Below, one piece after another: positions 1-64,000 of a DNA stretch of 64,000 nucleotides; the stretch's first letter is position 1; each line of letters begins with the position of its first letter. A program made the translations under genes and the position numbers. The stretch lies in IMG/VR virus record IMGVR_UViG_3300010354_012181, positions 1-64,000 of that record; one strand, written 5' to 3'. The notes under the pieces were generated by a model. It was not told the origin of the DNA. It searched no databases and saw only the letters and a list, made by a program, of their open reading frames with translations. This DNA comes from a virus.

Positions 1-1671
1 AATATGTGGGGAGGCGGTGAAGACCTTAATGGAGGAACGCTCAGCGGCACATCAGGAGGTTACAGTGGAACACTGACCAGCGATAACGCCACACAGGCCG
101 CAGCCGGGACGATTACTCCATCCAGTGGCGGTACAACTACTCCGCCAACAGTGGTCAGTACCACAGTGACCTACACCACGAGAACATCGACCACAGGCAA
201 TACTACCTATGTTTACCGTACTCCTGTGACTACTACTGCTTACAGCGATAACACCACTACCGTAACCAATGGTACAGAAGCACTGTATCAGACCAAGGTA
301 TTGAGTAATGTGGTCACTAACAAGATAGAAAACGGTGTGTTAACCACATATACCAAACCTGTTTACAAGGTCACTCCAGCCGACGGCAGCGCCACTACTT
401 TAGAATCAGCAGGCGCACAGACTACTTCAACCCAGAATGTTCAGCCTGGCCTACAGTTTGAAGTTTGGCGCTATGACTATCACAATTACAGTTGCGGATG
501 GCTAGGATGCGTACAGATACCTTTCAGTTATCGTACACCTTCGACCAACAGATCCGACTACGGCAATCCCGTGAACTCTGGAATCACCACCGGAGGACAG
601 TATCTACAGACCAATGCTAGATTGCCCAACAACGACGGTGGTTGGATAAGCTACAACGACGGCACAGTGATCAGATACAGAGGAACCATCACAGTTCCTA
701 CCACCGATACCAGACCTGCTGGTACTGTGTACAGACTGTATTTTTACAACAACACCGACGATGGCTTCAAGATGATAGTCAATGGAACCACGGTGATCAA
801 TCAAAACTCTACCAACACCTGGCAATCACTGACGGGTTATACCAACAGTGGTTGGATCGATCTAGTAGCAGGCCAGACCTATAGCCTAGAATCCTGGTAT
901 TGGAACGTGGTGGGAGGAGTGGGGCACCGACTCTATTGGGATTACGGCAACGGCATACAGCAGATCCCTAACAGTGCTTTTACCACCGGCACACTCGGCA
1001 CTATAGATGTAGATGTTACAGGACTGAGTTACAGCGACTCAAACATAGTCAATGTCAGTGGCAGCAGCATACAAGGATTAGATCTTTGCTGCGGTGGTAG
1101 TTCTGCGGCCTTTAGCGCGAATACTCAGTTTGAAAATAGAGTTATAAATTTCCAAGCAAGACCATTCAGCGACACCGTTGTCAGCATCACACAGATCGGC
1201 AATAACAATTCTGCCACTGTGACACAAAGCGGAACACCTAATAACTACAGTGAAATCCACGTCACTGGTAGTAACAATATCACCAACACCACTCAAACCA
1301 GCACAGATCCGTCTGCCACTAATTATATTGAACTCACAGTAGTAGGCAGCACCAACACAATCAATCTCACGCAACAAAGTGAAGGGGGTCTAAAAGGAAT
1401 ATTGGCCACGGTAAATGACAGTAATAATTCTCTAACTGTGAACCAATCTGGTTCTGGAAGTCACTACGCAGAAATAACTCTTTCTGGAGGTAATAAAACA
1501 GTAAATCTCACACAGAGCGGATCTGCCATGCATATGTCTAACATCACGCTCAGTGGCGGGGCTACATCTTTGACAGCAACACAGAGCGGGTCAACACAAC
1601 AATTTTATTCTATCACACACAACTGCGCACAGATCAGTTGTGCGGCTATCACAGTCACACAGGGTCAATAA
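1..1671 (+). CDS. PA14-like and curlin-repeat surface protein (5' partial)
   Basis: The frame is already open at base 1, and the first residues (N, M, W, GGGED) do not look like an N-terminus, so the gene probably begins upstream. A Thr/Ser-rich stretch is followed by a PA14-like carbohydrate-binding fold at about residues 148-330, with the motif NNTDDGFKMIVNG and a closing RLYWDYGNG. Residues 390-550 carry degenerate curlin-type repeats such as ITQIGNNNSATVTQSG and LTVNQSGSGSHYAEITLSGG. Curli-related clusters have been reported in pelagimyophages (from memory). The protein may be a secreted or virion adhesin; which of these cannot be told. The next gene, which has a signal peptide, follows after 23 nt. 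Confidence 0.7.
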   Translation, partial: NMWGGGEDLNGGTLSGTSGGYSGTLTSDNATQAAAGTITPSSGGTTTPPTVVSTTVTYTTRTSTTGNTTYVYRTPVTTTAYSDNTTTVTNGTEALYQTKVLSNVVTNKIENGVLTTYTKPVYKVTPADGSATTLESAGAQTTSTQNVQPGLQFEVWRYDYHNYSCGWLGCVQIPFSYRTPSTNRSDYGNPVNSGITTGGQYLQTNARLPNNDGGWISYNDGTVIRYRGTITVPTTDTRPAGTVYRLYFYNNTDDGFKMIVNGTTVINQNSTNTWQSLTGYTNSGWIDLVAGQTYSLESWYWNVVGGVGHRLYWDYGNGIQQIPNSAFTTGTLGTIDVDVTGLSYSDSNIVNVSGSSIQGLDLCCGGSSAAFSANTQFENRVINFQARPFSDTVVSITQIGNNNSATVTQSGTPNNYSEIHVTGSNNITNTTQTSTDPSATNYIELTVVGSTNTINLTQQSEGGLKGILATVNDSNNSLTVNQSGSGSHYAEITLSGGNKTVNLTQSGSAMHMSNITLSGGATSLTATQSGSTQQFYSITHNCAQISCAAITVTQGQ

Positions 1672-1694
1672 ATACAATACAAGGAGTAGGCCAT

Positions 1695-1994
1695 ATGGCA
1701 AAATACATAGTGGCGTTCCTATTATGCTTAACCAGCACCGTAGCCAACGCCCAAGCATTTCAAACCAATAAACCTGTGATCTGTGATGACAGTAAAAAGA
1801 TCATAGAAGCCTTGGGAGAAAGATGGGGAGAACGTTTAGTGTGGCTATCAAACGATGCCCAAGATCTTAGTAAATTCGGACTGTTCGTGAATCAAAAAAC
1901 CAACACCTGGACTATACTACAATTTACAGCAGAAGTCGCTTGTATAGTAGGCGTAGGCAAGGATTCTCAGTTCATTTTAGGGACCAGTATCTAG
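1695..1994 (+). CDS. small exported protein
   Basis: This is a 99-residue protein with a clear Sec signal peptide (hydrophobic residues 4-14, cleavage probably after ANA-QA near residue 19). The mature part has two Cys (CDD and AEVACIVGVG) and ends with a hydrophobic C-terminus. The start at 1695 has an AAGGAG ribosome site 9 nt upstream; the longer frame from 1638 would overlap the preceding gene. Its position behind a curlin-repeat gene suggests an envelope partner or assembly factor. I do not recognise CsgE, CsgF or CsgG motifs in it, so that role is a guess from context. Confidence 0.7.
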   Translation: MAKYIVAFLLCLTSTVANAQAFQTNKPVICDDSKKIIEALGERWGERLVWLSNDAQDLSKFGLFVNQKTNTWTILQFTAEVACIVGVGKDSQFILGTSI

Positions 1995-2005
1995 TTAAAT
2001 ACTAG

Positions 2006-4060
2006 ATGCTTAATAAAACTCTAAAACGTATACTAGTCAGTCCGTGGACTGCTCTAATCACATTGGCACTTATTACAAGTATAAGAATAGCCGATCCTGT
2101 CTTCATAGAAAGTGTAAGGTTAAGATATTTTGACACACTGATCACGAACCGAGCACCTACAGAAAATAATATCGTCACTGTAAACATAGACGAAAGTGCT
2201 CTAGACAAATATGGCCAATGGCCGTTTAACAGAGAAATCTACGCAAAGTTGATAGAAGATCTATACCAAAGAGGTGCTGGTCTAGTTGTATTCAATGTAT
2301 TAATGCCTGAACCAGATCGCCAGGGTGGAGATGGCGCACTGGCAGCGACACTAAATGAGTTTGCTGTGGTATTGCCTAATATGCCCGCAGACCGTATGAA
2401 GAATACTCCTAGACAGCCCGGTACTGCTGTGATGGGGCCTGACTTCCAGAATATGATCGTACAATATCCTGGCATCATCGCTAATATTCCAGACCTAGAA
2501 AAACGTGCCAAGGGAGTTGGCATAGTCAGCACTTTAGAAGAAGTCGACGGTGTGGTCCGTAGAATACCTTTGCTGATATCAGTAGATGGCAAAGTATATC
2601 CAAGCCTAGCCATGGAAGCATTGAGGGTAGCAGCAGGAGATAGCACTACACAGATAAAACTATTTGAGGGCGGTGTTGAGAAGATGCGCATACCCAAGTT
2701 TGGACCTATCACCACAGATCAATTAGGCCGTGTATGGATCGATTGGAGCCAGAAAAATAAATCTGTATCTATGACAGATCTGCCCAAAGACTTTGGTGGT
2801 GCTGTGGTCATAGTGGGAGTAGCAGCCGCAGGCCTAGGAAATCCCGTACCTACTGCTATGGGATCAGTATGGCCACAGGATGTGCAGGCAGCAGTGTTAG
2901 GTACGATGTTTAACAATGTGGTCATAGAGAGACCTGACTGGGCAGATGGTGCTGAAATTATATCTTTAATAGCGGCCGGCATCATATTATTATTTTTAAC
3001 GAGGTGGACCTATGTTGGAATTATCAGCGGTATTGTTATTATTGGCAGCATCATTCCTGTTTCTCAATACTTGTATTCATCTAATCTTTGGCTCTTTGAC
3101 GGCACTGCGTTGGTTGCTGGGCTTGTTATTGTCATGCTTCACGCTTATGGCATTAAGTTCATAAGCGAGTTCTTACAGAAGCAGGCCATAAAGAAACAGT
3201 TTGCTGGCTATTGTTCTAAAGAAGTTGTAGAGATGTTACAGAAAGATCCAGAACTTATCAAGCGTGGTGTGCGTAAAGATGTATCAGTTATGTTCAGTGA
3301 TCTGCGTGGCTTTACTCCTATCGGTGAACACTACGGCGATGACGTAGCAGGACTAGCCAAGTATATGAATGGTTATATGGATGCTATCTCTAAGCCAATC
3401 TTAGACAACAAAGGTATGGTTATCAAGTATGTAGGTGATGCTAGTATGCACATACACGGTGCTCCAATCGATGACCCGGATCATGCAAAGACCATGATCC
3501 GTGTTGGCCTTGAAATGTTAGATGCTGTAGACGCATATACCAAAGAAATGGAAGCACAGGGATTGCCGCCCGCGGCCATGGGTTGGGGTGTTAACAGTGG
3601 TATTGGATTCATCGGTGAGATGGGTTCAACTGACAGACACAGCTACGATATCCTGGGCGATATGGTTTCCACTGCGGCTCGTCTAGAAGCCCGTTGTAAG
3701 GCCTATGGTGTTCTTAACATCGTAGGAGCAGAAACATATAATAGAACAAAAGATGATTTCTTCTACCTAATGCTAGACAATCTACAGCCTAAAGGAAAGT
3801 CAGTCGCTGATTTGATCTATACCGCATTGCGTCCAAAAGGATCAGATTGGACTAAAGATAAAGCACAACATGAAAAAATGCATGCCTTATACAAAGCCAA
3901 AAAGTTCGATGAAGCAGCGGCAATGTGTAAAACTATGAAAGGACTTTTTGGAGGACAGATGGACAAGTACTATAAGATTTGGATAGAACGTTGTGATTTT
4001 ATGAAACAGCAGGACCTTCCAGATAATTGGAATGGCGAATTCATAGCCCACGAAAAATAA
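2006..4060 (+). CDS. CHASE2-domain class III adenylate cyclase
   Basis: This 684-residue protein has an N-terminal membrane segment (about residues 13-27), a CHASE2-type periplasmic sensor (about 30-300), two or three membrane helices (about 313-385) and a class III nucleotide cyclase domain (about 425-600). Metal-binding Asp432 (MFSDLRGFT) and Asp478 (KYVGDAS) are present. Lys474 and Asp548 (YDILGD) are the adenine-specifying pair, which favours cAMP over cGMP. Arg559 is kept, but the usual transition-state Asn is Ser555 (VSTAAR). The architecture is common in bacteria and unexpected in a phage. It probably changes host cAMP in response to an envelope signal. A small gene starts inside its stop codon (TAATG). 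Confidence 0.88.
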   Translation: MLNKTLKRILVSPWTALITLALITSIRIADPVFIESVRLRYFDTLITNRAPTENNIVTVNIDESALDKYGQWPFNREIYAKLIEDLYQRGAGLVVFNVLMPEPDRQGGDGALAATLNEFAVVLPNMPADRMKNTPRQPGTAVMGPDFQNMIVQYPGIIANIPDLEKRAKGVGIVSTLEEVDGVVRRIPLLISVDGKVYPSLAMEALRVAAGDSTTQIKLFEGGVEKMRIPKFGPITTDQLGRVWIDWSQKNKSVSMTDLPKDFGGAVVIVGVAAAGLGNPVPTAMGSVWPQDVQAAVLGTMFNNVVIERPDWADGAEIISLIAAGIILLFLTRWTYVGIISGIVIIGSIIPVSQYLYSSNLWLFDGTALVAGLVIVMLHAYGIKFISEFLQKQAIKKQFAGYCSKEVVEMLQKDPELIKRGVRKDVSVMFSDLRGFTPIGEHYGDDVAGLAKYMNGYMDAISKPILDNKGMVIKYVGDASMHIHGAPIDDPDHAKTMIRVGLEMLDAVDAYTKEMEAQGLPPAAMGWGVNSGIGFIGEMGSTDRHSYDILGDMVSTAARLEARCKAYGVLNIVGAETYNRTKDDFFYLMLDNLQPKGKSVADLIYTALRPKGSDWTKDKAQHEKMHALYKAKKFDEAAAMCKTMKGLFGGQMDKYYKIWIERCDFMKQQDLPDNWNGEFIAHEK

Positions 4061-4221
4061 TGTATACTCCTATAGATTGGTGGATTGACTATTCAGTGTG
4101 GATGATGCTACAATACAAATTTATGAGTCCTGCTAAATTTATCAGCATCAACGACGAAATGGAAAATTTCCTTAAGCAGTTTAGTCTTAATGGAATAAAA
4201 TCTTTTAAAATCTGCAGATGA
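4060..4221 (+). CDS. small hypothetical protein
   Basis: A 53-residue ORF whose ATG overlaps the cyclase stop (TAATG) and whose stop overlaps the next start (ATGA), so it is translationally coupled on both sides. It is aromatic near the N-terminus (IDWWIDYSVWMM), with a basic C-terminus (KSFKICR). There is no signal peptide and no recognised domain. Position and couplings support it as a real gene; its function is unknown. Confidence 0.55.
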   Translation: MYTPIDWWIDYSVWMMLQYKFMSPAKFISINDEMENFLKQFSLNGIKSFKICR

Positions 4222-4937
4222 TCAACAAGTTATTTTTTATCATCGTTCTAACGATGCTGAGCCCATTTGTATCCGCAAATACTATTACCGCTCAATCATG
4301 GTTAGTTGCCGATGCAGAAGGCAAAATTATCGCGGCAGAGAATGTAAAAGAAATCCGCAGTATAGCAAGTATCACCAAGATTGTTTCAGCAATGGTGGTG
4401 CTAGATGCCCAGCAAGAATTAGATCAATTTTTAAAACCCTACACTCGTAGAGAACTGATACAATTGTCTATGGTAAGATCAGACAATACTGCCGCAGATA
4501 ATCTGTGCAGACATTATCCGGGAGGTTATGCTAACTGTGTTTATGCTATGAATGTTAAGGCGCAGGCTTTAGGATTGACCAACACTAAATTCGTAGACGC
4601 CACTGGATTAGGAGCAGGTAATGTCAGCACTGCTGAGGAACTGATTAAAATTGTACAGGCTGCGGCACATTATCCGGAACTAGTAACTGCCAGTAAAATG
4701 TCTGAGGTAAAAATACAACTAAAGAAACGATGGTTGATATTTAAAAACACAAATCCTATTATAGGTAGACGTCATGAATTCGTTATCAGTAAAACAGGCT
4801 GGATACGTGCTTCCGGTGGATGTATTGTTATGATGCTAGATACAGATATCGGACGGAGAATCGTAGTCGTTTTAGGTTCAAAGAATACTCATACACGAAT
4901 TCCAGAAGCAGAATTCATAGCACAAATTAAAAATTAA
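4218..4937 (+). CDS. D-alanyl-D-alanine carboxypeptidase/endopeptidase (peptidase S11, PBP7-like)
   Basis: A 239-residue exported protein with a signal peptide (about residues 1-20, SANT cleavage region). All three active-site motifs of low-molecular-weight penicillin-binding proteins are present in order: Ser51-x-x-Lys54 (SITK), Ser88-Asp89-Asn90, and Lys192-Thr193-Gly194. Such enzymes trim or cut peptide crosslinks of peptidoglycan in the periplasm. It lacks the C-terminal domain of larger S11 members, as PBP7-type endopeptidases do. The start overlaps the upstream stop by 4 nt. It converges with the minus-strand small membrane gene set, so a role in lysis or wall remodelling is plausible. 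Confidence 0.87.
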   Translation: MINKLFFIIVLTMLSPFVSANTITAQSWLVADAEGKIIAAENVKEIRSIASITKIVSAMVVLDAQQELDQFLKPYTRRELIQLSMVRSDNTAADNLCRHYPGGYANCVYAMNVKAQALGLTNTKFVDATGLGAGNVSTAEELIKIVQAAAHYPELVTASKMSEVKIQLKKRWLIFKNTNPIIGRRHEFVISKTGWIRASGGCIVMMLDTDIGRRIVVVLGSKNTHTRIPEAEFIAQIKN

Positions 4938-5335
4938 CCTTCTCCCGAAGCGGCTGTTTTTTTATCTTCTTTTTGTTGGTCGTCTATATCGTCTTTACGG
5001 GCAAAAGGTTTAATATCTTTATCGTCCATACGGGCCGCTTTGTCAAACTTTTCATTGGCTTCCCTCTCTACTTTTACCTGTTCCATGACCCGATCGCTTT
5101 CAATGATCTTTCCACGAAGATGTAAAACAGTATTAACTTTCTGATTTAAGCGGATAAGATCGTTGTCTAACATACGAATACGATCAATAAGCGCAACAAG
5201 AGTGGTGTTGGCTTCTCCTATCACTGGTTTGACTTCTTTGGTACACCACTCCCAGACATATTTGATGATCCATCCCATTCCCACAGCCATGACTATAGGA
5301 AAACCATATTTGTTAATGAGTTCTACTACATCCAT
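4934..5335 (-). CDS. holin-like membrane/coiled-coil protein
   Basis: A 133-residue protein with one N-terminal transmembrane segment (about residues 10-28, YGFPIVMAVGMGWII) followed by a long charged helix that is probably a coiled coil and an acidic/basic tail. This resembles BhlA/UviB-type holin-like proteins. The upstream minus-strand gene at 6032-6313 has the same plan (short start, GFPI motif, membrane helix, coiled helix), so the two look like paralogues. An AAGGAG site precedes the start at normal distance. It is the last gene of a six-gene minus-strand run and overlaps the end of the convergent D,D-peptidase gene by 4 nt. Confidence 0.65.
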   Translation of the reverse strand: MDVVELINKYGFPIVMAVGMGWIIKYVWEWCTKEVKPVIGEANTTLVALIDRIRMLDNDLIRLNQKVNTVLHLRGKIIESDRVMEQVKVEREANEKFDKAARMDDKDIKPFARKDDIDDQQKEDKKTAASGEG

Positions 5336-5345
5336 TGTCGTCTCC

Positions 5346-5513
5346 TTATCGTTTTCGTTGCTCTAATGTTTCTATTCTTTCATGCAATTCTTTGGTTAAC
5401 TGCATCCATTTTTTGCCATGTTCTCTGGCCTCATGCAGTTCTATCCAAGCAAAAAGAGCTACCGCCATGGATAATATAGAAATAAAATACGCTGCTAATT
5501 CTGGTTCTATCAT
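5346..5513 (-). CDS. small single-pass membrane protein
   Basis: A 55-residue ORF with a hydrophobic segment near residues 6-22 (AAYFISILSMAVALFAWIEL) followed by a charged helical tail rich in Glu, Lys and Arg. The start codon follows directly on the stop of the upstream 44-residue gene, and the stop overlaps the ribosome site of the downstream holin-like gene. No family recognised. Its plan and place fit a lysis-cassette accessory protein such as a spanin or antiholin part, but no lipobox is visible. Confidence 0.55.
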   Translation of the reverse strand: MIEPELAAYFISILSMAVALFAWIELHEAREHGKKWMQLTKELHERIETLEQRKR

Positions 5514-5648
5514 TTAATTTTTCCACATTCCCCAAGGATCCCAGATTTTCTTTTCTGGTTTCTTTGGTTCGTAATAATACCAAATTGCTACAGATACTAA
5601 AACTAGAATTTCTAACAAATAAAAAACTAAAAATGATTCAAATAACAT
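5514..5648 (-). CDS. tiny membrane protein
   Basis: A 44-residue ORF with a start codon that overlaps the preceding stop (TAATG). Residues 3-24 form one hydrophobic helix (FLVFYLLEILVLVSVAIW), followed by a Lys/Pro-rich and Trp-containing tail (KKPEKKIWDPWGMW). Unknown function; the couplings on both sides argue that it is translated. Confidence 0.5.
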   Translation of the reverse strand: MLFESFLVFYLLEILVLVSVAIWYYYEPKKPEKKIWDPWGMWKN

Positions 5649-5848
5649 TAACCTATTAAAGGTCTAAATGTCGTTATCAACGGTTTCCATGCTGCTTGGT
5701 AACCTAGAATGAAACCAACGACAAATCCAACGACCGCTCCTATCGCTAATGATTTGTACAAATCTTTTTCTTTGTATAAAGGTTGATTTTTTAGGTATGT
5801 CTTTGTTTGCTCAGGCAGACTGTCATACCACTCACTTAACTTGCTCAT
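5648..5848 (-). CDS. small membrane protein
   Basis: A 66-residue protein: soluble N-terminal helix (SEWYDSLPEQTKTYLKNQPL), then a Gly-rich membrane helix (about residues 36-56, AIGAVVGFVVGFILGYQAAW). The start was chosen at 5848 because AAGGAG lies just upstream on the minus strand; a longer frame exists but lacks a good ribosome site. The end overlaps the next start by TAATG. It looks like a phage inner-membrane protein of unknown role in the putative lysis cassette. Confidence 0.6.
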   Translation of the reverse strand: MSKLSEWYDSLPEQTKTYLKNQPLYKEKDLYKSLAIGAVVGFVVGFILGYQAAWKPLITTFRPLIG

Positions 5849-6032
5849 TTTCTGTCGCTCCTTTGATAATAAATTTTTCAATATCACTGACCTTTACTAG
5901 CATCTGTCGTCCATTAACATTTATAAATTTGAAATAATCACCGCCTTTCCAGCCTAATTTATCTGTGTTTAATTCGTTATCTAGAATTATTCTATCAGGA
6001 TAAAGATCCCAGTCATAGTCAAAATGTTTCAT
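5832..6032 (-). CDS. small hypothetical protein
   Basis: A 66-residue soluble protein (MKHFDYDWDLYPDRIILD start). Its ATG overlaps the stop of the gene before it (TAATG) and its 3' end overlaps the next gene by 17 nt, carrying that gene's ribosome site. It is rich in Asp, Lys and aromatic residues with no membrane segment, unlike its neighbours. No family recognised. Confidence 0.6.
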   Translation of the reverse strand: MKHFDYDWDLYPDRIILDNELNTDKLGWKGGDYFKFINVNGRQMLVKVSDIEKFIIKGATENEQVK

Positions 6033-6313
6033 TAATCTCTTCTCGCATCATTTTTTCCATCAGCACGGGCTATTCTGTCTACATCTGGCTTGAGTCCTAG
6101 AGCATTTGAAACTATAGTGTCAATCCTAACTACATCATGATTCATAGTTTTAACTCGATTATCCAAAGCTATGATAATACCTTTCATGCCATTAATACTT
6201 CCCAAGACTCCTTGCAAAAGCAGTCTAATAGTTAAGTATACAAAATATCCGCCAGCCAGTGCGACCGCGATTGGAAAGCCCAAATCGCCGATCAATTTGA
6301 AGATTTCATTCAT
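6032..6313 (-). CDS. holin-like membrane/coiled-coil protein, first gene of minus-strand cassette
   Basis: A 93-residue protein with an N-terminal membrane helix (about residues 8-30, LGFPIAVALAGGYFVYL) and a predicted coiled helix after it. The start at 6313 follows a GGAG site; the frame extends further upstream but into the promoter of the divergent phosphoesterase gene. It resembles the gene at 4934-5335 in plan and in the GFPI element, which suggests duplication. It heads a run of six overlapping small genes, most of them membrane proteins. Confidence 0.62.
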   Translation of the reverse strand: MNEIFKLIGDLGFPIAVALAGGYFVYLTIRLLLQGVLGSINGMKGIIIALDNRVKTMNHDVVRIDTIVSNALGLKPDVDRIARADGKNDARRD

Positions 6314-6352
6314 GATTTCGCTCCAAGATTTACATTTGTATTTAAGTTCTTC

Positions 6353-6381
6353 TTGACAAAATACGAACTTGGTGTTATAAT
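6353..6381 (+). promoter_or_regulatory. sigma70-type promoter
   Basis: TTGACA (6353-6358), 17 bp spacer, TATAAT (6376-6381), with an extended -10 TG. It points at the phosphoesterase gene starting at 6408. Confidence 0.85.
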
Positions 6382-6407
6382 ATGCGTATATTTCAGAAAG
6401 TTTTATT

Positions 6408-7202
6408 ATGAAAATCCAAATTGTATCCGATCTACATCTAGAGTTTGAAGACATTGTCATTAAAAATGAAAATGATGCCGATCTGTTGATACTCAGCGGA
6501 GATATCATGGTCGCTAGTAAAGTTAATAAACCCGAAAGTGCATATGGTATCCGTTTTCGAGATTTTTTGAAGCGTTGTTCTTTCCAGTTCCCGCACGTGA
6601 TCTATGTAGCAGGCAATCACGAGTTCTACGATAGTGGAAAATTCTTTGGGGGAATTGATGAACTACGATCAGCCTGTTCGGTACACGAAAATATCTACTT
6701 CTTAGAGCGTGATACTAAAGTCATCGACGATATAGTATTTGTTGGAGGAACTCTATGGACCGATATGAATAAGTATGATCCGTTAACTCTCCATGCTGTC
6801 CGAGATAGAATGAATGACTATCGCGCTACTGTAAACGATTATGCCGGATTTCGGAAACTAAAACCTGCAGATACTTGTGAGCGCCATAAGTTAACTGTTG
6901 AGTATATAAAATTAATGGCCAAAGAATATCACGATAAAAAAATGGTAGTGGTTGGACATCATAGTCCTAGTTTTGCCAGTGTACACTCTTCTTATGCAAA
7001 TGAGTATATCATGAATGGCGCTTATCATAGCGATCTATCAGACATAATGTTAGATAATCCACAGATAAAATTATGGACACATGGTCATACACATTTTCCA
7101 TTTGATTACATGATTGGTAGTTGTCGTGTCGTGTGTAACCCGCGGGGTTATGATGGGTACGAAGACACAGGTTGGGATCCAAATAAGATTGTTGAAATAT
7201 GA
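6408..7202 (+). CDS. calcineurin-like metallophosphoesterase
   Basis: A 264-residue protein with the complete metallophosphoesterase motif set: Asp8-x-His10, SGD near residue 32, GNHE near residue 70, a GHH motif and a final GHTH. These bind two metal ions for hydrolysis of phosphomono- or diesters; the substrate is unknown. Phage homologues are common. It starts about 20 nt after a predicted transcription start and overlaps the next gene by ATGA. A second, shorter phosphoesterase lies at 21930-22535. Confidence 0.88.
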   Translation: MKIQIVSDLHLEFEDIVIKNENDADLLILSGDIMVASKVNKPESAYGIRFRDFLKRCSFQFPHVIYVAGNHEFYDSGKFFGGIDELRSACSVHENIYFLERDTKVIDDIVFVGGTLWTDMNKYDPLTLHAVRDRMNDYRATVNDYAGFRKLKPADTCERHKLTVEYIKLMAKEYHDKKMVVVGHHSPSFASVHSSYANEYIMNGAYHSDLSDIMLDNPQIKLWTHGHTHFPFDYMIGSCRVVCNPRGYDGYEDTGWDPNKIVEI

Positions 7203-7678
7203 AAAAAATTTACTTCGAAAAGAAAGGACGCAGGTATGTACCTGTGTGCGAGTATGATAACGAATTGTTAGATAGTTTTCCAAAAGGTACGCATCTTGTC
7301 ATGTGTTACCCGGGCGGTAGCAGCCGTAGATTCAATATTGATCCTGCTTATGCTTCTATGATCGCTGCAGGGCGTGTTGCCGAAGAGGCTATCAGCAAAC
7401 GTATTATGGAAGCCACAGAACTTAGACGTAATTCAAAAATGCGTCAAACTCCTTTAACCGTTGAACAGAAAGCCGCTTGGGATCGTCTGGTAGAAGTATT
7501 CGGTGATGATGCCAAACAACTAGAGTGGCCTAGTGCCAGAGAAGCCGCAGAAGAAGCAGTCAAAGCAATGATGTCCGAAGCAGAGAAACTTATGAGTCAC
7601 GAAAGTGTTCGTAAAGCCTACGATCATTTTATTTTGATGTGCGAACTGGTAAAAGAAAATGGAGAGAAAATAAAATGA
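7199..7678 (+). CDS. hypothetical T4-like phage protein
   Basis: A 159-residue protein beginning with a basic segment (KKIYFEKKGRRYVPV), followed by Ala/Glu-rich helices (about 55-150). I recognise the general type from aquatic T4-like phages but no function. It is coupled to the phosphoesterase upstream by an ATGA overlap and to the small gene downstream by another. Confidence 0.7.
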   Translation: MKKIYFEKKGRRYVPVCEYDNELLDSFPKGTHLVMCYPGGSSRRFNIDPAYASMIAAGRVAEEAISKRIMEATELRRNSKMRQTPLTVEQKAAWDRLVEVFGDDAKQLEWPSAREAAEEAVKAMMSEAEKLMSHESVRKAYDHFILMCELVKENGEKIK

Positions 7679-7836
7679 GTTGGGCATTTGTAATGTTTAT
7701 GAACGGATATATCACAATCGTAGACTCTTTTCCAAATCAATCTACCTGTTTGGAAAAAGTCAGACAATATAATGCCGCATTCAAACAAAGCGAAACCCCG
7801 GCATTGGTTTGGTGCGAATTTCGACCAAAGGCCTGA
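7675..7836 (+). CDS. small hypothetical protein
   Basis: A 53-residue protein coupled by ATGA to the gene before it. The pattern (hydrophobic strand AFVMFMNGYITIVDSF, then a Cys-containing helix and a second Cys near the end) resembles the N-terminal part of the 76-residue protein at 10311-10541, which suggests the two are distant relatives. The stop lies just upstream of the next promoter. Confidence 0.6.
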   Translation: MSWAFVMFMNGYITIVDSFPNQSTCLEKVRQYNAAFKQSETPALVWCEFRPKA

Positions 7837-7865
7837 TTGACAAAATTTTCAAAATATGTTATAAT
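7837..7865 (+). promoter_or_regulatory. sigma70-type promoter
   Basis: TTGACA (7837-7842), 17 bp, TATAAT (7860-7865), extended by TG at -14. It begins directly after the preceding stop codon and reads into the 7889 gene, which has an AAGGA ribosome site. Confidence 0.85.
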
Positions 7866-7888
7866 GCATAAACTTACAAGGAATTAAA

Positions 7889-8506
7889 ATGATCACACTG
7901 AAAGAATTTATGGAAGTAGTTGAGTATCGTATCACTGAGGGCAGTGATTACACTTGGGACTGTTTTGGTCCAAAACCCTACAGTCTAAGTGCGTGGAACG
8001 GCGATCAGAGCGGTTGGAGTTTCAACATTACTTTTGATACTGAGACACAAGATGTCTACTCGGTCGAAGCCTGTGACTATAAAAATAATCGAGCGTATCG
8101 TCTTATTAATCCAGACTGGATCGACAATTACAATGATTATGCAGATCGTTTTAATCCAGAATACAAAAATCAAGCCTGGGACGATACAGACTTTGTAGAT
8201 TTAGAAACTAAGGAAGATTGGTTAGAAAAGGCACGGGCTATTATATCGGGTGAAGATTACGATACTCGTGTTAGCGTTCCTGTAGATTTTACAGACGAAG
8301 AACTACTGACTTATATGAAGATGGCACACGACCGTGATATGACTTTTAACGAATTTGTAGAGATGGCCTTGCGCGAAGTCATTGAAAAAAATCTTAGAGA
8401 TGAATTAGATGAAATTCGATTAGAGTACGACTTTGCCGATGCCGAAAGTGGAAATATATTAGATTCAATAGAAAAAATTAAAAAGAAAAAGAAAGGTAAA
8501 AAATGA
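7889..8506 (+). CDS. hypothetical protein with RHH-like C-terminal segment
   Basis: A 205-residue protein. The first 130 residues are acidic and aromatic, with no recognised fold. Residues about 130-170 (VSVPVDFTDEELLTYMKMA...NEFVEMALREVIE) look like a ribbon-helix-helix-type segment, and the protein ends in a Lys-rich tail. It could therefore bind nucleic acid, but this is inference from pattern. It is first in a promoter-led run and overlaps the next gene by ATGA. Confidence 0.65.
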   Translation: MITLKEFMEVVEYRITEGSDYTWDCFGPKPYSLSAWNGDQSGWSFNITFDTETQDVYSVEACDYKNNRAYRLINPDWIDNYNDYADRFNPEYKNQAWDDTDFVDLETKEDWLEKARAIISGEDYDTRVSVPVDFTDEELLTYMKMAHDRDMTFNEFVEMALREVIEKNLRDELDEIRLEYDFADAESGNILDSIEKIKKKKKGKK

Positions 8507-8829
8507 CCGAATCACAAAAGTTTTTAGAAGATCTAAAAACTGGTGTTCGATTCATAGTGATCAATGATTGCTATGGCGGCTTTGGTTTGAGTGAAAGGGC
8601 TCAAACCGAATACAAGCGACTAGTAGGTATCACTGATCCGGATTGGTATGATAGAGATGTCTCCCGCGATGATCCTTATCTAGTTAAAGTCGTCAAAGAA
8701 CTGGGGATGGCGGCTAATGGTCCTCATTCTAATCTCAAGATCGTAGAAATTCCCGGTGATATAGAATGGCTAATCCAAGAATATGATGGTGCAGAATGGG
8801 TGGCGGAGAAACACAGAACATGGAGTTAA
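8503..8829 (+). CDS. conserved phage hypothetical protein
   Basis: A 108-residue protein of a type I recognise from many large phages: a central DDPYLVKVVKELG segment, then LKIVEIP, and a C-terminal DIEWLIQEYDG...AEKHRTW. Function unknown. It is coupled to the upstream gene (ATGA), and the following tandem array begins within its last codons. Confidence 0.72.
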   Translation: MTESQKFLEDLKTGVRFIVINDCYGGFGLSERAQTEYKRLVGITDPDWYDRDVSRDDPYLVKVVKELGMAANGPHSNLKIVEIPGDIEWLIQEYDGAEWVAEKHRTWS

Positions 8830-9035
8830 TTCGAAGAATCAGTTTCGGTAAAGATAGATTTCACGAACAAGATGATATGATCGAATGGTGCAAACAGCAC
8901 TGTGGAGAGGGTGGTTATCATGCCTTTACTAAAAGCGACGATGCTCGTTGGAGTGTAGATCGTATGTTTGGCAATGCTCATTTTTTCTTTAAAGAAGAAA
9001 AAGATATCGTGCTGTTTTCTATGAGGTGGATGTGA
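8820..9035 (+). CDS. tandem small protein, copy 1 (FxF...FSLRW family)
   Basis: A 71-residue protein, first of six tandem related ORFs. It shows the shared plan: a helix with a WC motif (MIEWCKQHC), then an aromatic strand (AHFFF) and the C-terminal signature KDIVLFSMRW. I chose ATG 8820, inside the preceding gene's end; an in-frame start at 8796 is possible. The TGG of the terminal RW lies inside the ribosome-site region of the next gene. Confidence 0.65.
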   Translation: MELIRRISFGKDRFHEQDDMIEWCKQHCGEGGYHAFTKSDDARWSVDRMFGNAHFFFKEEKDIVLFSMRWM

Positions 9036-9292
9036 ATCTGGAAAAAGAAATCTATAATGAACTAGCCACAGGGATGCAGAGTGAGATGGATTTCCATATC
9101 CTATCCGATATGCTGGTTCAAAGTTGCGGTTGGACTAGAGTAAATATCCTTGAACAACAAGATAATTATCACGCTATTGATATTAGAGATTGGTGTAGAG
9201 AAAACACGAAGAACCCTTATGAATACAGAGGCACTAGTTTTGTCTTTCAAGATCAAGGAGATGCTATAAATTTTTCACTGAGATGGTTGTGA
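9032..9292 (+). CDS. tandem small protein, copy 2
   Basis: An 86-residue protein starting at a GTG that overlaps the previous stop (GTGA); GTG 9026 is an alternative. It has DIRDWCREN, then a TSFVFQDQGDAINFSLRW end. This is the clearest match to copies 1 and 4 (same WC helix and FSLRW tail). Confidence 0.65.
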   Translation: MNLEKEIYNELATGMQSEMDFHILSDMLVQSCGWTRVNILEQQDNYHAIDIRDWCRENTKNPYEYRGTSFVFQDQGDAINFSLRWL

Positions 9293-9570
9293 ATAATTAC
9301 AATATAGTAGGAGACAGAATAGAAGAATGTAGAGAAGTTATAGTGCATTCTTTTTCTATGGGAGATGTTGAGGATCCAGATCTCTATGCTGCCCAACCGT
9401 TATGCGAATGGGAACACAGTGAACTGGGACAGTGGGTGATGCAAAATGCAGTTGAGACTCCTACTTGGCACAGAATGGTGGATCAAACATCCTTCGGATA
9501 TAAGTATCAGATTCGAGCCAAACTAATGGGCCCTGCACTGACAGAATGGTTTTTAAGATACGGTAAATGA
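9289..9570 (+). CDS. tandem small protein, copy 3 (divergent)
   Basis: A 93-residue protein starting at GTG 9289 (GTGA overlap) or ATG 9283. It is the most divergent copy: the middle carries WEHSELGQWVMQN and the tail reads ALTEWFLRYG in place of FSLRW. It keeps size, position and overlapping ends. It may be a different family that adopted the same spot; confidence in homology is modest. Confidence 0.6.
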   Translation: MNNYNIVGDRIEECREVIVHSFSMGDVEDPDLYAAQPLCEWEHSELGQWVMQNAVETPTWHRMVDQTSFGYKYQIRAKLMGPALTEWFLRYGK

Positions 9571-9821
9571 TTATTCCTCCTTATACCTTAGTAAAATCTC
9601 AAAAATCAGAAGAACATCTTAAAGTAGATGATCGTTTGATGTTGCTACTTTCTACCTATCACGTTATAGTTTTGTCTGATGATGATTTTGCAGAAAAACT
9701 TACTTGGTGTTTGGAACATTGTCAAAATAAATTTAGAGATTTAAGTGATGCCAACGGTCGCGCTTGGTATTTTCAAAATGAACAAGATGCTATGATGTTT
9801 TCAATGCGATGGGCAGCATAG
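9567..9821 (+). CDS. tandem small protein, copy 4
   Basis: An 84-residue protein, ATGA-coupled to copy 3. It has a LTWCLEHCQNK helix (compare IEWCKQHC in copy 1) and ends RAWYFQNEQDAMMFSMRWAA. The matching WC-x-x-HC helix and FSMRW tail make it a clear paralogue of copy 1. Confidence 0.68.
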   Translation: MIIPPYTLVKSQKSEEHLKVDDRLMLLLSTYHVIVLSDDDFAEKLTWCLEHCQNKFRDLSDANGRAWYFQNEQDAMMFSMRWAA

Positions 9822-10039
9822 ATAAAAAAATATTTTGGGTAGAAGGTGCGAGAAGATTAAGTCTTGCTGCCCGAGCAGAAATACAGCCTAGGGGTTGGGA
9901 AGTGGGATTAACCGAAACCGAAATGGATGCTGTTCACGAATGGGTAAAAGAACATAATTGCGGACGCAGGATAAGTTTTGATACATTTCAATTTAAAAAC
10001 AAAAAAGAAATGACCATGTTCTTATTGAGGTGGGGATGA
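9809..10039 (+). CDS. tandem small protein, copy 5
   Basis: A 76-residue protein starting 13 nt inside the end of copy 4. It has VHEWVKEHNCG, then TFQFKNKKEMTMFLLRWG at the end. Same plan as the other copies, with a more basic N-terminal half. Confidence 0.65.
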   Translation: MGSIDKKIFWVEGARRLSLAARAEIQPRGWEVGLTETEMDAVHEWVKEHNCGRRISFDTFQFKNKKEMTMFLLRWG

Positions 10040-10257
10040 TCGTAGTCTACCTCAACGACAGCAATATGGATTACGATATGGCCGTTGATTACTTCGACGA
10101 AGCAGGAGCATGGGCTACGAGACAATGTCAAACCTTTGTAGATTTCACTGTTCAGGATGTTTCTGATGTTTCAATGATGTTCGATCAAGTAGCAGAATAC
10201 AGGTTTGGAGATCCAAAAGACGCACTACTATTCGAATTGAAATGGAAAAATGCTTGA
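10036..10257 (+). CDS. tandem small protein, copy 6
   Basis: A 73-residue protein, ATGA-coupled at 10036 (GTG 10030 is an alternative start). The helix is degenerate (AGAWATRQC), but the end, AEYRFGDPKDALLFELKW, fits the family signature. Its last codons overlap the -35 box of the next promoter. Confidence 0.65.
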   Translation: MIVVYLNDSNMDYDMAVDYFDEAGAWATRQCQTFVDFTVQDVSDVSMMFDQVAEYRFGDPKDALLFELKWKNA

Positions 10258-10282
10258 CAGATCGCTAGTCTTATGTTATAAT
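10254..10282 (+). promoter_or_regulatory. sigma70-type promoter
   Basis: TTGACA (10254-10259), 17 bp, TATAAT (10277-10282), extended TG. It overlaps the stop codon of the last tandem small gene and serves the 10311 gene. Confidence 0.85.
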
Positions 10283-10310
10283 GTAATATCATAAACACAT
10301 AGGAGCAAAA

Positions 10311-10541
10311 ATGATCTACCAATTAGTGCTGATTACTAATCTAGGTATTATGACACCTTTGGTAAATTTTCCAACCTGGGAAGAATGTCTTAGAGAACGG
10401 GCAAAGATCAGCAAGACCCAACAATACTCTGCTGAATGTTTACCCGCACAAAGTCCCGAACAGATGCAGAAACAGATAGAATCTAGTATGAAAATGATGT
10501 TGGACACTTTGAACAAATTAAGTCAATCTCAAAAGCAGTAA
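10311..10541 (+). CDS. small hypothetical protein
   Basis: A 76-residue protein with a ribosome site (AGGAG) upstream. The N-terminal half (YQLVLITNLGIMTPL, then PTWEECLRERAKI and a second Cys) resembles the 53-residue protein at 7675-7836. The C-terminal half is a Met/Gln-rich helix. No function recognised. Confidence 0.65.
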   Translation: MIYQLVLITNLGIMTPLVNFPTWEECLRERAKISKTQQYSAECLPAQSPEQMQKQIESSMKMMLDTLNKLSQSQKQ

Positions 10542-10556
10542 AATGGAGAGCAGTAA

Positions 10557-10961
10557 ATGAAAATTGGATTCAGTTTAGGGCGTTGCGTCCGCGATATTGT
10601 TAGTGGCGATGTTAGTATTGATGATGTAGCATTTGTAATCACTGCTACCAGTATCCATTCTCGTGATCAGATAGCTAATGTGATTGTTGCCTATCAGTCC
10701 GAGCCACAATATCTTTACGGACTGGATTACGATCGTTGCATGGAAGTGGCCTATGCTCTTTGGGATACTAATAGACTGCTACAGCCTCGCAGGCAAGGTG
10801 TACATCGTCATCAGCAACCAGAAAATTCTGTATGGGTAGATATGTTTCCTACAGTATTAAGTAAAAACGAAAGTGTCAAGAAAGCCTGGGATGCCTACAG
10901 ATTTATGATACATATGGTAGAGAACGTAGAGACGGAGGCTACGGAAGTTTTTAAAACATAG
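10557..10961 (+). CDS. conserved T4-like phage hypothetical protein
   Basis: A 134-residue protein with the N-terminal signature IGFSLGRCVRDIVSG...DDVAFVITAT, which I recognise from T4-like phage proteins of unknown role. A GGAG site lies 6-10 nt upstream of the start. It sits in a promoter-led run with the neighbouring small genes. Confidence 0.72.
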   Translation: MKIGFSLGRCVRDIVSGDVSIDDVAFVITATSIHSRDQIANVIVAYQSEPQYLYGLDYDRCMEVAYALWDTNRLLQPRRQGVHRHQQPENSVWVDMFPTVLSKNESVKKAWDAYRFMIHMVENVETEATEVFKT

Positions 10962-10970
10962 GAGAGCGCG

Positions 10971-11144
10971 ATGATCAAAGAAGGATCTAAATGGACCACA
11001 ACAGATGGTAAAGTATTTCATGTATTACACTGTATAGAGTTAGATGGACACTTGTGGGTCCATTACATCTCTGAAACTAATGCAAAGGAATATAGTTGTT
11101 ATGAAGAGAGTTTTCTCGAAAGGTTTCATCCTTTAGCAGAATAA
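10971..11144 (+). CDS. small hypothetical protein
   Basis: A 57-residue ORF with a GGAGAG ribosome site immediately upstream and only a 9-nt gap from the preceding stop. It reads MIKEGSKWTTTDGKVFHVL and is followed by predicted beta strands; the plan resembles a small SH3- or Tudor-like barrel, but that is a loose impression. The next gene starts 2 nt after its stop. Confidence 0.6.
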   Translation: MIKEGSKWTTTDGKVFHVLHCIELDGHLWVHYISETNAKEYSCYEESFLERFHPLAE

Positions 11145-11146
11145 AA

Positions 11147-11536
11147 ATGATATATAACCTAGACGGTGTTCAGATCATGATGCTGATCTTGCTGATGTTG
11201 CAGATCAAGCATTTTCTTGCAGATTTTTGGTTGCAAACTGATCAAATGATCAGGGATAAAGGAATCTATGGAGCCCGTAACGGGATATATCACAGTCTCA
11301 TCCATGCTATTGGAACGTTTATTGCTTTTTTAATTTTAGATCCTTACATCGCATTTACGATGTCAGTTTTGGATTTTTTAATACATTATCATATAGACTG
11401 GACCAAAAGTTTTATCAATAATAGATATGAACTTAATAGCGAAAATCCAAAATTTTGGTTTTGTTTTGGAGCGGACCAAATGGCACATCAATTAACCTAC
11501 CTTTTTTTAGTCGGGTGGGTTTTTTTCGTTTTTTAA
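11147..11536 (+). CDS. DUF3307-like membrane protein
   Basis: A 129-residue integral membrane protein with three or four helices. HFLADFWLQTDQMIRDKG near residues 25-42, the HSLIHAIG segment, a LIHYHIDWTK segment and a C-terminal DQMAHQLTYLF match the DUF3307 family pattern (conserved His/Asp in membrane helices). Biochemical role unknown in the family. A T-rich stretch follows the stop. Confidence 0.65.
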   Translation: MIYNLDGVQIMMLILLMLQIKHFLADFWLQTDQMIRDKGIYGARNGIYHSLIHAIGTFIAFLILDPYIAFTMSVLDFLIHYHIDWTKSFINNRYELNSENPKFWFCFGADQMAHQLTYLFLVGWVFFVF

Positions 11537-11580
11537 ATAAACAGATGCTATAATAAACAAAAGGATAAGTAAAGCAAACG

Positions 11581-12156
11581 ATGGAGCATCGGGTGAAAAA
11601 ATTAGAAGATTTCATAGCCGAAGATCGGATTGATCTCAAACTGCTTGAAAATAGCACACATTTTCTTAACGGAGAAATCGATGAAGATTCTGTAGGGGCA
11701 GCAGTAAAATGGTTGATCTACGAAAATCTCGATACTAGCAAAGAAAAGATCTTGACTCTGTACATTAACTCTACAGGAGGCGATTTGTATCAGGCATTTG
11801 GATTGATCGATATTATGCAGGCCAGTCCTCATGTGATTAGAACTATAGGTATAGGTGCAGTAATGAGTGCTGCCTTTTTAATTTTTGCATCGGGTGATCA
11901 CGGACAGAGATTAGCGGCTAAAAATACCAGTTTTATGTGTCATCAATTCAGCGAAGGTATAGATGCCAAATATCATGATATCAAGGCTACAATGAAAGAA
12001 AACGATCTGTGTAATGAAAGAATGATATTGCTGTTAAAAGAAGCCACTGGTCTTGCACCTAGTGTAATTAAAAAGAAATTACTACCAGCGTCAGATGTTT
12101 ATTTGACTGCAGAAGAGGTTGTCGATCTGGGAATAGCTGACAGCATCTTGGAGTGA
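11581..12156 (+). CDS. clpP: ClpP-like ATP-dependent protease subunit
   Basis: A 191-residue serine peptidase of the ClpP/crotonase fold. The catalytic triad is visible: Ser96 (GAVMSAAF, with Ser four residues after Gly as in ClpP), His121 (MCHQF) and Asp172 (ASDVYLTAEE). The STGGDLYQAFGLID segment matches the ClpP substrate-strand region. Aquatic T4-like phages carry such genes; it could process phage proteins or replace host ClpP. A TATAAT box at 11549-11554 lies upstream without a good -35. The next gene begins 7 nt after the stop. Confidence 0.88.
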   Translation: MEHRVKKLEDFIAEDRIDLKLLENSTHFLNGEIDEDSVGAAVKWLIYENLDTSKEKILTLYINSTGGDLYQAFGLIDIMQASPHVIRTIGIGAVMSAAFLIFASGDHGQRLAAKNTSFMCHQFSEGIDAKYHDIKATMKENDLCNERMILLLKEATGLAPSVIKKKLLPASDVYLTAEEVVDLGIADSILE

Positions 12157-12163
12157 GAACTTT

Positions 12164-12403
12164 ATGAATATAGTACCTATAGAATCGAAAGCTAAAAAAG
12201 AAGAAGAACGCAAAATAGCGATGTTAGATGTTTTAACTGTGATAAAAAAACAAATAGAAGATGGAAAAATTAAAGAATTCGTAGCCTGTTCGCTGAACGA
12301 TGAGGGAGATGCACAAATCCATGTCAGTTGTCTTGATCTTGTTGGCGGCGTAGGACTTTTCGAAGTTGGTAAACACTTACTTATTGAATTGGATCAATCG
12401 TAG
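12164..12403 (+). CDS. small hypothetical phage protein
   Basis: A 79-residue protein: charged N-terminal helix (SKAKKEEERKIAMLDVL), then strands around FVACSLNDEGDAQIHVSC. Similar small acidic proteins occur in other phages, of unknown role. It follows the ClpP gene by 7 nt and is probably cotranscribed. Confidence 0.6.
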   Translation: MNIVPIESKAKKEEERKIAMLDVLTVIKKQIEDGKIKEFVACSLNDEGDAQIHVSCLDLVGGVGLFEVGKHLLIELDQS

Positions 12404-12435
12404 CAAAAAAGCCACATTTATTGGCGAAAAAATTC

Positions 12436-12464
12436 TTGACAGATAAATAAACTGACAATATAAT
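12436..12464 (+). promoter_or_regulatory. sigma70-type promoter with leaderless or very short leader
   Basis: TTGACA (12436-12441), 17 bp, TATAAT (12459-12464). The predicted transcription start (about 12471) falls on the first ATG of a 35-codon leader ORF. Confidence 0.82.
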
Positions 12465-12470
12465 AATACT

Positions 12471-12578
12471 ATGATGAACAAACTTCATTCAATTATATCT
12501 AGCATTAAACAGATGGCCTATACATGGTCAGTACCCTGCTTTGGTCTAGAGAATGATCGTATGAGGGGTTCCGCATAG
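12471..12578 (+). CDS. possible leader peptide
   Basis: A 35-codon ORF (MMNKLHSIISSIKQMAYTWS...) starting at the predicted transcription start, so it would be translated leaderless or from ATG 12474. Its last codons (RGSA, stop) form the 5' arm of an RNA stem that competes with a terminator just downstream. That position is typical of leader peptides in attenuators. The ORF is short and could be chance. Confidence 0.4.
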   Translation: MMNKLHSIISSIKQMAYTWSVPCFGLENDRMRGSA

Positions 12579-12635
12579 TCTAATAAGAAACTAGATTTAT
12601 ACGGGACCCCAGGATTAAAAACCCTGGGGTTTTTG
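12565..12635 (+). terminator. attenuator: antiterminator stem and intrinsic terminator
   Basis: GGGGTTCCG (12565-12573) can pair with CGGGACCCC (12602-12610). ACCCCAGG (12606-12613) can instead pair with CCTGGGGT (12623-12630), followed by a T-run. The two stems share bases 12606-12610, so they exclude each other, as in an attenuator. The controlled gene would be the 59-residue ORF at 12654. Confidence 0.7.
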
Positions 12636-12653
12636 TTTTTATAAAGGAAAAAA

Positions 12654-12833
12654 ATGCAAACAAAAGAAATAGATTACACAAAACTGAATGAACGCATCGT
12701 TGAACAGGCTTACGATTCTGCTTTCCGTATGACAGAAGAACAGACTCGCAAACTTATTCAAGATAAGTTTGAAAGAGCCAAAGCGATGAGTGACGCCATA
12801 AAGGCCAGTCCTGTGTGGCACACTGATCGATAA
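12654..12833 (+). CDS. small hypothetical protein downstream of attenuator
   Basis: A 59-residue charged helical protein (QTKEIDYTKLNERIVEQAYD..., then TEEQTRKLIQDKFERAKAM). An AAGGA ribosome site lies 8 nt upstream, just past the T-run of the terminator. No known family. The regulatory arrangement in front of it is its most notable feature. Confidence 0.6.
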   Translation: MQTKEIDYTKLNERIVEQAYDSAFRMTEEQTRKLIQDKFERAKAMSDAIKASPVWHTDR

Positions 12834-12859
12834 TATTCAGTTATAAAGTGTGAATGGGA

Positions 12860-13067
12860 AACGAGGTCCCGGAGCGCACTCAAAACATGCTCCAAACGGG
12901 CGGACCTGAGGATGGAGTTCTTCTTGTAGAACAAAAAATTCAGGAGTAGTAAAGCATATTGGAGATAAGCTCGGTACTGTCTGCAGACGGAACGCCTCGC
13001 CCAGTATGCTTTACTACACACTCTCCACCTCCGCCTGCACAGCGGTTGACAGCATAGCGGGAGAGTG
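12860..13067 (+). ncRNA. structured RNA region (three stems)
   Basis: This stretch has no convincing ORF but has strong complementarity. AGGTCC (12864-12869) pairs with GGACCT (12902-12907), enclosing GGAGC/GCTCC. A 15-bp stem pairs 12946-12960 with 13003-13017, with one G-T wobble. CACTCTCC (13019-13026) pairs with GGAGAGTG (13060-13067). It lies between a small gene and the tRNA-Tyr promoter. I recognise no RNA family. The last stem overlaps the promoter spacer and may be fortuitous. Confidence 0.5.
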
Positions 13068-13074
13068 ATAAAAT
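13046..13074 (+). promoter_or_regulatory. sigma70-type promoter for tRNA-Tyr
   Basis: TTGACA (13046-13051), 17 bp, TAAAAT (13069-13074). Transcription would start within a few bases of the 5' end of tRNA-Tyr at 13079. Confidence 0.7.
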
Positions 13075-13078
13075 TTTT

Positions 13079-13167
13079 GGATAGGTGCGCTGAATTGGTT
13101 GAAGGCAACGGACTGTAAATCCGCCACATAAGAAACATTGTAGGTTCGAATCCTACCCTATCCACCA
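13079..13167 (+). tRNA. tRNA-Tyr (GTA)
   Basis: Acceptor GGATAGG pairs with CCTATCC; anticodon loop CTGTAAA; long variable arm as expected for bacterial tRNA-Tyr; T arm GTAGG-TTCGAAT-CCTAC; CCA encoded. Confidence 0.92.
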
Positions 13168-13174
13168 ATATTAT

Positions 13175-13203
13175 TTGACTTTTTTCTTTTTTGATGTTAT
13201 AAT
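13175..13203 (+). promoter_or_regulatory. sigma70-type promoter, leaderless mRNA likely
   Basis: TTGACT (13175-13180), 17 bp, TATAAT (13198-13203) with extended TG. The expected start of transcription coincides with the ATG at 13210, leaving no room for a ribosome site. Confidence 0.8.
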
Positions 13204-13209
13204 AACAAT

Positions 13210-13977
13210 ATGAAAATAAAAATTGCTCTTAGTTCGTTTTTGCTAACAGTATGTTTATCCGGATGCGGAGCCACTCTAACAGCCAAAGATGGCACAAAAA
13301 TGCCTGTGAGTGTTTCTGAGTATAGAGCATATAGAGATAAACCGGCACCAACAGTTTTAATTTCACATGGCAGCGACGGTGTTCAAAAACATCACGTAGA
13401 ATGGGCTAAAGAAATACAATCTTGGGGCTTCAATGCTGTGGTGATCGATCATTATTCCTTACGCGGAATATCAATGCACATAGGCATTGTGTTACCTAAT
13501 ATGAGAGGTGAACATAGGGCACGTGATATAGTGGAGGCAGGGAGATGGGCGAAATCTCAAACTTGGCATAAAGGCAAGATTTCTGTAATTGGCTTTAGTC
13601 AGGGAGGTAGCGGTGTAATGGCATTAGTAAATGGAAAAGACAGAGAGTACAATAAAATACTGTTAAAAGGTGAGGAGATGCCAATCGATTCGGCCGTAGC
13701 ATTTTATCCCGGTTGCAGTATAAGCTTTCCTCCGTTAACTCCTAGTATGCCAGTGCAGATGCATCTTGCAGGAGAAGATACTCTGGCTTTGACTAGTTAT
13801 TGCGAACCATTAACAGATAAAAATTATACGGTACATAGATACAATAATGCTACTCATGCCTTTGATGTATATTTAGGATCATTTAAACCTAAATTTTATC
13901 ATAGATATGATCCTAACATTACTGCCGTTGCCAAAAAAAATACCAGAGATTTTTTAGTAAAAAACTTAAAAGAATGA
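13210..13977 (+). CDS. lipoprotein alpha/beta hydrolase (dienelactone hydrolase-like)
   Basis: A 255-residue predicted lipoprotein: hydrophobic signal with a lipobox ending at Cys19 (CLSGC). The rest is an alpha/beta hydrolase of dienelactone-hydrolase type, with SHGSDG near residue 52 (oxyanion region), nucleophile Ser130 (GFSQGG), Asp190 (AGEDTL) and His216 (ATHAFD). It would sit at the inner leaflet of the host outer membrane or in the periplasm and hydrolyse an ester or lactone; the substrate is unknown. The mRNA appears leaderless. It is AT-rich and stands alone between tRNA genes, as a moron would. Confidence 0.82.
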   Translation: MKIKIALSSFLLTVCLSGCGATLTAKDGTKMPVSVSEYRAYRDKPAPTVLISHGSDGVQKHHVEWAKEIQSWGFNAVVIDHYSLRGISMHIGIVLPNMRGEHRARDIVEAGRWAKSQTWHKGKISVIGFSQGGSGVMALVNGKDREYNKILLKGEEMPIDSAVAFYPGCSISFPPLTPSMPVQMHLAGEDTLALTSYCEPLTDKNYTVHRYNNATHAFDVYLGSFKPKFYHRYDPNITAVAKKNTRDFLVKNLKE

Positions 13978-13979
13978 TC

Positions 13980-14120
13980 ATTTAGAAGTAGCACAGCTCG
14001 TGAGGCACCGATCAAGCCTAACCTTGTCCAAAGCGGAAAGCCTGTGATACTAGTAATGTCAGCCTATAAGGTTTGACACATCAGGTAGCAAGAGGATAGT
14101 AAACTGTGTTACTCCTAAAT
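13980..14120 (+). ncRNA. structured RNA abutting tRNA-Asp
   Basis: The ends of this 141-nt stretch pair over 17 positions: 13980-13996 with 14104-14120, 15 Watson-Crick pairs, one G-T and one mismatch. An inner AACCTT (14020-14025) pairs with AAGGTT (14068-14073). The element starts 3 nt after a stop codon and ends at the base before tRNA-Asp, so RNase P cleavage of the tRNA would free its exact 3' end. No RNA family recognised. Confidence 0.6.
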
Positions 14121-14195
14121 GGTCCCATAATATATCGGTTAGTATACTGGCCTGTCACGCCGGAAGGATGGGTTCGACTCCCATTGGGACCGCCA
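14121..14195 (+). tRNA. tRNA-Asp (GTC)
   Basis: Acceptor GGTCCCA/TGGGACC; anticodon stem CTGGC/GCCGG around loop CTGTCAC; CCA encoded. Confidence 0.92.
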
Positions 14196-14236
14196 AATTT
14201 TTTACATGACAAGTTTTTTCTGATAAGTAGATTTAC

Positions 14237-14312
14237 GCCGGTTTAGCACAGTGGTAGTTGCAATCGCCTTGTAAGCGATAGGTCGTCAGTTCGAATCCGA
14301 CAACCGGCACCA
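14237..14312 (+). tRNA. tRNA-Thr (TGT)
   Basis: Acceptor GCCGGTT/AACCGGC; anticodon arm ATCGC-CTTGTAA-GCGAT; CCA encoded. Confidence 0.93.
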
Positions 14313-14318
14313 TTTTAA

Positions 14319-14394
14319 TGTCCTGTAGATCAGTCGGTAGATCAGCGGACTGTTAATCCGTGTGTCGGTGGTTCGAGCCCACCCAGGACAGCCA
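14319..14394 (+). tRNA. tRNA-Asn (GTT)
   Basis: Acceptor TGTCCTG/CAGGACA; anticodon arm GCGGA-CTGTTAA-TCCGT; discriminator G; CCA encoded. Confidence 0.93.
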
Positions 14395-14410
14395 ATTTAT
14401 GGAGTGTTGT

Positions 14411-14563
14411 ATGCCGATGTATGAAACAACTGTAAGAACACCGCAAGGTGAAGAAAAGAAACGTGTTTACGCGAAAGACGTAAAAGAAGCAAAACAACTT
14501 TTCGAACAACTTTACGGTGGTCCTAGAGCAGTTCCTTATATACCGCACATAGTACCAAGTTAA
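14411..14563 (+). CDS. small basic protein between tRNA genes
   Basis: A 50-residue ORF starting at 14411, 6 nt after GGAG; upstream in-frame ATGs lie inside or next to tRNA-Asn. It reads MPMYETTVRTPQGEEKKRVY, then a short helix and a Pro-rich end (AVPYIPHIVPS). It fills the gap between tRNA-Asn and tRNA-Ala. Unknown function. Confidence 0.55.
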   Translation: MPMYETTVRTPQGEEKKRVYAKDVKEAKQLFEQLYGGPRAVPYIPHIVPS

Positions 14564-14565
14564 TT

Positions 14566-14639
14566 GGGGGATTAGTTAAATGGGATAACATCGGCTTTGC
14601 AAGCCGAGATTAACAGTTCGATTCTGTTATCCTCCACCA
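14566..14639 (+). tRNA. tRNA-Ala (TGC)
   Basis: Acceptor GGGGGAT/ATCCTCC with one G-T; anticodon arm TCGGC-TTTGCAA-GCCGA; CCA encoded. It begins 2 nt after the stop of the small ORF before it. Confidence 0.92.
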
Positions 14640-14654
14640 AGTTGTAAATTTTTT

Positions 14655-14733
14655 CCGGGTGTAGCTTAGTCTGGCTTAAAGCGCCTGCTTTGGGAGCAGG
14701 AGATCGTGAGTTCGAATCCCACTTCCCGGACCA
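14655..14733 (+). tRNA. tRNA-Pro (TGG)
   Basis: Anticodon arm CCTGC-TTTGGGA-GCAGG; T arm GTGAG-TTCGAAT-CCCAC; CCA encoded. The acceptor pairs well for five bases (CCGGG/CCCGG) but has weak T-T and G-T positions at its base. Confidence 0.88.
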
Positions 14734-14738
14734 ATTTT

Positions 14739-14813
14739 GCATCGTTAGTTCAGCGGTAGAACGTCGCCCTTACAAGGCGAATGTCAGTGGTTCGACTCCA
14801 TTACGATGCACCA
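14739..14813 (+). tRNA. tRNA-Val (TAC)
   Basis: Acceptor GCATCGT/ACGATGC; anticodon arm TCGCC-CTTACAA-GGCGA; CCA encoded. Confidence 0.93.
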
Positions 14814-14820
14814 TATAAAT

Positions 14821-14896
14821 ATCTCGCTAGTGTTTAACGGCAGCACGTCGGTCTCCAAAACCGAAAGACGGGGTTCAAATCCCTGGCGAGGTGCCA
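14821..14896 (+). tRNA. tRNA-Trp (CCA)
   Basis: Acceptor ATCTCGC/GCGAGGT; anticodon arm TCGGT-CTCCAAA-ACCGA; discriminator G; CCA encoded. Confidence 0.92.
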
Positions 14897-14902
14897 AAAT
14901 TT

Positions 14903-14977
14903 GCTCGGTTCGTCTATCGGTTAGGACACCGCCCTTTCACGGCGGGAAGAGGGGTTCGATTCCCCTACCGAGTACCA
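14903..14977 (+). tRNA. tRNA-Glu (TTC)
   Basis: Acceptor GCTCGGT/ACCGAGT; anticodon arm CCGCC-CTTTCAC-GGCGG; CCA encoded. Confidence 0.93.
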
Positions 14978-14982
14978 AATAT

Positions 14983-15056
14983 GCGGGATTAGTTTATTGG
15001 TAAAACAGAACCTTGCCAAGGTCCAGTGACCAGTTCGATTCTGGTATCCCGCTCCA
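14983..15056 (+). tRNA. tRNA-Gly (GCC)
   Basis: Acceptor GCGGGAT/ATCCCGC; anticodon loop TTGCCAA, stem GAACC/GGTCC with one A-C mismatch; CCA encoded. Confidence 0.9.
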
Positions 15057-15063
15057 AGTTTTT

Positions 15064-15163
15064 GCCTCTGTAGCTTAATCGGTAAAGAAGCGAGCTTATA
15101 CCTCGCCAAAGCACCGGCCAGATAAGCCGGCGTGTGCAGGTTCGAGTCCTGCCAGAGGCACCA
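15064..15163 (+). tRNA. unusual class II tRNA, anticodon TAT (Ile-type) with long variable arm
   Basis: Acceptor GCCTCTG/CAGAGGC; first hairpin GCGAG-CTTATAC-CTCGC gives anticodon TAT. Between it and the T arm (GCAGG-TTCGAGT-CCTGC) lie 29 nt containing a second 5-bp hairpin, CCGGC-CAGATAA-GCCGG. That second loop looks like the anticodon loop of tRNA-Ile (GAT). Length is 100 nt, CCA encoded. Which loop is read, and whether the tRNA is charged with Ile, cannot be decided from sequence. Confidence 0.72.
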
Positions 15164-15217
15164 ATATCATTATAAATTTAGTACAATTTATTTTAGGGTA
15201 AGTATTAGATATAAAAT

Positions 15218-15295
15218 GTGTCGGTGGCAGAGAGGCCCAATGCAAGAGTCTGCAAAACTCTAAAACCGTGAGTTCGAATCTCACCCGGCACTCCA
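15218..15295 (+). tRNA. tRNA-Cys (GCA)
   Basis: Acceptor GTGTCGG/CCGGCAC; anticodon loop CTGCAAA with stem AGAGT/ACTCT; T arm GTGAG/CTCAC; CCA encoded. Confidence 0.9.
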
Positions 15296-15300
15296 ATATT

Positions 15301-15846
15301 ATGAAACAATTTAATTATAATCATCTTAATAATTTTATAGCAGGTTGGTATATTGACAATAATATTTGTGATGCTATAGTTTCTAAAGGAGAAGATAATT
15401 TATTATTATTTTCTGCAGGAATAAAAGAATATACAAACTGCGATTTAAAAAATTTTGACGTTATATTAAATGATTTATATTCTAACCAACTCACTAAAGT
15501 GTTGGAAGAATACAAAAAAATATATCCTTACTGCTTTAAAAATTTGAATACTTGGAAATTTACTCCGCCTCGAATTCAGAGATACGATCCAGGAAAATCA
15601 TACAGTGAAATTCATTGTGAAAATAACGGACAGACCTTGTATCAAACCAGGCACTTAGTTTACATGACGTATCTTAATGATATTACAAATGGTGGAGGTA
15701 CTGAATTCCCCTATCAAAATTTAACTACTCCTCCAGAAAAAGGTTTAACCTTAGTTTGGCCGGCGGGTTGGACACATCAACATCGTGGTATAGTTAGCAA
15801 TAAAGAAACAAAGTATATAATTACTGGTTGGTGCTGTTTTGATTAA
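15301..15846 (+). CDS. 2-oxoglutarate/Fe(II) oxygenase, prolyl 4-hydroxylase type
   Basis: A 181-residue protein starting at ATG 15301, right after tRNA-Cys. The prolyl-4-hydroxylase-like core shows an iron-binding H-x-E (IHCENNG), the GGGTEFPYQN segment, and a distal HQHRGIVSNKETKYIITGW with His and a 2-oxoglutarate-binding Lys. These enzymes hydroxylate proteins or small molecules. It is AT-rich and lies alone between tRNA genes, so it is probably a moron. Related folds recur across the window, but this one is of the P4H subtype. Confidence 0.78.
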   Translation: MKQFNYNHLNNFIAGWYIDNNICDAIVSKGEDNLLLFSAGIKEYTNCDLKNFDVILNDLYSNQLTKVLEEYKKIYPYCFKNLNTWKFTPPRIQRYDPGKSYSEIHCENNGQTLYQTRHLVYMTYLNDITNGGGTEFPYQNLTTPPEKGLTLVWPAGWTHQHRGIVSNKETKYIITGWCCFD

Positions 15847-15859
15847 ATCAATAATTTAG

Positions 15860-15941
15860 GCCCCTGTGGCGCAAAATACCGGGAAGACGCGACTGTTCAA
15901 GAGACAGTAATGTGCGGGTTCGAATCCCGTCAGGGGCACCA
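15860..15941 (+). tRNA. tRNA-Leu-like (atypical anticodon loop, AAG or CAA)
   Basis: Acceptor GCCCCTG/CAGGGGC and a Leu-like D arm (TGGCGCAAAAT...AGACGCG). The perfect stem ACTGT/ACAGT encloses TCAAGAG, giving AAG by position but with C at base 33. A one-base shift reads CAA after TT. Either reading is a Leu anticodon. The variable region is short for a tRNA-Leu. CCA encoded. Confidence 0.75.
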
Positions 15942-15947
15942 GTTTAC

Positions 15948-16035
15948 GGAAGTGTGGTCGAGTGGTCTATGGCACTGGTCTTGAAAACCAGCGATCTGAA
16001 AGGGTCCGTGAGTTCGAATCTCACCGCTTCCGCCA
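15948..16035 (+). tRNA. tRNA-Ser (TGA)
   Basis: Acceptor GGAAGTG/CGCTTCC; anticodon arm CTGGT-CTTGAAA-ACCAG; long variable arm; discriminator G; CCA encoded. Confidence 0.93.
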
Positions 16036-16050
16036 TTTTAGGAGATGAAT

Positions 16051-16248
16051 ATGGAAGTTAACTCAGTGACTTATTACGGTTGGAGAGATAATCTACAAAC
16101 CGTAGAAAAACGCATCACCTATGATTATTCTAATGGTAATGATGTAACTGTAGTCGAACGTAGATCTTATCTTATAACTCTTTATGACGGAAGAGGTAAT
16201 GTAGATGTGTCTCAGAGCAAAGGTAACAATATTGATCAAATGGCCTGA
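16051..16248 (+). CDS. small protein whose stop lies inside tRNA-Ile
   Basis: A 65-residue protein starting at ATG 16051, 6 nt after GGAG; ATG 16045 touches the ribosome site and is less likely. It is a strand-rich sequence (NSVTYYGWRDNLQTVEKRIT, later RRSYLITLYDGRGNVDVSQ). The stop TGA (16246-16248) falls in the acceptor stem of the next tRNA, so gene and tRNA overlap by 6 nt. Unknown function. Confidence 0.6.
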   Translation: MEVNSVTYYGWRDNLQTVEKRITYDYSNGNDVTVVERRSYLITLYDGRGNVDVSQSKGNNIDQMA

Positions 16249-16317
16249 TTAGCTCAGTGGTAGAGCATCGTCTTGATAAGGCGAGGGTCCGTGGATCGTT
16301 CCCACGATCAGGCACCA
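16243..16317 (+). tRNA. tRNA-Ile (GAT)
   Basis: Acceptor GCCTGAT/ATCAGGC; anticodon loop TTGATAA with stem TCGTC/GGCGA; CCA encoded. Overlaps the preceding CDS end. Confidence 0.92.
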
Positions 16318-16319
16318 AT

Positions 16320-16395
16320 GGGACGTTAGCTCAGTTGGTAGAGCAGCGGACTTTTAATCCGTTGGTCACTGGTTCGAATCCAGTACGTCCTACCA
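16320..16395 (+). tRNA. tRNA-Lys (TTT)
   Basis: Acceptor GGGACGT/ACGTCCT; anticodon arm GCGGA-CTTTTAA-TCCGT; CCA encoded. Confidence 0.93.
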
Positions 16396-16400
16396 TATTT

Positions 16401-16476
16401 GGTAACGTAGCATAGCGGCTAATGCGGCACCTTCATACGGTGTTTATCGTGAGTTCGAGTCTCACCGTTACTACCA
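16401..16476 (+). tRNA. tRNA with CAT anticodon (elongator Met or Ile2)
   Basis: Acceptor GGTAACG/CGTTACT; anticodon arm GCACC-TTCATAC-GGTGT; CCA encoded. It has no C1-A72 mismatch, so it is not an initiator. Met and lysidine-modified Ile cannot be told apart here. Confidence 0.88.
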
Positions 16477-16482
16477 AACAAT

Positions 16483-16558
16483 TGGGGATTCGCCAAGTTG
16501 GTAAGGCATCGGATTTTGATTCCGACATTCGGTGGTTCGAGTCCATCATCCCCAGCCA
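16483..16558 (+). tRNA. tRNA-Gln (TTG)
   Basis: Acceptor TGGGGAT/ATCCCCA; anticodon arm TCGGA-TTTTGAT-TCCGA; discriminator G; CCA encoded. Confidence 0.92.
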
Positions 16559-16559
16559 A

Positions 16560-16636
16560 CGGTCCTTAACTCAATGGATTAGAGTGCCAGTCTTCGAAAC
16601 TGGAGGTTGGGGGTTCGAGTCCCTCAGGGCCGGCCA
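16560..16636 (+). tRNA. tRNA-Arg (TCG)
   Basis: Acceptor CGGTCCT/AGGGCCG; anticodon arm CCAGT-CTTCGAA-ACTGG; discriminator G; CCA encoded. It begins one base after the CCA of tRNA-Gln. Confidence 0.9.
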
Positions 16637-16642
16637 TACAAT

Positions 16643-16716
16643 GGTGTTGTTAGTGTAGTGGTAACACGACTGTCTGTGAAACAGTAAACCAGGGTTCGAT
16701 TCCCGACTTCACCCCA
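16643..16716 (+). tRNA. tRNA-His (GTG)
   Basis: Anticodon arm ACTGT-CTGTGAA-ACAGT; extra 5' G opposite C73 as in tRNA-His; ends CCCCA. The acceptor carries two T-T mismatches and the T stem is weak, so it may be partly degenerate or need modification. Confidence 0.82.
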
Positions 16717-16720
16717 GTTA

Positions 16721-16793
16721 CCCGCTTTAGCTGATGTGGTCATAGCAACGGTTTGAAGAACCGTGGAACGTGGTTCGATCCCACGAGGCGGGA
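16721..16793 (+). tRNA. tRNA-Phe (GAA), CCA not encoded
   Basis: Acceptor CCCGCTT/AGGCGGG; anticodon arm ACGGT-TTGAAGA-ACCGT; T arm CGTGG/CCACG. After discriminator A the sequence is CAT, so the CCA end must be added. It is the only tRNA here lacking encoded CCA. Confidence 0.88.
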
Positions 16794-16795
16794 CA

Positions 16796-17707
16796 TTAAT
16801 TTATAAATTCTAGTCCTTTGAAATAATGTTGTCGATTAACCAATAATTCTAAAGGCTGCGTGTATTTTTTAACATAACCTATTACTATTTCTAAAGGCAT
16901 ATTTTTTGGGGAAAGATTAAAATTTTTACACCATGTTTCAAACTTCATTGAGGAATATAACTTTTTTCTATTCTCATTAGTGTCAAACACAAAACCACCA
17001 TGAGAACCAAATCTACCAGTGCAATCTATTTCCGTAGGATCATCGTTTTCATAAAATGATTGTAATGGTGGTTTACCAAGAATAGATCTATTTAAGAGAA
17101 CAAGATTTTTTTGATTATAATTAAAAAATTTATAATTAGAAAGCAAGTCTTCTGAATTAAAGGTTAACCAATTATCCCAAGTTATGGGCCTGATCTCAAA
17201 TGATGTTATAGGATAAAACGTATTGGTGAATATTTTATTTTCCGTTAAATTTGCCACGTGTTCAAGACTGTGAACATTATTATTTAGATTTTCTATTGAT
17301 TTTATGAAATCTTGTTTATCATAATCATTAATAATGTTAAAATTGCAATCAAACGGATTTGGTAAATTATGATAGGGATCTGAATCGATCCAAATCATGT
17401 TTTTTGTAAAAAATCTATGAATAAAATTAAGAGTCGATTGTTGAAAATCAAATGTAGGCGATAACTGAAATGGGATTTTAAATCCTTTATTTTCAAGGTT
17501 AATTAAACTCTTTAGAATTTCATTCCAGCAGGATTCAACATCTATATGATCTCGATAAGAGTGCGGGTGATAGCACCAATACTCATTTCTCATTGTGTAT
17601 GTTTCTTTTTTAGAAGAAAAAAAATCAAACCATTTTTGAATTAAAGATTCATCGAATAATTCAATAAGAACATAATTAGATTTTTGAAAAGTTAATAAAA
17701 GACGCAT
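16796..17707 (-). CDS. hypothetical protein, AT-rich moron
   Basis: A 303-residue protein on the minus strand, inserted between tRNA-Phe and a plus-strand small gene. It is very AT-rich and Asn/Phe-rich. Visible elements are YWCYHPHSYRDHID near residue 45, IWIDSDPYHNLPNPFDCN near residue 110 and GRFGSHGGFVFDTNENRK near residue 235. No family recognised; the several His/Asp pairs might bind metal. A TATAAATA motif on the minus strand (17712-17719) lies directly upstream, so it may be late-expressed. Confidence 0.65.
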   Translation of the reverse strand: MRLLLTFQKSNYVLIELFDESLIQKWFDFFSSKKETYTMRNEYWCYHPHSYRDHIDVESCWNEILKSLINLENKGFKIPFQLSPTFDFQQSTLNFIHRFFTKNMIWIDSDPYHNLPNPFDCNFNIINDYDKQDFIKSIENLNNNVHSLEHVANLTENKIFTNTFYPITSFEIRPITWDNWLTFNSEDLLSNYKFFNYNQKNLVLLNRSILGKPPLQSFYENDDPTEIDCTGRFGSHGGFVFDTNENRKKLYSSMKFETWCKNFNLSPKNMPLEIVIGYVKKYTQPLELLVNRQHYFKGLEFIN

Positions 17708-17711
17708 AAAA

Positions 17712-17719
17712 TATTTATA
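17712..17719 (-). promoter_or_regulatory. T4-late-type TATAAATA motif
   Basis: Minus-strand TATAAATA ends 4 nt before the start codon of the 17707 gene. This matches the T4 late promoter core but would leave almost no leader. Confidence 0.4.
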
Positions 17720-17728
17720 GGAGTAATT

Positions 17729-17923
17729 ATGAGACCAATCACTTTAAAAAATCGATTGAACAACGATCGTTTTATCTGCGACGATATAAAAATCACTGAA
17801 ATTATAGATGGTGTAGAATATCTTTTGGTTAAACGATTAGGTGAAAATAGAAAATTTTTGATGCGTAAAGAGGCATTAGAAAAGGTTGACACAGCGGAAA
17901 AAAAATCTTATAATAAGAAATGA
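17729..17923 (+). CDS. small hypothetical protein
   Basis: A 64-residue protein with an AGGAG ribosome site 6 nt upstream. Strand-rich basic sequence (RPITLKNRLNNDRFICDDIK, later YLLVKRLGENRKFLMRKEAL). The last part of the gene contains a sigma70 promoter that reads into the tRNA-Leu pair. Unknown function. Confidence 0.6.
   Translation: MRPITLKNRLNNDRFICDDIKITEIIDGVEYLLVKRLGENRKFLMRKEALEKVDTAEKKSYNKK
17886..17914 (+). promoter_or_regulatory. sigma70-type promoter for tRNA-Leu pair
   Basis: TTGACA (17886-17891), 17 bp, TATAAT (17909-17914), located inside the end of the preceding gene; it reads into tRNA-Leu at 17930. Confidence 0.85.
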
Positions 17924-17929
17924 TAGCAA

Positions 17930-18012
17930 GCCCCGATGGTGGAATGGTAGACACGCTGGTCTTAGAAGCCAGTGCCTAGTGCGTGAGAGTTCGAGTCTCT
18001 CTTGGGGCACCA
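17930..18012 (+). tRNA. tRNA-Leu (TAG)
   Basis: Acceptor GCCCCGA/TTGGGGC; anticodon loop CTTAGAA with stem CTGGT/GCCAG; long variable arm; CCA encoded. Confidence 0.92.
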
Positions 18013-18017
18013 AATAT

Positions 18018-18102
18018 GCGACTGTGGTGAAATCGGTAGACACAAGAGACTTAAAATCTCTCGCTTTCGGGCGTGCCAGTTCGATTCTGGCCAGTCGCAC
18101 CA
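18018..18102 (+). tRNA. tRNA-Leu (TAA)
   Basis: Acceptor GCGACTG/CAGTCGC; anticodon arm AGAGA-CTTAAAA-TCTCT; long variable arm; CCA encoded. Confidence 0.92.
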
Positions 18103-18120
18103 TTATTGTAAATATTTGTT

Positions 18121-18603
18121 ATGAACAATTATTTAAATTATATTGATACACCCTCCCTGCCTGAATCGATAATCCAGGAGGTTTATAAAAGTACACAAAA
18201 TCCAAATATTTTTTACGTTCAAAAAAGTCAGAATGAATATGGATTATATGAAGCTACAGACTTATTAAAAGAGTATACTCATAAAATTTTCTCATTTCAA
18301 CATAAAACAAGAGTACAAAAAATATATAAAGACCTTTTCATTCATAAGGACTTTGAAAGGGGTTTAGCCTACAACTATCTGATAGATCTAGGTGGAGATA
18401 ATGTAGAAACTTGTTTTTTTGATAATGATTTTAAATTAGTTGAAACCCATGTGATTAAAAAACACGCATGGCATACTCTAGACGTAACAGTTTTTCATAG
18501 TGTAAAAAATGTTACTCACCCAAGATTGGCCATAACTCTTTTTCCTATCGACAGTAAAGTAAATTATTTTAAATTAGCAGATCAAAATTGGTGTAAAGAA
18601 TAG
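18121..18603 (+). CDS. 2-oxoglutarate/Fe(II) oxygenase-like (Asp/Asn hydroxylase type)
   Basis: A 160-residue AT-rich protein. The iron site is H-x-D in LFIHKDFERGLAYNYLID, with the distal His in TVFHSVKNVTHPRLAITLF, where Arg would bind 2-oxoglutarate. This spacing fits the aspartyl/asparaginyl beta-hydroxylase-like group that recurs in the island further right. Substrate unknown. It lies just after the tRNA-Leu pair and before a methyltransferase gene of similar base composition. Confidence 0.72.
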   Translation: MNNYLNYIDTPSLPESIIQEVYKSTQNPNIFYVQKSQNEYGLYEATDLLKEYTHKIFSFQHKTRVQKIYKDLFIHKDFERGLAYNYLIDLGGDNVETCFFDNDFKLVETHVIKKHAWHTLDVTVFHSVKNVTHPRLAITLFPIDSKVNYFKLADQNWCKE

Positions 18604-18647
18604 ATGTGTGTTCTATAAATTATTTGTATTAGGTTATAACTAAAAAT

Positions 18648-19271
18648 ATGTTGACTAACTTAGATAAGATTAAGTTCATTGGTGACCTTAGCCTCCAAGA
18701 TGCTGACATATTGGCTAAGTTTGGACGTCAATCAAAATCTATTATCGAATTTGGTTCAGGTGGTAGCACACAGATTTTTTCTCAGTGCGGATGTAATTCT
18801 GTAACTAGCATTGAAACTGATCCTAATTGGATAAATCTAACAAAAAAAAGACTAAGTCAATTGAATGAAGCGTCTGTTGTAGAATTTTTTTCCTATACCC
18901 ACTTAGACAAAATTATTTTTGGAAAACAATATGATCTTATTTTTGTAGATGGTGTAGATCATCTCCGCAGAGAATTTGCAATTACCACGTGGAAGTATCT
19001 ACAGGTAGGAGGGGTGATGATATTTCACGACACGAGACGTTTTAATGATTTTCAAAATGTTGCTTGGATAGCACAATTATACTTTAACGAAATAAATCGA
19101 ATAGATATAAATCTTGCAGCCAGCGATGGGATCAGTAGTAATATGACCGTCATCCACAAAAAAAGTTACGAGCCTTACCAAAACTGGAACCATACTGAAA
19201 ACAAACCTCTTTGGGCTTATGGTTCACAGCCCAATACTGAGGATATTCCATTATGGAGTCAGAACAGTTAA
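18648..19271 (+). CDS. class I SAM-dependent methyltransferase-like protein
   Basis: A 207-residue protein with a Rossmann methyltransferase pattern: motif I IIEFGSGGSTQIFS (about residues 31-44), acidic strand end SIETDPNW, and LIFVDGVDHLRREFA, which resembles the metal-binding loop of O-methyltransferases. HDTRRF follows. The target could be a sugar or small molecule. AT-rich, in the tRNA region, paired with the oxygenase-like gene before it. Confidence 0.72.
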   Translation: MLTNLDKIKFIGDLSLQDADILAKFGRQSKSIIEFGSGGSTQIFSQCGCNSVTSIETDPNWINLTKKRLSQLNEASVVEFFSYTHLDKIIFGKQYDLIFVDGVDHLRREFAITTWKYLQVGGVMIFHDTRRFNDFQNVAWIAQLYFNEINRIDINLAASDGISSNMTVIHKKSYEPYQNWNHTENKPLWAYGSQPNTEDIPLWSQNS

Positions 19272-19277
19272 GTTTAT

Positions 19278-19367
19278 GGAGAGTTGGCCGAGTGGCTGAA
19301 GGCAGCGGCTTGCTAAGCCGTCCACGGGTTAAACCGTGCATAGGTTCGAATCCTATACTCTCCGCCA
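19278..19367 (+). tRNA. tRNA-Ser (GCT)
   Basis: Acceptor GGAGAGT/ACTCTCC; anticodon arm GCGGC-TTGCTAA-GCCGT; long variable arm; discriminator G; CCA encoded. Confidence 0.93.
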
Positions 19368-19389
19368 AATTTTTAAAAAGGAAACATAT

Positions 19390-19566
19390 ATGTTGAAATC
19401 CGGATCGAATTATAAAATGACGAAACAATCAAAGCGTCTTTTAGCCACTAAGAAAATGATAGATGCTCATTATAGGGGAGAAATCAAAAGAACTGTAATT
19501 CAGGCGGAACTGGCCGCGGCAATCCAACCAAAAAGAGAAAAAGGTAAAAGAGAATCTTTGGAATAA
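19390..19566 (+). CDS. small basic protein
   Basis: A 58-residue, Lys/Arg-rich helical protein (KMTKQSKRLLATKKMIDAHY...). Start at 19390 has AAGGAAA upstream and lies after tRNA-Ser; the longer frame would run through the tRNA. It could bind nucleic acid because of its charge, but nothing specific is seen. Confidence 0.6.
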   Translation: MLKSGSNYKMTKQSKRLLATKKMIDAHYRGEIKRTVIQAELAAAIQPKREKGKRESLE

Positions 19567-19581
19567 CATAACCAAAATGTC

Positions 19582-19609
19582 TTGACACTGACATAAAATA
19601 GTGTATAAT
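19582..19609 (+). promoter_or_regulatory. sigma70-type promoter
   Basis: TTGACA (19582-19587), 16 bp, TATAAT (19604-19609). It reads into a stretch with strong hairpins and no ORF. Confidence 0.82.
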
Positions 19610-19615
19610 AGTTTT

Positions 19616-19855
19616 TGTTCGGTAGCAATACTGAACCGGTGAAGTGAAAGGTAGATGAGGGTAGACGCTTGTATGGCTGAATGCCGTACATCCAATTCTG
19701 GCAAAGACTCTTGAAAAGTCTCCGTGCTTGGGTGAACCGATTCTTATATACCTGTCAATTGCTGATCGGAAATATTCAGGCCCCTGTAGCCTGTCTATTG
19801 CACGTTGTCAAGGATTAACTTTTAGTAAATCCGTTTGTCAATTGTCCGGTCTATT
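19616..19855 (+). ncRNA. candidate structured RNA behind its own promoter
   Basis: No convincing ORF lies in the 340 nt between 19566 and 19906. From the start point of a consensus promoter the RNA would form an 8-bp hairpin with a GCAA tetraloop (19617-19636), a second 8-bp hairpin TGTATGGC/GCCGTACA (19670-19690) and a third around AGACT/AGTCT (19705-19721). A second promoter at 19858 serves the next gene, so this RNA has a separate start. Its 3' end is unclear because no intrinsic terminator is visible. Confidence 0.5.
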
Positions 19856-19857
19856 AC

Positions 19858-19886
19858 TTGACCTTTCGCCGACCCGTTAGTATAAT
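19858..19886 (+). promoter_or_regulatory. sigma70-type promoter
   Basis: TTGACC (19858-19863), 17 bp, TATAAT (19881-19886), reading into the 19906 gene. Confidence 0.82.
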
Positions 19887-19905
19887 ATAAAAAAGAGAGA
19901 CACAA

Positions 19906-20478
19906 ATGAATATCACACTTCGCAAAGCAAACGCCATCCAGAACAGTATCAACGATGCAGTAAAGAATATCAAAGTTGAGTTAAATGTAGAACTCAACGA
20001 GTTCCAAAATGTTGAAGAAACAATCAGTCAGGCCAACAATGCGTTGATTGAGGCAGACGGCCGTCGTCAGAAGTTAACCATGGCTCTGTACAATATTCGA
20101 GCCCTTGTCGGAACTGCTAATTCTTCTAGCGGTATAGATACTGCTTTGGCTAAAGCAGCATTCGTAGACAAACGTATCGGTCAATTAGAAGAATTATCTC
20201 ACGCCAAGGAAATGACCGGCCTAGATGTAATTAAAGGAAAACTAGAAAAAATAAAAAGTCTTAAGGACGAGGCTAGGAGTAGAGTATTTGGTTATGGTGA
20301 TACCGTCACAACTTCTGTTCTTAGCAAAGAACAGATTTCACAGGCTAAAACAGAAGTTCTTAACCTTAAAAAACAAAAACAAAAACTTAACGATGAGATT
20401 CTGGAGTTGAATATTAAAACTGAAATTCCCCTCAGCGATGATGTAGTTAAAACATTACAGTCTGAAGGGTTATTGTAA
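19906..20478 (+). CDS. coiled-coil hypothetical phage protein
   Basis: A 190-residue, largely helical protein with probable coiled coils at about residues 20-60 and 145-170 (KKQKQKLNDEILELNIKTE). It is more GC-rich than the morons on either side and has its own promoter. Long helical proteins of this sort are common near tRNA clusters in T4-like phages; role unknown. Confidence 0.7.
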   Translation: MNITLRKANAIQNSINDAVKNIKVELNVELNEFQNVEETISQANNALIEADGRRQKLTMALYNIRALVGTANSSSGIDTALAKAAFVDKRIGQLEELSHAKEMTGLDVIKGKLEKIKSLKDEARSRVFGYGDTVTTSVLSKEQISQAKTEVLNLKKQKQKLNDEILELNIKTEIPLSDDVVKTLQSEGLL

Positions 20479-20485
20479 AATCTAT

Positions 20486-20559
20486 CGCGGGATAGAGAAA
20501 TGGTATCTCGAGAGTCTCATAAGCTCTAGTTCCTGGTTCAATTCCGGGTCCCGCAACCA
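20486..20559 (+). tRNA. initiator-type tRNA-fMet (CAT)
   Basis: Acceptor CGCGGGA/TCCCGCA leaves C1 opposite A72, the hallmark of bacterial initiator tRNA. A11-U24 in the D stem also fits. Anticodon arm AGAGT-CTCATAA-GCTCT lacks the usual three G-C pairs. Discriminator A; CCA encoded. Confidence 0.82.
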
Positions 20560-20820
20560 TTTATTGATAGTAGTATAAGATCCGATTCGGAAACCGAAAG
20601 GTAAAACTTAGCGGGTGGAACTGCGAGGTAGATGTATCGTAGATACATTTCGATTCTCATATATGATCCAGGGCGTTTTACAGCGTGACCAGATTGAGGG
20701 ATACGGATTCCATGTTAGGCTGGACTATAGAAGCAGGTGCTGTAATGCCTGGGCGGCCCCGGGTTTCGTCCCAAACCAAAACTTCAATATTACTATCAAT
20801 ATTCTTATAAGTAGAATTAT
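20560..20820 (+). other. noncoding stretch with tRNA-like fragments
   Basis: No supported gene. It contains a 6-bp hairpin ATGTAT/ATACAT (about 20631-20648) followed by TTCGATT, and a segment near 20735-20785 with a T-loop-like GGGTTTCGTCCC and an AACCA end. These could be decayed tRNA genes or a small structured RNA; I could not fold a complete tRNA. Confidence 0.35.
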
Positions 20821-20894
20821 GCGGGGTTCGTATAGTGGTAATACCTCAGCCTTCCAAGCTGATGCGGAGAGTTCGATTCTCTTACCCCGCTCCA
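20821..20894 (+). tRNA. tRNA-Gly (TCC)
   Basis: Acceptor GCGGGGT/ACCCCGC; anticodon arm TCAGC-CTTCCAA-GCTGA; CCA encoded. Confidence 0.93.
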
Positions 20895-20900
20895 AATAAA

Positions 20901-21476
20901 ATGCAAGTAATTGATCAAAACAAAACCTTTCGTAAGTTTGATTTTAGTTCTGTAATTACCGCAGATGATAATAGATCAGCAATAGGTATAATCAAAGACA
21001 TCATCGCAGACGGAAATTATTTTACTAACAGTCCTAAGTTTCAAACTAAAGAAAACATATTTTCTCGACCTGAACCTGTCTGGCTCAAGTATCGAATGAG
21101 TTTTTTATTTTCTGTGTTCTTATACCTGGGTCGCGAAGTCAAGGTCAGTAATATGATGGCCTGGTCATTTATGACTAATCTCGAAGGTGCCGAGGACCGT
21201 GAAAAATTATGGCATCATCATTGGCATCCTAGTCGTCCAGAATCTAAACTTCTCAGCGGTATATGGTATCTGCATATACCCGAAGATGTAAAAGATCGAG
21301 ATTACTGTGGTACTGAAATGGCTCCAAATGGTATAGATGCTGATGGAAAATTTTTTGTTCGTCCCTCAGATAACAATTGGTTAATTTATCCTAGCGATCA
21401 ATGGCATAGGCCCGGAATCGTTCAAAGTGATCAGTATCGATTTATATTGGCCGCAGATGTAGAATATTACGATTGA
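20901..21476 (+). CDS. putative 2-oxoglutarate/Fe(II) oxygenase
   Basis: A 191-residue protein starting at ATG 20901, just after tRNA-Gly; the longer frame would run through the tRNA. HWHPSRPESKLLSGIWYLHIP and the C-terminal WLIYPSDQWHRPGIVQSDQYRF match the phage oxygenase pattern of an iron site followed by a distal His and a 2-oxoglutarate-binding Arg. The first site reads HHHWH in place of H-x-D, so activity is uncertain. Confidence 0.6.
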   Translation: MQVIDQNKTFRKFDFSSVITADDNRSAIGIIKDIIADGNYFTNSPKFQTKENIFSRPEPVWLKYRMSFLFSVFLYLGREVKVSNMMAWSFMTNLEGAEDREKLWHHHWHPSRPESKLLSGIWYLHIPEDVKDRDYCGTEMAPNGIDADGKFFVRPSDNNWLIYPSDQWHRPGIVQSDQYRFILAADVEYYD

Positions 21477-21514
21477 AAATAATAATTTAAATCCGCAGGC
21501 CTGGAGATTTAGTA

Positions 21515-21916
21515 ATGCAATTTGCTGTTCAAACTCGTAGCAAACAAAACAAAGAATTTATCGAACGGATCCTTCCATCAATGATAACGCAGTTAGGTTT
21601 GCAACACAGTAAAAAATTATTGTTTGTTAGAATAGTCAAAGACATTGATGACAATGACGGTTGCACTAGTCATATCGTCAATCTCGGTACTATTGTAATT
21701 TTACTTAAACCTCAGAGCCTAGAAAGATTGGGAGTTACTCTCGCTCATGAAATGGTTCATGTTAAACAACTAGCCAAAGGTAAACTTAAAACTATTAAAG
21801 GTATAAGTTATTGGAACGGTAAAAGATACAGCAAACGAACAAAGTATCTCGATCAACCCTGGGAAATAGAAGCATTTAGTAAACAAGAATTAATTTTTAG
21901 ACGCTCTATAGAGTAG
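21515..21916 (+). CDS. HExxH zinc metallopeptidase-like protein
   Basis: A 133-residue protein with a zinc-binding motif His78-Glu79-x-x-His82 (TLAHEMVHVKQ) and a possible third ligand Glu near residue 121 (PWEIEAF). The layout resembles small SprT- or WSS1-like phage peptidases. The substrate could be protein or none if the enzyme acts as an adaptor. The next gene follows after 13 nt with a GGAGG site. Confidence 0.7.
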   Translation: MQFAVQTRSKQNKEFIERILPSMITQLGLQHSKKLLFVRIVKDIDDNDGCTSHIVNLGTIVILLKPQSLERLGVTLAHEMVHVKQLAKGKLKTIKGISYWNGKRYSKRTKYLDQPWEIEAFSKQELIFRRSIE

Positions 21917-21929
21917 AAAGGAGGGCAAG

Positions 21930-22535
21930 ATGCCTAGTGTATTTTTAGTTAGCGACACGCACTTTGGTCACGCAGGTGTCTGCCGCTTCACACGCAACGA
22001 TGGTGTGACAAAACTGCGTCCGTGGGATGATCCTGCGGAGATGGACGAAGATATGATCAAGGCCTGGAACGAACGTGTCCGACCCACTGATAAGGTATAC
22101 CATTTAGGTGATGTTGTTATTAATCGGAAAGCCATGTCTACATTATCACGTTTGAATGGGGACAAGGTCTTGATACGTGGTAATCACGACATCTTCCGTG
22201 ATGACGAGTATAGGCAGTTCTTTAGAGAATTGCGAGCATACCACGTTATGAACGGAATGATCTTAAGCCATATTCCTGTACACAGTGACAGCTTAGGTCG
22301 TTTTGGTACAAACATTCACGGCCACTTACACGCAAACCGTGTTAAGAAGCCTCGCGGTGTTGATGCTCGTACAGGAGAAATCTTGTACAGCGATGAAAAC
22401 GATGTTCGCTACCATTGCGTTTGCGTAGAACAAACACCAGACTTTGCTCCAATATTATTTGAAGACGTTATCAAACGCATCGAAGAAGAAGGCGGAAGTA
22501 TTGGATTTAGAAACGGAAACGGCGCAATCATGTAG
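21930..22535 (+). CDS. calcineurin-like phosphoesterase
   Basis: A 201-residue protein with metal motifs Asp9-x-His11 (SDTHFGH), HLGDV, RGNHD, SHIPVH and HGHLH. It belongs to the short phage phosphoesterase group and differs from the 264-residue enzyme at 6408. Function probably hydrolysis of a nucleotide or nucleic-acid phosphate. A strong terminator follows directly. Confidence 0.85.
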   Translation: MPSVFLVSDTHFGHAGVCRFTRNDGVTKLRPWDDPAEMDEDMIKAWNERVRPTDKVYHLGDVVINRKAMSTLSRLNGDKVLIRGNHDIFRDDEYRQFFRELRAYHVMNGMILSHIPVHSDSLGRFGTNIHGHLHANRVKKPRGVDARTGEILYSDENDVRYHCVCVEQTPDFAPILFEDVIKRIEEEGGSIGFRNGNGAIM

Positions 22536-22539
22536 TTTA

Positions 22540-22568
22540 AATAGGGCACTCTGGTGCCCTATTTTTTT
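22540..22568 (+). terminator. intrinsic terminator
   Basis: AATAGGGCAC/GTGCCCTATT hairpin followed by seven T. It ends the phosphoesterase transcript and isolates the desaturase gene. A similar hairpin closes the desaturase gene itself. Confidence 0.85.
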
Positions 22569-22586
22569 GAGTAAAAAAATATAATG

Positions 22587-22594
22587 CATAAATA
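22587..22594 (+). promoter_or_regulatory. T4-late-type CATAAATA motif
   Basis: CATAAATA, 18 nt before the ATG of the desaturase gene; the same octamer stands before the fibre gene at 23599. Confidence 0.5.
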
Positions 22595-22612
22595 TATTTT
22601 TTAACATATATT

Positions 22613-23500
22613 ATGAATAACAAATTATTTAGATATTCAAATAAAGATAGCTTTCTAATTTGCTACACTCTAATAATGATAGCGATTCCTATCATTTTAG
22701 CTCTGTACACACCCAGCCTTCCGTGGTTATTTTTAATAACTTTTTTCCATATTTGGTTTATTGTTAATGGACAAAATTCAGCAGAGCACCATCACACACA
22801 CTGGCCTACTTTTTGGAGTCAATCTCTTAATCAAAAATATGAATTATTACTGTCAATGGCATTTGGTATACCAGTAAGCACTTGGAAAGACTCTCATTTT
22901 TTACATCACAAACATGTAAATGATAAGCCAGTAAATGGCGTGACACAAGATCCTATTAGTGTGTATACACTTAATCCAGAAAAGGAAGAACTTAATAATT
23001 TTTGGGTATATTGTTTCAAAGGCGCTTGGATTTTTAATATAAAAGGCGTTTTTACTTGGCATAAATTAAAATTATACTATATGCCTCAGGTACAAGATCA
23101 ATGTCGTCGTGAAATATGGGCCTTCCGCATATTTTTAATTTTTATTCTTTATCTAAATTTGTTTTATGGATTTTGGCTGATTGCTGTATATATAATGTCG
23201 TATGTTGTAAATAATGCTAACAGTTATGGCGAGCATTGGGGAGCCTTAAATAGACGAGGTGATACCACACAGGATTCTATAGGAATATACAGTAAATGGT
23301 ATAACATTTTTGGATTCAATGCCGGCCTTCATCAAGAACATCATCACAGACCGGGAATACATTGGACTAAATTACCACTTATTACTCCATTGTTACATCC
23401 CGATAGAGTCAAAGTAAAACATGGAGTTCATATTACAAATAACCCTTTTTGGGAGCATTTTGTGTTGTTATTAAAAAGGCAAAAAGCAGTGCCAAAATAA
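22613..23500 (+). CDS. membrane fatty-acid desaturase/hydroxylase family protein
   Basis: A 295-residue integral membrane protein with three histidine boxes that bind the di-iron centre: HHHTH (about 59-63), HFLHHKH (95-101) and HQEHHHRPG (about 240-248). Four hydrophobic helices flank them. Such enzymes desaturate or hydroxylate lipid acyl chains or related substrates. It is AT-rich, flanked by two near-identical terminators and preceded by a late-type promoter motif, so it looks like a self-contained inserted gene. A second desaturase lies at 34435. Confidence 0.82.
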   Translation: MNNKLFRYSNKDSFLICYTLIMIAIPIILALYTPSLPWLFLITFFHIWFIVNGQNSAEHHHTHWPTFWSQSLNQKYELLLSMAFGIPVSTWKDSHFLHHKHVNDKPVNGVTQDPISVYTLNPEKEELNNFWVYCFKGAWIFNIKGVFTWHKLKLYYMPQVQDQCRREIWAFRIFLIFILYLNLFYGFWLIAVYIMSYVVNNANSYGEHWGALNRRGDTTQDSIGIYSKWYNIFGFNAGLHQEHHHRPGIHWTKLPLITPLLHPDRVKVKHGVHITNNPFWEHFVLLLKRQKAVPK

Positions 23501-23504
23501 GAAA

Positions 23505-23531
23505 AATAGGGCGTGATAGCCCTATTTTTTT
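23505..23531 (+). terminator. intrinsic terminator
   Basis: AATAGGGC/GCCCTATT hairpin and T-run, sharing the AATAGGGC arm with the terminator at 22540. Confidence 0.85.
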
Positions 23532-23555
23532 GAACTCATTTTCTTATTAGCGAGG

Positions 23556-23563
23556 CATAAATA
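23556..23563 (+). promoter_or_regulatory. T4-late-type CATAAATA motif
   Basis: CATAAATA upstream of the fibre gene at 23599, identical to the motif before the desaturase. Confidence 0.55.
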
Positions 23564-23598
23564 TATGATAATAATTAAGTTATCCCAGGAGTTATGCT

Positions 23599-25185
23599 AT
23601 GCCATTACAGCTTCGCAGAGGCAATACCGCTGAAGTAAACAGTATCACACCGTTAATAGGTGAAATAGTCTATGATACCCAACTAAAACGCATTCTTGTT
23701 GGCGACGGATCTACTGCCGGCGGCGTGGCAGTGGCCGGAGTCACTATAAATGAATCAAAAGATGCTACGTTCGCAGCATTATCGGCAGGAACGCATCAAA
23801 ACATAAGTTTTTCATATAACGCAACAACCAAAGCTATAAGTGCAACAGTTGATATCTTAACTCACGATACTATCGAAGCAGATGCAATAATAACAGACAA
23901 AATTTATAATTCTTCATCGTCGGTAGTCATTGATGTTTCTTCTGGTATTTTTACAGGAACCTTAACTGGTAACGTTACAGGTAATGTTACCGGCGATACT
24001 TCCGGTACACACAACGGTCCAGTCAACGGTAATATTACAGGCAATGTTACTGGTAATCTTACTGGTAATGTAACTGGTAATGTAACTGGTAATGTAACTG
24101 GTAATACGACCGGATTTCATACTGGAGATATCAAAGGTGATGTGTTTGCAGCAGACGATTCTTCATTGCTAATAGACAGCGCCAGTGGAACATTCTATGG
24201 TAATTTTATTGGTAATACTACTGGACTTCACACAGGTAATATCGATACAAATCTTATAAGTTCTTCTGATTCAAGTGCTATCGTTTTTGACACTCCTACT
24301 ATTTTTCAAACAAATGTAGAAATACAGAATGAGTTATTGATTAAGGATGCTCTTACAATAATTAACAGAACCTCAACTGATAGATTAGTAACATTTACCA
24401 CATCAACTAATGACGATTTGTCACCTCCTATACTAATTAGGAAATCAAGAGGAAGTCCTGGATCCCCATCCTCAGTAGCAGTAGATGACATTTTAGGTTC
24501 TATAACATTTTCGGGTCACAATGGAAGCGTTTTTACTCCACAAAATGAAATTTACTCACAGGTTAATGGCATTACTCTCGGAAATGTTACATCTACATTA
24601 TATGTAAGAACAGCCTATCCCAGCGGATTATTATTAGATAAAGTAGCCATCAGTCAAGTAGGTGTGCAAATTTTTAGTACCAGTGCCACAGAAGATACTT
24701 TAGCACTTTTAAACAACCACGACACAGCGGGAAATGCGTCTAACTTAGTCTTATCTAGATCAAGAGGAACATATGACTCACCAACTACGGTTGTAAACGG
24801 TGACATAATCCATGACATCAGTATAAGAGGTCACGACGGCACCACGTATAGATTGTCAGGACAGATACGTGCATCAGTAGATGGAGCAGTATCTGCAGGA
24901 GTTGTTCCAGGAAGATTAGATTTTACTTTAAATGATGCCAGTGGTACTTCTAGAAATATTTTAAGATTGACCAACGACAAAGTTGTTCATGCTGATAAGA
25001 TTGGTGGTTTAGATAACTCATACATTCAATTTATGCAGATTCCCTACTTGCCTAGTTTCGCAGGAGAAGGTGCTGCAGACACTGCTATTGGTGGCGCTGG
25101 GTCTAGAATAAACGGAATGATGTTCTATGACAGCACTGCAAATGCAGTAAAAGCAGTTGTGTCGGGCGCCTGGGTCTCACTGTAA
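23599..25185 (+). CDS. tail fibre/virion protein with GNVTGN repeats
   Basis: A 528-residue structural protein. The N-terminus (LQLRRGNTAEVNSITPLIGE then VYDT and LVGDG) is a common phage fibre start. Residues about 120-215 hold a repeat of GN(V/I/L/T)TG units, typical of a triple-stranded beta fibre. The C-terminal half ends in MMFYDSTANAVKAVVSGAWV, also typical of fibres. It marks the left border of the accessory island, in keeping with host-recognition genes being next to variable regions. Confidence 0.8.
   Translation: MPLQLRRGNTAEVNSITPLIGEIVYDTQLKRILVGDGSTAGGVAVAGVTINESKDATFAALSAGTHQNISFSYNATTKAISATVDILTHDTIEADAIITDKIYNSSSSVVIDVSSGIFTGTLTGNVTGNVTGDTSGTHNGPVNGNITGNVTGNLTGNVTGNVTGNVTGNTTGFHTGDIKGDVFAADDSSLLIDSASGTFYGNFIGNTTGLHTGNIDTNLISSSDSSAIVFDTPTIFQTNVEIQNELLIKDALTIINRTSTDRLVTFTTSTNDDLSPPILIRKSRGSPGSPSSVAVDDILGSITFSGHNGSVFTPQNEIYSQVNGITLGNVTSTLYVRTAYPSGLLLDKVAISQVGVQIFSTSATEDTLALLNNHDTAGNASNLVLSRSRGTYDSPTTVVNGDIIHDISIRGHDGTTYRLSGQIRASVDGAVSAGVVPGRLDFTLNDASGTSRNILRLTNDKVVHADKIGGLDNSYIQFMQIPYLPSFAGEGAADTAIGGAGSRINGMMFYDSTANAVKAVVSGAWVSL
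23960..24110 (+). repeat. 12-bp coding tandem repeat in fibre gene
   Basis: Units of the type GGTAATGTAACT repeat with period 12, three times almost identically at 24065-24100 and with drift on both sides. They encode GNVT. Confidence 0.8.
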
Positions 25186-25232
25186 TTTAATCAAATCGTA
25201 ATATTAGTTTTTAAATTTATCATATATATGAT

Positions 25233-26123
25233 ATGTTTAAAAATGATTGGGCTCATTATTCTTACGATGGAATAAAAAACTCTTATAGAATTTCCAATAG
25301 AAGTCTTTTTGATTTTTCTTGCTCGATTAAAAATACTTCTATAAGTCACAAATCTGTACTCAATGATCTGGCTACAGAGATTTATGAAAAAAATAACAGG
25401 TTAGATATATTGTTATCTGGTGGGCTCAATTCTCAAATAATCGTTAAAACTTATAAAGAATTAGGTATTCCTGTTAATGTAAAAATATTTTCCTACGAAA
25501 ACGACATTAATTTACATTGGGATGTGGCTGCAGCTTTAAAATTTTGCCAAGATCAAAAAATCAAATATACTAAAATTGATTTTAACTTAAAAAAATTTTT
25601 TGAATTAGAAGCCGAACATTATTTTAAAAAATCTCTTAATACAGATGTTAGTAAACTGCCTTTGTTAAAAATGATAGAATATTGCGACAATATGCCTGTA
25701 CTGGGAACTGCTTATCCTTTAATTACCAGATCAAATTTTTTCTATGATACACCTGCTACTTGGGATTTAAGGATTTTAGAATCTGAAATTAATATTTTGG
25801 GTTATTCTCAAAAAATTAATAGGCCAGTAATATCTAATTGGTTTTTGTATGATTCTAATTTTTTATCTAGCTTGATCAATCATAGCGCAATGCAGGATTT
25901 AATTAAAGATAAAAATACAGGTTGTACCTCAAATTTTGAAATTCGATCCAAAATTTATGATTTAAAAATAAATCGAGTAAGCCAATCCGGATTAGAGTGG
26001 GAATCGAATAATTGGCTTTTTCCAGATTTTGTTAATGATTTTTATCACAAAGTCATCTCTAGTTCGATTCAATCAAAGATGAAAGTTGTAAAAATTAAAA
26101 ATTTTACAGATCAAGTATCTTGA
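25233..26123 (+). CDS. PP-loop ATPase-like protein (asparagine-synthetase type), variant loop
   Basis: A 296-residue protein with a PP-loop at residues 62-67 reading SGGLNS, where Asp of SGGxDS is Asn. The pattern LDILLSGGLNSQIIV followed by a Rossmann strand is that of asparagine synthetase B/ExsB-type adenylating domains; the glutaminase domain is absent. It resembles the 316-residue protein at 32935 in length and motif spacing. It would activate a carboxylate or similar group as an adenylate, but the Asn may weaken this. First gene of the AT-rich island; converges on the next gene with 20 nt overlap. Confidence 0.7.
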   Translation: MFKNDWAHYSYDGIKNSYRISNRSLFDFSCSIKNTSISHKSVLNDLATEIYEKNNRLDILLSGGLNSQIIVKTYKELGIPVNVKIFSYENDINLHWDVAAALKFCQDQKIKYTKIDFNLKKFFELEAEHYFKKSLNTDVSKLPLLKMIEYCDNMPVLGTAYPLITRSNFFYDTPATWDLRILESEINILGYSQKINRPVISNWFLYDSNFLSSLINHSAMQDLIKDKNTGCTSNFEIRSKIYDLKINRVSQSGLEWESNNWLFPDFVNDFYHKVISSSIQSKMKVVKIKNFTDQVS

Positions 26124-27261
26124 ATCCTTTAGTGTAGGTTTCACTTAATATAGATCCTTTAGGATTAGATAATAGATATCTGTCGTCTATCTGTGAAAAT
26201 ATATTTTTAACAGCAATATTAAAGTTATTTTTTAATAAATCAAATTCATTATTTTCAAACATCCAAAAATAAACATCATCTAGTAAAGGTTTAGGTTTTC
26301 CCGCTTGGAAAATATTATTATTCCAAGTATCCTGATAAAGGATTTTTTTCTGTATTAGTCTCAAAGACTCTTTTTTGTTCTTCAGCGTATCTGATTGAGG
26401 ATTTATACTGTCTAAATTTATACAGTCAAATAATTTATTTTCCTTAATAAATTTCGCTGTTTGATAAGCCTGTTCCATTGGTAATAAAGGAAAGTCAGGA
26501 GTCCAATAAAAAAATTCTGTATTAAAATTGTCAATGCCCGAAGGAAATAAAGTATTTTCTATGAGAATATCTACAAATACAAGGTCTATGCTTTTCAATC
26601 CTAAATTTAAAATTGGTTTATCAGTTCCAAAAATATGACCTTCTTTTTTTCTAGTATTAAGATTCGTATACAAATCTCGATTCAAACGCTGAACAAACGA
26701 AGCGAATGACCCTTTGTACATTTTTAAATTATAGAATTCTTGTTCTAAGGTTTCTACTTTTATTTTTTGTCTATCTATATTTTCAGTATATTCGATAAAT
26801 GAGATTTTTATTTCAGGATGATCAGAATATAGTTTATCTAATTGAGGTTTGATAGCAAAATCCCATTCACTTACTGTATTTTTTGCCGATGAATCTTTGT
26901 TATTCGGAATATATAATTTTCCATCCTTTAACGGTTTAGGCCATTTTACTCTTAACTCATCTAGTTTAATTTTATTATCTATAAATGTTCTTAGAATATT
27001 ATGACTATCTGCTCCGCCTGAGTAATAAAGAATAAGATAGTCATAAGTATCTCTTAACTGTTCCGCCCTTTGTCTGTACAGTTCGTTTAATGAATATTTT
27101 CCTAATAAATTTCTGTCAAATGATTCCCACATATGATCGTGAAAATAAAATCTAAGATATGAATTGGTTTTAGATGCATAAATCATTGCATCTACTTTGT
27201 TATCAAAGGCCAGCCCACCTACTAGCCAACAACCATTTTTTTTATTTAGAATATTCAACAT
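26104..27261 (-). CDS. PP-loop ATPase-like protein, long subtype
   Basis: A 385-residue protein with SGGADS at residues 81-86. An N-terminal 75-residue region (WLVGGLAFDNKVDAMIYASK) and the C-terminal elements EFFYWTPDF and YQDTWNNNIFQ are shared with the 389-residue protein at 30045, so the two are paralogues with PP-loops at the same residue number. Asparagine-synthetase-like fold without the glutaminase domain; substrate unknown. Divergent from the Bug gene at 27292. Confidence 0.72.
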   Translation of the reverse strand: MLNILNKKNGCWLVGGLAFDNKVDAMIYASKTNSYLRFYFHDHMWESFDRNLLGKYSLNELYRQRAEQLRDTYDYLILYYSGGADSHNILRTFIDNKIKLDELRVKWPKPLKDGKLYIPNNKDSSAKNTVSEWDFAIKPQLDKLYSDHPEIKISFIEYTENIDRQKIKVETLEQEFYNLKMYKGSFASFVQRLNRDLYTNLNTRKKEGHIFGTDKPILNLGLKSIDLVFVDILIENTLFPSGIDNFNTEFFYWTPDFPLLPMEQAYQTAKFIKENKLFDCINLDSINPQSDTLKNKKESLRLIQKKILYQDTWNNNIFQAGKPKPLLDDVYFWMFENNEFDLLKNNFNIAVKNIFSQIDDRYLLSNPKGSILSETYTKGFKILDL

Positions 27262-27291
27262 AGATATATACAGAAGTAAGATATTTATTTT

Positions 27292-28191
27292 ATGAAATTA
27301 ATCCTAATTATTATTTTCTTTTTTGTATCTATTAATTTGGCAATAGGTAGTGAAATAGAATTTACTGTCCATCACGGTCCAGGCGGACCTAGTGATAAAT
27401 TAACTAGACTTTTAGTTGCTCAAATGCCAAAAAAATACCTACCTGTTAATCGTCCGGGGGCACAGGGAAGAATTGCTGTTAGACATCTATTGAACAATAA
27501 TGCTATTATGATAGCCACAACTGCACAGATTTTTGTCACTAATTTTATAGATAATGATATGTCTGTTTATAAACAAGATGATTTAGAAATAATATATGTA
27601 GTCGGTATAATGCCTAGTGTTTTGGTGTGCAATAATAAATTAGGATTTAAAACTTATAAGGAATTTATAGCAAATAATCGGTCACTTTCTTTTGGAGTGG
27701 CTGGATACGGAAGTTCGGAACATCTAGCAACTGAAATTTTATTTAAAGAATTTAAAAATAATCATGTAATTATTCCTTACCCGCAAGGAGGCGCACACAG
27801 TTTAAATGATTTACTTAGTGGACACATAGATTGTATGTTTGCAAACTATCCATTAGTTAAAGAACATATTAAGGATGGCACAAAGATTACCACGTTAATG
27901 TCTAGTCATGATCTTAAATTACCAATACCAACGTGGCAACAAATAAACAAAACATCGTTTCCTTATCAAAGTTACCTTGCTATAGTTGCTAATAAAAAAA
28001 TGCTATCAGAATTACAAAAAGATATTATAAATGATCTGAACAATTCATATTCAGATAAATTAAAAGAAGATTTGATACAGGTTGGTATTTTTCCAATTAT
28101 GTCAAAAGACAAAAATTCAATTTTAGAAGTATATCGAGATAACGATAAATTAAAATCTTTTTTACTAAAAAATAATATTAAGATAAATTGA
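27292..28191 (+). CDS. Bug/TctC-family periplasmic binding protein
   Basis: A 299-residue exported protein: signal peptide (about residues 1-19), then VHHGPGGPSDKLTRLL and VNRPGAQGRIAVRHLL, both typical of tripartite tricarboxylate transporter receptors (Bug family), which bind carboxylates, aromatic acids or amino-acid amides in the periplasm. No membrane permease gene is in the window, so it would have to serve a host transporter or act as a ligand sink. Its stop overlaps the TTG start of the next gene. A second Bug protein is at 41493. Confidence 0.82.
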   Translation: MKLILIIIFFFVSINLAIGSEIEFTVHHGPGGPSDKLTRLLVAQMPKKYLPVNRPGAQGRIAVRHLLNNNAIMIATTAQIFVTNFIDNDMSVYKQDDLEIIYVVGIMPSVLVCNNKLGFKTYKEFIANNRSLSFGVAGYGSSEHLATEILFKEFKNNHVIIPYPQGGAHSLNDLLSGHIDCMFANYPLVKEHIKDGTKITTLMSSHDLKLPIPTWQQINKTSFPYQSYLAIVANKKMLSELQKDIINDLNNSYSDKLKEDLIQVGIFPIMSKDKNSILEVYRDNDKLKSFLLKNNIKIN

Positions 28192-29099
28192 TAAAACATC
28201 AAGATTTTTTTCATACTAGATATCCTATCGTATGTGCCTCTATGAATAGAGTTAGCGATGTCAAATTAGCTGTGGCTTGTTATCATGCAGATATACTGCC
28301 AAGTTTTACAGTTTATAATTGGATTCAAAAAGACTTTCAATTTTCTTTTGATTTTGTTCAAGCAGACAAAGATTTAAAAGAGTTTCAAGATAAAACTGGA
28401 TCAAATAATTTAATGCTTTCAATAGGAACTGCCGAAATAGGAATTCCGCAAATGGTCGATTTAATATTAAAGAATAAAATAAAATTCCTTGAAATTTTTG
28501 GTAGAGAGGACGAAGGTTTAAAAAGTATTTCCGCTCACGATTATGAGATCTATGACATTTATAAAAAAAATGATATAAAAATTATTCCAAAACAGTTGTC
28601 AGGAAAACACGCTAATAACATAGGAATGGATGCTATATTATTAAAGGGTAGAGATGGCGCAGGAAGAAGTTTAAGTTATATTGATATTGATACTGAAATT
28701 ATAAACATACTTGGAAAATACCCAACGTTGCCTATAATAATATCTGGTGGTATAGGCAATGCCGGGGACATAAAAAAATATATGAGTATGGGCTGTATGT
28801 CTGTAGCGATAGGAACACTTTTTGCTGCCAGCGAAGAGAGTTGTTTAAGTTTGGAAACTAAAAAGAAAATGGTCGAGGCAAGCAGTACTGATATTTCTAG
28901 ACTCTCCACTGGTGCTCAACAGAATGCTTTAGTTTTTCGCAAAATGGATTGGCAGGATGATTTTAATAATACTAGGTCTTTAATGCAAGGAATAATAAAT
29001 CCAGAGGCAGGCCATGTTTTTGCAGGGAAAGGAATAAACGATGTAAAATCTATTATGCCGGTAAAGGATATAGTTCAACAATTAGTAGAAGGTTTGTGA
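28188..29099 (+). CDS. nitronate monooxygenase-like FMN TIM-barrel protein
   Basis: A 303-residue protein. The N-terminal YPIVCASMNRVSD aligns with the FMN-binding start of the nitronate monooxygenase/2-nitropropane dioxygenase family, so I use the TTG start at 28188 that overlaps the preceding stop (TTGA); the next ATG would remove this motif. IISGGIGNAGDIKKYMSMG and VAIGTLFAAS form the phosphate-binding end of the barrel. These enzymes oxidise nitronates or act as FMN oxidoreductases. Coupled to a Bug receptor, it may act on the imported compound. Confidence 0.75.
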   Translation: MIKHQDFFHTRYPIVCASMNRVSDVKLAVACYHADILPSFTVYNWIQKDFQFSFDFVQADKDLKEFQDKTGSNNLMLSIGTAEIGIPQMVDLILKNKIKFLEIFGREDEGLKSISAHDYEIYDIYKKNDIKIIPKQLSGKHANNIGMDAILLKGRDGAGRSLSYIDIDTEIINILGKYPTLPIIISGGIGNAGDIKKYMSMGCMSVAIGTLFAASEESCLSLETKKKMVEASSTDISRLSTGAQQNALVFRKMDWQDDFNNTRSLMQGIINPEAGHVFAGKGINDVKSIMPVKDIVQQLVEGL

Positions 29100-29998
29100 A
29101 TAGTCTGGTAGAATCTTTTAGTTTCATTAGTAGTTGTAAGTAAAAAATTTAAAAAAGGTTTCAACGGAATCATAAGAGCGTGTTCTTTGATTTTTAATTC
29201 TGTAAGCATAAAAGGTATATTTTCAAATCCAGCCCACTTTGGAAAATATAAAAGTTCATCTTTCCAATATTTTCCGTATATTAAAGGTTTAATATAATAA
29301 TCCCATCTATCTGTGGTGTCTAAGTATACGTGAGGAAATTCCGGACCCTTTGTTAACCCATTACCTTTAAAATATGGCCACGAATAGATACAGGACCACA
29401 GAACCTCTTCACTTAATATACTGGATAAGAATTCGCTAGTGTCACCAAAAAATATAAATTTGCCTTTTCTATTTAATAATTCAAAAGCTCTATGTCTAAC
29501 CATTTCAAAAGAATTGTATCCTTGAAACCAATAAGGTTCATTTTGCGGGGTTATATGTACATATGGATCATGAACCATCTGTACAAAGTCATAATCGTCT
29601 GGTAATAAACTTAAAAACTTTTTTTGTAAAATTGAGTTTATTTGTATGTCGTATAATTCTGCTTCTTCTTCCAACTCGTCTTTGATCTTTAAAACATTAA
29701 TATCTATGATGTGCGCCTTTATGTTATATTTGTCTTCAACTAATTTTAAATTTTTGTATTCGTGATCGTTGAATCCCGGAAGGTACAAAAATGCACATTC
29801 AACAGGTATATCTTGTTGTTGAAAACTCAACAACATACTTTGGCTATCAATACCGCCACTAAGACTTAGCATAATTTTTTTACTAGTTTGTCCAATTTCT
29901 AATGCTCGTTTATCTGACTCTTCCCTCATGTTTCCAGGCGACCATCTACAGGATTGATATTCTATCCACCATTTTCCATTATCGAAACCATAAATCAT
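29075..29998 (-). CDS. PP-loop ATPase-like protein (asparagine-synthetase type)
   Basis: A 307-residue protein with a canonical PP-loop SGGIDS at residues 47-52 (KIMLSLSGGIDSQSM). An asparagine-synthetase-like domain without glutaminase; the middle contains FVQMVHDPYVHITPQ and KFIFFGDTSEFLSS, which could shape the acceptor pocket. It ends convergently on the nitronate-monooxygenase-like gene (25 nt overlap) and starts divergently from 30045 across a shared palindromic promoter-like motif. Confidence 0.72.
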   Translation of the reverse strand: MIYGFDNGKWWIEYQSCRWSPGNMREESDKRALEIGQTSKKIMLSLSGGIDSQSMLLSFQQQDIPVECAFLYLPGFNDHEYKNLKLVEDKYNIKAHIIDINVLKIKDELEEEAELYDIQINSILQKKFLSLLPDDYDFVQMVHDPYVHITPQNEPYWFQGYNSFEMVRHRAFELLNRKGKFIFFGDTSEFLSSILSEEVLWSCIYSWPYFKGNGLTKGPEFPHVYLDTTDRWDYYIKPLIYGKYWKDELLYFPKWAGFENIPFMLTELKIKEHALMIPLKPFLNFLLTTTNETKRFYQTIHKPSTNC

Positions 29999-30019
29999 AA
30001 AGTGCCCTTATTTTTGTGT

Positions 30020-30029
30020 TAAATATTTA
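30020..30029. promoter_or_regulatory. palindromic TAAATATTTA between divergent PP-loop genes
   Basis: TAAATATTTA reads as a late-type AAATA motif on both strands (TTAAATA on plus, GTAAATA on minus). It lies 22 nt from the minus start (29998) and 16 nt from the plus start (30045). Confidence 0.45.
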
Positions 30030-30044
30030 CTCAAAGGTGTACTG

Positions 30045-31214
30045 ATGATTAATGTAATTGATGAAAAACTAGGGTACTATCATGCAGGCGGACAAAAATT
30101 TAGTTCAAAAATTGCCGCAGCCTTACATTCTATAAAAACAAATACAAAATTACATTGGAATTTCAATGATGAAATTTTTAGCAAACATGATTGGTCAAAA
30201 GAACCTTTGTCAACATTAGACGAATTGTATGACGCTAGGTCTAGAGAACTACGAGAAAAATACGATTATCTGATTTTAAGTTATAGCGGAGGATCAGATA
30301 GTCATAACATACTAATGAGCTTTATTAGACAAGGACTTCATTTAGATGAAATAATAATAAATCATATGAATAAGGCCAATGACCAATTCACTGATTTGAA
30401 TCCTACTAATAAAAATAGCACAAACGCAGCAGCCGAATTTCATCTTCAAACATTGCCAAGATTAAAAGAAGTTGAAAATTTAATACCTCAAACAAAAATA
30501 ACTATTTTAGATTTAACTGATTATCTTTTTCAATCATTAGAAAAAATAGGTGATGCTAGTTGGGTGCTAGATAAAAAAGAGCAGGTTAACATAGCAGGTA
30601 TGACACGGTTTAATTATATTTTCTTCGATGACATAAGAAAGAATTTTGATAAGGGACGAAAATTAGGTTTAATTACAGGTTTAGAAAAACCCAGATCGTT
30701 TATAGAAAACGGAGAGTATCATTTGCTTTTTACAGATAGACCTGCTAACATCATAACAGTTAAAGAACATATGCATGAATATACAAACTGTTCTGTAGAA
30801 ATGTTCTACTGGAGTCCTAGTCCTATAGCAATACAAATTATGACTAAACAGGCTCATACAATTAAAAAATATTTAGAAATGTTTCCACAAAAACAAGAAC
30901 TGTGGAAAATAGAAAGACTTCATAGTGGTACAATGATTAGGATCATACACGAAAGGATTTTGCGTACATTGTTGTATACTACTTGGGACAATAATTGGTA
31001 CCAGGCCGATAAAGCTATTAAAGACTGGCATAGTGAATTTGACCAATGGTTTTTTGATCATTATACTGATACAAAAACTTTTCATATTTGGAAAGAAGGC
31101 ATAGATTACTTAAAAAATAATCTTTCCTCTTTAATAAAATACGATGACAATACAGCAGATGGATTAGTTCCATTTCATAAAAAATACAAAGTAGGACCTA
31201 TTAAAAGATATTAA
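30045..31214 (+). CDS. PP-loop ATPase-like protein, long subtype
   Basis: A 389-residue protein with SGGSDS at residues 81-86, paralogous to the protein at 26104-27261. Shared features are the YHAGGQKFSSKIAAALHSIK-like N-terminus, the REKYDYLILSYSGG lead-in, the EMFYWSPSP segment and the TWDNNWYQ segment. It probably adenylates a substrate for amide or C-N bond formation. The Rieske gene begins 2 nt after its stop, so the two are likely cotranscribed. Confidence 0.73.
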   Translation: MINVIDEKLGYYHAGGQKFSSKIAAALHSIKTNTKLHWNFNDEIFSKHDWSKEPLSTLDELYDARSRELREKYDYLILSYSGGSDSHNILMSFIRQGLHLDEIIINHMNKANDQFTDLNPTNKNSTNAAAEFHLQTLPRLKEVENLIPQTKITILDLTDYLFQSLEKIGDASWVLDKKEQVNIAGMTRFNYIFFDDIRKNFDKGRKLGLITGLEKPRSFIENGEYHLLFTDRPANIITVKEHMHEYTNCSVEMFYWSPSPIAIQIMTKQAHTIKKYLEMFPQKQELWKIERLHSGTMIRIIHERILRTLLYTTWDNNWYQADKAIKDWHSEFDQWFFDHYTDTKTFHIWKEGIDYLKNNLSSLIKYDDNTADGLVPFHKKYKVGPIKRY

Positions 31215-31216
31215 AA

Positions 31217-32047
31217 ATGAATAATATTAATAGTAAATATCCTAAAGTTTTTACGCACAAAGGTGTATTCAAAAATAATAACTTTTATGGCAGCAGTCAA
31301 TTTGTCATAAACAAAGACCTACAACTGTTTTCTAATAGATGTCCGCATAGGGGTAATAAGATCATATCTCCGGGAACTGTTAAGCAAGAATTTAAGTGCG
31401 GACTTCACGGTTGGCAATGGAACGAAAATGGATCACCTATTAATAATTCTGTAAATTTAAGATCAACTTATGCTACTTTGGGGGGAAGCGGGTTAATATA
31501 TTTAGATTGGAATGAGCCGTCATCGGCGAAATGGGTTCATGATCTTTCTTCCGATGATTTACAATTTGATCACTGCATCAAAAAACATGGGCATGGAGAT
31601 TGGCGATGGCAGATGGAAATGCATGTAGATTTATTACACGTTCAATTTATACATCCATTGTTAAACAATTACGTTGATTGTAATAAATTAATTTCAGAAA
31701 AGGGGTACGACTGGATAGCACAATATCATGATCACGGATGGTGGTTGTTTATCTATCCCTTTACTCATATCGAATGGGAACCTGGATGCTTGTACTTTAG
31801 TGAAATGGTGCCGAGAGAAAATAATCTAGGTTATGACGTTTTTATACATTATCTTTTTTCTCCTAAAATTTCTGAAGAAAAAAAACGAGATTTTTCTATG
31901 ATGGCCGAAATCACCTTCGATGAAGATATTAACGCTGTAAACGAGATTTCAAGCACATCAAAATATAGAATGCCTAGTAATGCGAAACATCCGTTAGAGC
32001 AAGATATAATTCATTTCTATAAATGGTTGGAGGACAATACCGAATGA
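31217..32047 (+). CDS. Rieske-type non-heme iron oxygenase
   Basis: A 276-residue protein with a Rieske [2Fe-2S] site Cys42-x-His44 (RCPHRG) and Cys61-x2-His64 (CGLHGW), and a mononuclear iron site Asp138, His141, His146 (VDLLHVQFIH), with a further acidic residue near 237 (DEDINA). This is the catalytic plan of ring-hydroxylating and related oxygenases, though shorter than usual (alpha subunits are often 400 or more). A reductase is not in the window and would come from the host. It sits between PP-loop and GNAT-like genes. Confidence 0.85.
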   Translation: MNNINSKYPKVFTHKGVFKNNNFYGSSQFVINKDLQLFSNRCPHRGNKIISPGTVKQEFKCGLHGWQWNENGSPINNSVNLRSTYATLGGSGLIYLDWNEPSSAKWVHDLSSDDLQFDHCIKKHGHGDWRWQMEMHVDLLHVQFIHPLLNNYVDCNKLISEKGYDWIAQYHDHGWWLFIYPFTHIEWEPGCLYFSEMVPRENNLGYDVFIHYLFSPKISEEKKRDFSMMAEITFDEDINAVNEISSTSKYRMPSNAKHPLEQDIIHFYKWLEDNTE

Positions 32048-32514
32048 GAATAGAAATTGTTGGAAATGAAAGAGATAGAGCAGATAATGAATTAATTATA
32101 AAACACAGTGATCTTCTTTCCTATACACCGGCCTATAGTTTTTTTCTTAAGGAAATGGCTAATTTAATCGATTCCGGCAATCATATTGGATATACTTATT
32201 GGGATGATAAAAATTGCGGAATTATTTGGGCAGAAAACGTTGATAATAAAGTTGTAGGAATTTTAGTATATGATCGATCATTTACTAAAAGTAGAATACC
32301 TTGTCTTTATATAGTTCTTACTGCGGTTGATATTAATTATAGACAGTTAGGTATACATATAATTATGAACAAATATTTTGAGAGACAGGTACAGAAACTA
32401 AATTGCCAAGGAATAAAATCTGAAATAAGTTTAAAAAATAAAATACGATTACTTACAGCAGAGAGAGATCAATTAGTTCCATATGCATTTGTTGTTTCTA
32501 AAAAAATATCATGA
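32044..32514 (+). CDS. GNAT-like acetyltransferase
   Basis: A 156-residue protein, ATGA-coupled to the Rieske gene at 32044. Segments IIWAENVDNKVVGILVYDRS and LYIVLTAVDINYRQLGIHII resemble GNAT strands 2-4 and the acetyl-CoA-binding helix start, though the R/Q-x-x-G-x-G/A loop is weak (RQLGIH). Function could be N-acylation of a pathway intermediate. Its stop overlaps the next gene. Confidence 0.55.
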   Translation: MRIEIVGNERDRADNELIIKHSDLLSYTPAYSFFLKEMANLIDSGNHIGYTYWDDKNCGIIWAENVDNKVVGILVYDRSFTKSRIPCLYIVLTAVDINYRQLGIHIIMNKYFERQVQKLNCQGIKSEISLKNKIRLLTAERDQLVPYAFVVSKKIS

Positions 32515-32948
32515 CAATTAAAGAAAATATAAAATTAGTTGAAAGCGATATCTATTCGATCTTGAAAAATAAAGTAAAAGAGCGTATAGAATACCTAATA
32601 AATTTAGGATACAGCGAAAATCTTGCTAGATTTTTTACTGATATAGATGAGGATAATACTGCCGTAATTTGGAATGATGATAAAAATTCTATTACTGCTA
32701 TACTTTGTTATACGATTAATGATATAGATAAAGGCGGGGTATTAATTAATTTTAGTTACGCCAAAGATGCTGTTAGTTTAGAACAAGTTTATAATTATTT
32801 TGAAAAAAAAGTAAAGGCATTAAGATGCGTTTATATAAACGAACACGTTCCTATTAAAGATCATAGACGGCTTACTGAATTGGAAAATTTAAGTTTCGAA
32901 AAAAAATATTATCTATTGTTCAAAAGAGTGCAAAATGTTACGCTATAA
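32511..32948 (+). CDS. GNAT-like protein, possibly inactive
   Basis: A 145-residue protein coupled (ATGA) to the previous GNAT-like gene and similar in plan: helix, AVIWNDDKNSITAILCY, then GVLINFSYAKDAV. The acetyl-CoA loop cannot be seen. It may be a degenerate duplicate or a partner subunit. The next PP-loop gene starts inside its end. Confidence 0.5.
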   Translation: MTIKENIKLVESDIYSILKNKVKERIEYLINLGYSENLARFFTDIDEDNTAVIWNDDKNSITAILCYTINDIDKGGVLINFSYAKDAVSLEQVYNYFEKKVKALRCVYINEHVPIKDHRRLTELENLSFEKKYYLLFKRVQNVTL

Positions 32949-33885
32949 AAATTGGATGTCCTATAAGTTTGACGATGGTATTTTGTTAGGACCCAAAAAA
33001 ACGAAACAATCGATATTCAAGTTAGAATTTTCTAAAAATATCGACTGCAAAGAAATGGATTACTTTTCTGCCTTAGAATATAATGCACGAATGGTTGCCG
33101 ATAATTATCCACAACCCTTTGATGTTTTATTATCGGGCGGAATAGATAGCGAAGTAATAGTTAGAATGAATCACAAATTAGGAATAAAACAAAATGTTTA
33201 TACCTTTAGATTAGAAAATGATTATAATATAAAAGATGTGCTGTCTTCTCAGATAATATGTAATGATTTAAATATTGATCTTAAAATTATAGATTGGAAC
33301 CTACAAAAATGGATAGAAAATGATGCCGAATCAGTTTATAAAAAAACCTACTCTCCATTGATAGAAAGAATGGTGCGGTTTGATTGGTTAAAATACTTTG
33401 ATAATATAATAGTAATGGGAGAAGGAGAACCTTATTGGAGAAGAGATTTTTCTGATGATTATAATAAGAAATCACACTGGCATCTGCACTGGACCGAAGA
33501 TTATTTTATGACCTCTATATATGCCAATTTGATAGGTCAGACTGTAATGGGAGAATGGTACAATTATACCCCAGAAGTAGTAAAGTCCTTTCATAAAATG
33601 CCTATAGTTAAAAAATTATTGAACGATGAATTTAAAGGTAAACAGAGTTCTTGGAGTATTAGAACAGAAATTCACCAAAAAATTTTTCCGGAAATTAGAC
33701 CAAAATTTAAATTAGTAGGATACGAAGGATTCAATTATCCATTTACGAAACCGGAATTTATGACTACGTTTCAGAAAGAAATAATAGGCGATACTACAAA
33801 CTATGGATATAAATTCCACGAAAGCGATATAGATAATATGTGTGGTGGTCTTGCAGTAGGCGAAGGATGTTGGGTAAAATATTAA
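32935..33885 (+). CDS. PP-loop ATPase-like protein (asparagine-synthetase type)
   Basis: A 316-residue protein with a canonical SGGIDS at residues 67-72 (FDVLLSGGIDSEVIV). A Trp/His-rich middle (WHLHWTEDYFM) and C-terminal GGLAVGEGCW are distinctive. It is similar in layout to the 296-residue protein at 25233, but with intact Asp. It overlaps the GNAT-like gene by 14 nt and is followed directly by the 183-residue gene. Confidence 0.72.
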   Translation: MLRYKNWMSYKFDDGILLGPKKTKQSIFKLEFSKNIDCKEMDYFSALEYNARMVADNYPQPFDVLLSGGIDSEVIVRMNHKLGIKQNVYTFRLENDYNIKDVLSSQIICNDLNIDLKIIDWNLQKWIENDAESVYKKTYSPLIERMVRFDWLKYFDNIIVMGEGEPYWRRDFSDDYNKKSHWHLHWTEDYFMTSIYANLIGQTVMGEWYNYTPEVVKSFHKMPIVKKLLNDEFKGKQSSWSIRTEIHQKIFPEIRPKFKLVGYEGFNYPFTKPEFMTTFQKEIIGDTTNYGYKFHESDIDNMCGGLAVGEGCWVKY

Positions 33886-33886
33886 A

Positions 33887-34438
33887 ATGAAATCTGTAAC
33901 ATGGAAACCCGGAGAAAACAAAGAATTAGATAATTTGTTTGATAAGTTACGAGAACAGCAATATCAAAATCGAAACCATAGACTATGGAAAAATTACAGT
34001 AAAGATGAAATAGAAAAATGGTCTGGTTTGATAGCCTATACTATTTCTTTTGACTATAATGATCAACCGGAATTATGTTCAACTATTTCTAAGAGAAATT
34101 GTTGGCCGGACAATGCCTGCAGAATATTAAACAGGACTTGGAAAGTATCAAATAAAAAACAAATTATGCCCGAAATTAGCCAGGCTATGGGTAAGGCAAC
34201 ATTAAGTCAGATATCTTGGTTAAAAGAAAACACAGATTATCAATTTTATTTTATAAGCAGACAAACTAATAACTGGATGGAATGGGTAACTAAAAATTTT
34301 AAAAGGCAGTTTGACTTAAATTTCAAAATTGCCAAAAATAAATATCTTACATGTTCAAATGAACACGATGATTCTTGTTGGCAAAGTATCATTTACATAG
34401 GGGATGATTCTGTGCTAAAAATCTGGAAAAAGAGATGA
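33887..34438 (+). CDS. hypothetical protein in island operon
   Basis: A 183-residue basic, Trp-rich protein (WKPGENKELDNLFDKLREQQ start, later KATLSQISWLKENTDYQFYF and NNWMEWVTKNFKRQFD). The second half has a strand-helix order reminiscent of acyltransferase folds, but I cannot assign it. It starts 1 nt after the PP-loop gene and overlaps the desaturase start by 4 nt, so it belongs to the same transcript. Confidence 0.6.
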   Translation: MKSVTWKPGENKELDNLFDKLREQQYQNRNHRLWKNYSKDEIEKWSGLIAYTISFDYNDQPELCSTISKRNCWPDNACRILNRTWKVSNKKQIMPEISQAMGKATLSQISWLKENTDYQFYFISRQTNNWMEWVTKNFKRQFDLNFKIAKNKYLTCSNEHDDSCWQSIIYIGDDSVLKIWKKR

Positions 34439-35232
34439 AACAAATAATAAAAAATATATTATCTTTAAAACACCTTTGGGGAGGCATAATCCCTTTACAT
34501 ATTTTTGGAATATATTCCATCTATGTTTTATCCGTAGGATCCGCACCCGACTGGTGGTGGATAGCCACGCTGATTGGATGGTTTTTTATGAAATTCGTAG
34601 GAATAGGGGCTGGATTTCATAGACTTTTCAGTCACAAAGGTTTTGAAGTTAGTAAATTTATGAAAAGATTTATTTTGTTTTGGGGAACTATAGCAGTGCA
34701 AGGAAGTGCTATTTTATGGGTTGGGATACACAGAGGGGCGCACCATAGGCATAGCGACACTGATTTAGACCCACACAGCCCCAAACATGGATTTTGGCAT
34801 AGTTATATTTTGTGGATGTTTACTTTAAAAGAAGGCGAAGTAAGCGTAAGGCAAGTTCCCGATTTGCTGAGAGATACGGATATGGTTTTTACGCACAAGT
34901 ATTATTCAGAAATTTTATGGATAATTTATGGCATAGTTGCTTTAATAAGTTTTGATTTATTTTTATATCTTTTAATATTGCCTGCTCTTATAACTCTACA
35001 TGTATTTTGCCTACAAACAAGTGTAGTTCATTACGAAAAACTTGGATACAGAAATTATGAAACCAAAGATTCAAGCGCCAATATACCTTGGTTATTTCTA
35101 TTGACACAGGGAGAATGTTGGCATAATAATCATCACGGCGATCCAAAAAATCCTAATTATGGAGGAAGGCGTTGGTGGGAATTAGATCCAACTTACTTTG
35201 TTATACGATTAATAAGAACAGATGTTAATTGA
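34435..35232 (+). CDS. acyl-lipid/acyl-CoA delta-9-type desaturase
   Basis: A 265-residue membrane protein with the three histidine boxes of stearoyl-CoA-type desaturases: HRLFSH (62-67), HRGAHHRHSD (99-108) and HNNHHGD (230-236), plus four membrane helices. GAGFHRLFSHKGF is characteristic of the family. It would introduce a double bond in a fatty acyl chain. ATGA-coupled to the gene before, and overlapping the QueC-like gene after it. Confidence 0.87.
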   Translation: MKQIIKNILSLKHLWGGIIPLHIFGIYSIYVLSVGSAPDWWWIATLIGWFFMKFVGIGAGFHRLFSHKGFEVSKFMKRFILFWGTIAVQGSAILWVGIHRGAHHRHSDTDLDPHSPKHGFWHSYILWMFTLKEGEVSVRQVPDLLRDTDMVFTHKYYSEILWIIYGIVALISFDLFLYLLILPALITLHVFCLQTSVVHYEKLGYRNYETKDSSANIPWLFLLTQGECWHNNHHGDPKNPNYGGRRWWELDPTYFVIRLIRTDVN

Positions 35233-35854
35233 ATCAAAACTCGACGATAAAAAAATAGTAATAGAATTATTTAAAAATAATAGATATGGTATTATGCTGT
35301 CTGGGGGTTTAGATAGTGCAATTTTACTATCGTTGATTCTCATAGAAAGCCAAAAATCAAAAAGTGCAATAAATTTACAACCGTTTAGTATGATTAAAAA
35401 TGATCATTCATACAAATATGTTAATAATATCATAGACAGAATTAATGATCAATTTAAGTCTACAATCGCACAAACTATATTAATAGGCGATCCATCCATT
35501 AATCATAAAGAACAAAGTTTATATGCAACTAAACAAGTTTTCCGAGAACATAGATATATAGATTTTCTTTTTAATGCTGTAAATCAAAATCCACCTGCTC
35601 CTTGGGGTGAACCCCATTATCTATTTCCAGATAGAGTAAAAGAATCTCCTCACCCTAAAATCATTATGCCATTTGTGCATTTAACAAAAAAACACATAGT
35701 CGATATAATGTTTCAATATAATTTAGAATTTTTATGCGACATTACACACTCCTGCACTGAGTATAAAATTGGCAGATGTAATCTTTGTTTTCAATGCAAT
35801 GAAAGAAAATGGGCTTTTGAAGAGTTAGAAAAAGTAGATTCAGGTACTTTATGA
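35222..35854 (+). CDS. QueC-like PP-loop protein
   Basis: A 210-residue protein with SGGLDS at residues 27-32 and a C-terminal zinc-type cluster Cys178, Cys186, Cys189, Cys192 (THSC...GRCNLCFQCNERKWAFE), the signature of QueC (7-cyano-7-deazaguanine synthase). QueC turns the carboxylate of CDG into a nitrile via an amide. It differs from the other PP-loop proteins of the island. A QueD-like gene exists at 51909, but no FolE or QueE is in the window, so a preQ0 route is only possible, not shown. Confidence 0.7.
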   Translation: MLIESKLDDKKIVIELFKNNRYGIMLSGGLDSAILLSLILIESQKSKSAINLQPFSMIKNDHSYKYVNNIIDRINDQFKSTIAQTILIGDPSINHKEQSLYATKQVFREHRYIDFLFNAVNQNPPAPWGEPHYLFPDRVKESPHPKIIMPFVHLTKKHIVDIMFQYNLEFLCDITHSCTEYKIGRCNLCFQCNERKWAFEELEKVDSGTL

Positions 35855-35867
35855 GACTATATACGAT

Positions 35868-36563
35868 ATGAAAATACCATTGGGAATTAGCGGACAGCCG
35901 GCACATTATGATTCGGAAAATGTCAGTGCAGAGGACGTCAAAAACGAATTAGCTTTATTAAGTATTGGAGATTTCGAACCCCTTAATATAAGAATTGATT
36001 GTAACAATTTACTAGAACAACTATCGGAATATGATAATGATTGGCAGGAATATTTGCCAAGAACCGACAGACCTAACAACAGATATGGTTTGACACTAAC
36101 AACTATACCAGGAAAAACACACAAAGATGCTCCTAGTTTGGCAGAAGCAAGTTATGCTGCAGGTCGCAGATTAAGTGAATTAGAATTTAATAATAAAACT
36201 GATGTTTATGAATCCTGTTCGGCGTTGCAGCCTTTATTCGAGAAATTTCCGCAGATTGGAAGAACCTTTTTCGTTAAGTCTAATATAGGAGGCTATTTTG
36301 TTCCTCATAGAGATCATCCTGCTATTCCGAGAGATGTTTTTAGACTTATTGTATTTGTAAAAAATTGTGGACCATTGGATTATGATTGGTTAATGGACGA
36401 TAGAAAATTACAGATCGAACATGGTAGAGTATATTATGTTAACACTAGAAAAACTCATAGAACAATAAGTTGGGTCAACGATAGTATACATCTAATATTG
36501 AACGTGGCTTGTAATGGTGATAATATTAGTAAAGTTATTGCTAATTTACAACATACTCACTAA
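35868..36563 (+). CDS. Asp/Asn beta-hydroxylase-like 2-oxoglutarate oxygenase
   Basis: A 231-residue protein with an iron site His-Arg-Asp in GGYFVPHRDHPAIPRD and a distal His in RKTHRTISWVNDSIHLILNV. This is the layout of the aspartyl/asparaginyl beta-hydroxylase family. Substrates of phage members are unknown. Last plus-strand gene of its operon; its end overlaps the convergent run of five further oxygenase-like genes by 23 nt. Confidence 0.72.
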   Translation: MKIPLGISGQPAHYDSENVSAEDVKNELALLSIGDFEPLNIRIDCNNLLEQLSEYDNDWQEYLPRTDRPNNRYGLTLTTIPGKTHKDAPSLAEASYAAGRRLSELEFNNKTDVYESCSALQPLFEKFPQIGRTFFVKSNIGGYFVPHRDHPAIPRDVFRLIVFVKNCGPLDYDWLMDDRKLQIEHGRVYYVNTRKTHRTISWVNDSIHLILNVACNGDNISKVIANLQHTH

Positions 36564-37110
36564 AAATTTCTATAGCATCTTTAAATAAAATACGGCGATT
36601 GTTCTTTGTAATTATTAACGACAAACACCACCTACCAGTTGAATCAAAGTTTACAATTTTATGAGGACGACCTGCATTAATAATTACAGGTTGGTTAATT
36701 TTGACTGCTGTTACATTAAGTACTTCATTGTCATCTAAACTTATATATTGTGTATTGACTGCGGTTTTTGAAGTTACAAAAATCTTGTTTGTATCCTTTG
36801 TTTCCCCATAACACATGATATGATTTTCTGATCCCCAAACATAATTTATCTTTACAAAATCTTCAGGGGGATTCATATCAATATGCCAAGGTAGTCTTCC
36901 AAAAGGCGGAGTGTAGAATAATTCAGAGTTTATTAAAGTACAATCTAGCGATGAAAAAAATGAAAATATCTTATCATTAAAAATGTAATTAAGTTGATTC
37001 CAATGATTATTTTTATTTTGATCTATACTTTTAGATAGATCAAATGATATCTGATCTTTATCAAAAAAAATTTCAGGTAGAGTTAAAAATCTATAATAAG
37101 GTGATAGCAT
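36541..37110 (-). CDS. 2-oxoglutarate/Fe(II) oxygenase-like protein
   Basis: A 189-residue protein with H-x-D in RLPWHIDMNPPEDFVKINY and a distal His/Arg element AGRPHKIVNFDSTGRWCLSL. Both fit a cupin-fold 2-oxoglutarate oxygenase. Last gene of a five-gene minus-strand run (39596 to 36541) of such proteins with overlapping or touching ends. Confidence 0.7.
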   Translation of the reverse strand: MLSPYYRFLTLPEIFFDKDQISFDLSKSIDQNKNNHWNQLNYIFNDKIFSFFSSLDCTLINSELFYTPPFGRLPWHIDMNPPEDFVKINYVWGSENHIMCYGETKDTNKIFVTSKTAVNTQYISLDDNEVLNVTAVKINQPVIINAGRPHKIVNFDSTGRWCLSLIITKNNRRILFKDAIEIFSEYVVN

Positions 37111-37636
37111 AGTCTTTGTATTTTTCGTAACTACGTTTTATCAATTCTTTATGCTTTTGTGGATTTACAAACCCCCTAACATATATAGTTTCTCTGTTTT
37201 TATCTTCTTTTACACGGTGATATCCTACCGTTGAATTTAAAAGATAGCAACATGGAATGTTAGGTACCGCGGCATCTATCCATTCGTTCCCGTTAAACAC
37301 TTCTAAACTATCATTATTACCTTTCAGTATAAATCTGTAACCGCAAGGTTCGTTTTCTTTGATGTGATCTAGTTCGCCTTGTTCAAAGGTCATCGAAGGA
37401 TAGACATCAACATGACTTTCTACTTTTCTTTGTTGTATTTTATGTGTTAAAGTAGTAATCTTTTCAAAAGGTAATTGTTTTAATATTTCTTCAAATCTAG
37501 TATTTGTCAGACTCTGTTGATCTATAGGTGTCGAAGACCAATACGGATTGTATTCTTTTAATTCTATGGATCTATCTTCTTGATGGAATTCTAGTAAAGA
37601 TAAATCTATATCAATGGGAAGAAATAAAAAATTCAT
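37091..37636 (-). CDS. 2-oxoglutarate/Fe(II) oxygenase-like protein
   Basis: A 181-residue protein (start chosen at 37636; a frame extension of 18 codons would run into the upstream gene). H-x-D appears in KVESHVDVYPSMTF and the distal site in VGYHRVKEDKNRETIYVRGF, with Arg placed to bind 2-oxoglutarate. It overlaps the next gene by 20 nt. Confidence 0.68.
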   Translation of the reverse strand: MNFLFLPIDIDLSLLEFHQEDRSIELKEYNPYWSSTPIDQQSLTNTRFEEILKQLPFEKITTLTHKIQQRKVESHVDVYPSMTFEQGELDHIKENEPCGYRFILKGNNDSLEVFNGNEWIDAAVPNIPCCYLLNSTVGYHRVKEDKNRETIYVRGFVNPQKHKELIKRSYEKYKDYAITLL

Positions 37637-37637
37637 T

Positions 37638-38378
37638 TTATATAATTTTATTTGTTTCCGAAATAAAACAATTTGTTCGATACTTCTCAATGCTACGATC
37701 GATCAATATTTGATATTTGTCTATATCAAGTTCGTATCGATCTAGGATGATTATTATTTTTCTAAACCCCGGAATGAATTCACTGCCGTGTTTCGTTCGA
37801 AGATTATTCCATACATAAGAATTAGTGTCTTGTAATCTCGGTATAGGAAATTTTTTAGAAAGATTGTCTGGTGTATCAGGTAAAGACTGTATAAGACTTA
37901 ATGTTTGTTTAGGATTTTCGTCATACAACATTATTCTAAATGCTCCAGGAAAATCAACAAATTTAGTATGATCCCTATGAAAGGGTATAGAAGTTGTGCT
38001 GCTCCACATTCTAATCCTTGAGATTTCATGAAAAGGTAAATGGCTAATCAAACTATCATAAACATATTGAAAATCTGTCATGAATTCTTGTTTCACATTT
38101 AATGTCCATATATCTTGTTGAGCCATTTCATTTGTAGGCATGACGTCAACAGCATTGAAAGATGTCATCCCATACAGATTATTTGCCACATCTGGTTGTA
38201 TTTTATAAGTTGGTTTGGAATTTTTAAAAAACCAATCCACCAAATCCGGAAATTCAAATTTTGGTATATCTAAAGGAATTAAACAATAGTTGCCATACTT
38301 TTCTAATTCTGTTAATCTAGGATAGGCTGACAAATTTTCTAATCGTCTACTGGTAAAAAATTCTTTTTCTTTTAACAT
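37638..38378 (-). CDS. 2-oxoglutarate/Fe(II) oxygenase-like protein
   Basis: A 246-residue protein. Iron site H-x-D in SIPFHRDHTKFVDFPGAFR and distal part TKHGSEFIPGFRKIIIIL. The N-terminal 120 residues are specific to this member (LTELEKYGNYCLIPLDIPKF). It overlaps the 3' end of the gene before it by 7 nt. Confidence 0.7.
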   Translation of the reverse strand: MLKEKEFFTSRRLENLSAYPRLTELEKYGNYCLIPLDIPKFEFPDLVDWFFKNSKPTYKIQPDVANNLYGMTSFNAVDVMPTNEMAQQDIWTLNVKQEFMTDFQYVYDSLISHLPFHEISRIRMWSSTTSIPFHRDHTKFVDFPGAFRIMLYDENPKQTLSLIQSLPDTPDNLSKKFPIPRLQDTNSYVWNNLRTKHGSEFIPGFRKIIIILDRYELDIDKYQILIDRSIEKYRTNCFISETNKII

Positions 38379-39100
38379 TTTTTTGTGAATATGCTTATAC
38401 CTAATTTAGAATTAATTCCTAATTTTCTAAAATCGCTCGCACAATGGAGTCTTACGCTATCAAATATAATAGCGTTTCCTGGTATCCAACTTACTATAGA
38501 ATTCAAGCTTAATCCGGTTAACCAAGAAGGTTTCATATGACTAAAATAATCTTTTACGAGTTGATCGTCAATTTTATCTAGTGATAAATTTTCAACTTCT
38601 GTATAATCATATAATTGTTTGTTATAATATGTCGGAATATTTTTATCTCCATAAAAAAATTTAGAGGGCCCATGGAAATAGCATTGATCAAAAAAACATA
38701 GTTTCGGAAACTTTTTTATTTCTTGAGGATAAATCTTTAGAGGTAGAGTTATACCCTTATAAACATTAGACGGTAATTCATGTGTATCATCATTATGGAT
38801 TATATGGGGATAATTCGTTTTAAAAAAGAAAGCGGCTGTTATTTCAAAATTTCCTATGTGGTCTTTTAATTTTTTTAGAATCTTTGATATTATAATATCT
38901 TCAGAATAATATTTGAGATCAAGTGTGATGGGTCCGGTATTTTTGTAGATCTTTCCTTGGTAAAAATTATTTGTATTATCTGCTTGATCAAAGATTTTTT
39001 CTAAATAATCTATCTCTTCTGTATTTAGAAAATTATCAACTGAAAAGGGAGAAGAAAATGTTTCTTTTATGGATTGAATTTGTTCTAATGTTCTTTTCAT
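38372..39100 (-). CDS. 2-oxoglutarate/Fe(II) oxygenase-like protein
   Basis: A 242-residue protein with H-x-D in PHIIHNDDTHELPSNVYKGI and a distal His in IIFDSVRLHCASDFRK, a spacing (about 100 residues) seen in phage-type 2-oxoglutarate oxygenases with a WxPGNAIIFDS strand. Second gene of the minus-strand run; one base separates it from the gene upstream. Confidence 0.7.
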   Translation of the reverse strand: MKRTLEQIQSIKETFSSPFSVDNFLNTEEIDYLEKIFDQADNTNNFYQGKIYKNTGPITLDLKYYSEDIIISKILKKLKDHIGNFEITAAFFFKTNYPHIIHNDDTHELPSNVYKGITLPLKIYPQEIKKFPKLCFFDQCYFHGPSKFFYGDKNIPTYYNKQLYDYTEVENLSLDKIDDQLVKDYFSHMKPSWLTGLSLNSIVSWIPGNAIIFDSVRLHCASDFRKLGINSKLGISIFTKKC

Positions 39101-39101
39101 A

Positions 39102-39596
39102 TTAATCTACTGACATAACTAGATGAATCCTGGTAAGATTAATATGGCCGTTTATAAATGTATGAGACTTAGTAGTATCTGTAATATAAGATTTTCCGGT
39201 TTGTAACTGGTGACATTCATTTTCATAGGGCCATATCATCCAACATTGTTCATTGGTTATTATCGGAATATGCACACGTTTGAAAATATCTCTATGGATA
39301 GAATATGATTTTCTAGGTTCCATAATCATGATTCTTGCCCTAAATCCGTTATGTTCAAGAATAACTTTTTCTATTTCTGAATTTTTTAGAGAATCGGGAA
39401 TATACCGATAAGATTTTTCTAATTTATTTTCGAGATTGGCCAAAGAACCTATGCTTTCTTGCCAGTTTTCATTACGTTCTGTACTCATTTGGCAACTAAT
39501 CTGGCTAGTCCCTGGCTGTAATTTATTCAATAATTTGTTAACTTCCGCACATAATTCGCCGAAATTTGGTATTTGTTTTAATGGTTCTACTAACAT
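39102..39596 (-). CDS. Asp/Asn hydroxylase-like 2-oxoglutarate oxygenase
   Basis: A 164-residue protein: iron site RKSYSIHRDIFKRVHIPI, then WPYENECHQLQTGKSYITD and distal KSHTFINGHINLTRIHLVMS. Compact version of the aspartyl/asparaginyl beta-hydroxylase fold, here complete. It heads the minus-strand run of five. Confidence 0.72.
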   Translation of the reverse strand: MLVEPLKQIPNFGELCAEVNKLLNKLQPGTSQISCQMSTERNENWQESIGSLANLENKLEKSYRYIPDSLKNSEIEKVILEHNGFRARIMIMEPRKSYSIHRDIFKRVHIPIITNEQCWMIWPYENECHQLQTGKSYITDTTKSHTFINGHINLTRIHLVMSVD

Positions 39597-39672
39597 AAAT
39601 AAATTATATATCTTGTGATATTTATCGGTATTATATGCTCACAGATTATGATAGAAAATTGGAGATTGATTC

Positions 39673-39999
39673 ATGCCCTGGATAGTACAAAGTGTATATA
39701 AAAGGCCAAATAAAGATGTAATTTGGCACACCCAGGCTTTTGATAAAAATTCAGTAAGCCTAAGTTTCGCATCTTGGTCAATGAAGGTGTGTTTATTTGG
39801 CCGTAGAAGGACTGAAAACGAAATCGACGAACTTACATTACAAATACAGACTGTTTGGCAAACGAAAGAAGAATACGATGAATTTATGTCTATTCCTTCA
39901 GTAAAAGAGCATTTTAATAACGTGGCTTTATATAACGCTAATATGGGCATTAAGACTGAACCAAAGTTAGAGTTTTATAATGATCCAATAAATCCTTAA
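39673..39999 (+). CDS. hypothetical protein
   Basis: A 108-residue protein (PWIVQSVYKRPNKDVIWHTQ start). The alternation of strands and a central helix (ENEIDELTLQIQTVWQTKEE) could fit a small ferredoxin-like (ABM-type) fold, but there is no diagnostic residue. Isolated between the oxygenase run and the beta-barrel gene; a two-way terminator follows. Confidence 0.6.
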   Translation: MPWIVQSVYKRPNKDVIWHTQAFDKNSVSLSFASWSMKVCLFGRRRTENEIDELTLQIQTVWQTKEEYDEFMSIPSVKEHFNNVALYNANMGIKTEPKLEFYNDPINP

Positions 40000-40029
40000 A
40001 AAAAGGACTCATAAAGAGTCCTTTTTTTG
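40000..40029. terminator. bidirectional intrinsic terminator
   Basis: Hairpin AAAAGGACTC/GAGTCCTTTT with A-run on one side and T-run on the other, placed between convergent genes ending at 39999 and 40045. Confidence 0.85.
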
Positions 40030-40044
40030 ACAAGTTATAGATTA

Positions 40045-40602
40045 TTAATGAAATCTTCTAGTGAAACTTAAACCATATATTCTTTGCTCAATAGTTCCAT
40101 CAACTATGTAATAAGCAAGACCTATTTGATTTTTCTTATCTAAATTATAATTTAAGCCTGCTCTCCATGTTCTGGTTTGATCGTTTTTACCTTCCTGAAA
40201 AGAAGATCTAAATCTCCAACCAAGGGTAGAAACAAATCCACTGTTTCCTAAAGGCAAAGCAAAACTAGGATTAATTGAATAATAGGCATAGTTTCCAGTC
40301 GTGGCATTACCTGAATATCTTTCTCCTATGGCTGCACGAACAGAAAAACCAGAATCAAATGTACGCATAACTCCTGCCTCTAATCTATTAGAAACTGCCT
40401 GCGTACTATCTACTTTGAGTCCAGTGACTGCTATATCGCCAAACCAATTTTTTGTAATGCTATCGCGCACAGTAACCACTACTGCTTTCATGTCTGATAC
40501 TCCATTTTTGCTGTCTAGGTCTTGAAGTTCAACATTAATAGACTGTGCCTGTGCAGCTGCAGAAAAAATAGCAATCACAATCGCTGCGGTAAATTTAAAC
40601 AT
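40045..40602 (-). CDS. outer-membrane beta-barrel protein
   Basis: A 185-residue protein with a signal peptide (MFKFTAAIVIAIFSAAAQA) and alternating strands typical of an 8- to 10-stranded outer-membrane barrel (WRAGLNYNLDKKNQIGLAYY). The end GLSFTRRFH has the aromatic pattern recognised by the BAM complex, with a terminal His after Phe. A phage gene of this kind could alter receptors or block superinfection; this is inference. A GGAG site lies upstream (minus strand). Confidence 0.75.
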   Translation of the reverse strand: MFKFTAAIVIAIFSAAAQAQSINVELQDLDSKNGVSDMKAVVVTVRDSITKNWFGDIAVTGLKVDSTQAVSNRLEAGVMRTFDSGFSVRAAIGERYSGNATTGNYAYYSINPSFALPLGNSGFVSTLGWRFRSSFQEGKNDQTRTWRAGLNYNLDKKNQIGLAYYIVDGTIEQRIYGLSFTRRFH

Positions 40603-40645
40603 AACTTCTCCTTGTGTTTGTGTCTATTATATATCGATAAATTAC

Positions 40646-41503
40646 TTACTTACGATTAATTATGAAATCCTCATCGTTTATGATTTCTTTATTATATTCA
40701 TAATTTTGAGGAATCCAATCTTGATTTAAAATATCTGAATCTGCAGAATATTCTATCATAAAATTAGATGGAGTATTGAAGTACCAATATGTGGCTGATG
40801 AAATATTATGCCTCCCAGGACCTTTAGCAGTTCTCCAGCCAGACCTCTGCATGTGTTGTCCGCCTGCAAATAGTTCATATATATCTCCCACGGAAAATGC
40901 TATATGATGTAGACCTTTATCTTCCGACTGTATTAGAAAAAGTCTATGATGATAATCCAATGCAGCGGCACGTAAAAATATTCCTCTGTTTAATAACCTG
41001 TCGCTGACAACAAAGCCCAGGTCAGTATAAAATTTTTCTGCTGTTTCTATATCATCTGAGAATAAAACAACATGAGCGATCTCATATGGATATGCTCTTT
41101 CATATTTTTTCACAGGAGAATTAATTCTAACATTGTTACCTAATGAATTAGTGGCTGTTCCCCGATTTTCCGAGATTGTTTTAGAAAACTGCTCTAAAAT
41201 AATCGTATAATCATGACAATCCTTTAGAGATATTTTATTCTCTATTGGTCTAAAATCTTTATAGTTTATTCTGTTTGAAATTAAAACTGCACAGACAAGA
41301 TCTATATCATCTACGTACCAAGTAATAGAATTAAATTCATCTTTGCAATCACTATTTAAGGTAATAGAAGATCCATCTAAAGTTTTAAAAATATAATTGT
41401 CTATAGTCTGTAATCCGAAATCCGATAAGAAGGACACAGTTTTGTCAACATCATTAACTGATATCGATATATCTTTTATTCCCTTGATATTATTATTCAA
41501 CAT
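40646..41503 (-). CDS. extradiol dioxygenase-like VOC-family protein
   Basis: A 285-residue two-domain vicinal-oxygen-chelate protein of catechol 2,3-dioxygenase type. The second domain keeps the metal triad: His144 (EIAHVVLF), His200 (GLHHIAFSVG) and Glu251 (NFMIEYSAD), as well as FYTDLGF. Such enzymes cleave catechol-type rings using Fe(II). Its neighbours upstream encode a Bug receptor, an FAD monooxygenase and a 2-oxoglutarate oxygenase, all in one tight minus-strand operon. Confidence 0.82.
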   Translation of the reverse strand: MLNNNIKGIKDISISVNDVDKTVSFLSDFGLQTIDNYIFKTLDGSSITLNSDCKDEFNSITWYVDDIDLVCAVLISNRINYKDFRPIENKISLKDCHDYTIILEQFSKTISENRGTATNSLGNNVRINSPVKKYERAYPYEIAHVVLFSDDIETAEKFYTDLGFVVSDRLLNRGIFLRAAALDYHHRLFLIQSEDKGLHHIAFSVGDIYELFAGGQHMQRSGWRTAKGPGRHNISSATYWYFNTPSNFMIEYSADSDILNQDWIPQNYEYNKEIINDEDFIINRK

Positions 41504-42470
41504 TTACAATGATTTTAAATTTTTTAATATTATTATCAAACTTATTATACAAATTTCTAAATGCTGTTTCCATGTCTTTAGGAGAACCTCCAGCAGTTGA
41601 ATAGGCAAGTCCGCTAAATTTTGTCCTAACTTCTTGATCTTTTAATATTTCATTTATATGATAATTCAATGAATTAACAATATTGCTATTCATACCAGCA
41701 GGACCCATTAGAGCGAACCATCCTGAAAAATCTGCAGGAGTTAATCCTGTCTCGGAAAGTGTGGGAATTTCCGGTGCAAATTGACTTCTTTTGTCTGAAG
41801 CAACAGCTATTACATTGACCTTTTTACTTTCTATCGCAGAGATAACCGGAAATAATCCAGTTATCATCATTGAAACTTCATTAGATAATAGAGCAGTAAC
41901 CGCAGGAAAATTTCCTCTATAGGGTACCTGAACAATATCTAAACCTAATTCTTTCTTATAGTATTCTCCAACCATGTTCATCGGACTGCCACTACCGGGC
42001 GTAGCGTATGATCTTATTCTTCCTTGTTTTATCGCATCAATTAACTCTTTATTTGTTCTAACATTTGTTGAACTGTTTACTACTATAAAAAGATTTGTTT
42101 CTCTGATGACTTTTACTATTGGCGTGAAATCTTTGAAAATATCATATGAAATTCTATCACCTAGAACAAATTTAGAAGTTATAATCGTGCTAGGTGTTAA
42201 CAACAGAGTGTATCCGTCAGGTTTAGATTCTGCTACGAATCTATTACCTATAGTTCCGCTGGCTCCTGATTTATTAAGGACTAACACATTTTGATTTATT
42301 CTTTTAGATAATTTTTCTGCTAATACTCTTGCGATCACATCTGTATCTCCTCCCGTAGGAAACGAAACTACAATAGTTATGGGTCTATCAAATGTAACAT
42401 TAGCAAATACAGCAGGAGATATTAACAATAATAAAACAAATGCTGCTAATCTATTTCTAAAAATTTTCAT
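41493..42470 (-). CDS. Bug/TctC-family periplasmic binding protein
   Basis: A 325-residue exported receptor: signal peptide to about residue 23 (AVFANVTF), then the family motifs PITIVVSFPTGGDTDVIAR, NKSGASGTIGNRFVA, ATPGSGSPMNM and GWFALMGPAG. It is full length and closer to the Bug consensus than the 27292 copy. The family binds carboxylates and aromatic acids. It overlaps the dioxygenase gene by 11 nt and touches the monooxygenase gene. Confidence 0.88.
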   Translation of the reverse strand: MKIFRNRLAAFVLLLLISPAVFANVTFDRPITIVVSFPTGGDTDVIARVLAEKLSKRINQNVLVLNKSGASGTIGNRFVAESKPDGYTLLLTPSTIITSKFVLGDRISYDIFKDFTPIVKVIRETNLFIVVNSSTNVRTNKELIDAIKQGRIRSYATPGSGSPMNMVGEYYKKELGLDIVQVPYRGNFPAVTALLSNEVSMMITGLFPVISAIESKKVNVIAVASDKRSQFAPEIPTLSETGLTPADFSGWFALMGPAGMNSNIVNSLNYHINEILKDQEVRTKFSGLAYSTAGGSPKDMETAFRNLYNKFDNNIKKFKIIVNVE

Positions 42471-42471
42471 A

Positions 42472-43620
42472 TCAATTCTTTCCTAATAAATCGTTCGGTA
42501 AAATAAAATTTTTTTCATTCAAATAAAAATCATCTACTTTGCTTTGACTAATTTTTAAGTCAAAATTATCTTTAGATTTAAACCCTAAACCAATTTGGCG
42601 ACACTGGGTTTGAACATATCTTGCTATATCATAACGGTAGTCAACATACATTTTCAGCACATTGTCGAGATTGCTATCTAAATTCAAAAGTTGTGTTAAT
42701 GTAGCAGCGTCCTGCAAAGCCTGAGCACCCCCCTGTGCCATGAAAGGCAACGATGCATGAGCCGAGTCACCTATAAACACTATGTTTCCTTTGTTCCATG
42801 GTTTAGGAAGATTAACTTCTTCCACACAGGTAAAATTTACATGAGTCAAAGAATCTATTTCATCTATTATTTCTTTAACCAGTCCATTACAATGAGATGA
42901 AAATTTTTCTTTCATTGCCGCAGGCTGCTGTTCTATTGGTATTTTATACTTAGATTCTTCCGGCATCGCTGCCCAAGTATACATGTATTCATTATCTAAA
43001 GGCACAAAACCTAATCTGAAACCATCACCTATTACAATTATTTTTTCATTTATTTCAGGACGCCTTAAATGTAAACTATGCCAGAGTCCGAAGTTAGTAA
43101 AAACTGACTGCTGATTTTTAAAAAGATGCTGTCTAATAGAAGAGTTGGTACCGTCTGCTGCTATTATCAAATCATAGTTATCCGAAATTCCATTATTCAA
43201 ACTTACTTTAGAATTTAAATATCCGTTCAAAGTTTCATTTAATATAAAACAATTAAAATGAAATTTAACTTTATAGCGGCTTGCTGTTTTATATAATATT
43301 TTTAAAAACTCATATCGATTAATCCCGACATAAGAAGGATATTTCTTTTCTATAGAAGGAAAATAAACTTTTCCTAATAATTTAGAATCATAACTCCAAA
43401 ATTCTGTATCTCCAGATAAAGTACAGCCTTTCAACAATATTTTGTCTAAGACTCCGATATAATCTAAACATTTAAGAGCATTACTGTATAATACTATACC
43501 AGCACCCCTAGTAAAAATATTAGATTTTTTTTCTACAACCGTAACATTATGTCCTTGCTGTGATAAGGCAGCGGCAACATAACAACCTGCGATACCTGCT
43601 CCTTGAATTAAAATTTTCAT
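42472..43620 (-). CDS. FAD-dependent aromatic-type monooxygenase (salicylate-hydroxylase-like)
   Basis: A 382-residue flavoprotein of the group A hydroxylase type: N-terminal GAGIAG dinucleotide motif (7-12) followed by VVEKK, a DG motif (IIAADGTNSSIR), and the flavin motif GDSAHASLPFMAQGG near residue 285. These enzymes hydroxylate aromatic acids using NAD(P)H and O2. It lies one base from its neighbours on both sides in a minus-strand operon with an extradiol-dioxygenase-like gene and a Bug receptor. Confidence 0.87.
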   Translation of the reverse strand: MKILIQGAGIAGCYVAAALSQQGHNVTVVEKKSNIFTRGAGIVLYSNALKCLDYIGVLDKILLKGCTLSGDTEFWSYDSKLLGKVYFPSIEKKYPSYVGINRYEFLKILYKTASRYKVKFHFNCFILNETLNGYLNSKVSLNNGISDNYDLIIAADGTNSSIRQHLFKNQQSVFTNFGLWHSLHLRRPEINEKIIVIGDGFRLGFVPLDNEYMYTWAAMPEESKYKIPIEQQPAAMKEKFSSHCNGLVKEIIDEIDSLTHVNFTCVEEVNLPKPWNKGNIVFIGDSAHASLPFMAQGGAQALQDAATLTQLLNLDSNLDNVLKMYVDYRYDIARYVQTQCRQIGLGFKSKDNFDLKISQSKVDDFYLNEKNFILPNDLLGKN

Positions 43621-43621
43621 T

Positions 43622-44401
43622 TTAAATTTTATGTAAAGAATCGTAAGTAGATTCTATGAGAATTTTATCTGTTTCATCAGTTCTTACACCAGTAATTACG
43701 AAAATTATTCTAGGAGATCTGCTCATGTTCACAGTGCTATGCGGAACATTAAGAGTATCGAATATATGTACGTCGCCCGCTCTCCAATTGGTGTATACAT
43801 AATTTCCGTAAACCATCACTTGACCTGGTTCATAATCCTGTAATGTTACAACCATTCTAGTGACTTTATGGGGTGCTGCTGGATATCTATGCCATAATTT
43901 GTCTATATGCATAGGAAAAGTCTGACCAGGAAATTGTGTATGAATTCTAGTTCTACAACGTTTCAACTGCCAATAGTCAGCCATTTTTTTCAAAACAGGA
44001 TGATCTGCTATGAGAGGTTCTGGAACAACCTGGGTAAATTCTATGCCACCAAATTCTTTTCTATCATAATGTTCTTGTTCTAAGAGAGGACTCTTTCCTC
44101 CAGGGAATCCGGGATGAGCTTGTTTGTCTGTTAATTCATTCCAGCCTATTTTTTTTGATTCCTCAATCAAAAAAGGATAAAGATCCAGCAAAGATTTTTT
44201 ATCTTCATCGTTCCAATCATATCTACCTAATCTAGAAAAATATTCCCCTTCTTGATCTTGTTTCCATTTATCAAAATGATAATTAGAAAATTTATCCTTG
44301 ATATATTCAAAATTACTCTTATAACCAGTAGAGTCTTGGTATTGAAAATCTAAAGGTAAAGAATGGAATTTAGCTCTGTTTTCAAAAATTTTTGGATTCA
44401 T
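43622..44401 (-). CDS. 2-oxoglutarate/Fe(II) oxygenase-like protein
   Basis: A 259-residue protein with iron site FPMHIDKLWHRYP and distal VPHSTVNMSRSPRIIFVITG, where Arg binds 2-oxoglutarate; the GYVYTNWRAGDVHIFDT-like strand between them fits the fold. It belongs to the Asp/Asn hydroxylase-like group. Second gene of the aromatic-type operon. Its start overlaps the end of the small gene before it. Confidence 0.75.
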   Translation of the reverse strand: MNPKIFENRAKFHSLPLDFQYQDSTGYKSNFEYIKDKFSNYHFDKWKQDQEGEYFSRLGRYDWNDEDKKSLLDLYPFLIEESKKIGWNELTDKQAHPGFPGGKSPLLEQEHYDRKEFGGIEFTQVVPEPLIADHPVLKKMADYWQLKRCRTRIHTQFPGQTFPMHIDKLWHRYPAAPHKVTRMVVTLQDYEPGQVMVYGNYVYTNWRAGDVHIFDTLNVPHSTVNMSRSPRIIFVITGVRTDETDKILIESTYDSLHKI

Positions 44402-44586
44402 AAATTCTCTTTAGTTTGATATGAAATGACTATTAACCAATCTATAAGATCAGTTTCATCTTCGTCCGGCACGCCCTTAATTCCGTCATAAGAAATAAGA
44501 ACTTTACACCTAGGTCGAGCGGCATCATCCGGTGCTACTGGACCAGTTTTCCAAATTCTTGGTTTCATTTTTACTGTTTCTGACAT
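44398..44586 (-). CDS. small protein heading the minus-strand oxidation operon
   Basis: A 62-residue protein (KMKPRIWKTGPVAPDDAARP..., then LISYDGIKGVPDEDETDLID). No family recognised. It overlaps the oxygenase gene start by 4 nt, so it is coupled. It could be a small regulator or subunit; nothing in the sequence tells. Confidence 0.55.
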   Translation of the reverse strand: MSETVKMKPRIWKTGPVAPDDAARPRCKVLISYDGIKGVPDEDETDLIDWLIVISYQTKENL

Positions 44587-44638
44587 ATGTTTTACTTATT
44601 ATTTGACACTATAACTAGTAATTATTTTGGAAAAGATG

Positions 44639-44667
44639 TTGATTCTTTTAAAAAAATTGTATATAAT
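44639..44667 (+). promoter_or_regulatory. sigma70-type promoter for tRNA-like RNA
   Basis: TTGATT (44639-44644), 17 bp, TATAAT (44662-44667). The predicted start coincides with the first base of the tRNA-like RNA at 44674. Confidence 0.72.
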
Positions 44668-44673
44668 TAGAAT

Positions 44674-44783
44674 GTGGTCGTGAGTGGAACAGGCAGACCT
44701 CCGGTCCGTTGCGAAACGCACTTGGGAATGGGGCGCCGTCTTAGACACAGCCTTTGTAGGTTCGAATCCTACCGACCACACCA
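44674..44783 (+). tRNA. tRNA-like RNA of undetermined isotype (110 nt)
   Basis: Acceptor GTGGTCG/CGACCAC, T arm GTAGG-TTCGAAT-CCTAC, CCA encoded, and a Leu-like D arm (GAGTGGAACAGGCAGAC). Between D and T arms lie far more bases than in a normal tRNA, including a TGCG-AAA-CGCA hairpin. The only anticodon-like arm is GCCGT-CTTAGAC-ACAGC (TAG, one mismatch), but it sits too far from the D arm. It may be a tRNA with an insertion or a tRNA mimic. Confidence 0.55.
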
Positions 44784-44826
44784 GATTCTATTATAAGTAG
44801 AATACTACTAACTAAAAGGAAACATT

Positions 44827-45021
44827 ATGTCAAACACAGTAGAACAACTAAAAGCAGCATTTGAAGCTTTCTTGGCCGAAGATGCAAAATTTGCCGCTGG
44901 TAACAATGCCGCTGGTACTCGTGCCCGCAAAGCCCTACAAGAAGTAGGTAAGGCAGTCAAGGCTCGTAGAAACGAAATCACTGCTGAGAAAAACGCTCGC
45001 AAGGAAGCCAAGGCCAAGTGA
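44827..45021 (+). CDS. Hc1-like histone H1-type nucleoid protein
   Basis: A 64-residue basic helical protein. EAFLAEDAKFAAGNNAAGTR and ARKALQEVGKAVKARRNEIT follow the pattern of the Hc1/histone H1-like family (GNxAAGTRARKALQE). Such proteins bind and compact DNA in bacteria. In a phage it could package DNA or act on the host nucleoid. AAGGAAA lies upstream. The methyltransferase-like gene starts 1 nt after its stop. Confidence 0.7.
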   Translation: MSNTVEQLKAAFEAFLAEDAKFAAGNNAAGTRARKALQEVGKAVKARRNEITAEKNARKEAKAK

Positions 45022-45022
45022 G

Positions 45023-45571
45023 ATGGATCTTGATGCATTCTCCAGCGGTCAAATAGTCAGCAAACTTTGGCTGGCCAAGGAATTAGAACCTATCGCTGGA
45101 GAACATGCTAACCCCGCAAAGATAGTCTTAGTGGGCGGTTGGTACGGCATTCTTAATTTGTTATTAAGAACAAGATCCAATATGTCAATCGAATCTGTAA
45201 GAAGCGTAGATATCGATAAAGATGCCTGCTCCTTAGCAGATAAGATAAATGACACGTGGGTGTGGCAGAATTGGAAATTTAAAGCCATAGTCGCAGATGC
45301 TAATGAGTATGATTATGCTGATAGCAATCTCGTTATCAATACCAGCGTAGAACACATAGATACTCATCAGTGGTTCGATAATATACCCGTAGGTTGCTTG
45401 GTAGTACTGCAGAGCAATGATATGAACCATGAAGATCACTGCAACAATCATGAATCTCTTGAAAAATTCTTAGAGGATTTTCCTCTTACAAAAATTTTAT
45501 ATTCCGGATCTAAGCACTTTGAATATCCCAACTGGGGTTTCAATAGATTCATGATAATAGGTTTGAAATAA
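45023..45571 (+). CDS. SAM methyltransferase-like phage protein
   Basis: A 182-residue Rossmann-like protein: KIVLVGGWYGILNLLL is a motif I variant, SVRSVDIDKDACSLA gives the acidic ribose-binding end, and LVINTSVEHIDTHQWFDNIP is motif IV-like. I recognise this type from aquatic T4-like phages. Substrate unknown. Confidence 0.68.
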   Translation: MDLDAFSSGQIVSKLWLAKELEPIAGEHANPAKIVLVGGWYGILNLLLRTRSNMSIESVRSVDIDKDACSLADKINDTWVWQNWKFKAIVADANEYDYADSNLVINTSVEHIDTHQWFDNIPVGCLVVLQSNDMNHEDHCNNHESLEKFLEDFPLTKILYSGSKHFEYPNWGFNRFMIIGLK

Positions 45572-45581
45572 AGGATAGACT

Positions 45582-46061
45582 ATGAATAAAAAAGATATAG
45601 AAACATACGACGATGTTGTTATTGATCTAGGAGATTACGGTGCTGCTCAGCCAGCTATAGAAACTATCAGTATAAGCGGTTTAGATACTATTACTTTAAA
45701 TAGTTCAATGTATGATACAGGATCATTAACCAGTTCTTCAGTTATATCATTCCCAAGCACGTATACTACTAATTCGACCGGTATATCTTATACAAATACC
45801 CCTACCTATACTTTTAACTCTACATTTTCAGATCCAATAGTTAACATAGATTCGGATGGGGTGAATATAAAAGAAGGCGGAGATCTCAAGATTGGCAACA
45901 CTAGTCTTAAAGAATTTATAACAAAGATGGAGCAGAGATTGGCTATTCTAGTGCCGGATCCTGCTAAATTAGAAAAGTTTGAAGCATTGAAAAAAGCCTA
46001 CGAACACTATAAGACAATGGAAAAACTTTGCTTCGATGAACCGGATAAAGAGGAAAATTGA
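45582..46061 (+). CDS. conserved T4-like phage hypothetical protein
   Basis: A 159-residue protein: Ser/Thr-rich strands first, then the conserved C-terminal block VNIKEGGDLKIGNTSLKEFI, followed by KMEQRLAILVPDP and EALKKAYEHYKTMEKL. This block is widespread in large phages next to structural or thyX genes; role unknown, perhaps virion-associated. ATGA overlap with thyX. Confidence 0.75.
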   Translation: MNKKDIETYDDVVIDLGDYGAAQPAIETISISGLDTITLNSSMYDTGSLTSSSVISFPSTYTTNSTGISYTNTPTYTFNSTFSDPIVNIDSDGVNIKEGGDLKIGNTSLKEFITKMEQRLAILVPDPAKLEKFEALKKAYEHYKTMEKLCFDEPDKEEN

Positions 46062-46729
46062 TGAATGTACGTTTGGTATCCTATTCCCAACCCACAATGG
46101 AATTCGCTGATCTTGGCATCTCAGATGCGCAGGAACTCATCGCGTATTGCGCCCGTGTCAGCAATCCATCCAACCAATTTAATACAGAGACATCAGAGAA
46201 GCTTATTCGATATCTTGTTAAACACGCACATTGGAGCCCCCTTGAAATGGTTTCAGCCTGTGTTGAAATCACAACCACAAGAGACATCGCAAGACAGATC
46301 CTCAGACACAGAAGTTTTAGTTTCCAAGAGTTCAGTCAGCGATATGCTGACCCTACTAAAGATCTCTCGTTCGTATTGCGAGAAGCACGACTTCAAGACC
46401 CAAAGAACAGACAGAACAGCGTCGAAACGGATGATGAACGCCTACAGAGAGATTGGGAACGACAACAACAGCAGGTCATCGACTACGCTCGCAGTGCCTA
46501 CGAATGGGCTATCGCTAAAGGCATAGCCAAAGAACAAGCTCGTGCTGTGTTGCCCGAAGGGTTGATCGAAAGCAAACTTTACATGAACGGCACACTTCGT
46601 TCTTGGATACACTTTATCGAACTACGTTCGGGTAACGGTACACAAAAAGAACATCAATTAGTAGCACTGGCCTGTGCCCAAGCCATTGCCGCTATTTTTC
46701 CAATGGGTCAAACATTGACCCAAAATTAA
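46058..46729 (+). CDS. thyX: flavin-dependent thymidylate synthase
   Basis: A 223-residue protein with the ThyX signature RHRSFSFQEFSQRY at residues 83-96 and an ERI-like C-terminal helix LRSWIHFIELRSGNGTQKEHQ. It makes dTMP from dUMP using FAD and methylene-tetrahydrofolate, supplying phage DNA synthesis. Start overlaps the preceding stop (ATGA). A sigma70 promoter follows its stop. Confidence 0.93.
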   Translation: MMNVRLVSYSQPTMEFADLGISDAQELIAYCARVSNPSNQFNTETSEKLIRYLVKHAHWSPLEMVSACVEITTTRDIARQILRHRSFSFQEFSQRYADPTKDLSFVLREARLQDPKNRQNSVETDDERLQRDWERQQQQVIDYARSAYEWAIAKGIAKEQARAVLPEGLIESKLYMNGTLRSWIHFIELRSGNGTQKEHQLVALACAQAIAAIFPMGQTLTQN

Positions 46730-46735
46730 TGGATC

Positions 46736-46764
46736 TTGACAGGTTTTTAGAAATCTAGTATAAT
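46736..46764 (+). promoter_or_regulatory. sigma70-type promoter
   Basis: TTGACA (46736-46741), 17 bp, TATAAT (46759-46764), reading into the 46792 gene. Confidence 0.85.
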
Positions 46765-46791
46765 TAAAGTGTTCAACAGAAAGAATATTAT

Positions 46792-47616
46792 ATGAGAAAT
46801 TATTGGACCTGTTCAAAATTCGCCGATTGGATTCGCGGCACCACTAAGCTGAAGTGCGGCACTAGCGAAGAATGGGCGGAGTGGGAAACTCGTGCTAAAA
46901 AAGCATATCCTATTCGCTGGTGGCTGGCCGAAGAAGGATTAGATAAGTTACAAGACATCTGGTGTTTCATTCCGGAGAAAATAAATGATGTACGCTATTA
47001 TATCAACAATCGTTGGGTTACTCGTACTCATAGTCTTACTGCTCACAGTCGTGATATTAAACCTGGTGTATGGTGTGATGTGGGTAATCGCTTTCTGCCA
47101 TGTCTCTTTAATGAACTTGTGGATTTTGTTGAGGTCGAACAAGCATGGCACCATGTAATGTGGGACGACAAAGCACGTAAAAAGTATCGTACACCCTTCA
47201 GCAGAACATTTTTCCGTTTTCGCACCTGGCGCTGTCCTGAAGCCGGCATCGACTACCTCAAGTGGGCGATGACTTTGACCAACAAAGAATTCATCGAAGA
47301 AGGCGAACAGGAAGAACCCACATATCAAGCCAAAGCCGCTAAAGAAATATTAGAACTTTACACTTGGTGGAAGGAAGTCTATCCTAATCGTCCAGAGCCT
47401 ATGGATGCCAGCGGTTGGAGTGCGTATTGCGAGGCCTGCCGAGAAGAACACGGCGGCAGTCTTTGGGCTAGTTTGAGAGATCCTAAGAACAAAGAACTTA
47501 AAAAGCAAGGTGAGAAAGCACACAAACTTCTTCAAAAAATCGAAGCAGAGTATAACAAAGAAGACGAAACAATGATGATCCGTCTTATCAAAATACGTGA
47601 AAGCCTATGGACCTAG
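46792..47616 (+). CDS. hypothetical phage protein
   Basis: A 274-residue, Trp-rich protein (RNYWTCSKFADWIRGTTK start; later FRFRTWRCPEAGIDYLKWAM). I recognise this type as a conserved hypothetical of aquatic T4-like phages. The C-terminal third is helical and charged. It heads a promoter-led run of small genes. Confidence 0.7.
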   Translation: MRNYWTCSKFADWIRGTTKLKCGTSEEWAEWETRAKKAYPIRWWLAEEGLDKLQDIWCFIPEKINDVRYYINNRWVTRTHSLTAHSRDIKPGVWCDVGNRFLPCLFNELVDFVEVEQAWHHVMWDDKARKKYRTPFSRTFFRFRTWRCPEAGIDYLKWAMTLTNKEFIEEGEQEEPTYQAKAAKEILELYTWWKEVYPNRPEPMDASGWSAYCEACREEHGGSLWASLRDPKNKELKKQGEKAHKLLQKIEAEYNKEDETMMIRLIKIRESLWT

Positions 47617-47617
47617 C

Positions 47618-47806
47618 ATGAAAACATCTGCGTTTAGAACTTGGGTTAGAGAATTATGGTATGATAACTGTGAAGAGCACGTTGAAGCAAGATTACCTAA
47701 GTACACGCATGAAGAATATTTCCAAAAATTTAAATGGTGGTTAAAAAGGGAATACAAACATAAGAGAGAGCAAGATGCTAGAAAACAAAGAAGAAGAACT
47801 ATATAA
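47618..47806 (+). CDS. small basic protein
   Basis: A 62-residue, Arg/Lys- and Trp-rich protein (FRTWVRELWYDNCEEHVEAR; KWWLKREYKHKREQDARKQR). Start taken at 47618, 1 nt after the preceding stop. The basic C-terminus overlaps the next gene by 32 nt. Could contact nucleic acid. Confidence 0.6.
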   Translation: MKTSAFRTWVRELWYDNCEEHVEARLPKYTHEEYFQKFKWWLKREYKHKREQDARKQRRRTI

Positions 47807-47996
47807 CAAATATATGGCATTCAATCAAGTAATGCTAGAAGAGTATGACCCTATAGAAATAGCAGCCATAATGATCGTACAAGGTTTAACTTTTTACAGA
47901 ACTGTTATGACTGAAGAAGATTATCAAAAAATTGTTGATAGTATCTATAACAACAAAGACAATATAATGACCTTCACAGGACCAAATCTACAATGA
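47775..47996 (+). CDS. small helical protein
   Basis: A 73-residue acidic helical protein (EEELYNKYMAFNQVMLEEYD, then PIEIAAIMIVQGLTFYRTVM and TEEDYQKIVDSIYNNKDNI). The plan resembles small phage proteins of unknown function that are common in T4-like genomes. ATGA overlap with the next gene. Confidence 0.6.
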   Translation: MLENKEEELYNKYMAFNQVMLEEYDPIEIAAIMIVQGLTFYRTVMTEEDYQKIVDSIYNNKDNIMTFTGPNLQ

Positions 47997-48322
47997 AACC
48001 ACAGACACCAGCAGAAGGCATTATGAAAACCGGCGATTGGGGCACTGCTAAATCTTACAAAGTTGTCTGCGATTGTGGCGATCCCGATCACGAACACAAG
48101 GTTTGGGTTGAAGCCGAAGAAATAGGTATAAATGTTACCATCTACACAACTGTTAAATCTCCTTTTTGGTCTATTAATCGATTCAAACAAATTTGGCAAA
48201 TATTGACAAAAGGCCATTTACAGACAGAAACTGTAATTTTAATGAATGAACAAGAAGCATTGAACTACGCCGAGACTCTAAAATCCGCAATTCAAGATGT
48301 CAAAGATTTCAAAAAGCTCTGA
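47993..48322 (+). CDS. hypothetical phage protein with Cys/His motif
   Basis: A 109-residue protein with CDCGDPDHEH near residue 26, which could bind one zinc with few ligands, and WSINRFKQIWQILTKGHLQT. This small Cys-pair protein type is common in aquatic T4-like phages. Its end overlaps the next gene by 26 nt. Confidence 0.65.
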   Translation: MKPQTPAEGIMKTGDWGTAKSYKVVCDCGDPDHEHKVWVEAEEIGINVTIYTTVKSPFWSINRFKQIWQILTKGHLQTETVILMNEQEALNYAETLKSAIQDVKDFKKL

Positions 48323-48848
48323 ACGACATACCTTCCAAAAAGAAGGTTATGTCCGGCGCCAGGCAGAAAAGGGCGAATCAGTCAACGAAGATTATTTAGA
48401 TTGGTTTGAAAAAGTTCTAGAAGAACACAATCACAAGTTCGACGATCCACAAAGCCGTATTAACAATATGGAGTACGATCTCCTAACCACTGATTGGATT
48501 TTGGAGAAAGTTCGAGCCAGCGAATCCTATGCCCAAAATTTGTATGCGGCTATGTGCAATAATGGGTTTATTAAATTGGAAGTCATTCCTGTACTCAAGG
48601 GTGAGGAATGGGGTTGCTCTTGGAGATATGCTGGAGGCATAATCGCAGATATGCAGCAAGAAGGTGACTATATAGATTGGTATTGTTCTGGAATAGCAGG
48701 TGGCGATGAACCCGATGTATATAATGAAGCATACGATTTAAAACGGAAAAATTATGTGCCGGAAGGCCGCATAACCGACGAGATCCGGAATGATCTCCAG
48801 CGTCTTGGCTGGGCAGTGGCGCCCGGTGGAGATTGGGAAAAATTTTAA
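48297..48848 (+). CDS. hypothetical phage protein
   Basis: A 183-residue protein. The middle (TTDWILEKVRASESYAQNLY...ICNNGF-like CNNGFIKLEV, then WGCSWRYAGGIIADM) looks conserved; the end RITDEIRNDLQRLGW is typical of phage hypotheticals. No function recognised. The start region overlaps the preceding gene, so the exact start is uncertain. Confidence 0.65.
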   Translation: MSKISKSSERHTFQKEGYVRRQAEKGESVNEDYLDWFEKVLEEHNHKFDDPQSRINNMEYDLLTTDWILEKVRASESYAQNLYAAMCNNGFIKLEVIPVLKGEEWGCSWRYAGGIIADMQQEGDYIDWYCSGIAGGDEPDVYNEAYDLKRKNYVPEGRITDEIRNDLQRLGWAVAPGGDWEKF

Positions 48849-48871
48849 CTTAAAGGAGAATATTTTCTAAA

Positions 48872-49063
48872 ATGACCTGGGAACTATATGAGGTCTGGTC
48901 CGAATTTGACGGACACGAAGAATTGGTTGAAACTACCAAGAGTAAAAAAGAAGCATTGGCACTAGCCAAAAAAACTATTAATGAAGGTGCAGATCAAGTT
49001 TGGATCTGCAGAGAAACCGGGGACGGCGACTACGAAGAAATCGAACGGTTGACTGCTGACTAG
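48872..49063 (+). CDS. small acidic protein
   Basis: A 63-residue protein (TWELYEVWSEFDGHEELVET, then KKEALALAKKTINEG and QVWICRETGDGDYEEIERL). An AAGGAG site is upstream. Strand-helix-strand plan. Its final codons overlap the -35 box of the next promoter. Unknown role. Confidence 0.62.
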   Translation: MTWELYEVWSEFDGHEELVETTKSKKEALALAKKTINEGADQVWICRETGDGDYEEIERLTAD

Positions 49064-49077
49064 AATGATGTTATAAT
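49049..49077 (+). promoter_or_regulatory. sigma70-type promoter
   Basis: TTGACT (49049-49054), 17 bp, TATAAT (49072-49077) with extended TG, reading into the 49108 gene. Confidence 0.82.
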
Positions 49078-49107
49078 ATATATTAAACAACATTAGGAGT
49101 GATATCT

Positions 49108-50295
49108 ATGCCCAAATTGGCTACTAAAACTCGTATTACTAAAAAGCACGTAGCAGATCATCGCGCCAAATCTAATAGAGATATGAGTCCTCGGTGGGAC
49201 GGTTCAGAGGAATGGAGTGGAGAAAAATTCACAGCCCATTTTAGAACCGCTATGGAATATTATAGGCTAGAGTATTCTGCTAAAGATCTTAAGCCTAAGG
49301 TCATCGAATGGATGAAAACACAAGGATGGAATCCCGATTCTATTTTGGCTTTTAAAAAGACCAAAGATAATCGCTGTTCTGGAACTATGGGAGGATTGGC
49401 TGCTTGTATGCTTCGCGGTATGCCTGAAATACATCAAGGTTTTAATAACGGAAGAGATTCTGCAAAATGGTTAGAAGATGCTATTAATCAAGTTATCAGC
49501 GAAGGCATAGATGATTACGAATTAGAAGAAAAATCTGGTGAACAGCCATCGGTTCCTGTAATGTCAATTCAGGACAGAGTTAAAGAAGCCACCTTTACTA
49601 TGACTGAGGAGATTGAAGATGCTATTGAGTCGTTCAGTGCCGATCCTGAAGCATTTGATCCTAAGGCATTTAAAATGCTCAATCTCCTAAAAGGAAAACA
49701 AGCCAAGGCGGCTCACGCTCGTATTATTCGAGATTACTATCAACCGCAGTATGACGAATATATGGAATTACAACAGGGTAGTTGCGATCAACTTAAAGAA
49801 GCATACAGTCATCTTAGCAAGGCGCAGATTAAAAAGATCGTTACTTTTTACAGCGAGATCCTTTCAGCCTGCGATATGCTTATGCAGGAGGCCAAGGTCA
49901 ATCGTAAGCCACGTGCTAAAAAATCAAAACCAGTAGAAAAAATCGTAGAAAAGCTCAAATACCTTAAACAGGATGCAGGACTAAAACTGGTTTCTATTAA
50001 CCCTGTGGATATTGTTGGCTGCAAAGAACTTTGGATTTTTAACACCAAAACTCGTAAACTAGGAAAATACGTGGCAGGTGAGTTCTCAGATCTAGGAGTG
50101 AAAGGTACCAGTATCACTGGATTTGACGAGTTTAAATCAGTGCAAAAAACACTGAGAAAACCCGAAGATCAACTTAAAGAATTTAAAAATTCAGGAAAAG
50201 TGGCCCTAAGAAAATTCTTAGAAGATATCAAAGCCGTTGACATCAAACTTAACGGTCGTATCAACGAAGATACTATTCTGCTAAAAACGCTGTAA
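49108..50295 (+). CDS. hypothetical phage protein with helical core
   Basis: A 395-residue protein; start at ATG 49108 after AGGAG (a GTG 9 nt earlier is less likely). The N-terminal 100 residues contain WDGSEEWSGEKFTAHFRTAM, then a helical middle with a Lys-rich linker (RKPRAKKSKPVEKIVEKLKY) and a C-terminal strand domain (LWIFNTKTRKLGKYVAGEFS). This is a conserved aquatic T4-like phage type of unknown role. Confidence 0.72.
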   Translation: MPKLATKTRITKKHVADHRAKSNRDMSPRWDGSEEWSGEKFTAHFRTAMEYYRLEYSAKDLKPKVIEWMKTQGWNPDSILAFKKTKDNRCSGTMGGLAACMLRGMPEIHQGFNNGRDSAKWLEDAINQVISEGIDDYELEEKSGEQPSVPVMSIQDRVKEATFTMTEEIEDAIESFSADPEAFDPKAFKMLNLLKGKQAKAAHARIIRDYYQPQYDEYMELQQGSCDQLKEAYSHLSKAQIKKIVTFYSEILSACDMLMQEAKVNRKPRAKKSKPVEKIVEKLKYLKQDAGLKLVSINPVDIVGCKELWIFNTKTRKLGKYVAGEFSDLGVKGTSITGFDEFKSVQKTLRKPEDQLKEFKNSGKVALRKFLEDIKAVDIKLNGRINEDTILLKTL

Positions 50296-50312
50296 AGATT
50301 GTGCTAGAGTTT

Positions 50313-50320
50313 GATAAATA
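50313..50320 (+). promoter_or_regulatory. T4-late-type GATAAATA motif
   Basis: GATAAATA ends 5 nt before the ATG at 50326 of a virion-type gene. It has the NATAAATA form expected of T4-like late promoters, although the leader would be minimal. Confidence 0.5.
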
Positions 50321-50325
50321 CTGGT

Positions 50326-51201
50326 ATGAACAATACCAATCTCGATCAAACTCTAGCAGATCTTAATAAAATAATCAAAGATCTCGCCGAAGCAGCACAT
50401 CAGCCTGTAGCCCAAGAAGTTACACAATTCTTAGAATTTCGCGCCAAAAAAGGCGAAAATAATTGGGGTAAAGGTGTAATATGGACCGGGGAAGGTTATA
50501 CTAGACAATTGGTATTCAACGGTTCTCCCGATAGAATATTCTCGTCAGAATCATTAGATCTAGATAGAAATAAATCTTACAGTATAGGAGGCGTCAAAGT
50601 TCTAGATGAAAAAGAACTTGGGCCTAATATTGTTAAAAGTAATCTACAGCAGGTAGGTAGATTAAAAGGATTAATAGTTGACGGATCAGTAAGTATCAAT
50701 CAATACTTGATCTATAATGCTGCCACTGATAGATTAGGTATTGGTACAGAAGCGCCTAATGCAGCCTTTTCTGTAGCAGAAAATGCTATTGAAGTTATGT
50801 TAGGCACGAACGACGACTTCCACGGAATGGTGGGCACTTATGCTTCTACAGACTTTGATATTGTTACAGATAATACTGCAAGAATTAGTATTGCTGCCAA
50901 TGGCAATATACTTTTAGGTAATTTTAATAGGAATCCTATACAGGTTTCCATCAATGGAAAACTAAGCGTAGGTGTTAAAAATCCGGATCCCACAGTTGAT
51001 CTTCATGTTGCTGGTTCAGTGCGTTTTGCTAACCATTTGCAAACATATGGATCAGAACCTCCTAAAGAAGGCACTCATGCTGTCGGAGACATAGTTTGGA
51101 ATTCCGCTCCTAGAGTAGGCATCGGTATAGGTTGGGTATGCCTGAGAGCTGGTAGCCCGGGCGCTTGGTATCCATTCGGCGACATTAAAGAAAGAGGTTA
51201 A
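50326..51201 (+). CDS. virion structural/fibre-type protein
   Basis: A 291-residue protein. DRIFSSESLDLDRNKSYSIG, KVLDEKELGPNIVKSNLQQVG, then DRLGIGTEAPNAAFSVAEN and NPDPTVDLHVAGSVRFAN are phrases typical of fibre or virion proteins of cyanomyophage-type phages. The C-terminal GDIVWNSAPRVGIGIGWVCL and GAWYPFGDI resemble the ends of other fibre proteins. Probably part of the tail or fibre base. Confidence 0.78.
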   Translation: MNNTNLDQTLADLNKIIKDLAEAAHQPVAQEVTQFLEFRAKKGENNWGKGVIWTGEGYTRQLVFNGSPDRIFSSESLDLDRNKSYSIGGVKVLDEKELGPNIVKSNLQQVGRLKGLIVDGSVSINQYLIYNAATDRLGIGTEAPNAAFSVAENAIEVMLGTNDDFHGMVGTYASTDFDIVTDNTARISIAANGNILLGNFNRNPIQVSINGKLSVGVKNPDPTVDLHVAGSVRFANHLQTYGSEPPKEGTHAVGDIVWNSAPRVGIGIGWVCLRAGSPGAWYPFGDIKERG

Positions 51202-51202
51202 T

Positions 51203-51841
51203 ATGCAGGCCCTAGTGATAGGGAACGGCGAAAGCCGACGCAATATCGACATCGCCGATTTCAAAGATCATACTCTAATAGGCTGTAATGCCATACACAG
51301 AGATCTCATAGTTGATCATCTCATATGCTGTGATCAGCGTATGGCACGTGAGGCATTAGAAAATCCAAACATCAAACAAACTTCTGTCTACGTGAGAAAC
51401 GACTGGTATCATTACTTTCGTAAAGTACAAAAGCATAAAAATATCAATATAGTTCCAGAATTACCCTACAAAGGAGATAAAAGACATGATCAGCCAGTGC
51501 ATTGGGGCAGCGGTTGCTATGCACTACTTTTGGCCGCAGTTTTAGAACACAGACAGATTTCAATGATAGGATTTGATCTATATGCCAAAGAAAAATATGT
51601 TAATAATGTGTATAAAGACAGTCCCAACTATTCTAGATCTAATGCCAGTCCTGTAGATCCTTCTTATTGGATATATCAGATAGGTAAGGTTTTTGAATAT
51701 TTTCCAGATATTGATTTTTTAATTTACAATTTTCAAAGTTGGAATATGCCGGAAGATTGGAAAAAAAATAATGTTCATTTAGTACCTATTGGTGTTGATT
51801 CTAAGTTAAATATATCTTATAATACTTCAACAGTGGACTAA
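51203..51841 (+). CDS. DUF115/MptE-like or glycosyltransferase-like phage protein
   Basis: A 212-residue Rossmann-like protein: ALVIGNGESRRNIDIADFKD, IGCNAIHRDLIVDHLICCDQ and GSGCYALLLAAVLEH then ISMIGFDLY. The GNGES loop and the C-D-Q/GFD pattern resemble DUF115/sialyltransferase-like proteins common in T4-like phages next to structural genes. It may transfer or handle a sugar nucleotide. Start 1 nt after the structural gene stop. Confidence 0.65.
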   Translation: MQALVIGNGESRRNIDIADFKDHTLIGCNAIHRDLIVDHLICCDQRMAREALENPNIKQTSVYVRNDWYHYFRKVQKHKNINIVPELPYKGDKRHDQPVHWGSGCYALLLAAVLEHRQISMIGFDLYAKEKYVNNVYKDSPNYSRSNASPVDPSYWIYQIGKVFEYFPDIDFLIYNFQSWNMPEDWKKNNVHLVPIGVDSKLNISYNTSTVD

Positions 51842-51908
51842 GACGTTCATCCCACTTTAAATATTCTGCATGTCATCAAACTTGCTACTTTTATAAAGGA
51901 GAGAAGAG

Positions 51909-52412
51909 ATGGCAAATCAACCTATTACTTACAGATATGTAAGTACAAAAGAATATCATGATTCGTTCCCTTGTGCATATAGACAATGGCGAGCAGATAG
52001 TCATTGTAATCTGATACATGGATATTCATTTTCAATGAAATTTTACTTTGGAACTAACGACTTAGATGTTCGAAATTGGGCTGCTGACTATGGCGGTTTA
52101 AAAGAACTGAAAAAAATACTTGAAGATCAATTTGATCACACTCTGCTGGTAGCACAAGATGATCCTGAGATTAATACATTCAAGTTACTGCAAGAAAAAA
52201 AGATGGCTAAATTAACCATATTACCAAGACTAGGCTGCGAAGGATTGGCAGATATGTTATACAAGTATGTCAACGGTGTTTATATTCCCGATATGTGGGG
52301 TCCGGGTGAGGCTGCTAGACTCTGGTGCTACAGAGTGGAAGTCCGAGAAACGCAGAGTAATATGGCATTCCGCGAAGGACATCGCGAATGGAATGAGGAT
52401 CTGTTTAGTTAA
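51909..52412 (+). CDS. QueD/6-pyruvoyl-tetrahydropterin synthase-like protein
   Basis: A 167-residue protein of the phage QueD-like group: PCAYRQWRADSHCNLIHGYS, AADYGGLKELKKILEDQFDH and LGCEGLADMLYKYV. The catalytic-type Cys33 and His37 are kept, but His39 of HGH is Tyr and the first zinc His is Tyr24 (CAYRQ), so the zinc site is altered as in related phage proteins I recall. It may take part in a pterin or deazaguanine route with the QueC-like protein at 35222. Confidence 0.78.
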   Translation: MANQPITYRYVSTKEYHDSFPCAYRQWRADSHCNLIHGYSFSMKFYFGTNDLDVRNWAADYGGLKELKKILEDQFDHTLLVAQDDPEINTFKLLQEKKMAKLTILPRLGCEGLADMLYKYVNGVYIPDMWGPGEAARLWCYRVEVRETQSNMAFREGHREWNEDLFS

Positions 52413-52423
52413 TTTGATTCGTA

Positions 52424-53248
52424 ATGAATTTTGATAGACAAGTTCTTAGAGAATTATTGAGCAAATCCGAGTGGAAACATTTCAAAGCCACCGGAGAATT
52501 GCCACCTAATTTTGTTTATCCTGAATCAGAAACTGTTACAGTGAATGCGACAGATTTCGTCAATGTGCTGTGTGTTAGATTTGGCAACAAATATGGGGCT
52601 GATTATGTAGAAAAATTGCGTAATATGGTATCAAGGCACCTTACTGTACCGTATGAGTTTTACTGTCTAACGGATGATCAACATCCCATAGATGGAGTTA
52701 AATCTATAATTCGTCCCAACCAAGGATATGTTAGAGGCTGGTGGCACAAAGTGCATATGTTTGATCCAAGTCTAGGTCTTAAAGGTAGGATTTTGTATTT
52801 TGATCTAGATGTTATCATACATGATAATATTAACAAATTAGCCATCGGACACCAAAATAAATTCATGGGCATTAGGGATTTCAATAGAAAGTTCAATTCA
52901 GACTGGAACATGTTGAATAGTTCAGTGCTTAGTTGGCCGGCTGGATTACATACAGATATTTTTACAGTTTTCCAGACAGATCCAAAAAAGGCTCAGCGGA
53001 TGCATGGGGACCAAGATTGGATCTGGCAAACAGCTAAATCTAGAATAACATTTTGGCCGGAAAGATGGATAATGAGTTATAAATGGGAAATCCGGGACCG
53101 TAGCGAAATCGCATACAGCGGAGCACGTAGACATTTTAAAACTGTGAAAGAAGTTAATATTCCTAGAGACTGTTCGGTATGTGTATTCCATGGCGATCCA
53201 AATCCTCATGATGTACAGGATCCTTATGTGCTTGACAACTGGCGTTAA
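52424..53248 (+). CDS. GT-A type glycosyltransferase-like protein
   Basis: A 274-residue protein with a DxD motif in ILYFDLDVIIHDNINKL (about residues 123-139), preceded by GWWHKVHMF and followed by a GDQDWIWQTAK catalytic-type segment. Phage homologues glycosylate DNA bases or surface sugars; the target here is unknown. It belongs to the same block as the DUF115-like gene. A sigma70 promoter lies across its end. Confidence 0.75.
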   Translation: MNFDRQVLRELLSKSEWKHFKATGELPPNFVYPESETVTVNATDFVNVLCVRFGNKYGADYVEKLRNMVSRHLTVPYEFYCLTDDQHPIDGVKSIIRPNQGYVRGWWHKVHMFDPSLGLKGRILYFDLDVIIHDNINKLAIGHQNKFMGIRDFNRKFNSDWNMLNSSVLSWPAGLHTDIFTVFQTDPKKAQRMHGDQDWIWQTAKSRITFWPERWIMSYKWEIRDRSEIAYSGARRHFKTVKEVNIPRDCSVCVFHGDPNPHDVQDPYVLDNWR

Positions 53249-53260
53249 CTGTGCTATAAT
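53232..53260 (+). promoter_or_regulatory. sigma70-type promoter, leaderless mRNA likely
   Basis: TTGACA (53232-53237), 17 bp, TATAAT (53255-53260). The uvdE-type ATG at 53266 sits at the predicted transcription start. Confidence 0.83.
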
Positions 53261-53265
53261 AAAGT

Positions 53266-54288
53266 ATGACTAAACGAATTGGTTTTGCTTGTAAATGGAT
53301 AGACGAACCTCGTCAAATAGATGGTATCAAACCTAAGGACGACTGTAAAAAGTATAACACAGGTTCTACCACTGTGGCTTGGTTAAATAGACAGACTAAA
53401 GATGTGGCTGTAGAAAAACTATGGTCATTGATGGAACAGAACACAGAATCTACCAGACTACTAGTAGAGCGTGTTGGAGGATTAGATGAAGATCTTAGAA
53501 TGGTACGACTCAGCAGTGATATACTACCTGTATACACTGAGCCAACTTGGGGCTGGTTTTGGCGGCTTCCCGATGTGCGAGCAACTTGTGAAAGAAGATT
53601 TCAGCAAATCGGAGATGTGGCTCGCTCGCGTGGCGTTCGGTTGTCTTTCCATCCTGGCCAGTTTTGCGTGTTGGCATCTGATAACAATGATATTGTAGAT
53701 CGAAGCATAGAGGAATTTGAGTATCATGTGGACATGGCTCGCTGGATGGGATTTGGCAAGACATTCCAAGACTTTAAGATCAATGTTCATATCTCGGGCA
53801 GACAAGGACCGACAGGTATCGTTGCTGCATTAGCAAGGATGACTCCAGAAGCACGTAACACACTGACCATCGAGAACGATGAGATTACTTGGGGAATCGA
53901 TTCCAGTTTAGAACTAGTAGATCACTGTGCTTTGGTGTTAGACATACACCATCATTGGATACACACAGGAGAATATATTGAAGCGAATGACGACCGTGTT
54001 AAAAGGATTATTGATAGCTGGCGCGGTGTGCGGCCTGTTATACATTATAGTGTTTCACGGGAAGAGCATCTTATTGATCATCCCACCGACACCATTCCCT
54101 CCCTTAATGCGTTAATGGAGAACGGACACAAAAAAGCAAAACTCAGAGCACATTCAAATTTCTACTGGAACACAGCAGCAAATGAATGGGCACTGAGTTT
54201 TAGGGAACAGTTCGATATTATGTGCGAGAGCAAGGCTAAAAATCTAGCATCGTTCGCACTCTACGAACAGGCTAAGCAGATTACTTAG
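53266..54288 (+). CDS. uvsE: UV-damage endonuclease (UvdE/UvsE family)
   Basis: A 340-residue TIM-barrel enzyme. RIGFACKWIDEP at the start, VRLSFHPGQFCVLAS, HISGRQGP, RNTLTIENDEITW, LVLDIHHHWIH and SNFYWNT are the metal-binding and conserved segments of UvdE, which cuts 5' of UV photoproducts and some other lesions in DNA. The mRNA seems leaderless. It converges with the EF-hand protein gene. Confidence 0.93.
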   Translation: MTKRIGFACKWIDEPRQIDGIKPKDDCKKYNTGSTTVAWLNRQTKDVAVEKLWSLMEQNTESTRLLVERVGGLDEDLRMVRLSSDILPVYTEPTWGWFWRLPDVRATCERRFQQIGDVARSRGVRLSFHPGQFCVLASDNNDIVDRSIEEFEYHVDMARWMGFGKTFQDFKINVHISGRQGPTGIVAALARMTPEARNTLTIENDEITWGIDSSLELVDHCALVLDIHHHWIHTGEYIEANDDRVKRIIDSWRGVRPVIHYSVSREEHLIDHPTDTIPSLNALMENGHKKAKLRAHSNFYWNTAANEWALSFREQFDIMCESKAKNLASFALYEQAKQIT

Positions 54289-54583
54289 ATTTTGGTTTAC
54301 GACCAACGGCTTTCTTAGCAGTTTCTTTAGCTTTGACTGCGGCTTTTTTAGCACCAGTCTTGGCTTTTTCTTTAACTACCTTAACGTCAGCAGCATCAAC
54401 CTTGCCGTCCTTGTTAACGTCGGCAGTTGCTTTAACTCCCTCTACGACATTTTGGACAGCAGCCTTTGCATCGGCAGCATCTACTTTACCATCATTGTTT
54501 ACATCAAAGCTTTTAGAGCTGCGATTGTAATAAATGAAAGCGCCAATAACCACTGCGGCGATTGCTAAAAGTACGATTTCCAT
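54281..54583 (-). CDS. membrane-anchored EF-hand/dockerin-like protein with basic tail
   Basis: A 100-residue protein; start at 54583 after AAGGAG. One membrane helix (EIVLLAIAAVVIGAFIYY), then two dockerin-type calcium loops (DVNNDGKVDAADAKAAV and DVNKDGKVDAADVKVV) and an Ala/Lys-rich basic C-terminus. The calcium ligands D-x-N-x-D-x-x-x-x-x-x-D are in place in both loops. Function unknown; it may be a calcium-sensing membrane protein, or its basic tail may bind DNA or RNA. Confidence 0.72.
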   Translation of the reverse strand: MEIVLLAIAAVVIGAFIYYNRSSKSFDVNNDGKVDAADAKAAVQNVVEGVKATADVNKDGKVDAADVKVVKEKAKTGAKKAAVKAKETAKKAVGRKPKSK

Positions 54584-54613
54584 GGTTAAATCTCCTTGTG
54601 GTTTATTTAGCAG

Positions 54614-54621
54614 GGTAAATA
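54614..54621 (+). promoter_or_regulatory. T4-late-type GGTAAATA motif
   Basis: GGTAAATA lies 5 nt before the SOD ATG at 54627. It matches the AAATA core of other putative late promoters here. Confidence 0.35.
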
Positions 54622-54626
54622 TTGAT

Positions 54627-55184
54627 ATGCTACATTTTATTAAAAGTTTAACTGAAAACACAGATAAAAGAGAATTATATCAGGAAAAACTGAAATTCTC
54701 TAAAGATGAACTGGAACCTGTTATGAGCGAAGCCACCATAAAATATCACTATGACGGTCTGGCTTCTAAATATTCAGAACGCTATAACAAGGGCGAAGGT
54801 GATCCAGATTTCAATTACGGCGGTGCTGTATTACATAACCTATTCTTCGCAAATTTAACCCCGCCTAAGGCCGCTAATAAACCAGAGGGGATCAGTAAGA
54901 CTGTTATCAATGAAAAATGGGGCAATTTTGACAAGTTCAAATCAGAGATAGAAAAAACTGCTATGTCAATACAGGGCAGCGGTTGGCTATATATGGATAC
55001 TGCTGGAGAGATCCAGACTATACGCAATCACGAATATAAAAAGAATATGAAGATTGCACTGTTGATAGATTGGTGGGAACATGCTTGGGCCCTTGATTAT
55101 CAACAGGACAAAGCCAAATACCTTAACAATATTTGGCGTATCATCAACTGGGAAGTTGTTGATATTAGACTACAAGGAGCGTAA
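54627..55184 (+). CDS. sod: Fe/Mn superoxide dismutase
   Basis: A 185-residue superoxide dismutase with all four metal ligands: His41 (TIKYHYDG), His70 (VLHNLFF), Asp148 and His152 (IDWWEHAW). The C-terminal WRIINWEVV is also typical. Start at 54627 gives the usual N-terminal helix; the frame extends upstream without a better start. It removes superoxide in the infected cell. The next genes (a tiny membrane protein, then IscU/IscA) follow closely and may share its transcript. Confidence 0.9.
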   Translation: MLHFIKSLTENTDKRELYQEKLKFSKDELEPVMSEATIKYHYDGLASKYSERYNKGEGDPDFNYGGAVLHNLFFANLTPPKAANKPEGISKTVINEKWGNFDKFKSEIEKTAMSIQGSGWLYMDTAGEIQTIRNHEYKKNMKIALLIDWWEHAWALDYQQDKAKYLNNIWRIINWEVVDIRLQGA

Positions 55185-55185
55185 A

Positions 55186-55299
55186 ATGTTAGATACAATC
55201 GTACTATTATTAGTCGGTGCATTCATTGGTTGGCATTTCCCTGAGCCATCTTGGGCCAAGGTAATCAAAGCCAAAGTTCTAGGAATGATTAAAAAATAA
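55186..55299 (+). CDS. tiny membrane protein
   Basis: A 37-residue ORF with an AAGGAG site 5 nt upstream, 1 nt after the SOD stop. One hydrophobic helix (DTIVLLLVGAFIGWHF) and a basic end (KAKVLGMIKK). Unknown role; its ribosome site and spacing support expression. Confidence 0.55.
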   Translation: MLDTIVLLLVGAFIGWHFPEPSWAKVIKAKVLGMIKK

Positions 55300-55308
55300 G
55301 GAGACGGT

Positions 55309-55701
55309 ATGGCATACTCAGAGAAAGTGATCGATCACTACGAAAACCCTCGTAATGTAGGTAGTTTCTCTAAGGATGATCCCGAGGTAGGCACCGGCAT
55401 GGTCGGTGCGCCTGCCTGCGGGGATGTTATGAAACTACAGATAAAGGTAGATGATGCTACAGGTATTATTACAGACGCTAAATTTAAAACTTATGGCTGC
55501 GGTTCGGCGATCGCAAGCTCCAGTCTCGTCACAGAATGGGTTAAAGGTCGTACCCTTGACGAAGCCGCCACCATCCGGAACACAGAAATCGCAGAAGAAT
55601 TAGCACTTCCGCCAGTAAAGATTCACTGTTCAATTCTTGCAGAAGATGCTATAAAAGCAGCTATAACTGATTATAAAAATAAACATGATCTTTCTAACTG
55701 A
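55309..55701 (+). CDS. iscU: IscU-type iron-sulfur cluster scaffold
   Basis: A 130-residue scaffold protein with the three cluster-ligand cysteines Cys37 (GAPACGDV), Cys64 (KTYGCGSA) and Cys107 (KIHCSILA), and the LPPVK motif (100-104) recognised by the HscA chaperone. It is full length compared with bacterial IscU. It would assemble Fe-S clusters with host IscS. Overlaps the IscA-type gene by 17 nt. Confidence 0.93.
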   Translation: MAYSEKVIDHYENPRNVGSFSKDDPEVGTGMVGAPACGDVMKLQIKVDDATGIITDAKFKTYGCGSAIASSSLVTEWVKGRTLDEAATIRNTEIAEELALPPVKIHCSILAEDAIKAAITDYKNKHDLSN

Positions 55702-56014
55702 TCTAGCAACCTGCAAAGTAAAGGAAGCAATTAAGAAAAGAGGCAAAGGTTTAGGAATAAAGATAGGAGTTAAAACCACAGGTTGTTCGGGAATGGCCTA
55801 TACATTAGAATACGTAGACACAGAGCAGGGAGTCGAACACTGTATAGAACATCATGAAATAAACGGTTTACGAGTTTATATGGATCCTAAACACAGACCT
55901 TATCTTTACGGTATGACTATGGATTGGGTGAAAAAAGGACTAAACGAAGGTTTTGATTTCATTAATCCCAATGAACGAGATCGTTGCGGTTGCGGAGAGA
56001 GTTTCAGGATTTAG
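55685..56014 (+). CDS. A-type iron-sulfur carrier (IscA/ErpA-like)
   Basis: A 109-residue A-type carrier with Cys34 (TTGCSGMAY), Cys101 and Cys103 (RCGCGESF), the three conserved ligands. It passes clusters from the scaffold to apoproteins. Together with the IscU gene it forms a compact Fe-S module; the island's Rieske protein is a possible client (inference). Confidence 0.92.
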   Translation: MIFLTDLATCKVKEAIKKRGKGLGIKIGVKTTGCSGMAYTLEYVDTEQGVEHCIEHHEINGLRVYMDPKHRPYLYGMTMDWVKKGLNEGFDFINPNERDRCGCGESFRI

Positions 56015-56298
56015 TGTTTTCCTACAGGCCAATCTAAGCTGGCTGGCATATCCCATATTGTTTTACGTTCAGCACCTTTGCGTTGGGCGAATCTTTTGGC
56101 ATCACAGTTCGAACAACAATGAAAATAGTTGTTGCTTAGACGTCTGTGATCGATCTGTTTTAAATCTCTTTCAAAAATTTCATCACAGTTGTCGCATCGA
56201 AACATCGCCACGATTTTTTTCCTAAAGTAATCATGAACAGTGCCTAGTTTACTGATCCTAGTGTATTGATTCTTAACTGTTTTTTTCTTTAAGAACAT
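56011..56298 (-). CDS. zinc-ribbon/HNH-like phage protein
   Basis: A 95-residue basic protein with FRCDNCDEIFERDLKQIDHR and NYFHCCSNCDAKRFAQRKGA: two Cys pairs and a central His, the layout of a treble-clef/HNH-type fold. T4-like phages carry several such small proteins. No clear catalytic HNH triad, so a binding role is also possible. Convergent with the IscA-type gene. Confidence 0.65.
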   Translation of the reverse strand: MFLKKKTVKNQYTRISKLGTVHDYFRKKIVAMFRCDNCDEIFERDLKQIDHRRLSNNYFHCCSNCDAKRFAQRKGAERKTIWDMPASLDWPVGKH

Positions 56299-56330
56299 AA
56301 AGTATTTACATTCGGCTTATAAAATTTATT

Positions 56331-56338
56331 GGTAAATA
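56331..56338 (+). promoter_or_regulatory. T4-late-type GGTAAATA motif
   Basis: GGTAAATA is located 29 nt before the giant fibre gene ATG (56368). Confidence 0.45.
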
Positions 56339-56367
56339 CTAGTTGAAACTATTCACCAGGGTCTATT

Positions 56368-59300
56368 ATGGCAAGAAAAATCATAGATATAGGTGTTGTC
56401 GGTAACGATGGAACCGGCGACAGTATAAGAGATTCGTTCCGCAAAGTCAACGACAACTTCAGAGAACTTTACAGTTCTTTGGGTCTCGGCGAAAGGCTAA
56501 CATTTTTAGGTTTAGATGACACACCTAATTCCTTTGTAGGACAGAATGATCCTGTCTCGGGGAACACACCATTAATTACTATCAACAATACAGAATCGGG
56601 ATTGCAGTTCAAGAGATTAGTTGCAGGAACTGGTATTGCATTAGATTTTACTACAAATGCTAATGAAATATCTATTAGCTCTGAGTTTTCTCAGGTTGTG
56701 GGAGATCCAAGTCCTCAATTAGGCGGCCCTTTAAATGTGTTTAGCGGTAGTATAAGACACGCTATAGGTGGTTTGCCCGATCTAAGTATTCCAAACGAAC
56801 TGCAATTTGCAGTATCAGAATTAAATGCTGCCTATACAGAAGTAAATGATGCTGATAATCCGGACAGATTAGCATCTAACAAAGGCTATGTAGATACCAA
56901 ATTAAGCAAAAGAGGAACTAATGCAGTAGATCCAGCAACTGGCCTAAACGATCCAAGTTTTGGATATATGACTGGCCCTCTAATTCTTTCAAGAGATCCT
57001 GTGCCAGATGATGACGAGGTTTATGATGGTCTCATCGCTGCTACCAAAAGATATGTAGATAATTCTGCTTTTGGTAGCGTTGTTAATTTATATGTAGCCA
57101 CTAGCGGTATTGACGAAAGACCGGGAATATCAAAAGAATATCAAGGTCGTGCATTGGCCTATGCCTATAGGAGTTTAGAGGCAGCCTGTAAGAGAGCAGA
57201 AGAAATTATGCTCGAATCTAGATTAGAGATTGGACCTTATAAGAAAGTTTTGACTTACAATAACGGTCAAAACCAGTGTACTCTTGATGATATAACCGAT
57301 GCTCCTAGTTCCGGCGCCGGATTCAGTGGTCAGGTTTTAATGAGTGTAGATTCTATAACCATAGTTTCTCCTGGAGTAAACTATTATCCAGGAGAAATTC
57401 TTACAGTAGCCGGCGGTACATTTATTGAGCCTGCCAGATATGAAATTTTAACAACAACTACTACTCCGGGTGCAGTAGTAACAGTGAGACAATTAAGTTC
57501 GGGAGTTTATACTACTCTTCCGGGGTCTTCTAGTGTTGACACCACAAGTGATAGTGCTATTCCTCATTTGACCGAGGCAGAACGTGTGCAATTTGATGTC
57601 ACATATAAAGTAAACAATGTACAAGTACTTGCCGGAGGTAGCAATTATGGACTGGTATCTGTTCGTATTACAGGTGGCGGTGGTAGTGGTGCATTTGGCA
57701 CTGCAGATGTTGTTGGAGGTTCAGTAGTAAGTGTTACTATCACTGATCAAGGAACAGGATTTACATCTTTACCTGTGTGTCAGGTCAGTCTTCCAAGATT
57801 TTTGATAGAAACTGGGGGACAAAGAACAGACTTTACAGGCGACGTATTAACCTCAACGCCCGAAGCAATAAGAAGCCGCGATTTAAGAGAAGGTTTATAT
57901 TTACGAGGTGAAACGTCCGGGGCATTGGCACAAATACTAGCACATAGTGGGGAATTGGATAGTTCAGGTAGAGAAATATTTGATGTAGATATTAAATACG
58001 GATCTTTTCAAACTGGCGAAGTTATCTCGTACGGTGATGTATCTAAACAGACTCAGATCACCATATTAGTTGAAAGTGGTGTATACGAAGAGAACTTACC
58101 TCTAAGAGTTCCACAAAACACATCTATCGTCGGTGATGAATTTAGAAGATGTATCATCAGACCAAAACCAGGTATCAGTTCTAGTCCATGGGCCTTCCTA
58201 AATTTTAGACGAGATTTAACTATCGGTGAGGTGGACAACGATCAAATAACACTAACAGATAGGTTGTTTGGATGGCATTATCTAACAGACTCAGCCGATC
58301 CAGTCTATCCATTAGTTAATAACAAAGGTTTTTATAGATCTGCAGCGATCTTATTAGAACTGAACCGATCATTTATACAAAAAGAAGTTATTGGCTGGAT
58401 TGAATATCAGATAGACAATAATATTTCTCCGTTTGTAGGGGCCTTTGATTATGATAGAACCATTTGTGAAAGAGATGTAGGTCTTATAATTGATGCCATG
58501 GTATTTGATTTGAAATATGGAGGCTCTAATAGAACAGTTTCTGCTGCATTAAAATACTATGGACAGGCCACAGAATACGGAGATCCATCTGTGGCTATTG
58601 GCGTACAATTAGACGAAACCAAGGCTGCAATTAGAAGATTAGGTGTCCTTGCTCAAGCGGTAATTAGAAATGTTGAATTCACAGAGTTGTATCAAGAAAT
58701 ATTTCCACAGATTATCGACGGTGCTTATATAGCAGAAACGGGATCTGGTGGCACATCATTTAACATTTCTGCAGTAACTTTAACCGACCCTGTAGTAATA
58801 ACTACATCTACACCACATGGGTTGGTTAACGGTGACACTGTTATCATCGATGATATAACAGGAACTACAGAAATAAATGGTAACGATTATTATGTTTCAG
58901 TTGTATCCCCAACTGCATTCTCTTTGTTTAACGACTCTTTATTAACTGATCCAGTCGACGGCACTGATTTTACTGCCTATATCAGCGGAGGATCTGCATA
59001 TAATAATGGAGGTGTTGTTGGAGCATTAACCAACGTTATACTTGATATAATAGATGAATCTGGTCCTGGTCTAGGCAGCGTTAATACTCCTAAAAATAAT
59101 GACCAAATGGATGTGTTCTTGTGCAACGATGCTGTAAGATTCCAAGCTATCACTTGCCAAGGACATGGCGGATTCTTTATGGTGCTTGACCCCGAAGGTC
59201 AGATTCTTGCCAAATCACCATACGCACAAGAATGCGCATCATTTTCAAAGAGTACCGGCAGACAAACATTTGCTGGTGGACAATATGTAGATGGTTTTGC

Positions 59301-62300
59301 AGGAAATATTAAATTTGAATTATTAGGAAGAAGAGAATTAAATGTTTCTGCTATGATCAGTGGAAGAAGTTATACTATAAAAACCGTAGGTACAACAGTT
59401 TTTACAGCGTTAGGATCTAGTGATAATAACATAGGTACGGTCTTCACTTATAATGGAGTTGTGGCTGCGGGCACAGGAACTGTTGAAGATAACAGTTTTC
59501 TATATGTAGGCGGACTGAATAGATTTCCACAACTGCCTGCCTCATTTATCGTATCGGATACTGTTTATAGAATAAACTACGTTAGAGATTTTACATTTAA
59601 TACAGCAGGGTCTACCGCGTCATTTGTTCTAGATGAAGCTACTCCTTGGACTGATCCACGATTTGAATACAACGATGATATCTGTTACAGAGACGTTGGT
59701 TTGATCATAGACGGTCTAGGCTACGATATAGTTTTAGGTACAAACTATAACGCTAGAAAAGCCGGTCTTACTTATAGACAAGCCAATGCCAGTGTGGTTA
59801 TCGACACACAGTTAGATTTAACTGCTAGGGCTATTTCATATGCTCATGATCTGGCTATTCTTGCACTAGAATTATATCCATCTGCACAATCTGTAGCAGA
59901 AAGCAGTCAATTGACATTGGATAATATTGTAAGGAATGGTGTTACTTTCGCACCTAGTTTATCATTTACCAACCCTCCTGGATTGGCATCAAATAAGATA
60001 AATGCAAAAAATCTTTTACAGGCAAATATTAATTACATAGCCGACGAAACAGTGGGCTGGATAGCCGCGCAGATAGCAGGTAGTATAGCACCGTTTACTC
60101 CTGCATTTACCTACGACAGCAACAAATGTTCTAGAGATGTCAAGTATATCATGGAAGCATTGATTTATGATGTTATCTATGGTGGTAATAGCCAAACGAG
60201 AGATGCAGGTATTAGGTATTATAATGGTGTAGGCGATGCTATCACTTTGCAAATTCCTGCAGGGCAAGTAACCGAAACAGCAGCAGCATTAGATTATGCC
60301 AAATATCTAGCCAAACAGGTAATTTTAGATCTTCCTCCTGCAGTTTCTTATAGTGCCACTCTAAGAGTATCAGGCGCGGCCAGCGATGTCACGATTCAAA
60401 ATTTAATCGATACTTTGCTCACAGAAACAGTAGACATTGTAACCAACGGAGTATCTGCTGCCGATCCAGAAGTGTTACCCGACTTAAACGCTTACGCATA
60501 CACAACTATATTGAAGAATGCTAGAACAGGTTTATTGAATGAAAAAACAGATATTCAAGATTCTACTATAGTATTCATAGATGAAAACGCTAATATATAT
60601 GAAGTTTTAATGCCGGGCAATAGAAGTATGTTGGGCAACGACTTCACACAGATTAACGATTTAGGTTACGGAATAATTGCTACCAATGGCGGTTTGATCG
60701 AAGCAGTTTCTATGTTTACATATTACTGCCACATTTCGTATTATGCAGTAAACGGTGGACAAATCAGGTCAGTGGGAGGATCGAGTGCTCATGGTAATTA
60801 TGCTCTTGTCGCGGAAGGTGCAGATCCTTTAGAAGTACCTACGCCAGTATCGCTTTACTATGACCTAGCACAAGGGGCACAGGTTTATTTTCCCAGCCCA
60901 AGTTATGCTAATGCAGTGAATGGTTTGATTGTTTACATAGACAATTATACCTATGCTCCCTTAGACAGAGGTGAACTCGAAGTAGATCATGGACTAGGGT
61001 CTATCTACAGATATCCTATCGCCACTTCAGAAATTGGTGGAGACTTACCGCCGGGAGTAGCAAAACTAAGTTTGCAAAGTTCTGAAGGAGCAGGAGTTGA
61101 AGGTCTGGCCGCAATCATTCCTGATAATACCTTTGTCACTGTTAGACAAGCTTCTCAGACAGTTCTTACAGGAGATGTTGTTGATGTTGCTGTGAGACCT
61201 TCAACCGGTATGGTTTTGAGAGAATCACCAACTGTTTATCGTATTTTACAGTTTGAAGAATATTTGGATCCTGTTGGTTCAAAAACCTGTACCATAAGCA
61301 TTGCATCACCTTCTGTTATAACTAGAGTAGCACATGGTCTACAGCCAGACTATCAATTTAGTTTAAGCACCACTGGAACATTGCCGACTGGTGTAAATTC
61401 TACCACAGTCTATTATGTTTTAGCCGACGGATTTACTGCAGATAGCTTTAGTTTCTCAACAACCAAACGAGGAACAGCGGTGGCAACATCGGGTAGTCAG
61501 AGTGGCGTTCAAAGTTATTTTGTTGAAGGTTTAGCGAGAACTACTCTGAGAGAAAACTATAACTACGTTGATCTTTCTATTTGGCCTAGCCAGCCTTTCA
61601 AGACCGGTTCGTCAGTATGTACAATTAGCATTGCTTCGCCTGCTGTGATCACATTAGCTAGTCACGGTTTTACTGCTGATACCCCTATAAAATTTGAAAC
61701 CACAGGATCTTTACCGACAGGAATTACAGATGGTGGACATTATTTTGTTAAAACTGTATTGTCTCCCAACACATTTACTATAACTAGAGAAGCAATACCG
61801 GCTGGAGTGGCTGTAGATACCTCTGGTTCACAGAGCGGTGTACACACTGTGGGAATCATAACTGGTAGAGTTGGAGACAGCGATTTTGCCGTTGTTCCTT
61901 TGGGCGGTGATGAAAAAGAACGAGTACTAAATTCTTATATAATATGGAAAGGCCAACAATACACGATTTCTAATTATCAAGACGAATCGACCACAGGACA
62001 ACCATACGCACTTGTAACTTTAAACACACCGTTGCTAGACAATGTTGTTTATTTCACTGCCTTGCCATCTCTAAAGGCTGCTGTGCCCAAAGATGAACCG
62101 GGCACCCTAACAATACGTATCGGTCTTACTCGCGTAACATCTCATGATCTATTAGACATAGGCACAGGATCATATTCTGACACTAACTATCCAAATGAGA
62201 TTTATGGTCCTCCAGTAAACGCTTACAATCCTGGTCAAGAAGTGCAGGAACGTGGAGTAGGTCGTGTTTTCTATGTGACCACAGACCAATTCGGTAATTT

Positions 62301-64000
62301 CTCAGTCGGACCATATTTCAGAGTTGACCAAGGCACAGGTACTGTAACTTTTGCAGCATCGATAGCTCTGTCAAACTTAGATGGTATTGGATTCAAAAGA
62401 GGCGTACCTATTTCTGAATTCTCAACAGATTCTGGAATGTCAGACAATGCCACTGATACCGTGCCTACAGAGAATGCGGTAAGAACTTATCTAGATAGGA
62501 GACTAGGAATATCGCACACAGGTGCTGTGGTTGCAGACACTTCATTAATTCCTGCTATATCTGGAGGCTTTATGAGCCTCGATGGCCAGTTGTCTATGAA
62601 AGGCAATATGGATCTCGATGGTAATAGGATCACAAATGTTGGAGATCCAGTAAGTCCTCAAGATGCGATTAATCTACAAAGCTTAACATTTAATAACTTA
62701 CAAGATGCTGATCTTAACAATGTTAAAGCAGCCGATGTATTGACATTTACAGGTGCTGGAAATATTGTACAGAATTCCACTGTGATAGGAGATATCACTT
62801 TTAACATAGACAGCACTGCCAACACAGTAGATGCTCAGATAGTAGCAGGCTCTATCACTAACACAGATATAAATGCTGCTGCAGGAATCCTACAAAGTAA
62901 GTTAGCCATGGGTTCGGCAGGTACTCGAGTTAACGCAACAGGAATTACTCAGGCAGAAAAAGGATTGGCTAGTTTTGATTCTGCTCAATTCAATGCCACT
63001 GGTGGTTGGATCAGTATTAAAAATAATGGTATAACTTTTGGAAAATTAGAACAGATCGCTACTAAAACCGTAGTTGGTAATTCAAGTTTAGCCACAGCAG
63101 ATCCCGCAGCAGTTTCATTTACCACAGTGGTTAGTGACGGTGGTGCTATTAAAAAATCTCAATATAATAGCGGCACAGGATATCTTAGAAGAACTGGTTT
63201 TACCGCCACCCAGGACACTGATTACACTGTAGTAGACGAATCAAGTACAAATGCAGCCAGCACACTGGTCAAAAGAGATAGCAATGGAGACTTTGGTGCT
63301 AGAAACGTGAGTGTAGAAAGACTGTTAATAGATACTAAGATTGCTATAGACACCACTACAAGTGCCACTGGCGGTTATACACAATATCACGGATTTAATA
63401 GCCAGGTAGGTATATTGATAGGCGATGGATCATTAGCTGGTGATAAAAAATCTTTTTACGATAACGATACTCACACTTTCAGAACTCAAAATGGTTTGAG
63501 CAATGCCCCAGTAACCTGTTCATCAATTACTTTACAGTCGATAACCACAGGGGCAGCATCTACCGCAGGTACAGTCACAGGTACGTGGACTTTGACCACT
63601 GGCAGTAAATGGCAGGCCACTTACGCTGACCTAGCAGAATATTATCAAGGTGACCAAGAATACACAGTAGGCACTGTGCTGGTATTTGGTGGAGACAATG
63701 AGGTTACACAAAGCAATGTTCGAGGAGATCATAGAGTGGCTGGTGTGGTGTCAGAAAATGCTGCTTTCATAATGAACGAGGCTTGTCCAGGCACAAAAGT
63801 TTTGATAGCACTTCAGGGTCGTGTTCCTGTGCGTGTGGTAGGAAAAATAAACAAAGGCGATCTAATAATCACATCAGGAATTCCCGGAGTGGGTATTTCC
63901 TCAAGCGGTAATGCCCGGCCTGGAACTATCCTGGGTAAGGCATTAGCAGACTATGATTCAGATCATATCGGCACTATTGAAGTGGCCGTGGGAAGAGCAT
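56368..64000 (+). CDS. giant virion structural/tail-fibre protein (3' partial)
   Basis: The frame is open from ATG 56368 to the window end, over 2,540 codons. The N-terminus ARKIIDIGVVGNDGTGDSIR and FRKVNDNFRELY is a standard start of fibre-type proteins in cyanomyophage-like phages. Three copies of a module with C-x-RDVG-x-I-x-D...YGGN (58443, 59662 and 60106) and three SP-x-VIT-x-x-HG modules (58766, 61297, 61618) build the shaft. Near the end, YADLAEYYQGDQEYTVGTVL then RVAGVVSEN and IEVAVGRA form the conserved C-terminal domain, so the true end should be close to the window edge. Confidence 0.88.
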   Translation, partial: MARKIIDIGVVGNDGTGDSIRDSFRKVNDNFRELYSSLGLGERLTFLGLDDTPNSFVGQNDPVSGNTPLITINNTESGLQFKRLVAGTGIALDFTTNANEISISSEFSQVVGDPSPQLGGPLNVFSGSIRHAIGGLPDLSIPNELQFAVSELNAAYTEVNDADNPDRLASNKGYVDTKLSKRGTNAVDPATGLNDPSFGYMTGPLILSRDPVPDDDEVYDGLIAATKRYVDNSAFGSVVNLYVATSGIDERPGISKEYQGRALAYAYRSLEAACKRAEEIMLESRLEIGPYKKVLTYNNGQNQCTLDDITDAPSSGAGFSGQVLMSVDSITIVSPGVNYYPGEILTVAGGTFIEPARYEILTTTTTPGAVVTVRQLSSGVYTTLPGSSSVDTTSDSAIPHLTEAERVQFDVTYKVNNVQVLAGGSNYGLVSVRITGGGGSGAFGTADVVGGSVVSVTITDQGTGFTSLPVCQVSLPRFLIETGGQRTDFTGDVLTSTPEAIRSRDLREGLYLRGETSGALAQILAHSGELDSSGREIFDVDIKYGSFQTGEVISYGDVSKQTQITILVESGVYEENLPLRVPQNTSIVGDEFRRCIIRPKPGISSSPWAFLNFRRDLTIGEVDNDQITLTDRLFGWHYLTDSADPVYPLVNNKGFYRSAAILLELNRSFIQKEVIGWIEYQIDNNISPFVGAFDYDRTICERDVGLIIDAMVFDLKYGGSNRTVSAALKYYGQATEYGDPSVAIGVQLDETKAAIRRLGVLAQAVIRNVEFTELYQEIFPQIIDGAYIAETGSGGTSFNISAVTLTDPVVITTSTPHGLVNGDTVIIDDITGTTEINGNDYYVSVVSPTAFSLFNDSLLTDPVDGTDFTAYISGGSAYNNGGVVGALTNVILDIIDESGPGLGSVNTPKNNDQMDVFLCNDAVRFQAITCQGHGGFFMVLDPEGQILAKSPYAQECASFSKSTGRQTFAGGQYVDGFAGNIKFELLGRRELNVSAMISGRSYTIKTVGTTVFTALGSSDNNIGTVFTYNGVVAAGTGTVEDNSFLYVGGLNRFPQLPASFIVSDTVYRINYVRDFTFNTAGSTASFVLDEATPWTDPRFEYNDDICYRDVGLIIDGLGYDIVLGTNYNARKAGLTYRQANASVVIDTQLDLTARAISYAHDLAILALELYPSAQSVAESSQLTLDNIVRNGVTFAPSLSFTNPPGLASNKINAKNLLQANINYIADETVGWIAAQIAGSIAPFTPAFTYDSNKCSRDVKYIMEALIYDVIYGGNSQTRDAGIRYYNGVGDAITLQIPAGQVTETAAALDYAKYLAKQVILDLPPAVSYSATLRVSGAASDVTIQNLIDTLLTETVDIVTNGVSAADPEVLPDLNAYAYTTILKNARTGLLNEKTDIQDSTIVFIDENANIYEVLMPGNRSMLGNDFTQINDLGYGIIATNGGLIEAVSMFTYYCHISYYAVNGGQIRSVGGSSAHGNYALVAEGADPLEVPTPVSLYYDLAQGAQVYFPSPSYANAVNGLIVYIDNYTYAPLDRGELEVDHGLGSIYRYPIATSEIGGDLPPGVAKLSLQSSEGAGVEGLAAIIPDNTFVTVRQASQTVLTGDVVDVAVRPSTGMVLRESPTVYRILQFEEYLDPVGSKTCTISIASPSVITRVAHGLQPDYQFSLSTTGTLPTGVNSTTVYYVLADGFTADSFSFSTTKRGTAVATSGSQSGVQSYFVEGLARTTLRENYNYVDLSIWPSQPFKTGSSVCTISIASPAVITLASHGFTADTPIKFETTGSLPTGITDGGHYFVKTVLSPNTFTITREAIPAGVAVDTSGSQSGVHTVGIITGRVGDSDFAVVPLGGDEKERVLNSYIIWKGQQYTISNYQDESTTGQPYALVTLNTPLLDNVVYFTALPSLKAAVPKDEPGTLTIRIGLTRVTSHDLLDIGTGSYSDTNYPNEIYGPPVNAYNPGQEVQERGVGRVFYVTTDQFGNFSVGPYFRVDQGTGTVTFAASIALSNLDGIGFKRGVPISEFSTDSGMSDNATDTVPTENAVRTYLDRRLGISHTGAVVADTSLIPAISGGFMSLDGQLSMKGNMDLDGNRITNVGDPVSPQDAINLQSLTFNNLQDADLNNVKAADVLTFTGAGNIVQNSTVIGDITFNIDSTANTVDAQIVAGSITNTDINAAAGILQSKLAMGSAGTRVNATGITQAEKGLASFDSAQFNATGGWISIKNNGITFGKLEQIATKTVVGNSSLATADPAAVSFTTVVSDGGAIKKSQYNSGTGYLRRTGFTATQDTDYTVVDESSTNAASTLVKRDSNGDFGARNVSVERLLIDTKIAIDTTTSATGGYTQYHGFNSQVGILIGDGSLAGDKKSFYDNDTHTFRTQNGLSNAPVTCSSITLQSITTGAASTAGTVTGTWTLTTGSKWQATYADLAEYYQGDQEYTVGTVLVFGGDNEVTQSNVRGDHRVAGVVSENAAFIMNEACPGTKVLIALQGRVPVRVVGKINKGDLIITSGIPGVGISSSGNARPGTILGKALADYDSDHIGTIEVAVGRA

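What the first reader, a model, noticed from the sequence alone, without database searches (positions are those of the whole stretch)
40646..44586. Aromatic-degradation-like operon in a phage
One minus-strand operon encodes a 2-oxoglutarate oxygenase, an FAD monooxygenase of salicylate-hydroxylase type, a Bug solute receptor, and a two-domain extradiol-dioxygenase-like protein with an intact His-His-Glu metal site. In bacteria such genes occur together for uptake, hydroxylation and ring cleavage of aromatic acids. I know of no phage described with this set. With the Rieske oxygenase at 31217 the phage would hold three types of ring-active oxygenase.
Basis: partly seen in the sequence, partly recalled or inferred. 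Interest (0 to 1): 0.75.

Follow-up and report, generated by a model that had tools for sequence, protein, structure and literature searches.

The report
Phage cassette for opening aromatic rings
A large freshwater-type phage carries, in one operon, a periplasmic receptor, a ring hydroxylase and a ring-cleaving dioxygenase that match part of a bacterial aromatic-breakdown operon, and a second, quite diverged phage carries the same three genes side by side, so this looks like a real viral tool for opening aromatic rings rather than a stray gene.

Summary
The five minus-strand ORFs exist, are intact and are packed as one transcription unit. The core is three genes: FAD monooxygenase, Bug receptor and two-domain extradiol-type VOC protein. 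A second phage record, L253, has the same FAD-Bug-VOC-porin order at 31-46% identity, although its cyclase gene is 78% identical. The bacterial counterpart was found: a VOC operon of Burkholderiales and relatives with aldehyde dehydrogenase, NadX, TPP enzyme and Rieske genes. One genome there holds VOC-FAD-Bug side by side. In 6 of 9 Bug-rich genomes the best of 53-150 Bug matches lies in that operon. All metal ligands and the second-sphere His/His/Tyr of type I extradiol dioxygenases are kept, and the predicted fold matches catechol dioxygenases. The 2OG gene is a separate phage-lineage gene, present in 41 loci without the trio. 'Salicylate hydroxylase' is not supported. The substrate is unknown, and the downstream enzymes are absent from the phage record. 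I found no description in print of a phage ring-hydroxylation plus ring-cleavage operon.

The parts
44398..44586 (-). 62-aa ORF, first gene of the unit; phage-lineage gene of unknown function
   Evidence: ORF; no Pfam or PHROG hit; homologue before 2OG in 7 of 41 2OG loci and in L253 (60%)
43622..44401 (-). Fe(II)/2-oxoglutarate oxygenase-like protein, 259 aa; phage-lineage gene, probably not part of the aromatic module
   Evidence: HxD...H (H165, D167, H221) invariant in three phages; 41 viral loci, none with FAD or VOC nearby
42472..43620 (-). FAD-dependent aromatic-hydroxylase-type monooxygenase, 382 aa
   Evidence: FAD_binding_3 3.1e-23; PRK06847 1.8e-70; invariant GxGxxG, DG and GD motifs; clade with the L253 and C. 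necator pBB1 FAD proteins, 98/98
41493..42470 (-). Bug/TctC periplasmic solute receptor, 325 aa, with signal peptide by eye
   Evidence: TctC 6.4e-45; PDB Bug27 2.1e-44 and terephthalate-binding TBP 3.7e-35; clade with L253 Bug 96/88 inside Bugs of VOC loci; best-in-genome test
40646..41503 (-). two-domain VOC protein, type I extradiol dioxygenase-like, 285 aa
   Evidence: Glyoxalase 2.9e-13; HpaD 1.1e-16; H144, H200, E251 plus H186, H232, Y241 invariant; model pLDDT 89.6, Foldseek 3b59 and LapB
40045..40602 (-). outer-membrane beta-barrel (porin-like) protein, 185 aa, last gene of the unit
   Evidence: weak Porin_4 0.025, below cut-off; follows VOC in L253 too, 46% identity; also in L130, L214 and L215 without the trio
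39998..40028 (-). probable intrinsic terminator after the porin gene
   Evidence: AGGACTC-TTTAT-GAGTCCT followed by T run, seen by eye; the scan did not list it

Best explanation
The unit carries a phage-borne, trimmed form of a bacterial meta-cleavage module. Proposed action: the outer-membrane barrel and the Bug receptor collect an aromatic (most likely carboxylated) compound; the FAD enzyme hydroxylates it next to an existing hydroxyl; the VOC enzyme opens the resulting catechol with O2, giving a ring-fission product that host enzymes (aldehyde dehydrogenase, hydrolase and others, not carried by the phage) finish. The benefit would be extra carbon or energy during infection, or removal of an inhibitory phenolic. 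Shown by computation: gene set, order, intact catalytic residues, fold, shared descent with the bacterial operon, and recurrence in a second phage. Inferred: enzyme activities, direction of flow, the role of the porin. Unknown: the substrate.
For: Same FAD-Bug-VOC-porin order in a diverged phage, L253, at 31%, 45%, 34% and 46%; the cyclase gene of the two records is 78% identical. Bacterial genome G527 (L270) has ALDH, VOC, FAD and Bug adjacent on one strand, with NadX, TPP enzyme, Rieske oxygenase and hydrolase in the same 18 kb. Of 80 VOC loci, ALDH is found in 71, NadX in 69, TPP enzyme in 67, Rieske oxygenase in 54, and a Bug within 500 bp in 12. In 6 of 9 Bug-rich genomes the best match to the phage Bug among 53-150 lies in that operon. 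The phage VOCs fall in the operon's VOC clade, 96/90. Catalytic residues kept in 20 of 20; Foldseek top hits are 3b59, LapB and C23O and, for FAD, 3-hydroxybenzoate 6-hydroxylase.
Against: No activity is shown. Downstream enzymes (ALDH, NadX, TPP, hydrolase, operon-type Rieske) have no match in the whole 72-kb record, which is itself a fragment. FAD lies within 500 bp of VOC in only 2 of 80 bacterial VOC loci, and the one of these placed in the FAD tree (L067) belongs to another clade. Both phage VOCs and the window FAD sit on long branches. Scores are far below named catabolic equivalogs. No TctA/TctB partner turned up among the window proteins scanned. Only two phages are known here to carry the trio; all nine genomes of the Bug test were chosen because a Bug lay near VOC.
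Confidence: 0.7

Rival explanations
1. Detoxification cassette: the FAD enzyme and the VOC protein inactivate an antibiotic or toxic polyphenol, like tetracycline destructases and VOC resistance proteins, and the receptor is incidental.
For: NCBIfam tet_destruct 1.5e-20 for FAD; Tet(51) and Tet(56) among fold neighbours; L253 carries AhpC/CMD peroxidase-type genes beside the cassette.
Against: The tet_destruct score, 73.5, is far below 550; VOC keeps the dioxygenase second sphere; the linked Bug and the bacterial operon point to catabolism.
Confidence: 0.12
2. The pair is a flavonoid-type A-ring cleavage system like FdeE/FdeC of Herbaspirillum or the isoflavone cluster of Variovorax.
For: FAD+VOC pairs of this general kind are adjacent in plasmid clusters with Rieske, hydrolase, cyclase and FAH genes; fde and ifc use FAD hydroxylation then glyoxalase-type dioxygenation (PMC11069340, passages); the FAD clade is sister to these, 84/94.
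Against: The phage VOCs fall outside the VOC clade of those clusters (100/95), in the NadX-operon clade (96/90). FdeC and FdeE sequences were not held, so the link of the plasmid clusters to fde is inference.
Confidence: 0.1
3. The trio belongs to the phage's wider island of 2OG oxygenases, PP-loop ATPases, desaturases, Rieske and NMO genes, which builds or modifies a compound rather than degrading one.
For: The 2OG and 62-aa genes head the same unit; the island is shared by related phages; in four relatives the same slot holds a muconate-cycloisomerase-family gene.
Against: The island genes occur in many phages without the trio, and the trio's bacterial relatives are not with island-type genes.
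Confidence: 0.1
4. Passive cargo or an assembly artefact: host DNA without function.
For: Long branches of the FAD and VOC proteins.
Against: A second record with the same order; GC of 31.5-32.6% equals the phage island (31.5%) against 68.7% in two bacterial relatives; intact catalytic residues at about 33% identity.
Confidence: 0.03

Closest known systems
NadX-TPP-ALDH-VOC operon of Burkholderiales, Acinetobacter and Klebsiella (substrate not found in print)
   Same: VOC 33-40% over full length; Bug next to VOC in 12 of 80 loci; VOC-FAD-Bug adjacent in G527
   Different: the phage lacks ALDH, NadX, TPP, hydrolase, cupin and Rieske oxygenase of the operon
Flavonoid A-ring cleavage pair FdeE/FdeC and the isoflavone cluster (PMC11069340, passages only)
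   Same: FAD hydroxylase followed by VOC-type ring-cleaving dioxygenase
   Different: phage VOC lies outside the clade of the VOCs I take as this type; a Bug receptor is part of the phage set
Type I extradiol dioxygenases: catechol 2,3-dioxygenase, HpaD, 3b59
   Same: two-domain fold, 2-His-1-Glu site and second-sphere residues
   Different: N-terminal half matches no Pfam model; HpaD score 60.9 against a cut-off of 321.4
Phage auxiliary metabolic genes reported in polluted sites (PMC10284932 and PMC12446147, passages only)
   Same: phage-borne genes proposed to touch aromatic compounds or pollutant-degrading hosts
   Different: the passages I saw report single genes (ubiE; a cysteine dioxygenase), not a hydroxylation plus ring-cleavage operon

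Membership tests
Type I (VOC) extradiol dioxygenase | two-domain VOC fold | tested here: met
   model of 285 aa, pLDDT 89.6; Foldseek 3b59 E 1.6e-19, LapB 2e-17
Type I (VOC) extradiol dioxygenase | 2-His-1-Glu metal site | tested here: met
   H144, H200, E251 align with HPCD H155, H214, E267 (alignment; HPCD roles recalled); invariant in 20 of 20
Type I (VOC) extradiol dioxygenase | second-sphere His, His, Tyr | tested here: met
   H186, H232, Y241 align with HPCD H200, H248, Y257 (roles recalled); invariant in 20 of 20
Type I (VOC) extradiol dioxygenase | catechol ring cleavage | not testable with these tools
   needs an assay
HpaD, catechol 2,3-dioxygenase or BphC (named NCBIfam equivalogs) | score above curated cut-off | tested here: not met
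   60.9 of 321.4; 48.9 of 320.2; 42 of 366.45
Group A FAD aromatic hydroxylase (PF01494) | Pfam model and GxGxxG, DG, GD motifs | tested here: met
   83 bits against 22; motifs invariant in 13 of 13
PRK06847 subfamily | score above curated cut-off | tested here: not met
   237.8 against 372; two VOC-linked bacterial members score 500 and 520
Salicylate 1-monooxygenase | score above TIGR03219 cut-off | tested here: not met
   71.2 against 446.35
Bug/TctC receptor | TctC domain | tested here: met
   154.2 bits against 27
Tripartite tricarboxylate transporter | TctA and TctB membrane partners | tested here: inconclusive
   none among the 30 window proteins scanned with Pfam; TctA-like genes by eye in marine relatives
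Bacterial NadX-type meta-cleavage operon | VOC and Bug of the operon's clades | tested here: met
   VOC clade 96/90; Bug best-in-genome in 6 of 9
Bacterial NadX-type meta-cleavage operon | downstream ALDH, NadX, TPP, hydrolase | tested here: not met
   no tblastn match at 1e-3 in the whole record
fde/ifc flavonoid pair | FdeC-type VOC clade | tested here: inconclusive
   outside the clade of VOCs from FAD-VOC plasmid clusters; FdeC itself not held

The most novel reading that the evidence does not exclude
Large freshwater-type phages keep a dedicated slot between a 2OG gene and an outer-membrane barrel gene for aromatic-catabolism cargo. One version is the complete uptake-hydroxylate-cleave set (barrel, Bug, FAD, VOC) seen here and in L253; the alternative, in four relatives, is a muconate-cycloisomerase-family enzyme. 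Such phages would feed on, or disarm, dissolved aromatic matter through their host during infection and would spread ring-opening modules among betaproteobacteria.
Probability: 0.35. Interest if true: 0.85.

Novelty: new variant of a known kind. Interest (0 to 1): 0.72.

Why it matters
Phage metabolic genes are usually single enzymes of central metabolism (general knowledge). A co-transcribed receptor, hydroxylase and ring-cleaving dioxygenase, kept in two diverged phages, would put viruses directly into the turnover of dissolved aromatic (humic, lignin- or algae-derived) carbon and make them carriers of catabolic modules. It also links the phage genes to a widespread but, as far as I could find, uncharacterised bacterial ring-cleavage operon, so that one assay would inform both.

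Tried and rejected
Single-sequence scans of viral contigs with FAD and with VOC and of genome contigs with FAD found nothing. The two-sequence VOC alignment and the 20-row one found no viral VOC; even missed L253, so its patterns were too strict and viral absence of VOC is not shown.

INPHARED hits named Acinetobacter phage MD-2021a were rejected as phages: the contigs carry pgaBC, parE and purine genes and look bacterial. L254 and L255 have weak FADs; neither has a VOC, Bug or 2OG match, and L254 adjoins tail-type genes by eye.

Riboflavin/lumichrome (lum) degradation was considered for the bacterial operon because of TPP, Rieske and extradiol enzymes (first of two parts of the text). Rejected: lum needs a P450 and a molybdoprotein, not seen here. 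The mucin-response paper (PMC5757984, passages) lists AspDH, aldehyde dehydrogenase and acetolactate synthase genes of A. baumannii as neighbours by locus tag, without a pathway.

The idea that the 2OG gene is part of the aromatic pathway was rejected. The idea that the window Bug is the phage-lineage Bug found next to 2OG in relatives was rejected: those form a separate clade, 100/100.
Full report
Observation. One search confirms five intact ORFs on the minus strand at 40646-44586, overlapping or 1-2 nt apart; a sixth gene, an 185-aa beta-barrel protein with a signal peptide (by eye), follows after 43 nt, and a hairpin with a T run (by eye; not listed by the scan) ends the unit near 40000. 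Pfam gives FAD_binding_3, TctC and Glyoxalase above their cut-offs; the 259-aa first enzyme has only a sub-threshold Asp_Arg_Hydrox match. The record is a 72449-base IMG/VR virus record with tail-fibre, baseplate and ThyX homologues and 24 tRNA genes in the window. Its gene at 49099-50295 has 151 confirmed relatives among viral contigs, on contigs of up to 356 kb among the 80 kept, so this is probably a fragment of a large myovirus-like phage. The contig is not bacterial here. 'Freshwater' is inferred from betaproteobacterial-type relatives and general knowledge of such contigs; no call names the sampling site.

VOC protein. Its C-terminal half matches HpaD (1.1e-16) and catechol 2,3-dioxygenase models but far below their cut-offs. 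In the HMMER alignment with homoprotocatechuate 2,3-dioxygenase, phage H144, H200 and E251 fall on H155, H214 and E267 (the metal ligands, recalled), and H186, H232 and Y241 on H200, H248 and Y257 (the catalytic second sphere, recalled). All six are invariant in 20 aligned sequences and again in 17 that include the second phage. The predicted model (pLDDT 89.6) has two VOC-type halves; Foldseek's best chains are 3b59, LapB and catechol 2,3-dioxygenase.

FAD protein. Best NCBIfam model PRK06847 (237.8 bits against a cut-off of 372), then PRK06753 and HpxO; the salicylate model scores 71.2 against 446.35. Nucleotide-binding motifs are invariant in 13 aligned sequences. The model is only fair (pLDDT 70.4); Foldseek leads with 3-hydroxybenzoate 6-hydroxylase. 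So 'aromatic hydroxylase type' holds and 'salicylate hydroxylase' is not supported.

A second phage. Scanning viral contigs with a 13-row FAD alignment confirmed 3 of 115 stretches. One, L253 (48162-base record), carries FAD 5995-7062, Bug 7059-7997, VOC 7990-8754 and porin 8836-9393 in the same order, then two peroxidase-type genes (AhpC and CMD families), then the 62-aa ORF, 2OG and a PP-loop gene. Identities to the window by tblastn are 31, 45, 34 and 46% for the four, and 60, 56 and 53% for the last three. The CHASE2-cyclase of the two records is 78% identical. The trio has therefore either diverged fast or been acquired more than once; either way its order and catalytic residues were kept.

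Bacterial counterpart. A two-row VOC alignment found 356 relatives among 410 candidate stretches in genome contigs; 80 were kept, mainly Burkholderiales. Of these 80, ALDH occurs in 71, NadX in 69, the TPP enzyme in 67, a KshA-type Rieske oxygenase in 54, a Bug in 20 (within 500 bp of VOC in 12) and a FAD homologue in 5 (within 500 bp in 2). The neighbours named by NCBIfam in one locus (L063) are a TPP enzyme, aspartate dehydrogenase, an HpaE/hydroxymuconic-semialdehyde-like dehydrogenase, a reductase and an aromatic-acid/H+ symporter. This is a catabolic-type operon; I found no paper naming its substrate.

Linking the three phage genes to it. FAD: in 369 genomes of the class of G001, 9 had a match at 1e-25 or better, and the best hit (L105) has a VOC next to it. 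I fetched the surroundings of a hit in 6 of the 9 genomes; 2 of the 6 held a VOC. With the second phage's FAD as query, 8 of 399 genomes matched at 1e-35; of 8 surroundings fetched, 4 held a VOC. The two closest, G658 and G527, both have a Bug beside the FAD, and G527 has ALDH-VOC-FAD-Bug in a row. In the FAD tree (26 rows; 9 of 33 bacterial rows left out as near copies or repeats) both phage FADs and that of C. necator pBB1 form a clade, 98/98, though the window row is long; the pBB1 neighbourhood held no VOC or Bug match. Among plasmids, 30 records matched FAD and 58 matched VOC (40 listed); in 4 records the two listed hits lie under 600 bp apart (Rhizobium rhizoryzae, Allorhizobium pseudoryzae, Roseinatronobacter, Massilia putida).

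Bug: this is the fairest test, because Burkholderiales carry many Bugs. I gave twelve genomes; three had 0 or 1 match and nine had 53-150. In four of the nine (G001, G842, G843, G542) the best match to the phage Bug is the one beside or two genes from VOC, judged by matching coordinates. In two more (G844, G846) it lies in the same operon 8-13 kb away. In G845 the best is elsewhere and the second best lies beside operon-type genes; in G523 and G680 the best is not the VOC-side Bug, and its surroundings were not fetched. The nine had been chosen for having a Bug near VOC, so the null is one in 53-150 per genome, or a few in that number counting the operon's several Bugs. In the Bug tree (45 rows) window and L253 Bugs group 96/88 within Bugs of VOC loci, apart from the phage-lineage Bugs; that tree's bacterial rows were mostly gathered through VOC loci, so it is not an independent test.

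VOC tree (47 rows: 44 chosen by me for spread out of 91 found, plus window, L253 and G527): both phage VOCs lie in the operon's VOC clade (96/90) and outside the VOCs of the FAD-VOC plasmid clusters (100/95), but their place inside is unresolved and their branches long.

What does not belong. The 2OG gene has relatives in 41 viral loci (42 of 119 stretches). In their flanks there is no FAD or VOC, and a VOC profile over the 42 records including L253 found only L253. The 62-aa ORF precedes it in 7 of 41. Downstream of it four relatives (L130, L217, L218, L219) have, convergent, an enolase-superfamily gene, identified by Pfam and NCBIfam in L130 (best model muconate cycloisomerase, 151.9 against a cut-off of 334.95) and by sequence likeness by eye in the other three. 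So the trio sits in a variable slot of phage-lineage genes. PF01494 over 30 related virus records gave no match over cut-off.

How it would work. Outer-membrane barrel and Bug gather an aromatic carboxylate; FAD adds a hydroxyl; VOC opens the ring; host enzymes finish. The phage record has no ALDH, NadX, TPP, hydrolase, cupin or operon-type Rieske match, so the product must go to the host or simply be harmless. GC of the trio (31.5-32.6%) equals that of the phage island (31.5%) and not that of two bacterial relatives (68.7%), so it is long adapted.

Prior art. Searches of the held open-access library, with passages of PMC10284932, PMC9418001 and PMC12446147, show no phage operon for ring hydroxylation plus ring cleavage; only search listings were seen for the other papers, and most subscription papers and preprint servers are not covered.

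Verdict. A new variant of phage auxiliary metabolism with good comparative support and no biochemistry yet.

Noticed in passing
window 44675-44786 (+): tRNA-Leu-like element (by eye) just upstream of the operon, not called by ARAGORN or Rfam; in L253 a tmRNA at 5475-5982 lies directly upstream of its FAD gene. The slot may be tied to RNA genes.
   Followed up: partly
window 2006-4060: CHASE2-domain adenylate/guanylate cyclase in a phage; 78% identical in the L253 record and 77% in the L130 record; the L253 copy matches phrog_35576.
   Followed up: partly
window 25233-35854: Several PP-loop ATPase-like genes (QueC-type matches, SGG-D-S motifs by eye) with FA-desaturase, NMO-like and Rieske genes and a second TctC gene; related phages share many of them. 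Could be a phage biosynthetic island.
   Followed up: partly
L231, L238, L248, L249: Phage loci, probably marine, where the 2OG relative lies near a TctC-like receptor and a TctA-like membrane protein (by eye): a possible phage-borne tripartite tricarboxylate transporter.
   Followed up: no
L130:10759-11838, L217-L219:10755-11801: Muconate-cycloisomerase-family (MR/MLE) gene next to 2OG in four related phages (for L130; by eye for the others).
   Followed up: partly
L004, L005 (CAKLQH02 records): INPHARED records named Acinetobacter phage MD-2021a look like bacterial chromosome contigs.
   Followed up: no
L258: The L253 record also seems to encode DnaK, Hsp20, a heme-oxygenase-like and an IscU-like protein (names by eye).
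   Followed up: no
L261/L269: A tryptophan-2,3-dioxygenase-like gene (by eye) directly precedes a close bacterial relative of the phage FAD in G658, followed by a Bug; a hint towards tryptophan- or indole-type substrates.
   Followed up: no
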